The notes beneath the pieces are model-generated. The model saw only the letters and a list, made by a program, of their open reading frames with translations, had not been told where the DNA came from and searched no databases. This document shows, piece by piece, positions 1 to 46,829 of a DNA stretch of 46,829 bases. Both the position numbers and the translations under genes were made by a program. Within the stretch, counting starts at the first letter, position 1. Each line of letters starts with the position of its first letter. The stretch is from Paracoccaceae bacterium (GTDB lineage: Bacteria > Pseudomonadota > Alphaproteobacteria > Rhodobacterales > Rhodobacteraceae): assembly GCA_016764785.1 (NCBI GenBank), contig JAESRG010000017.1, positions 1-46,829 of the forward strand. The letters run 5' to 3'.

Positions 1-231
1 CACATAAACCCGCCGAGTTTTTGCCCGCGCCCGAAAGCTGCTTTCTTTCCAGATAATCGCCATCATCACATGCACCGGCGTGCCCCATTCGGCCTCGGTT
101 CTTTGCAATGTCCGCAACCAGCCATGTCGTTGGTCCAGAATCGCGCAGGCGTCATCTTGCCGCGTCGGAGGGCTAGACTCACGTGCGCATGACCCAAGGA
201 TCACTAAAATTATAAGGGCTAGATATTTCAT
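1..231 (-). CDS. Lytic transglycosylase-like lipoprotein, 5' part only
   Basis: The first 77 codons of a minus-strand gene that runs off the left edge. The start at 231 is preceded by an AGAGG-type ribosome site. The N-terminus is a lipoprotein signal with lipobox LGSC (Cys15), so the product should be a membrane-anchored periplasmic lipoprotein. Residues around 45-68 (EAEWGTPVHVMMAIIWKESS) resemble the start of a transglycosylase SLT domain, with the Glu of KESSF as the expected catalytic acid that cleaves peptidoglycan glycan strands. The family call is from pattern memory and only the beginning of the domain is visible. Positions 232-308 after it hold no recognisable feature. Confidence 0.7.
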   Translation of the reverse strand, partial: MKYLALIILVILGSCARESSPPTRQDDACAILDQRHGWLRTLQRTEAEWGTPVHVMMAIIWKESSFRARAKTRRVYV

Positions 232-308
232 CTGCCTGCCTCTGATTACTGCTTGTTTTATTATTATGCGCTTAGAAAACCCCAAAAATACGCAGAAATC
301 AAGGCCTG

Positions 309-1199
309 CTAGATCAAGAAAACGAGAATAAGCGGAATCGCGAGTATTGAAAACAGGGTTGAAACCACAACCAGTCCGGCGACTTCGCCGGAATCCGCGC
401 CATATTTTTCAGCCAGCATATAGGATGTGACCGCCACCGGCGTCGCAACTTGCAAGATGAGCGCCGCAAACGCCAGCGGTGGCAGGTCAATAATTATGCC
501 AACCCCAACCGGAATTGCAACACAGATCACCAGCTTCATCAGTGACAACCAAACAGCCCGGTTTAACGACGCGGGGTGCAGTCTGGTTATGGCCACGCCC
601 AACGTGATTAACATCAGCGGAATGCCCATTTGCCCAACCAAATCAAGGGCGTTCATGCTCCAATCCGGTAAATCCCAGTCAAAAATAACAAACAATGCGC
701 CAAAAACTGTGGACCAAACCATTGGTTCTTTGATCGCCACAGCCACCGATTTTCCGCCTGAAACAAACCAGATACCGATGGTAAAAGACAGGAATGCCAT
801 AATCGCAAAGATCACCACGGCAAAGTCAAAACCGACCGCGCCAAATGAGAAAAACGCCAATGGCAGACCAAGATTGCCGGTATTGCCAAACACCATCGGG
901 GGCAAAAAAGTACGTTGGTCATATTTCAGCCCCCGCAAAATAACCGACGAAACCACCGTAACCAATACATATGCGACCAGGGCCGCCAGCGCGGTGTTAC
1001 GCAAGGCGGTTACCTCAATTTCCGACCGCACAAGCGACGTGAAAATCAAGCACGGCACCGCCAATGTCATCGTCACGCGGGTCACGAACTTAACATTGTA
1101 TTCCCAGCCAGCTTTAACCCACAAAAAACCGATCGCCGCCAGAATAAAAACCGGCGCAATGATTTGTAAAACCTGACTTATTGTTGAAAGTATCGGCAC
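309..1199 (-). CDS. AEC (auxin efflux carrier) family transporter
   Basis: A 296-residue, very hydrophobic protein with about nine or ten predicted membrane spans across its whole length. It has the AEC-family look: a conserved Asn-Gly segment near residues 105-113 (FGNTGNLGL) and a second-half GQMGIPLMLITLGVAI segment. Members export small organic acids or, in plants, auxin; the substrate cannot be told from sequence here. It is transcribed away from hspQ, with a 116-base divergent promoter region between them. A long open frame on the opposite strand is a shadow. Its role is probably housekeeping and unrelated to the T6SS. Confidence 0.85.
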   Translation of the reverse strand: MPILSTISQVLQIIAPVFILAAIGFLWVKAGWEYNVKFVTRVTMTLAVPCLIFTSLVRSEIEVTALRNTALAALVAYVLVTVVSSVILRGLKYDQRTFLPPMVFGNTGNLGLPLAFFSFGAVGFDFAVVIFAIMAFLSFTIGIWFVSGGKSVAVAIKEPMVWSTVFGALFVIFDWDLPDWSMNALDLVGQMGIPLMLITLGVAITRLHPASLNRAVWLSLMKLVICVAIPVGVGIIIDLPPLAFAALILQVATPVAVTSYMLAEKYGADSGEVAGLVVVSTLFSILAIPLILVFLI

Positions 1200-1315
1200 A
1201 AGATTTCCCCAAGTTATTCCTTGATTTCAAAACAGCTATCTGGTGGAAATGTCAACCATGCGCGCAATCGATATGGACAAGGCGCAAAAACGTCTGGTAT
1301 TGAGGGGCAGAGGCA

Positions 1316-1654
1316 GTGAGCAGGTTCATGGAAAAATTACACGCAAAATTCGCACTTGGCCAAGTTGTCAAACACCGTATCCACCCGTTCCGCGGCGTGG
1401 TTTTTGACGTGGACCCGACATTCAACAATTCTGACGAATGGATGGAATCCATCCCCGAAGACATGCGCCCGCGCCGTGACCAGCCGTTTTACCACCTGTT
1501 TGCCGAAAACGACACGTCGTATTATGTGGCTTATGTGTCAGAGCAAAACCTGCTTTTTGACGACAGCGGCGACCCGATCGAGCACCCCGAAGTGACCGAG
1601 ATGTTTGGTAATCTGGAAAACGGCAAATACGACGTTGCCGGGCAAATGCACTAA
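1316..1654 (+). CDS. hspQ: Heat shock protein HspQ
   Basis: A 112-residue protein with the HspQ/YccV fold signature: AKFALGQVVKHRIHPFRG near the N-terminus, then DQPFYHLFAEND and YVAYVSEQNLL. HspQ is a small hemimethylated-DNA-binding-like heat-shock protein that in enterobacteria works as a Lon protease specificity factor. Two starts are possible. GTG at 1316 has a good AGAGG site just upstream. ATG at 1328 fits the usual family N-terminus better and gives 108 residues. Its stop overlaps the stop of the convergent gamma-glutamyltransferase gene by 4 bases, leaving no room for a separate terminator. Confidence 0.9.
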   Translation: MSRFMEKLHAKFALGQVVKHRIHPFRGVVFDVDPTFNNSDEWMESIPEDMRPRRDQPFYHLFAENDTSYYVAYVSEQNLLFDDSGDPIEHPEVTEMFGNLENGKYDVAGQMH

Positions 1655-3228
1655 TACCCCAGTGCACAGCCATCTTTGCGCGGGTCTGAGGCCCCCAACA
1701 ACACACCATCCCGAATCATGATTGCCTGCGCGCCGCCAATTGGTGTTTCGGGGATGTCGATGCGGTGACCCATTTCGGCCAATTCCCGCCGCACCTGTTG
1801 TGAATACCCGCGCTCCACATTCATTATACCATCATGGGCAAAGCTGCGCGGCGCATCTATCGCCACCTGAGGCGTCATGTCAAAATCAGCAAGGTTCGAC
1901 AAAAACCGCACATGCCCGTTCACTTGATACTGGCCACCCATGACCCCGAAAGGCATCAAAAATTCCCCCGATTTTCGAATCATGCCGGGAATAATGGTAT
2001 GAAGCGGGCGTTTTCCACCGCCTGCCTCGTTCGGGTGATCTTTTTGCAATGAGAACCCTGCGCCGCGATTTTGCATCAATATACCAAACTTGTTGGTAGC
2101 CATGCCGGTGCCAAAGTCGGAAAAAATCGAATATATCAGCGATAGAGCCATGCGGTTCCTATCGACTACGGTAAGATAAACAGTTTCCTTATGTTGCGGT
2201 TCCAATGACATATTTGACCGGTGCGTTGCGCGCTTCGGATCGATCATCGCAGCAAGACTACTTGCGGTTTTCCCCGATAACAGGTGTTCCAATCTTGCGC
2301 CCATCGCGGCTGGGTCAGCAATAAACCGGTCACGTAACTCATACGCCAGCTTTGCGGCTTCGGCCTCAAGGTGGGCGCGCTTTGCACCCATTGGGTCCAG
2401 CGTCGCAATGTCAAAATGGCCAAGAATATTGGCCATCAATATTGCAATTGTTCCATGACCATTTGGGGGCAGCTCAATCAGCTCATGGCCTTTATACATA
2501 CCGCGCACGGGGTCAACATAGTCACAGGTGGTGGCGGCAAAATCGTCAAGCGTGTGGGTGCCCCCCAGTGCATTTAGAGTTGAAACGAAGTCCTCGGCGA
2601 CTTCGCCCTCATAAAACCCTGCGCGACCTTCAGCAGCGATGCGCCGTAAAACTTCGGCCTGATTTGGGGCGCGAAAAATTTGACCCGCTTGCGGTGCCAA
2701 ACCATTTAGTGAATAAAAATCCCTCGCATGACCCTGCAAGCGATCAAGATGGTTCCCCCAATCGAACGCCACTCTTTCAGCAACGGGCACGCCCTCATTG
2801 GCATACCGAATGGCCGGCGCGAGCACATCAGCCAGTGCCAGGCTCCCATAATCGTTTGACAGCTTGATAAACCCGTCAACCGCACCGGGCATGGTTACCG
2901 CGTCAACACTGTTATCTGGAATTATCGTTAATCCACTTTCGCGTAATTTGATCGCTGACAACCCCGCCGGCGCACGACCCGAAGCATTCAGCCCAATAGC
3001 GTCTGCGCCGGCAGCCGGTTGCAGCAGCGCAAAACAATCCCCGCCCAGCCCGGTCATCTGTGGCTCACAGACATTCAAAACCATCGCGGCAGCAATCCCC
3101 GCGTCAACGGCATTGCCGCCAGATTCCAGAATGTTGATCGCGGTCTTAGCCGCTAGCGGATGCGAAGTCGCGCACATGCCGTTTTGTGAAATAACGGTTG
3201 AGCGTCCGGGAAGGTGAAAGTCACGCAT
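1651..3228 (-). CDS. ggt: Gamma-glutamyltransferase family protein
   Basis: About 525 residues. The start at 3228 (MRDFHLPGRS) is chosen over an upstream in-frame ATG at 3399 because it has an AGAGG site and family homology begins there. The N-nucleophile hydrolase layout is visible: MTGLGGD near residues 58-64, PPNGHGT near 254-260, and KETVYLTVVD near 347-356, where Thr349 is the expected autocleavage residue and nucleophile. Members cleave the gamma-glutamyl bond of glutathione and related amides. There is no clear signal peptide, so the enzyme may be cytoplasmic, unlike E. coli Ggt. Substrate is unknown. It is divergent from the DUF2794 gene. Confidence 0.88.
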   Translation of the reverse strand: MRDFHLPGRSTVISQNGMCATSHPLAAKTAINILESGGNAVDAGIAAAMVLNVCEPQMTGLGGDCFALLQPAAGADAIGLNASGRAPAGLSAIKLRESGLTIIPDNSVDAVTMPGAVDGFIKLSNDYGSLALADVLAPAIRYANEGVPVAERVAFDWGNHLDRLQGHARDFYSLNGLAPQAGQIFRAPNQAEVLRRIAAEGRAGFYEGEVAEDFVSTLNALGGTHTLDDFAATTCDYVDPVRGMYKGHELIELPPNGHGTIAILMANILGHFDIATLDPMGAKRAHLEAEAAKLAYELRDRFIADPAAMGARLEHLLSGKTASSLAAMIDPKRATHRSNMSLEPQHKETVYLTVVDRNRMALSLIYSIFSDFGTGMATNKFGILMQNRGAGFSLQKDHPNEAGGGKRPLHTIIPGMIRKSGEFLMPFGVMGGQYQVNGHVRFLSNLADFDMTPQVAIDAPRSFAHDGIMNVERGYSQQVRRELAEMGHRIDIPETPIGGAQAIMIRDGVLLGASDPRKDGCALGY

Positions 3229-3340
3229 AAGATAGCCTCTCGTATTGATTGCCCCTACCGTGTCATTTGAAACTGGATTTGGCAATCGACAGCATGGAAT
3301 TTCCTTGCAAATTCGTTTAACCCGCCGCAAACTTATCTTC

Positions 3341-3691
3341 ATGGCAACTTCACCATCCAAAAACGTCACAACATTCCCGTCCCAAACGCCCGAAGTCACG
3401 AGCTTTCATCACACCGAGCTTTTCCCGATTCTATCTCTTTATGGCCGGATGGTCGCCGCCGGAGAGTGGCGAGATTATGGAATTTCCAGCCTGAAGGATG
3501 TAGCGATCTTTTCAGTTTTTCGCCACACCGCGCAGCATCCGATCTATCGAATTGAGAAACACCCGAAACTTGCGCGCCGTCAGGGACAGTATTCAGTGGT
3601 GGCAATGGATGGCAAAGTTTTGCGGCGCGGGCATGACTTGAAAATGGTACTGCGCGTTCTGGAACGTAAATTGATCCGCTCGGTCACGTAA
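3341..3691 (+). CDS. DUF2794 family protein
   Basis: A 116-residue protein using ATG at 3341; an in-frame ATG at 3245 would add 32 residues unlike the family. The core has segments typical of DUF2794: [45 protein letters not shown] and [14 protein letters not shown]. This is a small conserved alphaproteobacterial family of unknown function. It is soluble, with no signal or membrane segment. It lies divergent from ggt and convergent with kdsA, overlapping the kdsA stop by 8 bases. Confidence 0.85.
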
Positions 3692-4520
3692 CCGATTTTG
3701 TCAGATCATCCAGTTTACGCCAGGCATCCAGCAAATCTGGCAACGCCTCAAGTCGCAACATATTTGGTCCGTCAGACGGCGCATTATCCGGGTCATCATG
3801 GGCCTCGATGAACAATCCGGCCACGCCAACCGCCAGCGCCGCCCGTGCCAGAACCGGCACAAATTCCCGCTGTCCGCCCGATGATCCCCCTTGCCCACCC
3901 GGTTGTTGCACCGAATGTGTTGCGTCAAAAATGACCGGAAACCCGGTTTCCGCCATGATCGGCAGGCTGCGAAAATCCGAGATCAATGTGTTATAGCCAA
4001 ACGAGGTTCCCCGCTCGGTCAAGGTAATTTGGTCGTTGCCCGCATCCGCAATTTTTGCGACCACATTGGCCATATCCCATGGTGCTAGAAACTGGCCTTT
4101 TTTCACATTCACAGGCTTGCCCGTAGCCGCCGCAGCCAACAGCAGATCTGTTTGCCGACACAAAAATGCAGGGATTTGCAGCATATCGACGACCTCAGCC
4201 ACCGGCGCGCACTGGGGCACATCGTGTATGTCGGTCAGCACAGAAACCCCGATTTCGGCGCGAATGTCTGCAAGAATCCGTAAGCCCTCATCGATGCCAA
4301 CGCCACGTTCGCCGCGCCCCGAGGTTCGATTGGCTTTGTCATATGAGGCCTTGAAAATCAACGGAATGCGGGCGGTTCGGGCAAATCCAGAGATCACATC
4401 GGCCATCCGCATGGCATGATCACGGCTTTCAATCTGACAAGGGCCGCAGATCAGCACAAAGGGCGCGGTATTGCAGAATTGAACTGGGCCTTTCGGGCCA
4501 TTTACCTGAACAACTTTCAT
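3684..4520 (-). CDS. kdsA: 3-deoxy-8-phosphooctulonate synthase (KdsA)
   Basis: A 278-residue TIM-barrel enzyme that condenses phosphoenolpyruvate with arabinose-5-phosphate to give Kdo-8-phosphate, a precursor of the LPS inner core or capsule. Family motifs are [17 protein letters not shown] at the N-terminus, [11 protein letters not shown], and the substrate loop [17 protein letters not shown], followed by [18 protein letters not shown]. Length is normal. It starts at the base after the kdsB stop, so it is translated as part of the kdsD-kdsB-kdsA series. Confidence 0.96.
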
Positions 4521-5312
4521 CTATTCGATCCCCATTTTTGCCAGTGCTGTCTCAACCCGTGCGATGTCCACAGGGTTGTTGACCTCCCAGAACACTCTCC
4601 CCTTGGCGCTGACTTCAACACACTGAATCGTCGCGCCGTTTTCTAGAAACCGCAACTGCTCCAACCCCTCAACCCGCTCCAACTCACCTTCCGGCCAAGC
4701 GGAATACTGGCGGAGCGCGGCGGGTCGGAAAGCATAAAGTCCAACATGGTGGAACACCGGTAAGGGGGGGCTGGTCAATTGATCTGAATAAGGAATGATT
4801 TCTTTCGAGAAATAGAGAGCCCGATGGCTCTTGTCAAAAACGGCAGTGGTGCCACCGACACGTCCTGCGCGGCGATCTTCTCGAAACCGTGCTAAAGTTT
4901 GCGTATCACACCGAAGAACCGGCGTGGCCATACTCGCGCCGTTCAAACCCATCGCCGCCACAATATCGGTCACAAACCCCGGAGGCGTCAGCGGGGCGTC
5001 GCCTTGAAAATTGACCACCACGTCAATATCATCGGGCAGATGCTCAAGGGCCTCCGCACAACGTTCAGTGCCATTTCGAGCAGTCGATGACGTCATTATC
5101 ACCACTGCGCCAAATTTCTCTGCGTGTTCGGCAATCCGGTGATCGTCGGTCGCGACGATCACCTGCGCGATTCCGGGAACCTGCATCGCGGCCTCCCATG
5201 TGCGTTGGATCAATGACTTTTTGATACCGGTCGCGCCGGTTATCTCTGCCAGTGGTTTGCCCTCAAACCGACTGCTGGCATATCGGGCCGGAATAACAAT
5301 TACGGTTTTCAT
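4521..5312 (-). CDS. kdsB: CMP-Kdo synthetase (KdsB)
   Basis: A 263-residue nucleotidyltransferase that activates Kdo with CTP to CMP-Kdo for transfer onto lipid A. The N-terminal MKTVIVIPARYASSRFEGKP is the diagnostic nucleotide-binding start. Further motifs are VATDD, GTERCAEAL, VNFQGDAPL and HVGLYAFR. It begins at the base directly after the kdsD stop and is followed without a gap by kdsA. This tight packing implies translational coupling of the three Kdo genes. Confidence 0.96.
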   Translation of the reverse strand: MKTVIVIPARYASSRFEGKPLAEITGATGIKKSLIQRTWEAAMQVPGIAQVIVATDDHRIAEHAEKFGAVVIMTSSTARNGTERCAEALEHLPDDIDVVVNFQGDAPLTPPGFVTDIVAAMGLNGASMATPVLRCDTQTLARFREDRRAGRVGGTTAVFDKSHRALYFSKEIIPYSDQLTSPPLPVFHHVGLYAFRPAALRQYSAWPEGELERVEGLEQLRFLENGATIQCVEVSAKGRVFWEVNNPVDIARVETALAKMGIE

Positions 5313-6335
5313 CTAGCCAACACCGGCCTGCAGCAACGTTAGCAATGTAATCACCCCGACGGGTTTCCGCCCTTCAAGCACAAACAACGCCGAGATCGAG
5401 TTTTTCTGCAAAATTGCCAGTGCCTCCACGGCCATTTTATTCGGGGAGATTGTGATTGCTTCGGTGCTCATAATCTTGGTCACCGGAGTATCCCACAGCA
5501 CTTCTTGCATGGTCGAATAGGCGCTTTTACCCAGATAGCGTCGGATGTCACCATCCGTAATGACCCCGATCAGATCACCTGCATCATCTGCGACACCAAT
5601 GATCCCTACCGATTTTTCTGTAAGCAATTCTAGACCCAGCATGATGGACCTATTCGCCGCAATCAGGGGTAATCGCTCATCGGTCAGCATCAGTTCCCGC
5701 AACGGAATCAAGCCAGCACCAAGGCTGCCACCGGGGTGGAATTCCCGAAAATTAACCTCGGAAAACCCGCGCCGTTCTACCAAGCTAACGGCCAGCGCAT
5801 CGCCGAGCGCCAGTTGCATCAATGTGCTGGTTGTCGGGGCAAGGTTATGCGGGCACGCCTCACGTGCTTCAGGCAATAGCAGCACCGCGTCTGCTGCCAT
5901 GGCAACCAGACTGTCAGCATTACCTGTCAACGCGATCAACGGCAGGGAAAAGCGTTTGCAATAGGCCAGAATGTCTTGCAACTCACGGGTTTCTCCAGAC
6001 ATTGAAATCATCAGCACAGTGTCGTCCCGACTAATCATGCCAAGGTCGCCGTGGCTGGCCTCGGTCGGATGCACAAAGAATGACGGCGTGCCGGTTGACG
6101 CAAAAGTCGAGGCCAGTTTTGCCCCGATATGGCCGCTTTTACCAACACCAACGATGATCAACCTGCCTGTGCAAGCTTCGATAAGGGCAAGCGCGCGAGC
6201 AAAATTTGGCCCCAGACTGTCAGAATGGAGCGCATCCAAAACATTTTTAAGCCCCGCCATGCCCAAAGCAACGGATTGACTGGCAGCGGCCGGAACTTCG
6301 TTTGTTTGTGGCACTTGTTTTTGGCGTTGTGTCAT
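5313..6335 (-). CDS. kdsD: Arabinose-5-phosphate isomerase, KpsF/GutQ type (KdsD)
   Basis: A 340-residue protein with an SIS sugar-phosphate isomerase domain at about residues 45-195 (GVGKSGHIGAKLASTFASTG, SMSGETREL) followed by two CBS domains to the C-terminus (GVITDGDIRRYL, GVITLLTLL). It interconverts ribulose-5-phosphate and arabinose-5-phosphate, the first step to Kdo. It lies 46 bases downstream of pppA, the last T6SS gene, on the same strand. The spacer has no obvious terminator, so T6SS read-through into the Kdo genes is possible, but a local promoter cannot be excluded. Confidence 0.94.
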   Translation of the reverse strand: MTQRQKQVPQTNEVPAAASQSVALGMAGLKNVLDALHSDSLGPNFARALALIEACTGRLIIVGVGKSGHIGAKLASTFASTGTPSFFVHPTEASHGDLGMISRDDTVLMISMSGETRELQDILAYCKRFSLPLIALTGNADSLVAMAADAVLLLPEAREACPHNLAPTTSTLMQLALGDALAVSLVERRGFSEVNFREFHPGGSLGAGLIPLRELMLTDERLPLIAANRSIMLGLELLTEKSVGIIGVADDAGDLIGVITDGDIRRYLGKSAYSTMQEVLWDTPVTKIMSTEAITISPNKMAVEALAILQKNSISALFVLEGRKPVGVITLLTLLQAGVG

Positions 6336-6381
6336 GCCCTCTCCTATCGGAATTCTAGTTAAAAAATTACTAAATACTGAT

Positions 6382-7104
6382 CTAAAAATGATCCGGGATT
6401 TCGATCACAATCGCGGTTATATTATCTCGTCCGCCACCTTCAAGCGCCAGATTTATCAATTCGCCGCAGATGGTATCCATCGGAGCGGTTGCCATAAACT
6501 GGCCAATGACTTCGTCAGTTACAAAGCCACTTAGGCCATCACTGCACAATAAAAACCGGTCACCCGGTTCATACGTGCCGCGCAGTTTGTCAATTTCCAA
6601 GGTTTCACCAACACCAACCGCGCGGGTTATAACATTACCATGCGGGTGATTTTCAACCTCGGCTTCGGTGATTTGGCCTGATTCCAACAGGTCATTTACC
6701 AATGAGTGATCCCGCGATAGCTGCACCATTTTGCCATTGCGACAGTGATACAATCGGGAATCTCCCACCCAAAGACAAACAAAATGCGGCTCTGCCAACA
6801 CCAGCCCTACGGCGGTGGTGCCGATGGCGCCACTGCCCCGCCGGTCGGCCTCCTCCAGAATGGCATAATGCGCTTCCAAAATCGCGGCCCGCATGGCTTT
6901 CATGACCTCGCTTGACGGCAGATTACGATCAATCTGGTTAATGCGCGCCACCAAAGTCTGCGAGGCAAAATCCCCGCCGGAATGTCCCCCCATCCCGTCA
7001 GCCACGAGAAACGCGCCTAGTTCGGGCACGCTTACCATAGAATCTTCGTTAATTTTACGAACTTTACCGACGTCCGTCTGGGCGCAGTGGTGAAAATAGC
7101 TCAT
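6382..7104 (-). CDS. pppA: PP2C-type protein phosphatase (PppA)
   Basis: A 240-residue PPM/PP2C phosphatase. The start at 7104 (MSYFHHCAQTDVG) lies two bases after the tagF stop and fits the family better than the in-frame ATG at 7137. Metal-binding motifs are visible: RKINEDS, LVADGMGGHSGG, WVGDSRLY, LCSDGLSG and GGRDNITAIV. In T6SS loci PppA removes phosphate added by the kinase PpkA and so switches secretion off. Its target here would be a component such as TssL or the FHA protein. It is the last gene of the long tss gene series. Confidence 0.93.
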   Translation of the reverse strand: MSYFHHCAQTDVGKVRKINEDSMVSVPELGAFLVADGMGGHSGGDFASQTLVARINQIDRNLPSSEVMKAMRAAILEAHYAILEEADRRGSGAIGTTAVGLVLAEPHFVCLWVGDSRLYHCRNGKMVQLSRDHSLVNDLLESGQITEAEVENHPHGNVITRAVGVGETLEIDKLRGTYEPGDRFLLCSDGLSGFVTDEVIGQFMATAPMDTICGELINLALEGGGRDNITAIVIEIPDHF

Positions 7105-7106
7105 GC

Positions 7107-7700
7107 CTATTGTCCCTTTGTAACACTGCCGGACCATGTCGAAACATCCTGCGTTAACAGGGTTTGAAACGAGGTTTCAGATGGAAGTCCAGCATGCGAC
7201 AGGCCTAGTGGCTGACCGTACCCCTCATCGGGGGCACTTAACCATTCACTAAGGTTGTCGGGGGTTTCGGTGGTAATATCGGGGGTCTCTAAATTCAAAA
7301 TTGCATTTTCTAAATCGATTTTGCCGCGTAGAGAATCCAGCATATTAAGGGCGGCGTCCTCAATCGGCAGATAATAGTCGCGAGTATCCAAGCCGCCTCG
7401 CGGGGGCGCTGAAGCGACCACAAGCGTCAATGGAAATACCCGCCCCACAGCGTCTTGGCTGGGCATCATCACACCGGTGTAAGGACCGCCATCGATCACC
7501 CCAGCCCCAAGGCTGAACCGCCAAATCGGAGCGGTTTGATAGGTTTCCGCCCAGTCATCTCCCAATGCGGCACGGCTGGCCAAAAATCCGGCTTGCAAAA
7601 AAGGATCCCACGCAGTCACGAAAGCCCGCGAAATGGTGCCGCCGCGCATAAAATCGCCCAGCGCCGGAATCTTCCCGTAAAAGCCGAATGCCCCTGCCAT
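7107..7700 (-). CDS. tagF: T6SS-associated protein TagF
   Basis: A 197-residue TagF (ImpM) protein. The diagnostic beginning is AFGFYGKIPALGDFMRG, followed by FVTAWDPFLQAG, APIWRFSL and a GVMMPSQDAVGRVFPLTLV core. In Pseudomonas and Agrobacterium TagF is a post-translational repressor of T6SS that acts with the FHA protein, and in some species it is fused to PppA. Here the two are separate but only two bases apart, which supports a shared role. It starts one base after the tssM stop. Confidence 0.93.
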   Translation of the reverse strand: MAGAFGFYGKIPALGDFMRGGTISRAFVTAWDPFLQAGFLASRAALGDDWAETYQTAPIWRFSLGAGVIDGGPYTGVMMPSQDAVGRVFPLTLVVASAPPRGGLDTRDYYLPIEDAALNMLDSLRGKIDLENAILNLETPDITTETPDNLSEWLSAPDEGYGQPLGLSHAGLPSETSFQTLLTQDVSTWSGSVTKGQ

Positions 7701-7701
7701 A

Positions 7702-10700
7702 TTATAATGAGCTCGGGCATCGGAAGGCCCGCAACGCGCTCAGCTGGAATGGATTATATGCCGCCCCTGCCCGCAGTTGGAACACGGCAAAACGGCCGCC
7801 AATATTGAACACGACGCGCGACTGGGCAGAATCATTACCCCCCCGCACCTCGGACGCATCCAACAGCCGGAAAAACGCCCACGCCCCTTCAGCCGACCGG
7901 CTGTTTTCGGCGTTACGACGGTTGGGTTGCAGCACGATCTGGGTTGGCCCGCCAGGTCCAGGCCATTGCATCGGCGTGTCTTGCAAAGCTTGCCCATTGC
8001 GATAATCCAGAATTTGACCATCAACAGCCAGCTGTACCCGACGTACGCCATCGCCGAGCGCAATTGGTTTTAGACTAAAGCTCACCACCGGCAATCCGGG
8101 TGTCAGGAAAAACGCATCGCGAATTTGCGAGGCCCGCTCAAACTGCGCCAGAACCGCATCGGAAATCCCCAATTCCTGATTCTGAATACGACGCCAGCGC
8201 CACGGGCTGCTGGATGTATCCACGAATTCTTGCAGGTTGTCCTGAAAAAAGCTGTCGATCAAACCTTGCGGGGCAAACAAGCGCGAAAACTCCTGAATCG
8301 AAATATCGGCGGGCTGGCTTTTAAAGAACGGATACATATTGTTGACACCGCGATTACACGTCGGCAACACAACCCGTTGCCATGTCGCGTTCAGATTTGA
8401 CCGCGCCCCCCCCGCAGCAACACCGGCACTGCTGCTGGTTACTTGTGTGATCCAGCGTTTCATCGGGTCAGGCGTACGTCCTAACAAAACTTGCAAATTG
8501 GTCGATGCATTCTGGGTTAGTGACGCGGTATTACCAAGCACCGACAAACGGTTCAGTTCCTGATACAGCCCTGTCAGGCCCTCCATCACGCCATCCAGTG
8601 CAGATGGTGCGCCCTCGTCGATGGGCAGCACAAATTCCCGCAGCCATTTGAACCTTGTTTCCACAACCGTTCCCGGAGGGGGAGGTGGCGCCTGACCGGT
8701 AGCAATCGCCGAAGATTGCAATATCCCGATCAAGGCCTGTGTGCGCAAACCTTGGGCGTCAAACAGTTCTCGTGCCGCAAAGTTCTTGGCTTCGTTCGCT
8801 GCGCCTTCCAGCTCCAACGGTTGATCTCGCACCGTCAGTCTGGTTTCGTTTTCAATCGACAACAGGATTTTCTTGATCGGTGAGCTTGGCCCGGACAAGT
8901 CATTCAGCACCGAGATCACCGCAACCATATCCCCCATTGGTACCACATCAATGTCGCCCAGAACATTTTCATAGGCGGCAATATAATCGGTGAAATACAG
9001 GTCCAGCACATCCTCGCCGATACGTGACAACGCGTTAGGGTCGCTCAGGTCCTCGGCCCTGTCGCCCAATACCCAGTTCTCGTTTTTCAGCTGCTCAGCG
9101 ACGTTCAGCGCTGACGGCAGGAACACGGCATAGAAACCGTTTTTGGTGTAAATCCCCTCAACCCCTTCGGACATTGGCGCACCCGATGGACGGATCAATA
9201 CGCGTGAGGTTAGCGGACCACCCGCATCCAATATACGCCAATCGGGCAGATCGCGGGCATTGGGGCCAGCGATAATCGAGTTATAAATCCGCTGCGAAAC
9301 CGGGGTTTCATTCAGCAAAGTTTGCACCTGCTCAACCAGCGGTCCATGCAAAGCAATCTCGCGCATCGGTTGGTTAATCATCGAAACCAAATGGCCCTGC
9401 AGATCTTCGCGCAACTGTGCATTTGCCTCGCCGGCATAGGTGATATCCCAGTCGGCACGCATCCATTCCACCACCAGACTTTCATCAAGCGGGCCCTGAA
9501 GGCCAAGCATCATATAGACCTTTAGGGCCTCGAAAAGCAGGTTCGGGTTGTTCAGGTTAGCCTGCATCTGCCGCTCAAGTTTCAGCAATAAGCGTGGCAA
9601 CATCATCTGATTCAACGCCTGACGATAGGTCTGAATGGCCTCGCTACCAATCTCGTCACCTTGATAAAGACCATAGGTCAGCGCTCGTGGCGGCTCAATA
9701 TCGCCCTGTTCAGGGTTCCCCGGAAGGGTTCGCAGAATGGTCAATGGTGCAGCTATTTGCGCCAGATTAATATCGCTGATTGGCGAAATCGGCACCGGTT
9801 CGGCCAGTTCTTCAAACAGGTCAATCCGGGTTGCCGCACTGGCAATCAGTTTTTCATTGCCCAAATAACTGATTGCCCACAATCCGCCAATACCGGCGGC
9901 CCCAAGAATGGCCAGCGTCACCGAGGTCCGTACAAACCATTTATACCGCCGCGCGACTTTGTCATGGGCCGATACCAAACCGGATTCCTTGAAAATCACG
10001 CCTTCCATCAGACGTTTAAGGAAATAACTGCGCCCCTGCCCTTGCCCCGTGCCAATCGCCTGACGACCAATGCCAAAGGTCCGCGCCATGCCCATCATCA
10101 AGCGATCAATCGGCGTACCTTCTTGTGTGCCCGAGGTGAAATAAATGCCGCGTAACAACTGTTGTTGCTCAAACTTGTTTTCCTGAAATACCTCGGTCAA
10201 AAATTCCCGCGCGGTGACTTGTAGTGACGCCACTTGTTGCGCAAAGCCCGAGATCAGCCCACGCCGTTGCGGGTCGGTTTCCTGTTGCAGACGTTCCAGC
10301 GACAGATTGTTGGTCTGATTCAGCAGGGCCAAAAATTGCTCATCAAATGCCTTGAGCGGATCAGGCCGTTTCTTGGCTTTTGGATTTTTTAGCTTAAAGG
10401 TAAAACCCCAAACTTGCTCGCGGTCTTCGCGGCCCAGATTTTCATAGAACTCAGCAAAACCTGCAATCAGGTCTGCCTTGGTGAACAACACATAAACGGG
10501 AAAACGCACACCAAGTTTGTCGCGTAGTTCACCCAAGCGTTGCTTGATCGAGGCGGCATGGGCCTTGCGCTGCGCCGCATTTTGGGTCGACAGATCTGAC
10601 AGGGAAATTGCCACAATCGCGCCGTTGATCGGCTGGCGTTTGCGGTTTTTGCGTAACATTTTCAGGAACCCAAACCATGCAGCACTGTCGGCTTCTTCGT

Positions 10701-11274
10701 CACTGTCTTGCGTTGTATAGCGACCAGCCGTGTCAATCAGCACCGCTTCATCAGTGAACCACCAGTCGCAATTTCGCGTACCACCAACGCCGCCCAACGC
10801 CTGCATACCCATCTTTTTTGCCAGCGGAAAATTCAGGCCCGAATTGATAATCGCCGTGGTTTTCCCCGCCCCCGGCGGGCCAATCATCACGTACCAAGGC
10901 AATTGATAAACCGATTTGCCGCCCAGCTTGGATTTACGCAAAATCTTTAGCGCTTCTTTCATGCGGCCGCGCATTTCTTTCAGCTCTTCTTTGACAACAT
11001 CGTCGCTGTCATCGTCATCTTCTGCGACCATTTCTTCGCCCATCTTGGCTTCGCGCACGCGGCGCCGCCATGACAGAAAAATCAGCAGGAAAATAGTGAA
11101 CAGAAAAAGGCCCACAATCCACAACACCCGTTGCATAATTGAATCAAATGGCCGCCAGCTTCCCAGTTGCAGAAGGGGTCCGGCAAAGAAAATCGCCACA
11201 CAGATGATCGTGGTAAACACCAGAAACATCAGCGTCCGGTTGCGGAAAATTTTATAAACAATAAATCGCATCAT
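7702..11274 (-). CDS. tssM: T6SS membrane complex protein TssM (IcmF)
   Basis: A 1190-residue inner-membrane protein of the trans-envelope channel. Two membrane helices lie at about 15-35 and 48-68 and a third near 445-465 (LAILGAAGIGGLWAISYLG). Between them is a cytoplasmic NTPase-like domain with Walker A GPPGAGKT at 132-139 and LIDTAGRYTTQDS downstream. The long periplasmic part follows to the C-terminus. It partners TssL. No tssJ lipoprotein gene is seen in the window, as is typical for imp-type alphaproteobacterial systems. An acidic stretch (EDDDDSDDVV) lies just after the second helix. Confidence 0.96.
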   Translation of the reverse strand: MMRFIVYKIFRNRTLMFLVFTTIICVAIFFAGPLLQLGSWRPFDSIMQRVLWIVGLFLFTIFLLIFLSWRRRVREAKMGEEMVAEDDDDSDDVVKEELKEMRGRMKEALKILRKSKLGGKSVYQLPWYVMIGPPGAGKTTAIINSGLNFPLAKKMGMQALGGVGGTRNCDWWFTDEAVLIDTAGRYTTQDSDEEADSAAWFGFLKMLRKNRKRQPINGAIVAISLSDLSTQNAAQRKAHAASIKQRLGELRDKLGVRFPVYVLFTKADLIAGFAEFYENLGREDREQVWGFTFKLKNPKAKKRPDPLKAFDEQFLALLNQTNNLSLERLQQETDPQRRGLISGFAQQVASLQVTAREFLTEVFQENKFEQQQLLRGIYFTSGTQEGTPIDRLMMGMARTFGIGRQAIGTGQGQGRSYFLKRLMEGVIFKESGLVSAHDKVARRYKWFVRTSVTLAILGAAGIGGLWAISYLGNEKLIASAATRIDLFEELAEPVPISPISDINLAQIAAPLTILRTLPGNPEQGDIEPPRALTYGLYQGDEIGSEAIQTYRQALNQMMLPRLLLKLERQMQANLNNPNLLFEALKVYMMLGLQGPLDESLVVEWMRADWDITYAGEANAQLREDLQGHLVSMINQPMREIALHGPLVEQVQTLLNETPVSQRIYNSIIAGPNARDLPDWRILDAGGPLTSRVLIRPSGAPMSEGVEGIYTKNGFYAVFLPSALNVAEQLKNENWVLGDRAEDLSDPNALSRIGEDVLDLYFTDYIAAYENVLGDIDVVPMGDMVAVISVLNDLSGPSSPIKKILLSIENETRLTVRDQPLELEGAANEAKNFAARELFDAQGLRTQALIGILQSSAIATGQAPPPPPGTVVETRFKWLREFVLPIDEGAPSALDGVMEGLTGLYQELNRLSVLGNTASLTQNASTNLQVLLGRTPDPMKRWITQVTSSSAGVAAGGARSNLNATWQRVVLPTCNRGVNNMYPFFKSQPADISIQEFSRLFAPQGLIDSFFQDNLQEFVDTSSSPWRWRRIQNQELGISDAVLAQFERASQIRDAFFLTPGLPVVSFSLKPIALGDGVRRVQLAVDGQILDYRNGQALQDTPMQWPGPGGPTQIVLQPNRRNAENSRSAEGAWAFFRLLDASEVRGGNDSAQSRVVFNIGGRFAVFQLRAGAAYNPFQLSALRAFRCPSSL

Positions 11275-11283
11275 AGCTGATTT

Positions 11284-12780
11284 TTACCTTACCAATATAA
11301 CTTCGACGCGCCGGTTTTTAGCTTTATTTGCGCGGCTGGAATTTTCAACCAACGGTTCCCGGTCGGCACGTCCTTCGGGCGTTAGCCGGCTTGGATCATC
11401 CATTGATCCTGCGATTGCGGCCAACACCGCCTCGGCGCGACGCAGCGACAGAATTTGGTTGCTGGGGAAGCGTGCTGTTGAAATCGGATCATTGTCAGAA
11501 TGCCCCGCAACGATAATTGCGCCGATTTCGTCGTTCAATGCGTTTGCAACCTTGTTAAGCCGTTCAGGATATCCCGCCTGCAAACTATCGCTGCCTGCGC
11601 CAAACATCTCTGCACCGGCGATGCGGATAATCAGCGTATTACCCTGCTCGATAACCTCAACAACACCTTCGGCAATTTCATCTTCCAAAAAGCCTGTCAC
11701 GCGATCGATGCGCTCCTCAGTCTCGGGCGCGGGTGGCGGTGGGGGTGGGGGTGGCGCCAGTCGTGTCAGTTCAATCGGCGACGGTGTGCCAATTTGTGCA
11801 ATCGTTCCCTGCAAGCGTTCGGTATTTCCGTTCAGCGCAAAGGTCAGGCCAAAATAGGCTCCGCCCAGGACCACCGCCAAAAACGCCGTGATGATCCATA
11901 GCGGCAGCCAGATATTCAGCGCCCGATGCGCGACTTTCAGGCCTTTCCAGAACGGCGACAGCGCGTGTTCCTGATCGCCACGATGTGACCGGATCAACCG
12001 CGCCAAGTTTTCGCGGATGCGCATGTGTTTGTCAGTGCCGCCATGCTCAACCCTCAAACGTCCCTCAAACCCGAGACTAAGGCAAACATAGATAAATTCC
12101 AGCATATCTAGATTAACGCTGGGTTCTTGCTCCATTCGTGCCAACAGGTCAAAAAACCGGTCACCGCCGTGGGTTTCCTTATGAAAGGTGCCAACCATCG
12201 ACTGGGTTGTCCAGATTGAACGCCCCCCCCATGGGGTGTTCAGCACCACATCGTCAATGGTGGCGCATAACGCATAGCGCGCAATATTCACAGATTGCGC
12301 CGGAATGCCCTGATGCAGGCAGCGTTGCTCAAATTGCTGAATTTCACTGACCACAGCGGTGCGCAGCGCAGCCGGATCATTGTGTTGCGCACGGTTGCGA
12401 ATACGCCCGATCAGCGCAAAAATTTGCGAGGCCGCTGCATTCAGCGGGTTCATTCCCGTCAGGGCAAAACCGCCATCCTCAGGCTTACGTTGTTGCGGCG
12501 CTTGCGGTTGCTGCGCCACAGGTTGCTGCCCAAAAGCCGGTTGTTGCGGCGGATACCCCGGTTGCTGGCCAAACCCACCCTGCTGTGGGGGCGGCTGATA
12601 TTGTTGCTGCGGCGGAGGCTGATATTGTTGAGGCGGCGGCGCATACTGCTGTTGCGGAGGCGGCGCATATTGTGGGGGTTGCGCAGGTTGTTGGGGCGCA
12701 GGGGCACGGCCACCCGGGCGCAGGTTCACAATGGTTTTTTCCGTGTCGTCCGGCTCCGCGAATGGATCGTCGTCGCTCAT
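11284..12780 (-). CDS. tssL: TssL (DotU) with C-terminal OmpA peptidoglycan-binding domain
   Basis: A 498-residue protein in four parts: an acidic N-terminus with DDTEKTIVNLRPGGR (residues 11-25), a Pro/Gln-rich linker (about 26-98), the DotU/TssL cytoplasmic domain (about 110-285) and one membrane helix (about 288-316). A short Pro run and an OmpA domain (about 365-498, ending SRANKAKNRRVEVILV) then anchor it to peptidoglycan. Thr16 in the EKTIV motif resembles the N-terminal Thr of Agrobacterium TssL that is phosphorylated by PpkA and then bound by Fha; Thr13 is an alternative. The built-in OmpA domain may replace an outer anchor such as TssJ/TagL. Confidence 0.95.
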   Translation of the reverse strand: MSDDDPFAEPDDTEKTIVNLRPGGRAPAPQQPAQPPQYAPPPQQQYAPPPQQYQPPPQQQYQPPPQQGGFGQQPGYPPQQPAFGQQPVAQQPQAPQQRKPEDGGFALTGMNPLNAAASQIFALIGRIRNRAQHNDPAALRTAVVSEIQQFEQRCLHQGIPAQSVNIARYALCATIDDVVLNTPWGGRSIWTTQSMVGTFHKETHGGDRFFDLLARMEQEPSVNLDMLEFIYVCLSLGFEGRLRVEHGGTDKHMRIRENLARLIRSHRGDQEHALSPFWKGLKVAHRALNIWLPLWIITAFLAVVLGGAYFGLTFALNGNTERLQGTIAQIGTPSPIELTRLAPPPPPPPPAPETEERIDRVTGFLEDEIAEGVVEVIEQGNTLIIRIAGAEMFGAGSDSLQAGYPERLNKVANALNDEIGAIIVAGHSDNDPISTARFPSNQILSLRRAEAVLAAIAGSMDDPSRLTPEGRADREPLVENSSRANKAKNRRVEVILVR

Positions 12781-12800
12781 ATCCTATGTCTCCAACACTG

Positions 12801-14141
12801 TTATCCGTTACGAATGGCCCAAAGCTCCATCTCTAAGCCTGGCAAATCCCCTGATACATGCACTGCTAAACCACCCGAGGTAGTCAGTTGTTTCCACAGC
12901 TCACCGCTGCGGTCCAACTCAAAATACGTCACCCCAGAATGGAACGGAATTTGCCTGGGCGCAACCGGCATTGGCCGCATACCGATCCCCGGAAGGGCCG
13001 AATTCACCAACTGCCGAATGCCCTCAACCGGTCCAAGTTTGACCTGAGTGGGAAAATGCTTGCGAATGGTTTCCGGCGGCACATTGGCGCTGGCGGCCAA
13101 CACAAAACTTGCGCCCTGCAACAGGCGTTTGTCGGCCACCATGCCCACATGAATGCCGTATTTGCGGGCCTCCAGCGGAATTTGCACAGCATTTTGCTCC
13201 AGCACCGCAGACAGATATTGCCGCAATGCACGCATAACTTCGCGGTAGGTCGTGGTCAGATCATCATGCTGATACAGCGAAAACTGTGGTGGTTTTTTGG
13301 TTGGGTCCATAAAGGTCGACAGCTCGCCAGCCAGCCCCATCAGCAACTGGTAAACCATTGCCGGATGCGCGTTTTGCAACGCCGATATGTGCCGCACCAT
13401 CGGCAAATACCGGTTAACGCAGATCAGCAGCAGAAAATCGGAAATCTCGGCCACAGCTTTGGCTGGGCCGGATTCAACCAGCCGCCCGGCGAGGGCTTCG
13501 GAGCGATGGCCCAACAGCCCCTCAACTTCGCGGACAAAATCGGCCAACGTCAGCGAGGCGCGAATATCCAGACAGCTCGGCACAAAGCTGCGGTCAAGAA
13601 TAACCTCTTTATCGGACTTCACTTCGATGATCTTGGCAATTGGAATGACCAGCTTGTCTGACAGGTCATCCACATCCAGCGCAAATTCCAGCCGCAATTT
13701 CCCCACCGCCAGCGTGGTCGGACTGCGTTCATTGCCAACCGAATTGGTGATTTCAATTTCGGCAGGCGCAAACCGTGCCGCTGAGCGTTCAGCCCCCGAC
13801 AGGTCAACCTCGGTCGCACCGTGGCGACGGGTCGGAACGGTCAGGTAAACCACAGTGTTCTTAATCGTCTCAGGCACATTCATTGACGGTGGGTGGTTTT
13901 CGGCCTGCGGCACTCGAAACAGCGCCCCGTCAGGGGTTAGGCCAGTGGCTGTTTTCACCGCAAATTTACCCAAGCGCAGCAATTCATTGTCGATTTCCAG
14001 TTCGCTCACGCCCCAAGCATGCGGCGCAATACTTCCCGCCACACCGCTGATCAGCGATTCGACATAACGATCGTTCTGCTGAAAATGTTGAGGCTGAAGG
14101 AATAATCCCTCGCTCCAGACAACTTTATTATCCCATGACAC
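12801..14141 (-). CDS. tssK: T6SS baseplate protein TssK
   Basis: A 446-residue TssK (ImpJ/VasE). The signature start NKVVWSEGLFLQPQHFQQNDRY is present, followed by APHAWGVSELEID and the conserved body through the C-terminal receptor-like region. TssK forms trimers that connect the TssEFG wedge to the TssL/TssM membrane complex. Length is normal. It is 20 bases upstream of tssL and 43 bases downstream of the FHA gene, on the same strand. Confidence 0.96.
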   Translation of the reverse strand: MSWDNKVVWSEGLFLQPQHFQQNDRYVESLISGVAGSIAPHAWGVSELEIDNELLRLGKFAVKTATGLTPDGALFRVPQAENHPPSMNVPETIKNTVVYLTVPTRRHGATEVDLSGAERSAARFAPAEIEITNSVGNERSPTTLAVGKLRLEFALDVDDLSDKLVIPIAKIIEVKSDKEVILDRSFVPSCLDIRASLTLADFVREVEGLLGHRSEALAGRLVESGPAKAVAEISDFLLLICVNRYLPMVRHISALQNAHPAMVYQLLMGLAGELSTFMDPTKKPPQFSLYQHDDLTTTYREVMRALRQYLSAVLEQNAVQIPLEARKYGIHVGMVADKRLLQGASFVLAASANVPPETIRKHFPTQVKLGPVEGIRQLVNSALPGIGMRPMPVAPRQIPFHSGVTYFELDRSGELWKQLTTSGGLAVHVSGDLPGLEMELWAIRNG

Positions 14142-14184
14142 GTCGTATTCTCCCTTGGGTGTGGCCTGAGGCCACCGTCACACT

Positions 14185-15672
14185 TTAGCGTAACTTTCGC
14201 AACTGGTCTTCATAAGCTTTAGAAAATGCTTTTCCGAACAATGCCTGAAAGTCGTCTTCGGCCTCAAGCGCAATTTCGCTATACATTTTCTCGAAAACAT
14301 CCCATTTTTTGGCTTTTTTGCCCCCAAACAGGCCTTTCTTTGATTCAATCCGTTCCGACAAAGCCGCCGGATCAAACTTTTTTAACAGATTTTTAATCGC
14401 GGCCTGCATGCCGGTCATCATCGCGACCTCATGGGCTTTGACATCATCCACCGCTTCTTTGGCCGCACGCGCCGCATCAAGATAGCCGGGCATGTTGGGT
14501 TTTAGCATCGCTTCAACCGCCTGATCGCCACTGATCGAAAATTTGATCGGGTTGTTTCCGTCAGGCGAAATCATCGTCTGGCCCAGCCGAAACTCCGATT
14601 TGATTGACGCGCGCGTCATCAACACTTCACGCAACCCCTCAACCAATATTCGATAAGCGGCTCCCGAGCGCTCCATGGCAGAAACGAGATCATCGTCAGG
14701 AATATCCACGTCACTTGCGTCAGCAGCCGCAAGAAAAGCCCGTGCAGCATCACCGGAAACCGGACCTGACGGTGCAATTTTCTGCGGTTCCGCTGCCAGC
14801 GGTTCGGTGATTTTACTTACGGGGGACGGTTCCACAGGAACTTTGGCCGCAACGGCTTCGGAAGCAGGCTCGGGCGGGATGGAGCGTTCAACGTCGGCAA
14901 CAGGCGGCGGAGCAACAGGGGCTGACAGATCCTCATCCATATCCCAGTCATCGGGAATCATATTGTCGCCACCGCCACCACCAGAGGTGAACGTCGGTCC
15001 TGACGGGATTAATTCCGGCGCTGAAAAGAAATCGTTTGAGGAGGACGCATGGTTTTGCCCACTAACGGGTTCACCGTCAAAAATATCCTCTTTAGGGCCA
15101 CCGAACATGTCTTCGTCATCCGGAATCAGCGGCGCCGGATCAGGAGCAGGCGCCCCAAGCGCGCTTGCATCTGGCCCTTGCGCCGGACCAGACCCCAGCA
15201 AATCGTTCAGATAATCCCCACCGCCACCGCCCTGAGAAGGGTCATCCAAGCCGCCAACAAAACCATCCGCTGGCGCAGGGGCCATTGGCATCAATGGCTC
15301 ACTAGCCATCGGCGCGGCCAGATTCGCATAAGGATCAACCGGCGGTGCACCCAACCCAGCTGTGATTTCGATCCGCAATTCAAACGGCCCGACCATCAAG
15401 GTATCACCGTGGTTAAGTGGCGTTGGCGTCGGCCCAAGCGGCTGGCCATTGTAATTTAGAAACGTGCCGTTGGTTGAGATATCCAACACCACAAAATCAT
15501 TGCCGCGCTCTTCGATCACGCAATGACGCGATGAAATACCGCGATCTGGGTCAGGTAGGATTAAATCATTGCCGTCGGCACGACCAATGGTCAGCGCACC
15601 GTCATTCAAAACAGTACTACCAGCCCCGCCGGGCACAGCGCCCGACCCCTGAATGTGCAAGGTTAAACCCAT
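14185..15672 (-). CDS. fha: FHA-domain T6SS protein (TagH/Fha/ImpI)
   Basis: A 495-residue protein with an N-terminal FHA phosphothreonine-binding domain (about 25-105; key residues Gly30-Arg31, Ser48-Arg49-His50, Asn68-Gly69-Thr70). A low-complexity acidic Gly/Pro/Ala linker follows (about 115-320). The C-terminus is a conserved TagH domain with FRLGQTMISPDGNNPIKF and KGLFGGKKAKKWDVFEKMY. In Agrobacterium the FHA protein binds phosphorylated TssL and activates secretion. All partners of that switch are encoded in this window. It starts 9 bases after the PAAR gene. Confidence 0.93.
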   Translation of the reverse strand: MGLTLHIQGSGAVPGGAGSTVLNDGALTIGRADGNDLILPDPDRGISSRHCVIEERGNDFVVLDISTNGTFLNYNGQPLGPTPTPLNHGDTLMVGPFELRIEITAGLGAPPVDPYANLAAPMASEPLMPMAPAPADGFVGGLDDPSQGGGGGDYLNDLLGSGPAQGPDASALGAPAPDPAPLIPDDEDMFGGPKEDIFDGEPVSGQNHASSSNDFFSAPELIPSGPTFTSGGGGGDNMIPDDWDMDEDLSAPVAPPPVADVERSIPPEPASEAVAAKVPVEPSPVSKITEPLAAEPQKIAPSGPVSGDAARAFLAAADASDVDIPDDDLVSAMERSGAAYRILVEGLREVLMTRASIKSEFRLGQTMISPDGNNPIKFSISGDQAVEAMLKPNMPGYLDAARAAKEAVDDVKAHEVAMMTGMQAAIKNLLKKFDPAALSERIESKKGLFGGKKAKKWDVFEKMYSEIALEAEDDFQALFGKAFSKAYEDQLRKLR

Positions 15673-15681
15673 AGAAACTCG

Positions 15682-15981
15682 TTAACCCCCGATCATGACC
15701 TGCGGGAATCCTACGGTAATGGTGCCGCCATGTGCGCAACTGTCACCCATGCGCGCCGCAGGCATATTACTAATCATCACCGAGCTGGATCCTTTAACAA
15801 CCGAGTCAGGCGGCCCGACACAAACGGCCGCATTCCCCATGGTTGCCGCAGGCAGGCACCCGATCAGAACTGTCGGTTTTCCGGGGGGAAGCAACGGCCC
15901 GCCAACATGTGGAATCGGTGGCGTCCCCGGTGTTACCATCGGGCAAACATGCATATCACCTATTCGCGCTGCTGGGGGCAT
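15682..15981 (-). CDS. PAAR-repeat spike tip protein
   Basis: A 99-residue protein made almost only of PAAR repeats (MPPAARIGDMHVCP, PAATMGNAAVCVGPPD, PAARMGDSCAHGG). It forms the sharp metal-binding cone that caps the VgrG spike. Cys and His residues are in the positions expected for a bound metal ion. There is no N- or C-terminal extension, so it carries no fused toxin. It is three genes downstream of the VgrG start in transcription order, with the DUF6931-like gene between. Confidence 0.95.
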   Translation of the reverse strand: MPPAARIGDMHVCPMVTPGTPPIPHVGGPLLPPGKPTVLIGCLPAATMGNAAVCVGPPDSVVKGSSSVMISNMPAARMGDSCAHGGTITVGFPQVMIGG

Positions 15982-16043
15982 ATTATTTCCTATCCAAATA
16001 CCGAAGAATCAACGACTTAACTATGTTTAGCAGATTAGCAGGA

Positions 16044-16655
16044 TTATCCAATGGGCGCATCCTCTTTTGCATCTGCATCTTCGCCGATCTGCCCGTTGCC
16101 GCCTTTGGCAATATCCAGACCACGCGCCAACAGTAACTGGCCCTGCTGGCTAATCTCATCTGGCTGGTCAAAGGCAAAGAAAGACTTAAGCTGCGCCGAA
16201 AATATCAACAACCCAACCAACATTGGCGGAGCGGTTGGTGGTTCTTCGTCATCGGGCAAGGGCACACTGAATGCAGCCTCGGCCACCATTGCATCAGCCT
16301 CTCCGGGGTCCAGCGCATGTGGCTCCAACGCTTTCTTGGCTTCCTGACTGGGTTTGAACACCCACGCTTCAGCCGCGTCTAGCGCTTTGGTTTTCTTGCC
16401 GTCAATCATTGTGGTGTCCCGTGCGGCCAAACAGCCCCACCAAACCCCTTCGCGCGGCGGCAAGGCCAGCGCCAGAATTTTGAGCGCGTCAATCATCAAG
16501 TTCTGCGCGACCAACTCCTCAATTAACTTTTCAACCGGATCATCCGGTTTGGTTTCCGGCCGGAACGGGAACTTTGCTTTCCCCAACCGTACGACCTCTC
16601 CAGCAGAGCGGTTTTCCAGTTTCACTAGTCCAGCGAAGGCTGATTTATCGTTCAT
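16044..16655 (-). CDS. DUF6931-like T6SS-associated protein
   Basis: A 203-residue soluble acidic protein. The segment MIDALKILALALPPREGVWWGCLAARD near the middle, followed by ALDAAEAWVFKPSQE, resembles the DUF6931 family that I recall near T6SS and PAAR genes; the label is from memory. The C-terminal half has a hydrophobic stretch (PPMLVGLLIFSAQLKSFFAF). It sits between vgrG (10-base gap) and PAAR (62-base gap). A role in loading PAAR or cargo on the spike is an inference from position only. Confidence 0.75.
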   Translation of the reverse strand: MNDKSAFAGLVKLENRSAGEVVRLGKAKFPFRPETKPDDPVEKLIEELVAQNLMIDALKILALALPPREGVWWGCLAARDTTMIDGKKTKALDAAEAWVFKPSQEAKKALEPHALDPGEADAMVAEAAFSVPLPDDEEPPTAPPMLVGLLIFSAQLKSFFAFDQPDEISQQGQLLLARGLDIAKGGNGQIGEDADAKEDAPIG

Positions 16656-16665
16656 GTCACCCCCC

Positions 16666-18771
16666 CTAGTTTATCTTGACCAGAGAACCCTTAACCGTAA
16701 GGATTCCGCCAGATTTAAGTGTCGCCATACCGCCAGCCTCGAATGTCGCCATACCGGAACTTTTAACTGTCATTGCACCGCTAGATTCTAACTTGGCTGA
16801 GCCGCCCGCCTTGGCTGCGAATGTGCCCGACGCCTCGATTTTGACACTACCGGTTTTGATTTTGATCTCGCTAGAAGTGATTTCGATCGAGGAACTACCA
16901 ACCGTTAAGGTGATTTTGGTGCCGGCAGTAATATCCAGCGTATCTCCAACATCAATCGTATAGTTCGTGGTAATAGTATCGGTTTTATTAGCGCCGATCT
17001 TAACAGTTTCGTCTTCCCCAACCGAGCGATCTCGCGTTTTCGCAATCGACAGGGTTTCCTTACCTTCTTTGACCGTAAAAGTATGGTCGCCTTTTTCCAG
17101 CTCTTCGGTTTTATGGTTATATACTTTTTGCGTCAGATCGCCTGGGTCCTTTTTCTCAAACCCGATCGAAATATCTGCGTTGTTTTTAATGATTTCCTTA
17201 TAGTCTTTTTCCGATTGCAGCCGGATGAATTCTTCGTCCTTTTTGTCTTCAAATACCAGTTCATGAAAACCACCTCCACCTTTGGTAGAGTTACTTTTCA
17301 ACCCATGTTGCGTCATATTAGCGGGAAAGGCGAACGGAGGCTTCTTAGCATCGTTATACAACATTCCCGTGACAATCGGCCGATCGGGGTTGCCTTCTTC
17401 AAACTGAACAACAACCTCCTGCCCGATACGCGGAATGTGAAATTGCCCCCATCCCTGCCCGGTCATCGTGTGGCTAACTCGAATAAAGCATGTGGTTTTT
17501 TCGTCTTTCTTACCGTCGCGGTCCCAATGGAACTGAACTTTGATACGTCCATATTCGTCCGTATAAATTTCATCGCCGCTTGGGCCGGTAACAATGGCCG
17601 TTTGCAGGCCCGGAATGATCGGCTTTGGCGTCCCTAGCGATGCGCGAAATGGCTCTGACTTCAGCTGAACCGAAAATTCGGCTTCGTAACTTTCTTTTTT
17701 ATCTGAATCAATATTATTGCGATTGTCGTCGCTGTTCGGATTTTCGGTTACGTTGTCTTTGTCTTCATCGGTTTCGATTTGCAGATTATGTTTAACGGTC
17801 AGAACCAAATATTCATTATTCAGATCTGAACGCGGGTGTTCTTTCAACTTAAATGTCCCGCCTGCCGCCATATTGCGCACATTACACTTGCCCCAGGTCC
17901 GCTTGTGGGCAGCGGCTAATGCTTCGGCAATGACACGGGTACGGGTTTTACCGTCATCTGCCAGCACATGAATACCGGGATAATCGTAAATCTCGATATC
18001 TTTGTGACTATGTTTACCTTTTGGAATGGCCGTCACAGCTTTCAGATCAGTGGTTGATTTGGTAAAGTCATAATCAGTCAGGGTAACCTTGCCAGAATTG
18101 ACCCGCTCGCTGGATTTCCACTCATAGATGTGATCCATCTCGCGTTTGTATTCTTTTTCACGAAAGTGGAATTCGATATTCGCGGCGTTTTTCAACCCAG
18201 AATGCGACCCTGATCCATCAGCGATCACCAATGTTTCCTTGGATGTATCGTGGGTAAAGTAAAAATACATCCCTTCTTCTTCCATCAACCGACAGACAAA
18301 TTCATAATCGGTCTCACGGTATTGAACCAGATAATCCCGTTTTTTATAGCTCTCGGATGTCTTGTCCTGAAAATCAGAAAATCCGCGTTCCGAGAAAATA
18401 TCCTTGATCACCTCTAGCGCAGATTTTTCCTGAAAAATCTTGCAATCGGCGTGCAGGGTTAAGAACCAAAACCACGGTCGCACTTCGGCGCGGTACAATG
18501 CCTGAGAGCCAAATTTGCCCTCATAAGCACAGGAAATACAATGCCCGTGCCAGCTGCGCATTTTTTCTTTTTCGTCTTCGACCTCCAACGTCATTTTCTG
18601 GCCGACAATGTCTTCCAGTTTCAAATCGTGGTCCGGGGAAACAAATTGAATATCGGTTTCGGTCAGCATTGAAAGGCCTTCAAAGACCTCCGCGCGGACC
18701 AGTATCATTTTCTTGGGGTCAAGCGGACCTTTTAACTTTAACTTTCTGTTCTCTTGAACGGCGTCTGCCAT
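16666..18771 (-). CDS. vgrG: VgrG spike protein (TssI)
   Basis: A 701-residue VgrG. The gp27-like N-terminal part is followed by the gp5 OB-fold region (GPSGDEIYTDEYGRIKVQFH; VSHTMTGQGWGQFHIPRIGQEV; FEEGNPDRPIVTGMLYN). A repetitive beta-helix end with Gly/Thr/Ser pseudo-repeats (about 580-700) terminates in GGILTVKGSLVKIN. It trimerises into the spike at the Hcp tube tip. There is no extra effector domain at the C-terminus, so cargo must be bound non-covalently or attached to PAAR. A near-ideal Shine-Dalgarno precedes the start. Confidence 0.96.
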   Translation of the reverse strand: MADAVQENRKLKLKGPLDPKKMILVRAEVFEGLSMLTETDIQFVSPDHDLKLEDIVGQKMTLEVEDEKEKMRSWHGHCISCAYEGKFGSQALYRAEVRPWFWFLTLHADCKIFQEKSALEVIKDIFSERGFSDFQDKTSESYKKRDYLVQYRETDYEFVCRLMEEEGMYFYFTHDTSKETLVIADGSGSHSGLKNAANIEFHFREKEYKREMDHIYEWKSSERVNSGKVTLTDYDFTKSTTDLKAVTAIPKGKHSHKDIEIYDYPGIHVLADDGKTRTRVIAEALAAAHKRTWGKCNVRNMAAGGTFKLKEHPRSDLNNEYLVLTVKHNLQIETDEDKDNVTENPNSDDNRNNIDSDKKESYEAEFSVQLKSEPFRASLGTPKPIIPGLQTAIVTGPSGDEIYTDEYGRIKVQFHWDRDGKKDEKTTCFIRVSHTMTGQGWGQFHIPRIGQEVVVQFEEGNPDRPIVTGMLYNDAKKPPFAFPANMTQHGLKSNSTKGGGGFHELVFEDKKDEEFIRLQSEKDYKEIIKNNADISIGFEKKDPGDLTQKVYNHKTEELEKGDHTFTVKEGKETLSIAKTRDRSVGEDETVKIGANKTDTITTNYTIDVGDTLDITAGTKITLTVGSSSIEITSSEIKIKTGSVKIEASGTFAAKAGGSAKLESSGAMTVKSSGMATFEAGGMATLKSGGILTVKGSLVKIN

Positions 18772-18775
18772 AATA

Positions 18776-18784
18776 ACCTCCTTT
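18776..18784 (-). promoter_or_regulatory. Strong ribosome binding site of vgrG
   Basis: On the coding strand this reads AAAGGAGGT, close to a perfect anti-16S match, four bases before the vgrG ATG at 18771. Neighbouring genes in this series use weaker sites or stop-start overlaps. It confirms the vgrG start and suggests high translation. Confidence 0.75.
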
Positions 18785-18808
18785 CTAAAATGGTTCGATT
18801 TCTAAAAA

Positions 18809-19072
18809 TCATTTCTGTTCTTCTATAATGTCGTTGTGCCGGCGAAGCCGACTGATAATGCCGGGGTGAATTCCCCAAAGACTTCCAGTAAAAATATCGT
18901 CTGGCAGGTCCAATTGTAGTTCATATCCCGAAGGGTATGTGATCACTTTTACCGGCTTTGGATAATATCCCTCGTCCGATAGTATAGCACTTAGATAGTC
19001 TTCTCCTTTCAAAAGCCAATAGCTTTCCTCATGGCCAATTAAAATAATTGCGAATTCTACGGTTTCAGTCAT
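18809..19072 (-). CDS. Small unknown protein coupled to the sheath fusion
   Basis: An 87-residue protein I do not recognise. It is acidic in its first half, with FAIILIGHEESYWLLKGEDYL, KVITYPSGYELQLDLPDD and a basic ISRLRRHND end; there is no signal peptide or clear membrane helix. Its ATG overlaps the stop of the giant TssB-TssC fusion in a TAATG arrangement, so its translation should follow that of the fusion. It precedes vgrG by 37 bases. It could be a chaperone, adaptor or immunity-like protein, but nothing in the sequence decides this. Confidence 0.7.
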   Translation of the reverse strand: MTETVEFAIILIGHEESYWLLKGEDYLSAILSDEGYYPKPVKVITYPSGYELQLDLPDDIFTGSLWGIHPGIISRLRRHNDIIEEQK

Positions 19073-22000
19073 TACAGATCACCCAAAAGTGCGGCAAGAT
19101 CATCATCCATGTCGTCGTCACCGCCAAGATCAAGATCATCATCATCGCCAAAACCCGACAATAAATCGTCAAGATCATCATCGCCGCCCAAATCAAGATC
19201 CAAATCACCACCGAGATCCAGATCAAAATCGTCATCACCACCGAGATCCATATCCAGATCATCCCCGAGCCCTAAATCATCGCCATCATCACCACCAGCC
19301 GCAGGTGCCGCCGTCGCCGGAGCCGCCTTTTTGGCGCCCGAGGCAAAACCAACCGACGTTTGCATCCGCACCGTGCCCGATGACAATTGTTTGGCCCCGT
19401 CGCCCGACCAGATGCCCAGCAGTTCGCCACCGCCAACCGCCTGAAAAGACCCCAGCTTGACCATATTCTGCCCTTGAACCGAGATCACCGGCATATAGCC
19501 GCGCGCAATTACGTCAGCGCTGGTACGCACATTCAGCAGACGTTCGGTGCATGGCAGCGCCACCTGGTCGCCGTATTGGTCGGTCATATAGTGGAACGGC
19601 ATGTCGTCCAGCGACATGATCGACCCAAGGCTCATATCCTTGCCCTGTTGCGCCAGCGTTTCGCCCAACAGCACCGCCACCAGCACCGCAGGGTTGGCAA
19701 ACAACATGGATCGCATACCCTCTTTGACATTAAATTCCTCATAGCCAAACCGGTCAACAGGCTCGGTTTTCTTGCCATATGGCATCCGCAGCAAGAAACG
19801 CGGCGTGGCAAGGCCAAGGTATTTAGCCTCAGGCATTTCTTGCAACGCAGCCCATGTATCTTGCACAAGTTTGTGACGATCCTCGGGTTTTACCCCCATG
19901 AACGTTGTCGACATAGCTGACACAAACGGGGCGTCCATATTGGCGCAAATCCGCGCCATCCGCGCCAAAATTTCGGCGTGCGGCGGGGTTTCTTCCCACG
20001 TATATAAGCCAAATACCGCGGCAAATGGCCCCGCGCTATCGTCAAGACGCGGTTTTTCCACCAGCATTTCATACAGGCCAGTTTCGGCCATATCCTCAAC
20101 GCCCGCCAAATCAGCGGCAAATTCTTCCACCGACATGTCATAGACCACAACTTCCAGCGTCGCGCTGGCCTCAATGCGGCGGCCCAGCAATTCAATGGCC
20201 CGCCAGCCAGCCTCAACCGTCTGAAAATCGGGGTGATGCAATACGCTGCTCATCGCCGTCGATAGCGCCGCGTCGACGGCAGCGATCATTTCCTCAGAAC
20301 CGCTGTCTTTGGCAGCCACAATATGAGGGCCAACAATGCGGCTAATCAGATCGCTGGCGGTGCTGGCCTCAAGCGTTGGGGTGCTGTCACCAATCAGATT
20401 CTGAAAATCCGTAAGCCGCAGATCAGCAGGCGCTGCGCTGCCTTTGGCACGCTTGGTGCTTGTGGCGCGAAAATCGCCGAATTCAGCGCCCCAACCCTGC
20501 ATTTTAGCAATTGCGGCATCCAGATTTCGACCTGACACCAGATCGCGCCGCAACATGTTCAGCTCGTTGAACATTTCGACATTCTCGAACAGCTCGTCGG
20601 GGTGCAGGTCATCTAGCTCGTTCAGCTCCACCTCAACCGCTGAGCCGTCATTGCCCAACGGCAGGGTCAGCGTGGTGCGGAACCGCATAATGACATCTTC
20701 CATGGTGTCAAAATCGAGCTTGAACCCTTTACGTTTGCCCAACGCCGCGCCAGTTTCAAGATTGCCTTTGTTGCCCCGTCCCGAAAAATCGCCCAGCACA
20801 GCAATGCGGAATTTACGCCGTGACCCGGCCTCATCCTGTTGTTTTGGTGCTGACATACTGCCAAAATCTGGCTGGAATGCAGGTTTTTTTGGTTTTTCCA
20901 CGGGGGTTTCCTCCGGTTCGCTGGTGTCATCGTCGCCAAGCAAGTCATCAAGATCAAGATCGTCATCATCCGAACCGGATAGCAACGCATCAAGATCGTC
21001 ATCATCATCGTCATCGCCAAGCAACGCGCTTAGATCATCATCGTCGTCGTCATCGCCACCCAGCAAGTCGGCGAGGTCATCGTCGTCATCACTGTCAGAA
21101 AGCAGGTCACCAAAATCATCGTCACTGTCCGCAAGCATTGCATCGAGGTCAATGTCTTCGATTTCGTCAGCCGAATCGTCGTCGGCAAGTGACGCATCAA
21201 GCTCATCTGTATCGTCGTCGGCTGCGTCGGCCAAATCCACACCGACATCATCCAACAAAGCCGCCAGATCATCGGCAGAGACATCAACCGTTTCGGCCGT
21301 TTCAGAAACCGCATCCAGATCAAGCCCCAGATCCCCAAGGAGGTCCTCCATGCTTTCTTCTTTGGTGTCTGGAACGTCGGCGGCCAAGCCTGCCAACACA
21401 TCGTTGATCTCTTCATCTTCCGGCTCATCTTCGGGAATATCGGTCGCCATATCAGCCAAAATATCGGCACTGGTTTCCTCAACGGTATCTTCCGGAATAT
21501 CGGCGGCAAGGTCTGCTAAAATGCTATCGCTTTCGTCGTCTTCATTATCTTCGTCAACGTCAAAAGTCAGATCTGCAAGCATGTCATCGTTGGTCTCATC
21601 CTCGTCTTCCACCCCAACCGCGCGCATGGCATCTAATGCCAGATCATCGCTATCGTCTTCAGGGGCGTTATCAGAGACATCCGCTGCCATATCGGCAAGA
21701 ATGTCGACACTTGGATCTTCTTCGTCCATGTCTTCTGGTGCGGATGCCGCCATGTCGGCCAGCAGATCATCATTGCTATCCTCAACGACGTCGTCGACGT
21801 CAATCGAGCGCATCGCGTCTAACGCAAGATCAGCGCTGTCGTCCTTGGCTTCTTCGTCAGGGATCTCGGTTGCGATACCCGAAAGGATATCGGCACTGGC
21901 GTCGATCTCTTCAATCTCGTCGGGTGCCTCCGCTGCAAGGCCCGCTAACAGCGCGTCATTGTTATCGTCAACATCTTCCTCAACGTCAACGGCGCGCATC

Positions 22001-23688
22001 GCGTCCAGCGCAAGTTCTGCGCTGTTATCTTCGGGTGCGTCGTCAGGCACATCTGTTGCCAGATCCGCCAGAATACCGGCGCGCGTATCTGTGTCATCGG
22101 TTTCGTCCGGTGCCGAGGCTGCCATTTCGGCCAATAGATCATCATTATTGTCTTCCGCGATATCCTCAACCTCGACAGCGCGCATGGCGTCCAACGCTGC
22201 GCCAGTGTCATCCGCTTCGGGTTCGTCTTCGATCTCAACCGACATATCCGCCAAAATATCATCACTTGTGTCTTTTTCGTCAACATCGTCCGGCGCGCTT
22301 GCCGCCATTTCGACCAACAAGTCGTCATTGGTTTCTTCAGCCTCGTCTTCAACTTCAACCGAGCGCATGGCATCCAAGGCCAAATCAGCGCTGTTATCTT
22401 CGGGTGCGTCGTCGGGCACATCTGTTGCCATATCAGCCAGAATGTCGGCGCTGGTATCAGCTGCTTCTGTTTCTTCCGGTGCAGATGCAGCCATTTCCGC
22501 CAGCAGATCGTCGTTGCTTTCTTCGATCTCATCCGCGACATCAACCGCCCGCATGGCATCCAGCGCCGCGCCGGTTTCGTCGACCTCGGGTTCATCTTCA
22601 ACCTCGACCGACATGTCAGCTAAGATATCGGCGCTTGTGTCACTTTCCTCAACATCGTCAGGGGCCGAGGCGGCCATTTCGGCCAGCAGATCATCGTTGC
22701 TATCCTCAACCACATCCTCAACCTCGACCGCACGCATGGCGTCCAAGGCTGCGCCAGTGTCATCCGCTTCGGGTTCGTCTTCAACCTCCACCGACATGCC
22801 GGCCAAAATATCAGCGCTCTCGTCAATCTCTTCGATTTCCTCGGGCGCATCCGCAGCCAGTCCAGCAAGGATATCACTGCTGTCGTCTTGTTCCTCAACC
22901 TCGTCAGGCGCACTGGCCGCCATTTCCGCCAACAGGTCGTCGTTGGTTTCTTCAACCTCGTTTTTAACCTCAACCGAGCGCATTGCAGCCAGCGCAAGAG
23001 CTGCACTGTCTTCTTCCGGTTCGTCGTCTGGCGCGTCTGCAGCCATGCCCGCTAAAATCCCGGCGTTTTCATCCACCGGCGCGATGTCGTCCGGCTGGTT
23101 CTTGGCCATGCTGGCCAGAATGTCACCAGTATCGTCTTTTTTCTCAACCACTTCCGGCGCTGCTGCCTTCATCGCATCAAACGCCGCTGCGGTGCTGTCG
23201 CCGCCATCCCCAGCCAAGACCATCGCCTTGAATTTTTCCGGCTCGGCCATCAGTTTTTCGATCAACTCCTCAGCACCAGATTTCCCGTCCATATAGGTTA
23301 ACAGATTGGAAAGCTGAGTGCGGGCCTCCAGCAATTTACGCAAGGGCTCAACCTTGCTGGCAATCGCCGCCGGGGTGAAATCCGACATTTTTTCAAAGGT
23401 CAGATCAACCGACAAATTACCCTCGCCGGTCAGCGTATTGGGCACCGAAAATGCCGCGCGCGGTTTCATCGACTTCATACGACTGTCAAAATTATCGATG
23501 TCGATCTCAAGGAATTTCCGGTCTTTTATGCTGGGCTGTGCCACCTCGGATTTTCCCGAAAGATCCGACATGACCCCCATTACAAATGGCAGCTGGATCT
23601 TTTTCTCGGCGCCATACAGCTCCACGTCATATTCGATCTGAACCCGTGGTGCCCGATTTCGAGCAATGAATTTTTGACTGTTTGACAT
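19072..23688 (-). CDS. TssB - acidic repeat - TssC sheath fusion protein
   Basis: A 1538-residue protein. Residues 1 to about 155 are a complete TssB-like sheath domain, almost identical at its N-terminus to the stand-alone TssB. About 160-780 is a tandem array of roughly 29 acidic modules of about 20 residues, and 780-930 is Asp-rich with LLGDDDD-like blocks. From about 955 to 1450 there is a TssC-like domain (RRKFRIAVLGDFSGRG; AGWRAIELLGRR; PRFLLRMPYGKKTEPVDRFG; GYMPVISVQGQNMVKLG). The last 85 residues are a Gly-Asp tail. Rhizobial imp loci carry a second TssC-like gene (impD); this may be its counterpart. It abuts the ion-channel gene with no gap. One open frame spans everything. Confidence 0.93.
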   Translation of the reverse strand: MSNSQKFIARNRAPRVQIEYDVELYGAEKKIQLPFVMGVMSDLSGKSEVAQPSIKDRKFLEIDIDNFDSRMKSMKPRAAFSVPNTLTGEGNLSVDLTFEKMSDFTPAAIASKVEPLRKLLEARTQLSNLLTYMDGKSGAEELIEKLMAEPEKFKAMVLAGDGGDSTAAAFDAMKAAAPEVVEKKDDTGDILASMAKNQPDDIAPVDENAGILAGMAADAPDDEPEEDSAALALAAMRSVEVKNEVEETNDDLLAEMAASAPDEVEEQDDSSDILAGLAADAPEEIEEIDESADILAGMSVEVEDEPEADDTGAALDAMRAVEVEDVVEDSNDDLLAEMAASAPDDVEESDTSADILADMSVEVEDEPEVDETGAALDAMRAVDVADEIEESNDDLLAEMAASAPEETEAADTSADILADMATDVPDDAPEDNSADLALDAMRSVEVEDEAEETNDDLLVEMAASAPDDVDEKDTSDDILADMSVEIEDEPEADDTGAALDAMRAVEVEDIAEDNNDDLLAEMAASAPDETDDTDTRAGILADLATDVPDDAPEDNSAELALDAMRAVDVEEDVDDNNDALLAGLAAEAPDEIEEIDASADILSGIATEIPDEEAKDDSADLALDAMRSIDVDDVVEDSNDDLLADMAASAPEDMDEEDPSVDILADMAADVSDNAPEDDSDDLALDAMRAVGVEDEDETNDDMLADLTFDVDEDNEDDESDSILADLAADIPEDTVEETSADILADMATDIPEDEPEDEEINDVLAGLAADVPDTKEESMEDLLGDLGLDLDAVSETAETVDVSADDLAALLDDVGVDLADAADDDTDELDASLADDDSADEIEDIDLDAMLADSDDDFGDLLSDSDDDDDLADLLGGDDDDDDDLSALLGDDDDDDDLDALLSGSDDDDLDLDDLLGDDDTSEPEETPVEKPKKPAFQPDFGSMSAPKQQDEAGSRRKFRIAVLGDFSGRGNKGNLETGAALGKRKGFKLDFDTMEDVIMRFRTTLTLPLGNDGSAVEVELNELDDLHPDELFENVEMFNELNMLRRDLVSGRNLDAAIAKMQGWGAEFGDFRATSTKRAKGSAAPADLRLTDFQNLIGDSTPTLEASTASDLISRIVGPHIVAAKDSGSEEMIAAVDAALSTAMSSVLHHPDFQTVEAGWRAIELLGRRIEASATLEVVVYDMSVEEFAADLAGVEDMAETGLYEMLVEKPRLDDSAGPFAAVFGLYTWEETPPHAEILARMARICANMDAPFVSAMSTTFMGVKPEDRHKLVQDTWAALQEMPEAKYLGLATPRFLLRMPYGKKTEPVDRFGYEEFNVKEGMRSMLFANPAVLVAVLLGETLAQQGKDMSLGSIMSLDDMPFHYMTDQYGDQVALPCTERLLNVRTSADVIARGYMPVISVQGQNMVKLGSFQAVGGGELLGIWSGDGAKQLSSGTVRMQTSVGFASGAKKAAPATAAPAAGGDDGDDLGLGDDLDMDLGGDDDFDLDLGGDLDLDLGGDDDLDDLLSGFGDDDDLDLGGDDDMDDDLAALLGDL
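21360..23140 (-). repeat. Coding tandem repeat, about 61-codon higher-order unit
   Basis: Inside the sheath fusion gene a core LDAMRxVEV recurs eight times, near 22978, 22733, 22551, 22362, 22179, 21994, 21808 and 21624. After the first interval (about 245 bases) the spacing is 182-189 bases. Each unit contains three related modules of about 20 codons, typified by LDAMRAVEV, DDLLAEMAASAP and DILADMSVEV. Differences are largely conservative or synonymous, and no frameshift occurs. Asp-rich sequence without this clear period continues to about 20930. Confidence 0.88.
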
Positions 23689-24519
23689 CTATTTATCCAA
23701 GGCTTTTTCGAGCAAGCCGCGCAGCACCGCCAACTCTTCTTTTGTTTCTTTGTTGGCGGCAATCACGATGTTCAAGATCCGCTCCATCTCTTTGTCCTGT
23801 TCTTCCTCCACAGCCGCCTGCATGGTGTTGACCAAGATACCAATGAACAGGTTCAACACTGCAAAAGATGTCGCAATGATAAAGGGCACAAACATCAGCC
23901 ACGCATAAGGATGCACCTCCATCACCGGGCGCACAATGCCCATTGACCAGCTTTCCAGTGTCATGATCTGGAACAGTGAATACAGGCTTTCGCCGATCGT
24001 ACCAAACCACTGTGGAAAAGTATCACTGTACAGCATCGTGGTCATAACGGCGAAAATGTAATACACAATGCCCAGCAAAATCACCACGGCACCCATGCCT
24101 GGCAAGGCCTCCAGCAAGGCCCGCACGACGGATCGCAACTGCGGCACAATCGACAATATCCGCATCGCGCGGATAACCCGCAGCGCCCGCAGCACCGACA
24201 GATTGGCGCTGGTTGGCAACAGGCCAACGCTCACGACAATCAGGTCAAACAGATTCCATGCCGATTTGAAAAACCGCGGCCCATAGGCGTAAATCTTGAT
24301 GCCCATCTCGGCCACAAACACCGACAAAACCGCGGTATCAAAAACTGCCAGAAATCCACCGATGTGGGCGCTGATCGCTTCTGACGTGCTTAAGCCCAAC
24401 GTGATCGCATTAAAGACGATCAGCGCCAGGATTGAATACCGAATCCGCGGGCTGTCAATAAATTGAGCCAGTTTCCAGCGAACAGTTCCCTCGGCGGCGT
24501 CAGTGTTTTCAGACATCAC
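23689..24519 (-). CDS. Bacterial voltage-gated sodium channel (NavBac family)
   Basis: A 276-residue six-helix ion channel subunit. Helices S1-S3 lie at about 28-100. S4 carries gating arginines at 111, 114, 117 and 120 (RALRVIRAMRIL) followed by VPQLRSVVRALLEALPGM. The pore loop has selectivity filter TLESWSM at 187-193, the same seven residues I recall for NavAb and close to TLESWAS of NaChBac. S6 is at about 207-236 (VLNLFIGILVNTM), and the C-terminus is an acidic then coiled-coil tail typical of tetrameric channels. Members conduct sodium on depolarisation. It sits inside the tss series, directly abutting the sheath fusion gene and six bases from the next upstream gene. Confidence 0.94.
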   Translation of the reverse strand: MMSENTDAAEGTVRWKLAQFIDSPRIRYSILALIVFNAITLGLSTSEAISAHIGGFLAVFDTAVLSVFVAEMGIKIYAYGPRFFKSAWNLFDLIVVSVGLLPTSANLSVLRALRVIRAMRILSIVPQLRSVVRALLEALPGMGAVVILLGIVYYIFAVMTTMLYSDTFPQWFGTIGESLYSLFQIMTLESWSMGIVRPVMEVHPYAWLMFVPFIIATSFAVLNLFIGILVNTMQAAVEEEQDKEMERILNIVIAANKETKEELAVLRGLLEKALDK

Positions 24520-24524
24520 GTCCC

Positions 24525-25499
24525 CTAACGTTTCTTGGCCAATTGTTCGACCTTTTTGAGCTCCTTTGAGGCCTTTGCCATGGCACCACTCAAAACAGAC
24601 GCAACGGAATCCACATTAGCGGTCGTTTTCGCAACAAGCTCATAAGTGGTTGAACCAACATCCGTTTTCTTGACCTTTGCAAGTGCCGCATCCAGTGCCT
24701 TTTCCATCCGCGAAACCGCAGTCTCCAGATTTTTGAATGGCTTCACAAAGGATTCGGCAGATTTCTTGTAGACCTCTTTGGCAGCATCGGACATGTCCTT
24801 GGACTGGCTTTTTTTCATCGTGACCATCAAGCCTGTAATGGACTTATTCATATTGGCATTTGTTTTCGTCAATGACTCCAGCTTTTTTGAATACTCGGCA
24901 AAAGCTGAGTCGCAAGCTTTTTTCAATTCCTCGGTCGCTTTCGACTTATCAGCGCCGCTTGATTTGACTTCCGACACCTTTAACTTCTTCAAGTTAACGA
25001 AGGTTTTCTCAAAGTCTTTAGAAAATTCCTTGGCAACCGCTGCAATTTTACTGGTTGCATCGCTGCCAAGTCCTTTTTGCGCCTTCTTAATTTCACCAAC
25101 ATCATCGGAGGCACCTGAAGCCATATCTTCTTTGAATTCGGCAAAACTCTGCTGCAATTTTTTTTCGGTACGCTTCAATAAATCCGGGACGATCTTGATA
25201 AAGGCATTGGTCTTTTTTAACTTGTCCTGTCCGTTTTTTGCCTTTTCAATGGGCACATAGTTTTCCCACATCTGGGCCCCTAAAATCGAAAGATCGTAAC
25301 GGAACATGGTTTTTGCGGCGTCTTCAATTTTCTTTTTGTTCCATTTGACAGAGGTCACCGAAAATTTGTCTTTGAACTCATAATTCTTCGGCTTTTTTAG
25401 CCCGATTTCCTTTGTCATCATCGGCGTAAGCTTTTTCTTGCGCATTTCCTGAAATGGGTAAATTACAATTTTAATGTCAAATGTCTGATCGCCAGCCAT
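24525..25499 (-). CDS. Unrecognised Lys-rich helical protein
   Basis: A 324-residue protein with no family I recognise. The first 100 residues look mixed (AGDQTFDIKIVIYPFQEMRK; DKFSVTSVKWNKKKIEDAAK; YDLSILGAQMWENYVPIEKA). The remainder is strongly helical with heptad-like Leu/Val spacing and many Lys. There is no signal peptide, membrane helix or Cys-His motif. It has a good AGGAG ribosome site and ends six bases before the sodium-channel start. Position between clpV and the spike genes makes it a candidate T6SS structural accessory or effector; the sequence does not show which. Confidence 0.85.
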   Translation of the reverse strand: MAGDQTFDIKIVIYPFQEMRKKKLTPMMTKEIGLKKPKNYEFKDKFSVTSVKWNKKKIEDAAKTMFRYDLSILGAQMWENYVPIEKAKNGQDKLKKTNAFIKIVPDLLKRTEKKLQQSFAEFKEDMASGASDDVGEIKKAQKGLGSDATSKIAAVAKEFSKDFEKTFVNLKKLKVSEVKSSGADKSKATEELKKACDSAFAEYSKKLESLTKTNANMNKSITGLMVTMKKSQSKDMSDAAKEVYKKSAESFVKPFKNLETAVSRMEKALDAALAKVKKTDVGSTTYELVAKTTANVDSVASVLSGAMAKASKELKKVEQLAKKR

Positions 25500-25515
25500 G
25501 ATAATCTCCTGTTAA

Positions 25516-25542
25516 AGCCCACGCCTAAAATTGACGCGGGCT
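25516..25542 (-). other. RNA hairpin between the two unknown genes
   Basis: On the transcript, AGCCCGCG and CGTGGGCT can pair over eight positions, including one G-U pair, around an 11-base loop. It is followed by only a short U pair. It lies in the 50-base spacer after the stop at 25550 and before the ribosome site of the next gene. It could partially terminate or protect mRNA ends; a full terminator is unlikely because of the short U run. Confidence 0.45.
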
Positions 25543-25549
25543 GATGGGG

Positions 25550-26362
25550 TTAGCGCGGTGCTTTTTCGCGCAAATCGTTCAAAAACCTCTCGCAAATCTG
25601 GATAAGCCGTTCTGCTTTTGCGGTCTGGCCCAGAATTTGTCTGTCGTCCCAGTCTTCCCCGCAAACTGCCTCTTTGGTGCCACCAGCTTGCCAAGGTGTC
25701 ATCTTGTCAGCAATAAATCTGGGGTCGATCATCAAATCAGGTGGAATCAATCCTTTTTTCTGGGCGATGGCAGCCTGCACCATTTGCACTTGCACTTTGC
25801 GCATGATGTTGTCCGATCCACCAAATATTTCCATAAACTGTTCTGGATTTGGATTGGATTTGATCTTTTTGATACCCGCATAGGCATTCGCTACTGTGGT
25901 CGACAATGATTTATACATCATTTTAGTGACCTTCGCCATGCCGGACAACGTATTGTCCATGGCAATCTTGCGACTGTCTAGAAACTGGTCATACAGCTGA
26001 TCCAAATGGTCCAGCCGGTCCGCCAGGAAATCAAGCGATTTGGTGTAGGTTGTACGCTGGTTGCGATCTGCCTCCTCGTCTTTCATTTTTCCTTTGGCAA
26101 ATTTGATATACGCTTTGACGGTTGAATCCAGTTCACGGCCAAATTTTTCACCTGCGGCAATTAGCTTTGCGCGCTTGCGCAGGTCGTTCTCGGTTTCGAT
26201 CGCAGCGCAATATTTATCAGCCTTTTTGAAACATGCGTCGATGCCTGAATGCCCCAAAGTGCTCGAAACAAAGCCCTTGGGTTTTGGTTTCTTTTCACCG
26301 GTGATCTTATGGAAATCAACTTTTGCTTTTTTCCAGCGTGCGGAAAGTTCTGGTCCTGGCAT
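25550..26362 (-). CDS. Unrecognised helical basic protein
   Basis: A 270-residue soluble, Lys-rich and largely helical protein that I cannot assign. Visible segments are SARWKKAKVDFHKITGEKKP at the N-terminus, a helical middle (FLADRLDHLDQLYDQFLDSR) and a C-terminal IQICERFLNDLREKAPR. There is no signal or membrane helix. It follows clpV by 18 bases with a clear AAGGAG site and precedes the Lys-rich 324-residue gene. The two share general character (Lys-rich, helical) but no obvious sequence identity, so they may be partners rather than duplicates. Confidence 0.85.
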   Translation of the reverse strand: MPGPELSARWKKAKVDFHKITGEKKPKPKGFVSSTLGHSGIDACFKKADKYCAAIETENDLRKRAKLIAAGEKFGRELDSTVKAYIKFAKGKMKDEEADRNQRTTYTKSLDFLADRLDHLDQLYDQFLDSRKIAMDNTLSGMAKVTKMMYKSLSTTVANAYAGIKKIKSNPNPEQFMEIFGGSDNIMRKVQVQMVQAAIAQKKGLIPPDLMIDPRFIADKMTPWQAGGTKEAVCGEDWDDRQILGQTAKAERLIQICERFLNDLREKAPR

Positions 26363-26380
26363 TTCTTTGCTCCTTACAAT

Positions 26381-29080
26381 CTATTCGAAACTATAAGTAA
26401 ATTCACCGTCTTCAACGCTTACATTCACCGCGTTGACCTCTTTACCCTCCATCATCCGGCGCAAAAATTCGCCCGAGACAGCCGGCAACATGGAATTGGT
26501 CAGAATCGCATCAATCATACGCCCGCCGCTTTCCAGTTCCTGACAACGATCAACAATGGTTTGCACCACCGCATCATCGTAATTGAACGGCACACCGTGG
26601 GTTTCCTGAATGCGTTTCACGATACGGTTCAGTTGCAGCACAGTGATTTTGCCAATCATATCTGGGCTAAGCGGGAAATACGGAATCGTAACGATCCGCC
26701 CCAGCAGCGCCGCCGGGAAAACCTTTAGCAACGGGTCGCGCATGGCTTTGGCAATACCGTCTGGTTCTGGCATCAGGTCAGGATCTGCACACATATCCAT
26801 GATCAGTTCCGACCCAACATTCGAGGTTAGCAAGATTAGCGTGTTTTTGAAATCAATCACGCGGCCTTCGCCGTCTTCCATGACGCCTTTGTCAAACACC
26901 TGAAAGAAAATCTCGTGTACGTCAGGGTGGGCCTTTTCGACCTCGTCCAGCAGCACAACCGAGTACGGTTTACGCCGTACCGCTTCGGTTAACACGCCGC
27001 CTTCGCCATACCCGATATATCCCGGAGGCGCGCCTTTCAGGCTGCTGACTGTGTGCGCTTCTTGATACTCAGACATGTTGATGGTGATGATATTTTGCTC
27101 ACCGCCATACAACGCCTCAGCCAGTGCCAGTGCCGTTTCGGTTTTACCTACTCCGGATGGTCCTGCCAGCATAAATACGCCGATGGGTTTGTTGGGGTTA
27201 TCCAAGCCAGCCCGCGCGGTTTGCACCCGTTTGGCAATCATTTCCATCGCATGATCTTGGCCGATCACCCGTTTGCTTAACTGTTCAGCCAGGTTCAAAA
27301 CCGTCGAAATTTCGTCTTTCATCATTTTGCCAACCGGAATACCGGTCCAGTCGCCAACCACCGAGGCAATCGCCTGTTCGTCCACAATTGGCAAAATCAA
27401 CGCAGATTCGCCTTGCAGCGCCTCAAGTTCAGCCTGTTTACCCTTTAATGTTTCCAGCAGTTCATGACGTTGTTCTTCGGTCAATTCAGCGCCTTTTGGC
27501 GCTTCTTCAGCCTCGTCAGTATCAACTTCGCCCCCCTCGGCACGTAGTTTTGAGCGCAGATCAAGGATTTCATCAACAACCGTTTTTTCGGCTTTCCAAC
27601 GTGCGGTCAGGCCATCGAGTTGCACTTTAGCCTCGGCCATTTCGCCCTCAACCCGAGTGCGGCGTTCAGCACCATCATAACCCGCGGTTTCATCGCGCCC
27701 AATGATACCCAGTTCAGTTTTCAATGCCGCAATCCGACGTTGGCAGTCGTCCACCTCAGCCGGAACAGCGTGTTGGCTAATCGCCACCCGCGCACAGGCG
27801 GTATCAATCAGGCTGACCGATTTATCCGGTAATTGTCGCGCCGGAATGTACCGAGCTGACAGGCGCACCGCCGCCTCGATGCCCTCGTCCAGCACTTGCA
27901 CTTTGTGGTGTTTTTCCAACATGCCGGTAATACCGCGCATCATCAAAATAGCTTTTTTCTCGTCGGGTTCGTCCACCACGATACGTTGAAAACGTCGCGA
28001 CAGGGCTGCGTCTTTCTCAATATATTTCTTATATTCGGCCCAAGTGGTCGCGCCGATTGTACGCAATGTGCCCCGCGCAAGTGCCGGTTTCATCAGGTTA
28101 GCCGCATCACCAGTGCCCGCTGCGCCGCCTGCCCCCACCAAGGTGTGGGTCTCGTCAATAAACAGAATGATCGGCACTTCAGACGATTGAACTTCTTCAA
28201 TCACCTGTTTTAGCCGGTTTTCAAACTCGCCCTTCATTGATGCGCCCGCTTGCAAAAGTCCCATATCCAGCTCAAGCAATTTTGCACCCTGAAGTGCTGG
28301 CGGAACGTCGCCGCGTGCCAGACGCAAGGCGAATCCCTCAACCACGGCGGTTTTACCGACGCCAGCCTCTCCGGTCAGGATCGGGTTATTTTGCCGACGG
28401 CGCATCAGCACGTCAACGATTTGGCGAATTTCATCATCGCGCCCAACGATCGCGTCGATCTCGCCATTGCGGGCCTTTTCGGTCATGTCGGTGCAATAGG
28501 CCTCCAATGCTTCGCCAGCGCCCATTTGGGCCGGGGCCATAGCATCAGATGCTTCGCCCGGAACCGCGCCGCCGCCAACACCGTCTTGCGGGGCAAGCCC
28601 GTCTTCGGGCGAACCACTGCAAATATCATAAAGATCATCGGCCAACTCATCGGCTTTGATCTTGCGGAATTCAGTTGAAATGCCGGTCAAAACATGAACC
28701 AGGCTCTTGGTTTTCACCATGCCCAATATCAGATGTCCGGTACGAATTTGCGGAGACTTGTGCATCAGCGACGCATAAACCCACGCCCGTTCAACGGTGT
28801 CTTCAAGATGCTGCGATAGGTCGGAAATCGAACTTGCGCCGCGTGGCAACGCGTCCAGCGCGTCAGTGAAATCTTTGGCCACCCGCCCCGCGTCCAGATC
28901 AAAATGTTGAATAATACGGTGGAGGTCACTGTCTTGACCCTGCAAAATCTGGTGCAACCAATGCACGATTTCCACATACGGGTTGCCGCGCATTTTGCAA
29001 AAAACGGTGGCCCCTTCGATGCCCTTGTATCCAAGTTTATTGAGCTTGCCAAATAGGGCTACGCGACTGATCTCACTCAT
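26381..29080 (-). CDS. clpV: T6SS sheath-recycling ATPase ClpV (TssH)
   Basis: An 899-residue AAA+ disaggregase that threads and disassembles contracted sheath. It has a Clp N-domain (about 1-150), a first AAA module with Walker A GEAGVGKT (237-244) and [13 protein letters not shown], a short coiled-coil M domain, and a second AAA module with [16 protein letters not shown] (near 640) and [14 protein letters not shown] Gly/Ala-rich linker ([21 protein letters not shown], about 169-189) separates the N-domain. It follows tssG by 31 bases. Its substrates here would be both the normal sheath and the giant fusion protein. Confidence 0.96.
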
Positions 29081-29111
29081 CTTTCATTCCTCCAAAAATT
29101 CTTTTTCTTAT

Positions 29112-30137
29112 TCAAACACAAATATGTAGGTCGTCCAAATCTTTTTCTTTTGGCGGCTCGCCCAACCATGTGGTCCACCCAAGTCCTTGAGCCTTTGACA
29201 ATGTGGTTTTTTCCGCTTCTCCGGCTTTCAAGACCAAATTAACGTCCCACATCATCGCGTCACCCATATAGTTCCGCACCAGCGCTTTCAGCCGCTCAAG
29301 GCTTTTGCCCCCCGGCAATAATCGCTTATATTCTTTCAAGCTGACCGGCCCGACCCGAAATGTGAATTTCGCCTGCCGCGTCCAGACTTTGGAGCCGATT
29401 GAGCAAGATCGGCCCAGCATTGCCTTTTTGTTCGGATCGCCCAGCTCCCATGTGTCTTTGGGGTCTAGCTCCAGCCATGTGCCCACAAAACTCTCCAGCG
29501 ATACTTCTGCCCCGAAAAATCCTGAAATCAGCGCCAACAGACCTTCCTCGTTCCGGGTTCCGTGGGCCAACCGCCCCGCATAGCGTAGTTTAGCAAGGTC
29601 AGGCATTTCATCGCGATTCGCCATCGCATCACCGTGCAAACCCGCAAGGGCAGCGACTTTCTGACCAAACAGGTCAACCTCGCCACGTCGATCAAACGAC
29701 GATGTCGGCTCGCCCGAGGCATATGCCCGATACATCAGGCTCAACATCCGGTGATGAAACATGTCAGCAAAGGCCGCATAAGTGCCGTCACGATGCGATT
29801 TCAGCCGATTATAGGCATATTCGGTAATATGCAGCGGTAGCGGACCATTTGGCCCAAACAACCCGAAAAACAGTTGCGAAAATTCGCCGGGCTTTCCGGT
29901 GTTTTCATCAGCCGCGGAAAATTTTGTGACCGTGGAGGTCGCAAAAGCCAAATCAACCTGCTGTTTCAGACGAATTGGGTCTTGGCTGGGACGACGCGAT
30001 TTCCCCAACCGCGGATTATCCGGATACGCGGCTTCGATCAAGCGCAAGGCCTGAAATACATGAAATTTTTCGGGATGGTCTAAAAGCGCATCAAAGCGAC
30101 TTAAATGACCCGCCTTGTTCCGCTTGTTGCTGGCCAC
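29112..30137 (-). CDS. tssG: T6SS baseplate protein TssG
   Basis: A 341-residue TssG (ImpH/VasB). The N-terminal FHVFQALRLIEAAYPDNPRLG motif, the FFGLFGPNGPLPLHITEYA motif and the later SCSIGSKVWTRQAKFTFRVGP are all family hallmarks. TssG forms the baseplate wedge with TssE and TssF2. Its start lies 37 bases inside the tssF gene, which indicates translational coupling. Length is usual. Confidence 0.95.
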   Translation of the reverse strand: MASNKRNKAGHLSRFDALLDHPEKFHVFQALRLIEAAYPDNPRLGKSRRPSQDPIRLKQQVDLAFATSTVTKFSAADENTGKPGEFSQLFFGLFGPNGPLPLHITEYAYNRLKSHRDGTYAAFADMFHHRMLSLMYRAYASGEPTSSFDRRGEVDLFGQKVAALAGLHGDAMANRDEMPDLAKLRYAGRLAHGTRNEEGLLALISGFFGAEVSLESFVGTWLELDPKDTWELGDPNKKAMLGRSCSIGSKVWTRQAKFTFRVGPVSLKEYKRLLPGGKSLERLKALVRNYMGDAMMWDVNLVLKAGEAEKTTLSKAQGLGWTTWLGEPPKEKDLDDLHICV

Positions 30138-31987
30138 CTTGCAATTTCTCCCCTGTCAGGACTGTGAATAACCGTTTCTGTGAAACTATTTACCGAAACA
30201 TACTTTGCAAAAAATCTTTGTAGCACCGCGCCCAAAACATAAACGCCCGTGCCCTCGTAAAAACTTTCGTCGAACTCGACGTTAACTTCCAGCCCACGCA
30301 CCGCCGTAGATAATATCTCGTCAGCCATGCGCCGCACAATTGGCCTGGTCCAGACCTTGGTGATGCCCTCAAGCTGCTTGGCGAGGGTTTTGTCGCCCAG
30401 CGGGCCGTAAATTCCTAACAGTTCCCGCAACGCCGCCGCCGGTTCGCCGCGGTCCGTGTCAGAAATCGACAGGTAATTCAGGCTAAGATGTGAAATCAAC
30501 CGCCACGCGCTGTCACCCTCAATCGCCAGACTGGCCCGCGGCCGCGTGATCGGCGTGAGCGCATTCACAGATTTAACCGGCCCGCCATCGGGAAGGTCAA
30601 AATCAGTATCACCGGTGCCAATCGGCAGCAACATCGGCAGGTCACGGTTAGTGCAAGTTGCCTGCACTGACAGTTGCTCAACATCGCCGCGATAGGGTGC
30701 TTGCACCTGATCCACCAAGTTTACAAACACATCTGCGCCTAAATAGGACGTCCGCGTGCCTTTGATTCGTTGACGTTCCGAGCGTTGATGCATACGTCGA
30801 CGAAGGGAATAATAGGCCGTGTAGGCCTCTCCGGCGGCAGTGAAATCATTCGATGAATAGAACGCCTCAAAATCCACATCATCTTGACCTTCACCACTGA
30901 TACCGCGCACTTTTTTGATCTCGTAAATCTCATAGTCCAGCGGCGCGGTACGGTCAGGCACGATGTGATAATCAACGTCTCGACCCGAGACATGGACGCG
31001 ATCACAGCGTTTTTCAAACAAGTTGATGGCGGGCGAGGCAAACAATTCAAACGCTTCGGGATTAATCACCGGTTTCAGTTCTGGCACTGATTGCGAGAGC
31101 AGAATAAAGATGTCGACTGTCTTTTCGTCGCCTGCCCGCTGAAAAATGGGCTTCAATCCACCAAGTTTGCTAAAGAAAAATCGATTCGGCAGCGCGTAAT
31201 ATTCCTGCAACAGCCGATACCCGTCAAAGCTTTGACCAGGAAACGGCAACAGCGCTTGTTCAGGGTCATAGCCAACTGCCTCAACCGTGTTATAACGGTT
31301 CTCGTAAACCCATGCGGCCCGTCGGTTGGTCGACTTACCGGCAACCGACATGCTGTCATTTACAATATGTTCGTACAGGCGCCACGGCTCCCAGCCGACG
31401 CCAGTCATATACAGGGTCAGGTCTTCAATGGGCAATTTGCTTAGCGGAACCTCGCCCGTCGCCTTGATCCGCAGCCTTATCGCCGCGCGAACCTTACGGT
31501 TTTCACCAACCCCTGCGGCCACGACCTCGCCGCGTCCATCCAGATATTCAGCCTCGACAATCTCAATCGGCCATAACGTTACATCGTGGGCAGTGCGAAA
31601 TCGGCACGACGTCGTATCCCCGTCCCGAAGCGGGCTGCGCAACGGTGTGCCGCGTTTTAACAAAAATCCTTCATCCATACCGCCCTGCGCCGCATCAGGC
31701 ATAAATTGCGCGATAAACATGCTGGGGGTCGGGGCCAAATAGTGCGGATAGATAATTTCCAGCAAATGCTGGGTCAACACCGGATATTGCAGGTCCAGTT
31801 CCAACTGCACCCGCGCCGCCATAAAGGCAAAGCCTTCCATCATCCGTTCAACATATGGGTCTTTGATTTCCACCCCGTCCATGCCGAGCCGAGAGGCAAT
31901 CTTAGGATAGGCTTCTGCAAATTCCTCGCCCATCTCGCGCATAAACGCCAGTTCTTCTTCGTATTTCTTGAGTATGCGCGTGTCCAT
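30101..31987 (-). CDS. tssF: T6SS baseplate protein TssF
   Basis: A 628-residue TssF (ImpG/VasA). The typical start MDTRILKKYEEELAFMREMG is followed by FAEAYPKIASRLGM, DPYVERMMEGFAFMAARVQ and YPVLTQHLLEIIYPHYLAP. The rest of the protein matches family length. It is the main wedge protein of the baseplate. It starts 10 bases after the tssE stop and overlaps tssG at its 3' end. Confidence 0.96.
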   Translation of the reverse strand: MDTRILKKYEEELAFMREMGEEFAEAYPKIASRLGMDGVEIKDPYVERMMEGFAFMAARVQLELDLQYPVLTQHLLEIIYPHYLAPTPSMFIAQFMPDAAQGGMDEGFLLKRGTPLRSPLRDGDTTSCRFRTAHDVTLWPIEIVEAEYLDGRGEVVAAGVGENRKVRAAIRLRIKATGEVPLSKLPIEDLTLYMTGVGWEPWRLYEHIVNDSMSVAGKSTNRRAAWVYENRYNTVEAVGYDPEQALLPFPGQSFDGYRLLQEYYALPNRFFFSKLGGLKPIFQRAGDEKTVDIFILLSQSVPELKPVINPEAFELFASPAINLFEKRCDRVHVSGRDVDYHIVPDRTAPLDYEIYEIKKVRGISGEGQDDVDFEAFYSSNDFTAAGEAYTAYYSLRRRMHQRSERQRIKGTRTSYLGADVFVNLVDQVQAPYRGDVEQLSVQATCTNRDLPMLLPIGTGDTDFDLPDGGPVKSVNALTPITRPRASLAIEGDSAWRLISHLSLNYLSISDTDRGEPAAALRELLGIYGPLGDKTLAKQLEGITKVWTRPIVRRMADEILSTAVRGLEVNVEFDESFYEGTGVYVLGAVLQRFFAKYVSVNSFTETVIHSPDRGEIARWPATSGTRRVI

Positions 31988-31997
31988 TCAGCCGCCC

Positions 31998-32492
31998 CTA
32001 TGCTTTCACGACGGTCATTTCGCCCGATGCTACGCTTAGCTCCGACCGCATGTATATTTCCATAGGCACAGGTTGCGCCCACAGGTCCGCCTGAATATTA
32101 AACACAATTTTTGATCGAGACGTGCCTTCAAGATTGGTCAACTTTACTGACAGGCTACCTGCAACAATTCGGGGTTCAAACGCCGTTATCGCTTTTTCCA
32201 AAAGCCGCTCTAGTTCGTGCGGGCGAGCCTCAGTTGATCGTTTTCCTGAAATATCAACGATTCCGAAATTAATTGTTGATTCCGAGGCATACGGAAATTC
32301 TTCGGGGTCCATGTCAACCGACTGATTGACGGTGTTCAACAGCCAGCCAAGATCACGCAACACAATCTCGCGCAACCGACGCATGTCGATCACCTTTTCA
32401 CGGGCGGTTTCTTTCAATTCAGTTGGTTTATCATCGGTTAACCGATCCAACAGCGATGGTTGCAATCGCTCGGTTATTCCTGGATCAGCCAT
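31998..32492 (-). CDS. tssE: T6SS baseplate protein TssE (gp25-like)
   Basis: A 164-residue gp25/lysozyme-like baseplate protein. I choose the ATG at 32492 (MADPGITERL), which overlaps the tagJ stop by 8 bases, instead of 32528, because the extra 12 residues look non-native. Motifs: QPSLLDRLTDD, LREIVLRDLGWLLNTVNQS, SINFGI-like STINFGIVDISGK and FEPRIVAGSLSVKL. TssE nucleates sheath polymerisation. It is followed by tssF after 10 bases. Confidence 0.93.
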   Translation of the reverse strand: MADPGITERLQPSLLDRLTDDKPTELKETAREKVIDMRRLREIVLRDLGWLLNTVNQSVDMDPEEFPYASESTINFGIVDISGKRSTEARPHELERLLEKAITAFEPRIVAGSLSVKLTNLEGTSRSKIVFNIQADLWAQPVPMEIYMRSELSVASGEMTVVKA

Positions 32493-33342
32493 TGGTGCTT
32501 TCTGCACTATCTTCATCTTCGTCAACAATAGGGTCGTCGATTTGCATTTCAGTGTCGAAAATAATCTCGCGAATATCCATCAATGGCAAATCGCCCGCAT
32601 CAGTTGCAAATAGCCGCTGCCCGCTGCCAATGAATGTCTCGTCGCCCAGATCATTCCATTCGGTGATTTTTGCCAGCTTGACCTGATCGTTATCCGATGC
32701 CGGTGCGCCGGGATAGCGGGTCGGAATAAACCCGACAACCTCACCACCATTTATCCAAGTGATCTGCACTGGTGTCCACACGTTGTCACGCAGATCCACT
32801 GGTTCTTCCATTTTCAGTTTCTTAATGCTGGAAAACGGTACCCAGTAATAATTACCGTTCACAACCACTTCAAGGATCGGCCCAAGGCGCATGTCCGCGT
32901 CGGCGATCCACTCAAATTTTTCACCATCCGCCGTGCCCGAGGATGTTGGTGCTTTGTCAAAAGCCGCTTCCCGCAACTTGGCGGCGGTGGCGGTATCGCC
33001 ACGGCTCAAGGGCTCCAACGCCTGAATAAGTCCGGCGACCCATGCTTCGGGTTCGCCAAAAATCATTGGGGTTTTTTCGGCAATAAATACTTTTTCCCGT
33101 ACCAACTCACAAATAATCGCCTCACGATAACTTTGCACCATTGGTAGGGTGATCGGGTCCATTTCCCCGATAACTTTCAACTGGGTCACTGCACGCTTCC
33201 ATTCGCCAAGCACACAAAACAATTGAAAGAGGAAAATGCGGTGTTTCGTATTGGACGGGTCTTTGCGCACATTGGCCGTCAACGCGTCCAGCGTTTCTGC
33301 CAAATTGCCTGTTTTAATAATTTCTTCAGCAGACATGCTCAC
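32485..33342 (-). CDS. tagJ: T6SS accessory protein TagJ (ImpE/SciE)
   Basis: A 285-residue ImpE-family protein. It starts with a TPR-like helical part (LAETLDALTANVRKDPSN; RIFLFQLFCVLGEWKRAVTQ) and continues with FEWIADADMRLGPILEVVVN and YYWVPFSSIKKLKMEEP. In other systems TagJ binds the TssB N-terminus and modulates ClpV-sheath interaction. That is relevant here because the same TssB N-terminus occurs in two proteins. It follows hcp by 104 bases containing a strong hairpin. Confidence 0.92.
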   Translation of the reverse strand: MSMSAEEIIKTGNLAETLDALTANVRKDPSNTKHRIFLFQLFCVLGEWKRAVTQLKVIGEMDPITLPMVQSYREAIICELVREKVFIAEKTPMIFGEPEAWVAGLIQALEPLSRGDTATAAKLREAAFDKAPTSSGTADGEKFEWIADADMRLGPILEVVVNGNYYWVPFSSIKKLKMEEPVDLRDNVWTPVQITWINGGEVVGFIPTRYPGAPASDNDQVKLAKITEWNDLGDETFIGSGQRLFATDAGDLPLMDIREIIFDTEMQIDDPIVDEDEDSAESTNG

Positions 33343-33358
33343 CCTTCCCGATTACAAA

Positions 33359-33391
33359 GAACACGCCCGATACAACGCACCGGGCGGGTTC
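33359..33391 (-). terminator. Strong hairpin downstream of hcp
   Basis: Arms 33359-33369 and 33381-33391 pair at 10 of 11 positions around an 11-base loop. On the transcript it reads GAACCCGCCCG, loop, CGGGCGTGTTC and then TTTG. It lies between the hcp stop and the tagJ ribosome site. The short U run suggests partial termination or 3'-end protection of an abundant hcp message, not a complete stop. Confidence 0.6.
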
Positions 33392-33446
33392 AATTCTGGA
33401 TCGCGATGCGGCAGGCCAAACGACCAGCCACATCTTAAAAGTCGGA

Positions 33447-33986
33447 TCAAGTAACGGCGTATTGTGCCGTATTTTTGATGCGGCTCCATTCGGCGCTTTT
33501 CTTGTTGGCGCTGTCCATGGACCCGTCTGCTTTTTGTGGAATATATTCGATTTTGGTCGCACCGTACTGGAAGGTAACGCTTTCTTCGCAGATATCGTCA
33601 CCGTCAGAACCGCTCCATTCGATGTCTTGAACCATCAAATGCTTGAAGTAGAACTTCATGAACGTAGAGCCCGACGATTCTGTCGACCCGCCAGAACGGC
33701 GAAGCTCAACGATTGCTTCCTCAAAGTGGCGGCCAACAGTCAGCATCTGAAACAGACCAGGCGAGCCCGCGTCGGTTTTCTTGGTAATGCTGAATTCCTT
33801 GAAGGTCGCTTTACCGGCGCCACCGCCACCGCTTGAAGACCCGATGTTGATGTTGTTTTCTGCGCCAATGGTGAAACTAATCAGTTCAAAGGCTTTTTTG
33901 TCCTTGAATACCTGATCCTGAGTTTCGCCAGGAACTTTTGATTGGTCAGCTGCAGCTGTAAAATAGAAAAATGCATCAAATGCCAT
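33447..33986 (-). CDS. hcp: T6SS tube protein Hcp (TssD)
   Basis: A 179-residue Hcp. The start MAFDAFFYF is followed by IPGE-like KVPGETQDQ, FTIGAENNINIGSSSGGGGAGKATFKEF in pieces, and FMKFYFKHLMVQDIEWSGS. It stacks as hexamers to form the inner tube that is expelled. The length is a little above the usual 160-170. It lies between tssC and tagJ with spacers of 84 and 104 bases that each contain a hairpin; most other genes in the series are much more tightly packed, which suggests separate control of its mRNA. Confidence 0.95.
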   Translation of the reverse strand: MAFDAFFYFTAAADQSKVPGETQDQVFKDKKAFELISFTIGAENNINIGSSSGGGGAGKATFKEFSITKKTDAGSPGLFQMLTVGRHFEEAIVELRRSGGSTESSGSTFMKFYFKHLMVQDIEWSGSDGDDICEESVTFQYGATKIEYIPQKADGSMDSANKKSAEWSRIKNTAQYAVT

Positions 33987-34038
33987 TATTTCATCTCCTA
34001 ATGATGTTTATGTTGTGGCTCGTATCTGAGTCGTGCCC

Positions 34039-34054
34039 CGGGGGGTGACCCCCG
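34039..34054 (-). other. GC-rich hairpin upstream of hcp
   Basis: In the 84-base tssC-hcp spacer CGGGGG and CCCCCG pair perfectly around a 4-base loop. There is no following U run, so it is more likely an mRNA processing or stabilising element at the hcp 5' end than a terminator. Confidence 0.5.
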
Positions 34055-34070
34055 TTGCGTTATTATACTA

Positions 34071-35564
34071 TCATTTCTTCTCAGAAGGCAGTTTTGATAC
34101 TAATCGTAACGAAACAGATAGCCCTTCAAGCTGATAGTGCGGGCGAAGGAAAAACTTCGAAGAGTAATAACCGGGGTTACCCTCGACCTCTTCGACGACC
34201 ACCTCAGCGGCAGCCAGCGGTTTTTGAGCCTTTACCTCTTCCGACGAAATGTCGGCGTTAAAGTCTACATAGTTGTTTATCCACTCCTGTAGCCAGTTCT
34301 GCATATCGTCACGTTCTTTGAAAGAACCGAGTTTATCTCTAACGATACACTTCAGATAGTGAGCGAAGCGGCAAGTTGCAAATAAATAAGGTAACCTTGC
34401 GCCAAGATTCGCGTTTGCGGTAGCGTCAGGGTCGTCATATTCAGCCGGTTTATGCAGCGACTGGGCGCCAATAAATGCAGCTAAATCAGAGTTTTTACGG
34501 TGTACAAGCGGCATCAGGCCGTTATTTGCAAGCTCTGATTCACGCCGGTCAGAAATCGCGATTTCTGTTGGGCATTTCATGTCCACACCACCGTCATCGG
34601 ACGGGAATGTGTGGGTTGGAAGCCCCTCAACGGCACCGCCGGACTCAACGCCGCGGATACGGGTACACCAGCCATATTGCTTAAATGACTTGGTGATATT
34701 CACCGCCATACCATAGGAAGCATTCACCCACGAATAGTGACCGCTATCTGCACCTTCGGTATCCTCCTCAAACGCGAATTCCTCTACAGGGTCGGTTTTT
34801 GCGCCATATGGATGACGCCCAAGGAAGCGCGGCATAGCCAACGCCAGATACTGACTGTCAGCGCTTTCACGCAGCGACCGCCAAGCAGCATATTCCGGGG
34901 TTGAGAAGATTTTGGTCAAATCCCGCGGATTGGCCAATTCGCTCCAGCTATCCATCTGCATCAGCGATGGCTCAGCGCCCGTCAGGAACGGCGCGTGGGC
35001 TGCTGCCGCAACCTTGGACATCTCACCCAGCAATTCCACGTCAGGCGGCGAGTGATCAAAGTGATAGTCACCCATGATGCAGCCAAACGGTTCACCACCG
35101 AACTGCCCATATTCTTCTTCATACAGTTTTTTGAAGATCGGCGACTGATCCCAAGCCGTACCCTTGAATTTCCGCAAAGTTTTCCCGAGGTCTTTTTTCG
35201 AGATATTCATCACCCGAATCTTCAGCTGCTCATCGGTTTCGGTGTTGTTCACCAGATAAGACAAGCCACGCCAAGCGCTTTCCAGCTTTTGGTATTCATC
35301 GTTGTGAATGATCAGGTTCACTTGCTCGGTCAGGGTCTTGTCGATCTCGGCAATGATGCCTTCGATGGTTTTCAACGCATCGTCAGATACCAGACTGGTA
35401 TTGGCAAGCGCCTGCTGGGCCAGCGTTTTTACCGCTTCTTCAACGGCAGTTTTTGCCGCATCCGACTTGGGCTTGAATTCTTTTTGCAACAGGTTTGCAA
35501 AATCATCATTTGCAAAAATAGATTCGGTGGCGCCAGCTTGGGCTTCGGTTTCTGCTTCAGCCAT
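34071..35564 (-). CDS. tssC: T6SS sheath large subunit TssC
   Basis: A 497-residue canonical TssC (VipB/ImpC). Motifs: YQKLESAWRGLSYLVNNTET, DYHFDHSPPDVELL, LALAMPRFLGRHPYGAKTDP, FAFEED, CRFAHYLKCIVRDKLGSF and the C-terminal HYQLEGLSVSLRLVSKLPS. With TssB it polymerises into the contractile sheath. Its start overlaps the tssB stop in a TAATG arrangement, so the two are translationally coupled. The TssC-like part of the giant fusion is clearly related but much more divergent. Confidence 0.96.
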   Translation of the reverse strand: MAEAETEAQAGATESIFANDDFANLLQKEFKPKSDAAKTAVEEAVKTLAQQALANTSLVSDDALKTIEGIIAEIDKTLTEQVNLIIHNDEYQKLESAWRGLSYLVNNTETDEQLKIRVMNISKKDLGKTLRKFKGTAWDQSPIFKKLYEEEYGQFGGEPFGCIMGDYHFDHSPPDVELLGEMSKVAAAAHAPFLTGAEPSLMQMDSWSELANPRDLTKIFSTPEYAAWRSLRESADSQYLALAMPRFLGRHPYGAKTDPVEEFAFEEDTEGADSGHYSWVNASYGMAVNITKSFKQYGWCTRIRGVESGGAVEGLPTHTFPSDDGGVDMKCPTEIAISDRRESELANNGLMPLVHRKNSDLAAFIGAQSLHKPAEYDDPDATANANLGARLPYLFATCRFAHYLKCIVRDKLGSFKERDDMQNWLQEWINNYVDFNADISSEEVKAQKPLAAAEVVVEEVEGNPGYYSSKFFLRPHYQLEGLSVSLRLVSKLPSEKK

Positions 35565-36076
35565 TATTCAGCCTCCCCGTCATTGCTTTTCGGCTTAGGG
35601 GTAGACCCCAGCGCTTTCATCAATGTCGGATCCTGAGTAATTTTTGCCATCAGATCTTCGGCGCCAGTTTTACCGTCCATATAGGTCAGCAAGTTCGACA
35701 GCTGGGTGCGGGCCTCAAGCAGTTTACGCAGCGGTTCGACCTTGCGGGCAATGGCAGCAGGACTGAAATCGTCCATGCTTTCAAAGGTAATATCCACCGC
35801 CATGTTGCCCTCGCCGGTCATGGTGTTAGGCACCGAGAACGCCGCCCGGGGCTTCATGGATTTCATCCGGCTATCAAAGTTATCAATATCAATCTCAAGG
35901 AATTTACGATCAGCAACCGCCGGCAGCGGCTCTTCCGATTTACCCGAAAGGTCAGACATAACGCCCATCACAAACGGTAGTTGAATTTTTTTCTCGGCTC
36001 CGTACAGCTCCACATCATATTCGATCTGAACACGCGGTGCGCGGTTCCGCGCGATGAATTTTTGACTACTAGACAT
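35564..36076 (-). CDS. tssB: T6SS sheath small subunit TssB
   Basis: A 170-residue TssB (VipA/ImpB). The start SSSQKFIARNRAPRVQIEYD and the later LPFVMGVMSDLSGKSE, FLEIDIDNFDSRMKSM and LRKLLEARTQLSNLLTYMDG are family hallmarks. It pairs with TssC in the sheath. About 45 residues near the N-terminus are identical to the start of the giant fusion protein, though the DNA differs at synonymous sites. A purine-rich AAGGAAGGAA ribosome site precedes the start. Confidence 0.96.
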   Translation of the reverse strand: MSSSQKFIARNRAPRVQIEYDVELYGAEKKIQLPFVMGVMSDLSGKSEEPLPAVADRKFLEIDIDNFDSRMKSMKPRAAFSVPNTMTGEGNMAVDITFESMDDFSPAAIARKVEPLRKLLEARTQLSNLLTYMDGKTGAEDLMAKITQDPTLMKALGSTPKPKSNDGEAE

Positions 36077-36133
36077 TATTGTCGATTCCTTCCTTAAAAT
36101 CCCTAAACTTCATTACTTTTGCATAAAACGAGG

Positions 36134-37171
36134 CTAATATTCGTCGTTGCGAACCCCACTCAGCGTTCTAACCTGATCCATCCCGCTAGACGCGATGTCT
36201 TCCATAATGGTCATAAAATCTGCCGAAACAAGCTTTCGCGCCCGTTTGAGCAACATTGGAACAGGGCTTGATGGCTCCGAGCGCGCGTAATATTCGCAAA
36301 TCTTGTCGATCATCATCGTCACGTCCGCGGTCGAATTAATCGCCCCGCTAATTGAACCACCTGATGGCTGCATTACCGGCTGAGCACCCCCTGCAGAAGC
36401 CTCATTCTTGTCACTCGGGGCGTCATCAACAACGCCACCCACCGCATTTGCGATTGCCGTCTGCGCCTTGAACAACGCTTTATCCAGCTCTCCTAAATCG
36501 GGACTGTCCATGCCGACTTTTTCGTCCAGCAGAGCAATAATTTTTTTCAAATGGTCACGCGAATTTGACACTGCGCCTCGAATTGCGGCCATTGTTTCTT
36601 TGTCAGTATCCTGAAACGCCGCCGAAATCGTCGCTGTATCCGGCATGGTCTCCATATCCGACGGCATCGGGCTTTCCCCGCCAGCCACCGCCATATCCCG
36701 CAATGTCCAGCGCCCCATCGCGCGACTATCGGTCAATGGCGCACGCCGCACTGCTTTCAACACGGCCGCTGAGTCAGACAGGCCGCGCAACGCATTCATC
36801 CGCATCGTCGGGTCGTCGTCATCCTCGTCGTCCAGTTGAGGGTAAACGCCCACCCAATACTGATCGAGCACACCATGAATATATGCCAGCACGCGCTCAA
36901 ACGGAACAAAGCCCTCGGTGTGCAACACGCTTTCAGCCAGATATACAGCGGCACGCAGGTCTTTGGAACGCTCCAGAACCCCCAGCGCCATCGCGGCAAC
37001 CTTGTTGAAATCCACGCCTTCGGCAGCGATTACCGAATCACCAACCTGCTGCTCCTCTTTGGCGACAGCGACTGTTTCCAGTTCAATAAAATCGGGGTCA
37101 TATTCCAAGTCTTCCCCACACGGAGAATCGCCTTCAAACGCGGCCAGCAAGACATCGATGTCTATTTCCAT
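36134..37171 (-). CDS. tssA: T6SS assembly protein TssA
   Basis: About 345 residues starting MEIDIDVLLAAFEGDSPCG; adjacent ATGs at 37174 and 37171 both follow a GGGGG site, and 37207 is unlikely. The ImpA_N domain (about 1-135) has SPCGEDLEYDPDF, DLRAAVYLAESVLHTEGF and YWVGVYPQLDDEDDDDPTMR. The C-terminus is short and helical (ICEYYARSEPSSPVPMLLKR), the short ImpA-type form. TssA recruits baseplate and sheath parts. It is the first gene of the tss series. Confidence 0.93.
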   Translation of the reverse strand: MEIDIDVLLAAFEGDSPCGEDLEYDPDFIELETVAVAKEEQQVGDSVIAAEGVDFNKVAAMALGVLERSKDLRAAVYLAESVLHTEGFVPFERVLAYIHGVLDQYWVGVYPQLDDEDDDDPTMRMNALRGLSDSAAVLKAVRRAPLTDSRAMGRWTLRDMAVAGGESPMPSDMETMPDTATISAAFQDTDKETMAAIRGAVSNSRDHLKKIIALLDEKVGMDSPDLGELDKALFKAQTAIANAVGGVVDDAPSDKNEASAGGAQPVMQPSGGSISGAINSTADVTMMIDKICEYYARSEPSSPVPMLLKRARKLVSADFMTIMEDIASSGMDQVRTLSGVRNDEY

Positions 37172-37174
37172 CAT

Positions 37175-37425
37175 TCCCCCGAAGATATGGCTTATAAAAA
37201 AAGCCACGCATATTTATTAGGTATTTCTGACCAGTCTAGGACTTAAAATCTGTTTCGGCAATATTTTTAATTGAATAATTGTCATTGTTTCTGGCACATT
37301 AACCTTCGTATGGCAAATATTTTTAATCCGGTATCGGACCATTATTTTGTCACGATCCAGTGTTACACATCGACACTTACGGCTTAACTGCCTAACCTGC
37401 CCAGAAATAGCGAACGAGGACTTCC
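37175..37425. promoter_or_regulatory. Divergent control region of the tss series and the M15 peptidase
   Basis: This 251-base AT-rich spacer is the longest gene-free stretch and must hold the promoter of tssA and that of the peptidase. A near-identical direct repeat is present: GGCAATATTTTTAAT at 37257-37271 and GGCAAATATTTTTAAT at 37312-37327, about 55 bases apart. I could not assign convincing -35/-10 or -24/-12 boxes. Confidence 0.55.
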
Positions 37426-38241
37426 ATGAAATTTGCGAGTATTTTTTTGGCATTTGCAATTTTGGCTGCACCAGCAGGCTGGTTTTTGGCCCAGACCCTG
37501 TTCTGGAACACGACGGCTTTCCCCAGTCGCGCCGAATTTGAGGCGATGGAGGAGAAAGTGACGGCTCTGACCATCAACTTCAACACCCTCCAGCAAAAGG
37601 TCGGCATTCTTGAAGGCCGTGGGGTCGCGGCCACCACCACAACCTATTCCGATGCCGAAGAAACGTTCGATTCGCTGGCCGATTCGTTTGCGCAAGTTGC
37701 CCTGATTGCAGATCGCCGCAACGTGAATGAAGGGCTGACAAATTCGTCGTCCAGCTATCTGACGGGTCTGTTTGGACCACCGCGCCAAGACATGACCAGC
37801 GATTGCCAGCCCATGACAAACCCGATTCTAAAAGACTTGGTGCAAACCGTTGACGTTGGCCCCATTCGCGTCACCATGCTGGAACCGGCTATTATTTCTC
37901 TGCGGCAGGTCTTTCGCAATGTGCAAATTTTTGAACCTGAACTTTATGCCCGCATCTCAACTGCTGGGTCTCTGTGTGTGCGTCTGATCCGTGGCTCTGA
38001 AACCTCGATCTCGACCCACGCATTCGGCTTGTCGGTTGACCTGAACATCGACGGACAGCTGGACACGCTGGGCGACGACCGCACCCAGTTGGGCCTTATT
38101 TTATTGGCAGATTTCTTCCACAAAGAAGGCTGGTATTGGGGCGCAGGCTTTAGCCGCGAGGACTCGATGCATTTTCAGGTTTCCCGTGAAAAGATCGAGG
38201 CCTGGCGGGCTTTGGGACAAATCCCGAGCGGTGCAGACTAG
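37426..38241 (+). CDS. M15-type zinc peptidase, membrane anchored
   Basis: A 271-residue protein with an N-terminal signal/anchor helix (about 4-25), a short coiled-coil spacer (about 35-65) and a D-Ala-D-Ala carboxypeptidase/endopeptidase-like domain. The metal ligands fit STHAFGLSVD (His198, Asp205) and EDSMHF (His249, with Glu245 as likely catalytic base). The domain should cut peptidoglycan peptides in the periplasm. It is divergent from tssA, which suggests a role in opening the wall for the T6SS; a secreted effector is less likely because of the anchor. Confidence 0.8.
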   Translation: MKFASIFLAFAILAAPAGWFLAQTLFWNTTAFPSRAEFEAMEEKVTALTINFNTLQQKVGILEGRGVAATTTTYSDAEETFDSLADSFAQVALIADRRNVNEGLTNSSSSYLTGLFGPPRQDMTSDCQPMTNPILKDLVQTVDVGPIRVTMLEPAIISLRQVFRNVQIFEPELYARISTAGSLCVRLIRGSETSISTHAFGLSVDLNIDGQLDTLGDDRTQLGLILLADFFHKEGWYWGAGFSREDSMHFQVSREKIEAWRALGQIPSGAD

Positions 38242-38244
38242 CGG

Positions 38245-38703
38245 TTAAGACAACGCCGCAAGGTCAGCGGACAGCGCCCGCGCATCCGCAATCGCTGTCT
38301 GCAAAGCGGCAAGTCGCGCGGCATCGTTGCTCCCCGACGGAGACGTATTCACCACAGCATTCACCCGCGCCATAATGAACGGCGACATAACCGCACCCGA
38401 CGACCGCAGCTCTGCGACCTGATTGGAGATGGTCACCCGCCATTGGGTATGCTTTGCCCGCAACTGTTCAATTTCGGTCGCCATTGCAGCCGAGCGCGCA
38501 TAGGCCCGTTGTTGCTGGGCTTGCAACACAGCAGCCTGCGCCTGATCTTCCTCAAGCGCAGCCTGACCTTCGTCGACGCGATCTTGATATCCACCGCCTC
38601 CGACACCGACCAGACCGGACAAGAAACCACCGTCCGCGGGGTCTTGGGATACCGAACAAGCCGATAAGCTAAATACAGCCAAAACAATCAAAGATTTTTT
38701 CAT
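38245..38703 (-). CDS. Short coiled-coil lipoprotein
   Basis: A 152-residue lipoprotein with lipobox LSAC (Cys16), a Gly-rich stretch (LSGLVGVGGGGY) and a long Ala/Gln-rich helical region (LEEDQAQAAVLQAQQQRAYA) likely to form a coiled coil. I do not recognise a family. It is convergent with the M15 peptidase with a 3-base gap and is 9 bases downstream of the tandem lipoproteins, so it is the last gene of that operon. An envelope partner of its neighbours is an inference. Confidence 0.82.
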   Translation of the reverse strand: MKKSLIVLAVFSLSACSVSQDPADGGFLSGLVGVGGGGYQDRVDEGQAALEEDQAQAAVLQAQQQRAYARSAAMATEIEQLRAKHTQWRVTISNQVAELRSSGAVMSPFIMARVNAVVNTSPSGSNDAARLAALQTAIADARALSADLAALS

Positions 38704-38712
38704 TTTATTTCC

Positions 38713-39435
38713 TTAAATTTCTTCTGCAAGATCTGCAGCAACTTCACGCATTGCGGCGATCCGTTCACTTAGTTCCTGCAACTCTCCATCAATATTTCCT
38801 GAACCTGAATTTACGGCGACAAGTCCACGGACCCTGCTGAAATCCTGATACCGGCGGCTGGCACCATTGGCCGCGCGTTCCATTTCACGCAAGTTGGCGC
38901 GTGCTTCGGTTAATTCCTGTGTTAATTGCGCTGAATCGGCGGTTCCGGCCGCCACGGCAGCTTTCAACCGGTTCAATTCACGCACTTGCGTCGCCAGCAC
39001 CGAACGCATGACCTGCAATGTTGCACGGGTTTCCGCGTTGTTGGCCCGAATATCGGCCCGCGCCCGCTCTAACCGTTCTTCTTTGCTGGCAAAATCTTTT
39101 TGCAAGAACGCCACATATGTTCCAGCCAACGCCCCGACCAATGCCCCCGAAAGCAAATATCCGCCAACGCCCAAATCGCCAAACCGCCGCCCGCCCCTGT
39201 TATCCAGGGCGCCAACAGCAAGTCCGGCCAAAGCGCCCACGGCAATGGCTTCGACGATTGTCTTTTGCATTGCATTGGCGCGGTTATGCAGATCTGTCTC
39301 TGCTTGGCTGGCATTTGCATGCAGCGCACCACCGCCTGGCGAGGGGATGGCGCAGCCGCCCAACATCAGCGATGTCGATAAGGTTAAACATGTCAGTTTA
39401 TATAAAATGGATTTTTTTCTAGTGCTTTGTTGCAT
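38713..39435 (-). CDS. Glycine-zipper coiled-coil lipoprotein, copy 2
   Basis: A 240-residue lipoprotein with lipobox LGGC (Cys28). After the anchor comes a glycine-zipper hydrophobic stretch (GGYLLSGALVGALAGTYVAF) and then a long coiled coil (QVRELNRLKAAVAAGTADSA). It is a clear paralogue of the next gene upstream, with which it shares TLQVM, QVRELNRL and the C-terminal EL/QLS-RIAAMR segments. Its ATG overlaps the upstream stop as TAATG. No named family recognised. Confidence 0.85.
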   Translation of the reverse strand: MQQSTRKKSILYKLTCLTLSTSLMLGGCAIPSPGGGALHANASQAETDLHNRANAMQKTIVEAIAVGALAGLAVGALDNRGGRRFGDLGVGGYLLSGALVGALAGTYVAFLQKDFASKEERLERARADIRANNAETRATLQVMRSVLATQVRELNRLKAAVAAGTADSAQLTQELTEARANLREMERAANGASRRYQDFSRVRGLVAVNSGSGNIDGELQELSERIAAMREVAADLAEEI

Positions 39436-40160
39436 TAAAGCTGTCCCGCAAGGTTCTCCGCTACACCGCGCATTTCGGCGATCTGGCGACTGAGTTGTTG
39501 AAGTCCCTGATCTATCGGCCTTGTATCCAGACCAACAGCGACGACGTTTCTGGCATCTGTGAACTCGTTAAACCGACCGGCGGCACCATCCGCGGCGCCG
39601 TCCATCTCTGCAAGATTAGCCTGTGCTTCAGCAATTTCGCGTGCCAGCGAGGCTGAGTCAGCACTACCAGCGTTTACAGCAGCTTGCAACCGGTTCAATT
39701 CGCGCACCTGATTGGCCAGGACAACCTGCATAACCTGCAACGTAGCCTGTGTTTCTGAAATACTCGCGGCAAGATTGGCCCGCAGCGCTGCGGTCTGTTC
39801 CTCGGAACTCGCGAAATTATCCTGCAAGTGTGCGATATAAGCCCCGGCAACCGCACCAGCCCCTGCGCCAATTACGAAAAAACCAACGGCGCCAATATTT
39901 CCGACCAGAGCATCATTGCTTCTGCCACTATTGCCAGCTAACAGCCGCAAACCAAGCCCAGCAGCACCGCCAAGTGCAATCGCCTCGGTAACCGTTGTCC
40001 GCATCGCAGCGGAATGGCTGCGTAAACTGGCTTCTTCAGGTGATTGCCCCACACTTCCGGCGGAAACCGACTGGCCACTTGGTGCGTCACATGCTGAAAG
40101 CGAGATCGCTACAATGCTACAGATTACAACTAGTTTACTGGTAAAAAATCGATAAGCCAC
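39435..40160 (-). CDS. Glycine-zipper coiled-coil lipoprotein, copy 1
   Basis: A 241-residue lipoprotein with lipobox LSAC (Cys24), a glycine-zipper segment (VIGAGAGAVAGAYIAHLQ) and a coiled coil (TLQVMQVVLANQVRELNRLQ). It is the tandem paralogue of the gene that follows. Its start lies 31 bases inside the 3' end of the caspase-like gene, so the protease and the two lipoproteins are translated together. It may organise an envelope complex with them. Confidence 0.85.
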   Translation of the reverse strand: MAYRFFTSKLVVICSIVAISLSACDAPSGQSVSAGSVGQSPEEASLRSHSAAMRTTVTEAIALGGAAGLGLRLLAGNSGRSNDALVGNIGAVGFFVIGAGAGAVAGAYIAHLQDNFASSEEQTAALRANLAASISETQATLQVMQVVLANQVRELNRLQAAVNAGSADSASLAREIAEAQANLAEMDGAADGAAGRFNEFTDARNVVAVGLDTRPIDQGLQQLSRQIAEMRGVAENLAGQL

Positions 40161-41698
40161 GCATAAGTTCCTTGGGTTTCTTCCGTTGAATTCGTTACAT
40201 GTTTAATAAAAAGAGCCGCGTCATCGGCAAGACGTTGCTCCAGCCGGTTAAGGGCAGTTTGCGACCCTGTCGCCTCAATTAACGAGGCGTCAATCCGGTC
40301 GGGAAAATGCAACTGGGCGCGATCAATCAACTGTTGATAATACAAACGGCTTTCATCTAATCGGCCCATCACCAGTGCCAAGTTAGCTTCAATTGCCGTA
40401 ATATCTGTGCGTGCGGTTTCCAGTAAAGGCAGGGCCGCGTTATTGGTTTTTGCAATTTCCTCAATCTGGAAAAAGGCGTCATTCGCAATTTTCAGCGTGC
40501 GGTCAATTGCAGACAACGCGATAATATCAGTCCGTAATTGTTGCGCTGTCGTCGCCCCCAGAAAAATCGTCATCCGGGCTGCGTCCTGATACAGTCGGTC
40601 GGCGCTCGCCTCGTCGGGGTTGGGTAATTGCACACGATAAAGGTCAAACGCGTTCGCCAGTGCATCAAGGGTTGCGTCGGATAAATCCCGTGTCGAGGGC
40701 AGAAAGCCCAGCACGATCAACGCGGCCTCTACCCGTGCCAATTCTTCAGGGCGCAGAATATCGAGGCTCGATTGTCCTGATGGTGCGCCCGCCGCGCGCG
40801 CTTGCCGGATCATTGATATCCGGTCGCGCGCAAACTGGCTGAATACACCGTTTGGAAAATCATCCAGATACGCCCGAAACGGAGGAATGTCTGTCTGTGC
40901 GGAAATCTGCCGCCATGCCTGCAATTCTCGTGAATAATCACTGCTGGCAATGACTAGATTACCTTGACCGGCGAAATAATGCTCGCCCAGAACGGCCTCT
41001 TCTACCCATGGAATTTGCTGGCCACGGGATTCCAGAATGACCTGCTGGCGCACCCGGCCAAACATGATCCGCGCTTCGACCCCTTCGGTCGCGATATGGC
41101 GAATGATGGCTTTGGTGAAAATACTGTTATCGCCGGAGCCGTCATAAGCCACGTTCCCCGGATCGGTCGCATAGGCAATCAACAGTCCGGCACCGCCGCG
41201 CGACCGCGCCAAGCCTTGCACGACTTGTCCCGTTTCGACAAACGGATTGTTCCGGCATGCGTCAAGAATAACAATGCCGATATCTGGCTTCGCCGCCTCA
41301 AAAACCTGCGTAATCCGCGTCATCGTAATAGAGGCATTCTGCAATGAATTTTCGTCCATCGCATCAAAATCCCGCGTAATCAGATGGTTCTCGCCATTGA
41401 TCTGCACCCCGTGACCCGCAAAGAAAAATACTGCCATGTCAGCGCCTTGTGCGGCAATTTCAAAAGCATCAAGACTGGCCTCAACACCGCTGCGATCCAG
41501 GTCAACTGCCGAGAATATTTCAAACCCGAGCGCACTTAGTGCATCACCCAACGCCGCCACGTCATTGGCCGGATTGCGCAGGGTTAGGTCTGGGTTGTCG
41601 TAATTGGCATTACCAACAAGCAAGGCAACCCGGTTTTGGGCAAATGTTGCAAATGGCGCCAATAGAAACACGGCGATAACAAAAATAATTTTAGTCAC
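40130..41698 (-). CDS. Secreted caspase-like peptidase (C14 family)
   Basis: A 522-residue protein with a Sec signal peptide ending FATFAQ (about residue 21). The caspase domain (about 22-250) has the start RVALLVGNANYDN, the catalytic His96 in FFFAGHG and the catalytic Cys148 in LDACRNNPF, so it should be active. A degenerate peptidoglycan-binding-like helix set follows (VEAALIVLGFLPSTRDL, about 310-345), then a helical C-terminal region. It would act in the periplasm or outside. It is transcribed toward three lipoprotein genes. Confidence 0.92.
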   Translation of the reverse strand: MTKIIFVIAVFLLAPFATFAQNRVALLVGNANYDNPDLTLRNPANDVAALGDALSALGFEIFSAVDLDRSGVEASLDAFEIAAQGADMAVFFFAGHGVQINGENHLITRDFDAMDENSLQNASITMTRITQVFEAAKPDIGIVILDACRNNPFVETGQVVQGLARSRGGAGLLIAYATDPGNVAYDGSGDNSIFTKAIIRHIATEGVEARIMFGRVRQQVILESRGQQIPWVEEAVLGEHYFAGQGNLVIASSDYSRELQAWRQISAQTDIPPFRAYLDDFPNGVFSQFARDRISMIRQARAAGAPSGQSSLDILRPEELARVEAALIVLGFLPSTRDLSDATLDALANAFDLYRVQLPNPDEASADRLYQDAARMTIFLGATTAQQLRTDIIALSAIDRTLKIANDAFFQIEEIAKTNNAALPLLETARTDITAIEANLALVMGRLDESRLYYQQLIDRAQLHFPDRIDASLIEATGSQTALNRLEQRLADDAALFIKHVTNSTEETQGTYAWLIDFLPVN

Positions 41699-41755
41699 TG
41701 AAAATCCTCGCGACTCAGTCTAAAATAAACTTCAAAACTTGTTAGCACACTTCTA

Positions 41756-41785
41756 TACCGCTTCTGCAACAAAGCAGAAGCGGTA
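41756..41785 (-). terminator. Perfect 12-bp hairpin after the pseudo-caspase gene
   Basis: TACCGCTTCTGC at 41756-41767 pairs perfectly with 41774-41785 around a 6-base loop. It begins about five bases past the stop at 41790 of the gene read on this strand. There is no U run on either side, so it is a terminator-like or mRNA-protecting hairpin. It separates the pseudo-caspase from the caspase operon. Confidence 0.55.
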
Positions 41786-41789
41786 CTAA

Positions 41790-42902
41790 TTATTCGATAA
41801 ATTCACCAAGTTGGCTTACCGTCAGAACCCCGGTTTGCTCTGCGCTGACGGATTGCTGATAAGCTTCGATTGACCGCGCGGTCTGCCGCCCAAAAATACC
41901 GTCAATCAGGCCAGAATAAAACCCGAGGTCTCGCAGTCCACGCTGGATTCTCCGTTTTTCAGCACGCGACAATCCGCTTTCCAAAGCACGCAACAAATCA
42001 AGAGACAGCACCGTTACCTCAACCTGTTCGACGTCTTCTACAACAGGTTCTTCCACAACGACATCCTCTGGCGCCGTGTCGGCAACAAGCGGAAGGTTCA
42101 ATCCGTTTGTTTCAGGCGCACCAGCTGTTGCGCCGATCGCCTCAACAACCGGATCCACGACATTGGCACTTTCAGTGGCTGGTGCAATCTCAGCTGTTTC
42201 TGCGCTTCCGGACGAGTCATCGCCGCGCCCCTCAACAACAGGTGTCTTGATGATGATCGCTCGGTTGGGAACATAAGATACGGTAATTTCCACCTGAGCG
42301 GTCAGATCGTTCAGCAATAACGCCAGTTCCATAACCGGGCTTTGACTATGCTGCGCAAATATGTCTGACAAAGTCATCGCTGATCCAGCCTTTACCATAA
42401 TGATCGGGCTGGTTCCAGCGCGCTGCACAGGCGCAATCTGTGCAAGCGTCACGCCTTCCGGTAGTTCTGAGCCAAGATCGCTGGAATGCACAAATACCGC
42501 ACCACCAGTTCCTGCAAGTGCCGCGGCCCGCGCCATGGCCGAGATCGGAATTGCCTGAGTCAGCAAATCAGAGCCGCGACGCAGTTCAATTCCCGACGGC
42601 GCAATAAACTCCCGGTCACCGAGCATAAGAATCGGTGCGTCCACAAAAACCAAAGCGATATCGTTATCGAGCGCGGCAGCTGCGAATCGTTTCAACACGG
42701 AACGTAATTCAGACGCATTGGGTGATTCGACTCGCAACGTTTGTGCGTTCAATACCTCAAGCGTCTGAATAATATTATCAGAGCTTGGGTTATAATCCGC
42801 AGTGGTTAATACCAACGCAACTATTTTCACTTGATTTTCTTGCGCAAACAACGTCACTGGCATCACCAACAACGAAATAATTACTAATAACTTTTTAAAC
42901 AT
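41790..42902 (-). CDS. Pseudo-caspase with peptidoglycan-binding domain
   Basis: A 370-residue secreted protein (signal ending TLFAQ, about residue 21). Residues about 25-150 follow the caspase fold of the neighbouring protease, but the His motif position reads FVDAP (86-90) and the Cys motif position reads FVHSSDLG (137-144), so both catalytic residues are missing. An acidic, Pro/Val-rich linker follows. A PG_binding_1 domain ends the protein (about 312-368: EKRRIQRGLRDLGFYSGLID, GIFGRQTARSIEAYQ). It may be a non-enzymatic, wall-bound regulator of the active caspase. Confidence 0.82.
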   Translation of the reverse strand: MFKKLLVIISLLVMPVTLFAQENQVKIVALVLTTADYNPSSDNIIQTLEVLNAQTLRVESPNASELRSVLKRFAAAALDNDIALVFVDAPILMLGDREFIAPSGIELRRGSDLLTQAIPISAMARAAALAGTGGAVFVHSSDLGSELPEGVTLAQIAPVQRAGTSPIIMVKAGSAMTLSDIFAQHSQSPVMELALLLNDLTAQVEITVSYVPNRAIIIKTPVVEGRGDDSSGSAETAEIAPATESANVVDPVVEAIGATAGAPETNGLNLPLVADTAPEDVVVEEPVVEDVEQVEVTVLSLDLLRALESGLSRAEKRRIQRGLRDLGFYSGLIDGIFGRQTARSIEAYQQSVSAEQTGVLTVSQLGEFIE

Positions 42903-43028
42903 AGGGCTGTCCTAATTGGGTTACACGTGAAAAACTACGTTATCTCCACTAAAAGTAATCTAGCGAAAATCGATAAATAGTATTACACCTATACTTCATG
43001 GTGCAAAGACTAAAAGAGGAAACTACTA
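42903..43028. promoter_or_regulatory. Divergent promoter region, pseudo-caspase and sensor-kinase
   Basis: A 126-base AT-rich spacer between oppositely transcribed genes. It must carry start signals for both sides. The sensor gene has an AGAGGAAA ribosome site 6-7 bases before its ATG. I did not find promoter boxes I would defend. Confidence 0.5.
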
Positions 43029-43901
43029 ATGCGGCTAAGAACAAAATTCAATCTCGTCCTAATAGTCGCATGCTTTTTAGGCCTTTCTGCGGCATCATTT
43101 CTAACGTATCGAGCCGCTCAACAAAATGCACTGCAGGAAATCGAGAACGAGATCGCCCTGATCCGTGCAAATGCATTGGCGGTGCGGAACTATACCTCAA
43201 CGGGTATTAAACCTTTGCTATCAGATGGCAATGATATTCTGTTTTTGCCTCATTCTGTACCATCCTTTTCGGCACAAACAGTTTTTGCCAAGTTTCAAGA
43301 AACTTTTCCGGATTACTATTATAAAGAAGCGGCATTGAACCCGACCAACCCCGATGATCTTGCGGAAGATTGGGAGGCCGTGTTAATTAACCAGCTGCGT
43401 GCCAATCCCGACCTGGATCGTATTTCAGTTATTCGCGATACCAGCGCCGGGCGGGTATTTGCCGTTGCATTTCCATTCACAATAACCAATCCAGGCTGCC
43501 TCGATTGCCACTCAGACCCGGCCATTGCGCCAGCAGCAATGATAGACTTATATGGCACGGAAAACGGCTTTGGCTGGGAAATGAACGAAACAATCGGCGC
43601 GCAAATCATCTGGGCTCCGATGTCACTAGCCGATCAGCGTGCAATGGATTTAATCGTGGTCATCATGCTGGCCATCGTCGCCGCCTTTGCTGTCGTCATT
43701 GTGCTTGTTAACGTAATGTTGTCACGAATCGTTCTAAAACCTGTTTCGGTTATGTCCGAAATTTCCGAGCAGGTCAGCATGGGCGACTTCTCGGCACCTG
43801 AATATGTGAAAAAAGGGAAAGACGAAATCAGTTCGCTGTCCACGTCATTTAACCGTATGCGCCGCTCCCTTGATAGTGCCATGAAACTATTGGATGATTA
43901 A
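43029..43901 (+). CDS. Membrane sensor with CxxCH haem motif and HAMP domain, no output
   Basis: A 290-residue protein: transmembrane helix about 8-26, a periplasmic domain of about 180 residues of the Tll0287-like (DUF3365) type, a second helix (about 207-229) and a HAMP domain (about 230-285). The sensor domain contains CLDCH (157-161) in NPGCLDCHSDP, a c-type haem attachment motif. There is no kinase, cyclase or methyl-acceptor domain after HAMP. The Ser/Thr kinase gene follows 38 bases later on the same strand, so the sensor probably signals to that kinase. Confidence 0.87.
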   Translation: MRLRTKFNLVLIVACFLGLSAASFLTYRAAQQNALQEIENEIALIRANALAVRNYTSTGIKPLLSDGNDILFLPHSVPSFSAQTVFAKFQETFPDYYYKEAALNPTNPDDLAEDWEAVLINQLRANPDLDRISVIRDTSAGRVFAVAFPFTITNPGCLDCHSDPAIAPAAMIDLYGTENGFGWEMNETIGAQIIWAPMSLADQRAMDLIVVIMLAIVAAFAVVIVLVNVMLSRIVLKPVSVMSEISEQVSMGDFSAPEYVKKGKDEISSLSTSFNRMRRSLDSAMKLLDD

Positions 43902-43939
43902 GGTCCCAGTAACTCGGACCTCAACGGAATAGGTTAATA

Positions 43940-45274
43940 ATGTCTACTGACATCCCGCAAAGTGTTGGGAAATACCGTATTGACGGCATCCTCGGTGAGG
44001 GGGCTATGGGCGTGGTCTATCGCGGCCATGACCCTCATATCGATCGCGTGGTTGCTATTAAAACGCTGCATACCCATCTGATGGACAATTCCGAACGTGC
44101 TTCGTGGCTAGAACGATTCGCGCGCGAAGCAAAAGCGGCAGGTCGGGTGCTACATGGCAATCTGGTCACGATCTTTGATTATCTGGAGCAGGACGAGCAA
44201 CCCTATCTGGTGATGGAACTAATCAATAGCGAGACGTTGCAGGACCGCATCGCGCGCCGCCCACTGCCAAACCTACAGGAATTCGGGTCAATCATGACCC
44301 AGATGCTGGCCGGGCTGGATGCCATCCACGCCGCAGGTATTGTGCATCGTGACGTCAAACCGGCCAATGCGCTGTTACTGCCTGATGGTCGTTTGAAAAT
44401 CGCCGATTTTGGCGTGGCCCGGGTGGAATCGCTTGGCGCTACCAATGGTGGCATGATCGGCACACCTGACTATATGTCGCCGGAACAATTCATGGGGTAT
44501 CAGGCTGATCACCGCGCAGATATTTTTGCAGCTGGCGTGATCATGTTTGAACTGCTGACGGGCCGCAAACCGTTTGAATCCAACTCCCTTGGTGAGCTGA
44601 CCCAAAAAGTCATCTCCGGTAACTTTCTGCAACTCGCACATATCGCCCCTGAACTGCCGCCGGCGCTGCACCAACTCTCGGCCGCGACACTGGTCGCCGA
44701 TCCGAACAACCGCATTCCGAATGCGCGCGCGTTTGCGAATGCAATCCATGCCGCGCTACGCAATATTGATCAACAGGTGATGCGAGATACAGAACGCACG
44801 ATTGTCGCCATGCCTGCCGGGGCCATTGCTCCACAAGTCTTGTCGCAAACGCTGGCACAGCAAATGCCGAAATCGGTGTTGTCGCGGGTTGAAACCTTGC
44901 TGACCGAACAAATCGGACCCATTGCCAAAGTCTTGGTGCGTCGGGTTTCCAACGCAACAACGGATACAAATCAGTTGATTGACCAACTCGCAGCAGAAAT
45001 CGGGCCTGAACATCGCGACCAATTTCGCGCCGCCGTTCGGGCCCATCTGGGTCAAACCGGTAGCGTTGTTTCCACGACAATCGCCGGCGTGCTTAGCCCT
45101 GAATTGTTAGAGGCCCTCACCAAGCAACTGATTCCCCATATCGGTCCAATTGCCAAGGTTCTGATCAAAAAAACCGCCAAAACCTGCGCCACGCGTGAGG
45201 AATTGTGCCAAACTCTGTCGGGTCACATCGACGATGACAAAAGCCGCAAAGAGTTTCTAAGCACGATGGCCTGA
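43940..45274 (+). CDS. Soluble Ser/Thr protein kinase (PpkA-like)
   Basis: A 444-residue Hanks-type kinase. Gly-loop GEGAMGVVY at 19-27, Lys41, catalytic HRDVKPAN at 136-143, DFG at 156-158 and GTPDYMSPEQ after the activation loop are all intact. There is no membrane helix, unlike PpkA of many T6SS. The C-terminal part (about 300-440) has a 76-residue duplication marked by IGPIAKVL at 325-332 and 401-408. It may phosphorylate TssL or another T6SS part, reversed by PppA encoded at the other end of the window. It is probably co-transcribed with the haem sensor. Confidence 0.92.
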   Translation: MSTDIPQSVGKYRIDGILGEGAMGVVYRGHDPHIDRVVAIKTLHTHLMDNSERASWLERFAREAKAAGRVLHGNLVTIFDYLEQDEQPYLVMELINSETLQDRIARRPLPNLQEFGSIMTQMLAGLDAIHAAGIVHRDVKPANALLLPDGRLKIADFGVARVESLGATNGGMIGTPDYMSPEQFMGYQADHRADIFAAGVIMFELLTGRKPFESNSLGELTQKVISGNFLQLAHIAPELPPALHQLSAATLVADPNNRIPNARAFANAIHAALRNIDQQVMRDTERTIVAMPAGAIAPQVLSQTLAQQMPKSVLSRVETLLTEQIGPIAKVLVRRVSNATTDTNQLIDQLAAEIGPEHRDQFRAAVRAHLGQTGSVVSTTIAGVLSPELLEALTKQLIPHIGPIAKVLIKKTAKTCATREELCQTLSGHIDDDKSRKEFLSTMA

Positions 45275-45311
45275 TGACACAGGAATCGGCCAAAACCGAT
45301 TCCTCAAAGGC

Positions 45312-45362
45312 GCGGCGCGTATGTAATGCTGTAAAACATAACAACGCATCCGCGCCGCTTTT
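45312..45362 (+). terminator. Terminator of the sensor-kinase operon
   Basis: GCGGCGCG at 45312-45319 pairs with CGCGCCGC at 45351-45358, extended by an ATG/CAT pairing after one mismatch, and is followed by TTTT. It lies between the kinase stop at 45274 and the convergent ompA-family stop at 45367. A second perfect hairpin with AGGAATCGG arms lies just upstream at 45281-45304, with no U run. Confidence 0.65.
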
Positions 45363-45366
45363 CACC

Positions 45367-46071
45367 CTAAAGCGTAACCTGAATTTCAACACGCCGATTG
45401 GCGTCAGCGCTCGGGTTGCTGCTGTCCTTAAGACGCCCTTCCCCCATACCGACTGCTTCCAGCAGATTGGCATCAATGCCACATTCACGCACCATATACC
45501 GCACAACTTCGTCGGCACGCGCTTGGCTCAAGGTCAAATTATACTGCACCGAACCCGACGCATCCGTATGGCCAATAATCTGGTACGCACCGCTGCTCGA
45601 CTGGGCAATCTGGTTTAACGCAGCCGCGTTCACATCCGCCGCGTCAGGTGCCATTTCGGCCATGGCAGCCATCTCAAGCGAGGTTTCTTCGCTGGACTGA
45701 ATTGCCACGCATAGCGCATTCACCTGTTCACGTGATTCTGATTTCAGCAACGCTGAATCGTATTCGAAAAAGATCGTCAGATCGATTACCAGTTCTTCCG
45801 GAACAATGACCCCGTCGGTGCTGGCGGTAATCAAGTCGCCGTCAACTTCGGTGCCAATGGCGACCCCTGATCCATCCACAGCAGGGTTTGAATTAATCAC
45901 AAACCCGAGCGCCCTCGTGCCGCCTTCGCCTGTGTCACTATTGGCCAGCAATTCACGCTGGGCCTTTAGCAACGCCAATATTTCGTCAGCAGTCATAGCC
46001 TGCGCATTGGCCACAATCGGCGTTAAAAAACATGCGGCGGCGCACAAAGTGGCAATTTTCTGAAATACCAT
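45367..46071 (-). CDS. OmpA-family peptidoglycan-binding protein
   Basis: A 234-residue protein with a signal peptide ending ANAQA (about residue 25), a middle region (about 30-105) with no recognised fold, and a C-terminal OmpA domain (about 100-234). The domain has FFEYDSALLKSES, YQIIGHTDASGS, LSQARADEVVRYMV and NRRVEIQVTL. It should bind peptidoglycan in the periplasm. Unlike most OmpA-like proteins the N-terminal part is short and does not look like a beta-barrel. It could help anchor the envelope assembly encoded nearby. It is convergent with the kinase. Confidence 0.88.
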   Translation of the reverse strand: MVFQKIATLCAAACFLTPIVANAQAMTADEILALLKAQRELLANSDTGEGGTRALGFVINSNPAVDGSGVAIGTEVDGDLITASTDGVIVPEELVIDLTIFFEYDSALLKSESREQVNALCVAIQSSEETSLEMAAMAEMAPDAADVNAAALNQIAQSSSGAYQIIGHTDASGSVQYNLTLSQARADEVVRYMVRECGIDANLLEAVGMGEGRLKDSSNPSADANRRVEIQVTL

Positions 46072-46128
46072 AATGCATTCTTTCCTTAAAATAAAATGGT
46101 CTCGACCAATATAGCCGACTTTGAAATT

Positions 46129-46150
46129 TGCGGCAATCTCCGCAGTTTTT
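46129..46150. terminator. Weak bidirectional hairpin
   Basis: TGCGG and CCGCA pair around a 6-base loop (46129-46144), followed on the plus strand by GTTTTT. On the minus strand it would follow the gene ending at 46177, with AAATTT after it. The stem is only five pairs long. Confidence 0.35.
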
Positions 46151-46176
46151 AAATCTATACCCTTTATGTGGTTATT

Positions 46177-46829
46177 TCAGGGCTTGGTTACAAGATAGCG
46201 AGACGCAACCAATGTATGCCCGTCCAGAACAATCGCATGAGATCCGCTCAGTGCGTCACGAAACGCCTCGACTGATTCTGCACGCGGGCGCAACCCGTCA
46301 AATAGTGGCGTTTCGGTAATAATCGCAACAATAATGCCGGTGCCGAAAGGCGGAATTACATTAAACCCGACACGTTCGGTTGTCGCCTCATCCGCAGGAA
46401 AGGCCAACCGAACGGTGCGCACCCCGTTTTCCTCTGTTCCGATTGTCGGAAGCACATTTCCCGAGCGGTCTTTATGAGGCAACAAGTGGTAAACCGTCCC
46501 CTCGGCGTCCACATAAAATCCATAGAAAAATCCGACCCGAGATGCTGGCATCAGCACATCGATCACCGGGTTTTCCCCCTCAAAATAGACCCCATCCGGC
46601 GAGAACCCTTCCCGGCGACCATAGCTATAGACGATCTCCACACCGATAGAGGGCAAGGCTGGCAACATTGATTCAATTCCGCACACCGCCGGATTCAGAA
46701 CCGCCAGATTGAAGTCGATTTCGGGCCCTGTGACCAGATCTTGCAACACAAGATCAATCACCTCGGCATCGTCTTCGCGCGCGATAATCCCCGATACCGT
46801 CAGCCGGTCATCAGCGCTGGCCGTCACGC
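46177..46829 (-). CDS. DUF4384-like C-terminal fragment, 5' end outside window
   Basis: The reading frame enters from the right edge. The GTG near 46827 may be internal, so the true start is probably beyond the window. The visible 216 residues have an N-terminal BON-like region (VSGIIAREDDAEVIDLVLQD; NPAVCGIESMLPALPSI) and a C-terminal DUF4384-like beta domain (VGFFYGFYVDAEGTVYHLLP; FGTGIIVAIITETPLF). Such domains often sit at the end of Ser/Thr kinases, PpkA-like proteins or caspases. The full protein might therefore be another regulator of the island. Family call is from memory. Confidence 0.6.
   Translation of the reverse strand, partial: VTASADDRLTVSGIIAREDDAEVIDLVLQDLVTGPEIDFNLAVLNPAVCGIESMLPALPSIGVEIVYSYGRREGFSPDGVYFEGENPVIDVLMPASRVGFFYGFYVDAEGTVYHLLPHKDRSGNVLPTIGTEENGVRTVRLAFPADEATTERVGFNVIPPFGTGIIVAIITETPLFDGLRPRAESVEAFRDALSGSHAIVLDGHTLVASRYLVTKP

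Follow-up and report, generated by a model that had tools for sequence, protein, structure and literature searches.

The window analysed here, that is, the whole stretch of 46,829 nucleotides, is a Rhodobacteraceae draft contig (Paracoccaceae bacterium, GenBank assembly GCA_016764785.1, contig JAESRG010000017.1) from a genome that is 76% complete. It carries a type VI secretion system (T6SS) cluster and, beside it, the genes for a predicted exported pseudo-caspase with a peptidoglycan-binding (PG-binding) domain, an active-type C14 caspase, a Tll0287-HAMP membrane protein and a soluble Ser/Thr kinase (Table 1). The pseudo-caspase gene lies on the strand of the caspase gene, 91 bp away from it, and diverges from the HAMP gene. 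Promoter and terminator scans around the pseudo-caspase gene remained at chance level, apart from the hairpin in front of the caspase gene. In a related genome (G094), the DUF4384 domain represents the C-terminus of a second kinase.

Table 1. Genes and features of the window around the pseudo-caspase locus
Feature	Position	Strand	Remarks
T6SS cluster	6382..37207	-	PP2C, TagF, TssM, TssL, TssK, TagH/FHA, VgrG, ClpV, TssG, TssF, TssE, Hcp, TssC, TssB, TssA
M15 peptidase	37426..38241	+	General T6SS-linked accessory module
Active-type C14 caspase	40130..41698	-	AGHG and DACR intact; predicted to be exported; no detectable PG-binding domain; found as a neighbour in a single clade
12-pair hairpin	41756..41785		Between pseudo-caspase stop and caspase start; z -5.2; no T-run towards caspase
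Pseudo-caspase with C-terminal PG_binding_1	41790..42902	-	ATG start; 370 aa; predicted to be exported (signal peptide ~1-21)
PG_binding_1 domain	41820..41954	-	Residues 317-361; Pfam
Caspase-fold (p20-like) domain	42237..42836	-	Residues ~23-222; without His and Cys (FVDAP; FVHSSDLG)
Intergenic region, 126 bp	42903..43028		Common to the divergent pseudo-caspase and Tll0287-HAMP genes
Tll0287/DUF3365-HAMP membrane protein	43029..43901	+	c-heme Cache (CLDCH); no output domain; Pfam Tll0287 E 3.5e-33; periplasmic Tll0287 domain at residues ~31-197
Soluble Ser/Thr kinase	43940..45274	+	GxGxxG, HRD, DFG intact; proposed sensor output
OmpA-domain protein and DUF4384 fragment	45367..46827	-	General T6SS-linked accessory module

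The pseudo-caspase has a predicted Sec-type signal peptide and no further hydrophobic segments. Its PG_binding_1 domain (PF01471, E 8.1e-10), which the original prediction had described as clear, is well beyond the Pfam cut-off (39.2 bits against a gathering score of 23) and would hold the protein at the cell wall. This is its sole Pfam domain, the N-terminal half giving no significant match. Past the p20-like domain, Pfam and AlphaFold reveal only a long, low-confidence, disordered linker (residues 223-297) and the PG-binding domain; a p10 domain is absent.

The nature of the N-terminal half was addressed by profile and structure comparisons. A full-length search of 199 genomes of the family returned mostly the PG-binding domains of other proteins, and an N-domain profile composed of three orthologues, with caspases left out, was used instead. 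In 395 Rhodobacterales genomes it retrieved six strong orthologues, the window among them, followed by C14 caspases at E 1e-8 to 1e-3, their C14 identity being read from sequence and checked by Pfam in a sample. Comparison of the pseudo-caspase domain with nine of these C14 caspases (hhalign) gave a probability of 98.7% and E 2.9e-16 over 177 columns. The AlphaFold model, based on an alignment of nine orthologues, has a mean pLDDT of 73.5 (mostly 75-94 for residues 27-220 and about 90 for the C-terminal domain), and the order of strands and helices in its N-terminus is that of the caspase p20 topology. Its best PDB matches in Foldseek are MALT1, CED-3 and caspases (lowest E 7.7e-8; 82 matches at E <= 0.001). 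TM-scores against caspases are modest, 0.3-0.4 by query length and up to about 0.59 by the length of the caspase domain, a level to be expected when a fused protein includes a long stretch of disorder. Moreover, two divergent orthologues, G352 and G594, pass both the Pfam C14 gathering score (24.4 and 37.9 bits, respectively, vs 21.4) and the PG_binding_1 cut-off. These data support the original claim that the caspase fold is kept while the catalytic His and Cys are replaced, and structure prediction, suggested at that time as a check, relates the N-terminal fold to caspases. We thus regard the reading frame as encoding a predicted dead caspase (p20) fold joined to a wall-binding domain.

The position of the catalytic His is occupied by Pro in the window protein and by Pro, Ala, Thr or Tyr across the orthologues (Tyr in G352 and G594), while at the position of the catalytic Cys the window protein has Ser and the other orthologues have Ser, Gln, Asn, Thr, Ala or further residues. 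None of the aligned orthologues has His or Cys in the catalytic columns, although both residues are intact in the adjacent and in the T6SS-linked caspases. G594 represents a readable intermediate, having YYCGYAVEFNGRSFLLP and LLLLDVFR where the active proteins have YFAGHGVEVQGENFLIP and IVILDSCR. Cysteine is missing altogether from the mature protein of the window, and the DGxGxNSxF loop is absent. Judging by this residue loss, the pseudo-caspase is probably devoid of proteolytic activity. All aligned Rhodobacterales orthologues except G352 have Asp at the second position ahead of the former catalytic His, a hint that the pocket may have been repurposed. Purifying selection acts on the gene, with dN/dS values of 0.09-0.18 in the caspase domain and, in most comparisons, of 0.04-0.17 in the wall domain, where one close pair reaches 0.41; the linker evolves faster (0.25-0.57). 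The protein is maintained, and the gene is not decaying.

The original prediction also held that the neighbouring active caspase has a worn-out version of the same C-terminal domain and that the pair are diverged duplicates. The first point was not upheld: comparison of profiles (hhalign) gave a probability of 0.2-0.3% for a PG-binding domain in the active caspase, and with an HMM from 77 PG-binding domain sequences the real C-termini of active caspases scored within the range of shuffled ones. Profiles rather than structure were used for this judgement because the AlphaFold model of the active caspase is poor (pLDDT 52.5). As for duplication, a tree of 29 caspase domains places the pseudo-caspases in a single clade (100/99) and the adjacent caspases in a separate one, and the support for their joint grouping (52/0) neither shows nor rejects a common duplication; the two proteins appear to be deep paralogues. 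Some T6SS-linked caspases carry PG_binding_1 after Sel1 repeats (Pfam), so the fusion of a caspase with a wall domain is an old theme in this group.

Two side observations concern the same surroundings. After the active caspase gene, two tandem paralogous exported proteins, ~55% identical over their conserved part, are encoded (38713-39435 and 39435-40160, minus strand), which occur as a single copy in G094 and L065-L068. The window's own genome encodes a second degenerate caspase of 493 aa with two PG-binding domains on another contig (C25, L002:949-2430), in which the His is kept (TGHVIHFG) and the Cys is lost (FLGLADRN).

To characterise the gene neighbourhood, we used sixteen distinct pseudo-caspase loci, the counts referring to loci and not to independent events, with several of the orthologues coming from drafts. 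The genes for the Tll0287-HAMP protein and the Ser/Thr kinase adjoin the pseudo-caspase in all sixteen, among them those of Rhodovulum and of a genome from a different alphaproteobacterial family. The CxxCH motif is present in 14/14 of the HAMP proteins, and the kinase motifs are intact in 10/10 of the kinases. Six loci have the co-directional order pseudo-caspase, HAMP, kinase, tssA, tssB, tssC. Exported proteases are less regular companions, found beside the pseudo-caspase in 11/16 loci: a C14 caspase on the same strand in six (the window, G094 and L065-L068) and an S8 subtilase as the co-directional upstream gene in five (L034, L070, L071, L075 and L076). Neither protease is there in the other five, and three pseudo-caspase genomes of 99-100% completeness (G189, G248 and G481) have no C14 match anywhere.

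In the loci of the S8 type (L075:7276-9681, L034, L070, L071 and L076), genes for an ECF sigma factor and a zf-HC2 anti-sigma-like protein are followed by the subtilase and then by the pseudo-caspase; in L075, the C-terminus of the anti-sigma-like protein matches a subtilase prodomain (PF22148, E 1.7e-4). A function in anti-phage defence was considered and rejected: PADLOC has no match for the pseudo-caspase or the HAMP protein, and its matches for the kinase and the caspase look like those to generic domains.

The association with T6SS is evident at the level of genomes, as T6SS genes are present in 15/15 of the pseudo-caspase genomes tested vs 111/395 of Rhodobacterales at large; on the plasmid of Rhodovulum and in several draft genomes, no T6SS lies within ~10-20 kb of the pseudo-caspase. 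Caspase-like proteins as such are also linked to T6SS: 18 of their 46 matches in T6SS genomes lie no more than 40 kb from tssK (binomial 1e-19, with relatedness ignored), one of these being the G352 pseudo-caspase. In most of the twelve T6SS-linked caspase loci that we read, the caspase is accompanied by a kinase with DUF4384, OmpA, M15, PP2C and TagF. These loci (L087-L098) represent a recurrent accessory module of the Rhodobacterales T6SS, in which the caspase often has Sel1 and PG_binding_1. The caspase and the pseudo-caspase appear to be paired in the window because its clade has the two modules next to each other.

Conversely, when the HAMP protein served as the query (E <= 1e-20), eight of the 395 genomes were positive, seven of them with a pseudo-caspase beside the HAMP gene. 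In the eighth (G327), an MscS-like channel is the partner, with neither kinase nor pseudo-caspase there. The C-terminal ~50 aa of this channel (L086:9440-11811) resemble the C-terminus of the window kinase, and may possibly be a shared docking segment. Outside Rhodobacterales, Tll0287-HAMP/kinase pairs occur in plasmid T6SS clusters of Paraburkholderia, Caballeronia and Skermanella. In four Burkholderiales records, the slot directly before the pair is occupied by a gene for a periplasmic-type protein. Three of the four proteins were compared and are homologous (33-34% identity); Pfam recognises FecR in 2/4, including the fourth record. These proteins share the gene slot with the pseudo-caspase and differ from it in having a FecR domain in place of the caspase fold and no wall-binding domain that we could find. 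In Skermanella, the pair stands without an extra periplasmic gene and hence can do without such a subunit. The filling of the pseudo-caspase slot by another periplasmic fold is the strongest argument that the role of the pseudo-caspase belongs to the sensor-kinase pair.

We therefore suggest, with slightly better than even confidence, that the pseudo-orthocaspase acts in the periplasm, anchored to peptidoglycan, as an accessory (input or adaptor) subunit of a sensor kinase which consists of two pieces and controls T6SS. The PG-binding domain would anchor the protein at the wall, and the pseudo-caspase domain would bind a periplasmic ligand or protein and act on the Tll0287 Cache domain. The output-less HAMP protein could then pass its state to the soluble kinase, which would phosphorylate a T6SS target such as FHA/TagH, with PP2C and TagF acting in opposition. 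Both the interaction and the signalling are inferred, and gene neighbourhood alone cannot distinguish a sensor subunit from another periplasmic accessory. Less favourable to this view are the Skermanella pair without a periplasmic partner gene, the loci that have no T6SS within ~10-20 kb and, in the window, the orientation of the gene, which runs with the caspase and away from the HAMP gene. A more specific version, that a catalysis-free caspase fold serves as a wall-anchored receptor feeding a c-heme (possibly NO) sensor and a Ser/Thr kinase which time T6SS firing, with the receptor slot exchangeable and of the FecR type in Burkholderiales, is offered tentatively, as somewhat less probable than its negation.

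Inactive proteases that regulate their active relatives are known in eukaryotes, and the original prediction had accordingly seen the pseudo-caspase as a regulator which is tethered to the wall and acts on the active caspase next to it. The same may be proposed for whichever periplasmic protease adjoins, given the C14 caspase on the same strand in six loci, only 91 bp away in the window, and the co-directional S8 subtilase upstream in five. However, C14 and S8 proteases are unrelated, so a single regulator for both must be generic; the five loci with neither protease, the three near-complete genomes without any C14 caspase and the many genomes with T6SS-linked caspases and no pseudo-caspase also speak against it, as does the 12-pair hairpin between the two genes in the window. 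With the caspase adjacent in 6/16 loci and the HAMP sensor and kinase, which the original prediction did not consider, as the constant neighbours, this regulatory function is unlikely and the original claim was probably wrong, although a role towards the protease is possible in those clades where a C14 or S8 gene adjoins. That the pseudo-caspase helps the kinase to sense the envelope is more likely than that it regulates the active caspase.

Both associations would be united if the pseudo-caspase were a substrate: the protease would cut its linker, and the domain freed from the wall would inform the HAMP-kinase sensor of damage. The long, disordered and rapidly evolving linker, the exported protease in 11/16 loci and the constant sensor-kinase partner agree with this scheme, yet no cleavage site was identified in the linker, five loci are without an adjacent protease and the proposal is purely inferential, which makes it improbable in our opinion. 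Least of all do we expect a structural or wall-remodelling T6SS accessory that anchors or clears peptidoglycan with no signalling, as OmpA and M15 proteins may do, since despite the PG-binding domain and the regular presence of OmpA-domain and M15 peptidase genes near T6SS in this group, the constant neighbour is the sensor-kinase pair and not the OmpA/M15 module, and most T6SS genomes of the order have no pseudo-caspase.

The proposed sensor subunit can be compared with several known systems. Published pseudo-orthocaspases, which include those of Rhodobacterales and in which the commonest changes are His to Tyr and Cys to Ser (PMC6426788), as well as SyOC of Synechocystis (PMC7889975), similarly have the C14 p20 fold without p10 and with both catalytic residues replaced, and Tyr at the His position is seen here in the two divergent orthologues. 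In contrast, this position is mostly Pro, Ala or Thr in our family, the proteins are fused to PG_binding_1 and predicted to be exported (the main text of PMC6426788 does not mention peptidoglycan), and a T6SS sensor kinase, rather than photosynthesis, is the proposed association. The T6SS-linked Rhodobacterales orthocaspases with Sel1 and PG_binding_1 also combine a caspase and a wall-binding domain in one exported protein, but they keep His and Cys, possess Sel1 repeats, and have STPK-DUF4384, OmpA and M15 as neighbours rather than Tll0287-HAMP.

The T6SS threonine phosphorylation pathway (PpkA-PppA-Fha with TagQRST; TssW-PpkA-Fha) is similar in that kinase, PP2C, FHA and TagF are present in the cluster. 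T6SS kinases receive input from envelope proteins, as in TssW-PpkA-Fha (PMC12607579), and an envelope-located protein upstream of the kinase is what we propose here. In Acidovorax and Pseudomonas, PpkA itself spans the membrane and extends into the periplasm, whereas here the sensor and the kinase are separate and the periplasmic protein is the pseudo-caspase. On the sensor side, Tll0287 domains are described as having c-heme attached covalently, and one membrane protein that has Tll0287 and HAMP but no output domain binds NO in vitro with high affinity (PMC12889525). These sCache_heme (Tll0287/DUF3365)-HAMP sensors resemble ours in membrane location, c-heme Cache and HAMP domains, the conserved CxxCH and the lack of an output domain. 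They differ in that the passages on the NO-binding example give it no T6SS link, and the words "type VI" are absent from the text. Among open-licence PMC papers, we found none linking DUF3365 to T6SS and none joining caspase, T6SS and Rhodobacteraceae.

For bacterial pseudo-caspases almost no functions are known, and this family supplies a precise and testable set of partners. It suggests a route by which T6SS of Rhodobacterales and some Burkholderiales might sense the envelope or nitric oxide without the periplasmic domain which PpkA has of its own, using the sensor and the kinase as separate proteins plus an exchangeable periplasmic subunit.

The T6SS cluster of the window also encodes a 1538-aa protein (19072-23688, minus strand) that begins with TssB (VipA) and contains TssC (VipB) close to its end, with ~1000 residues without assignment between them. 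This double-domain protein is additional to the normal tssB and tssC products and is encoded beside an ion-channel gene (23689-24519); both genes are conserved in G094 (L033, ~70% identity).
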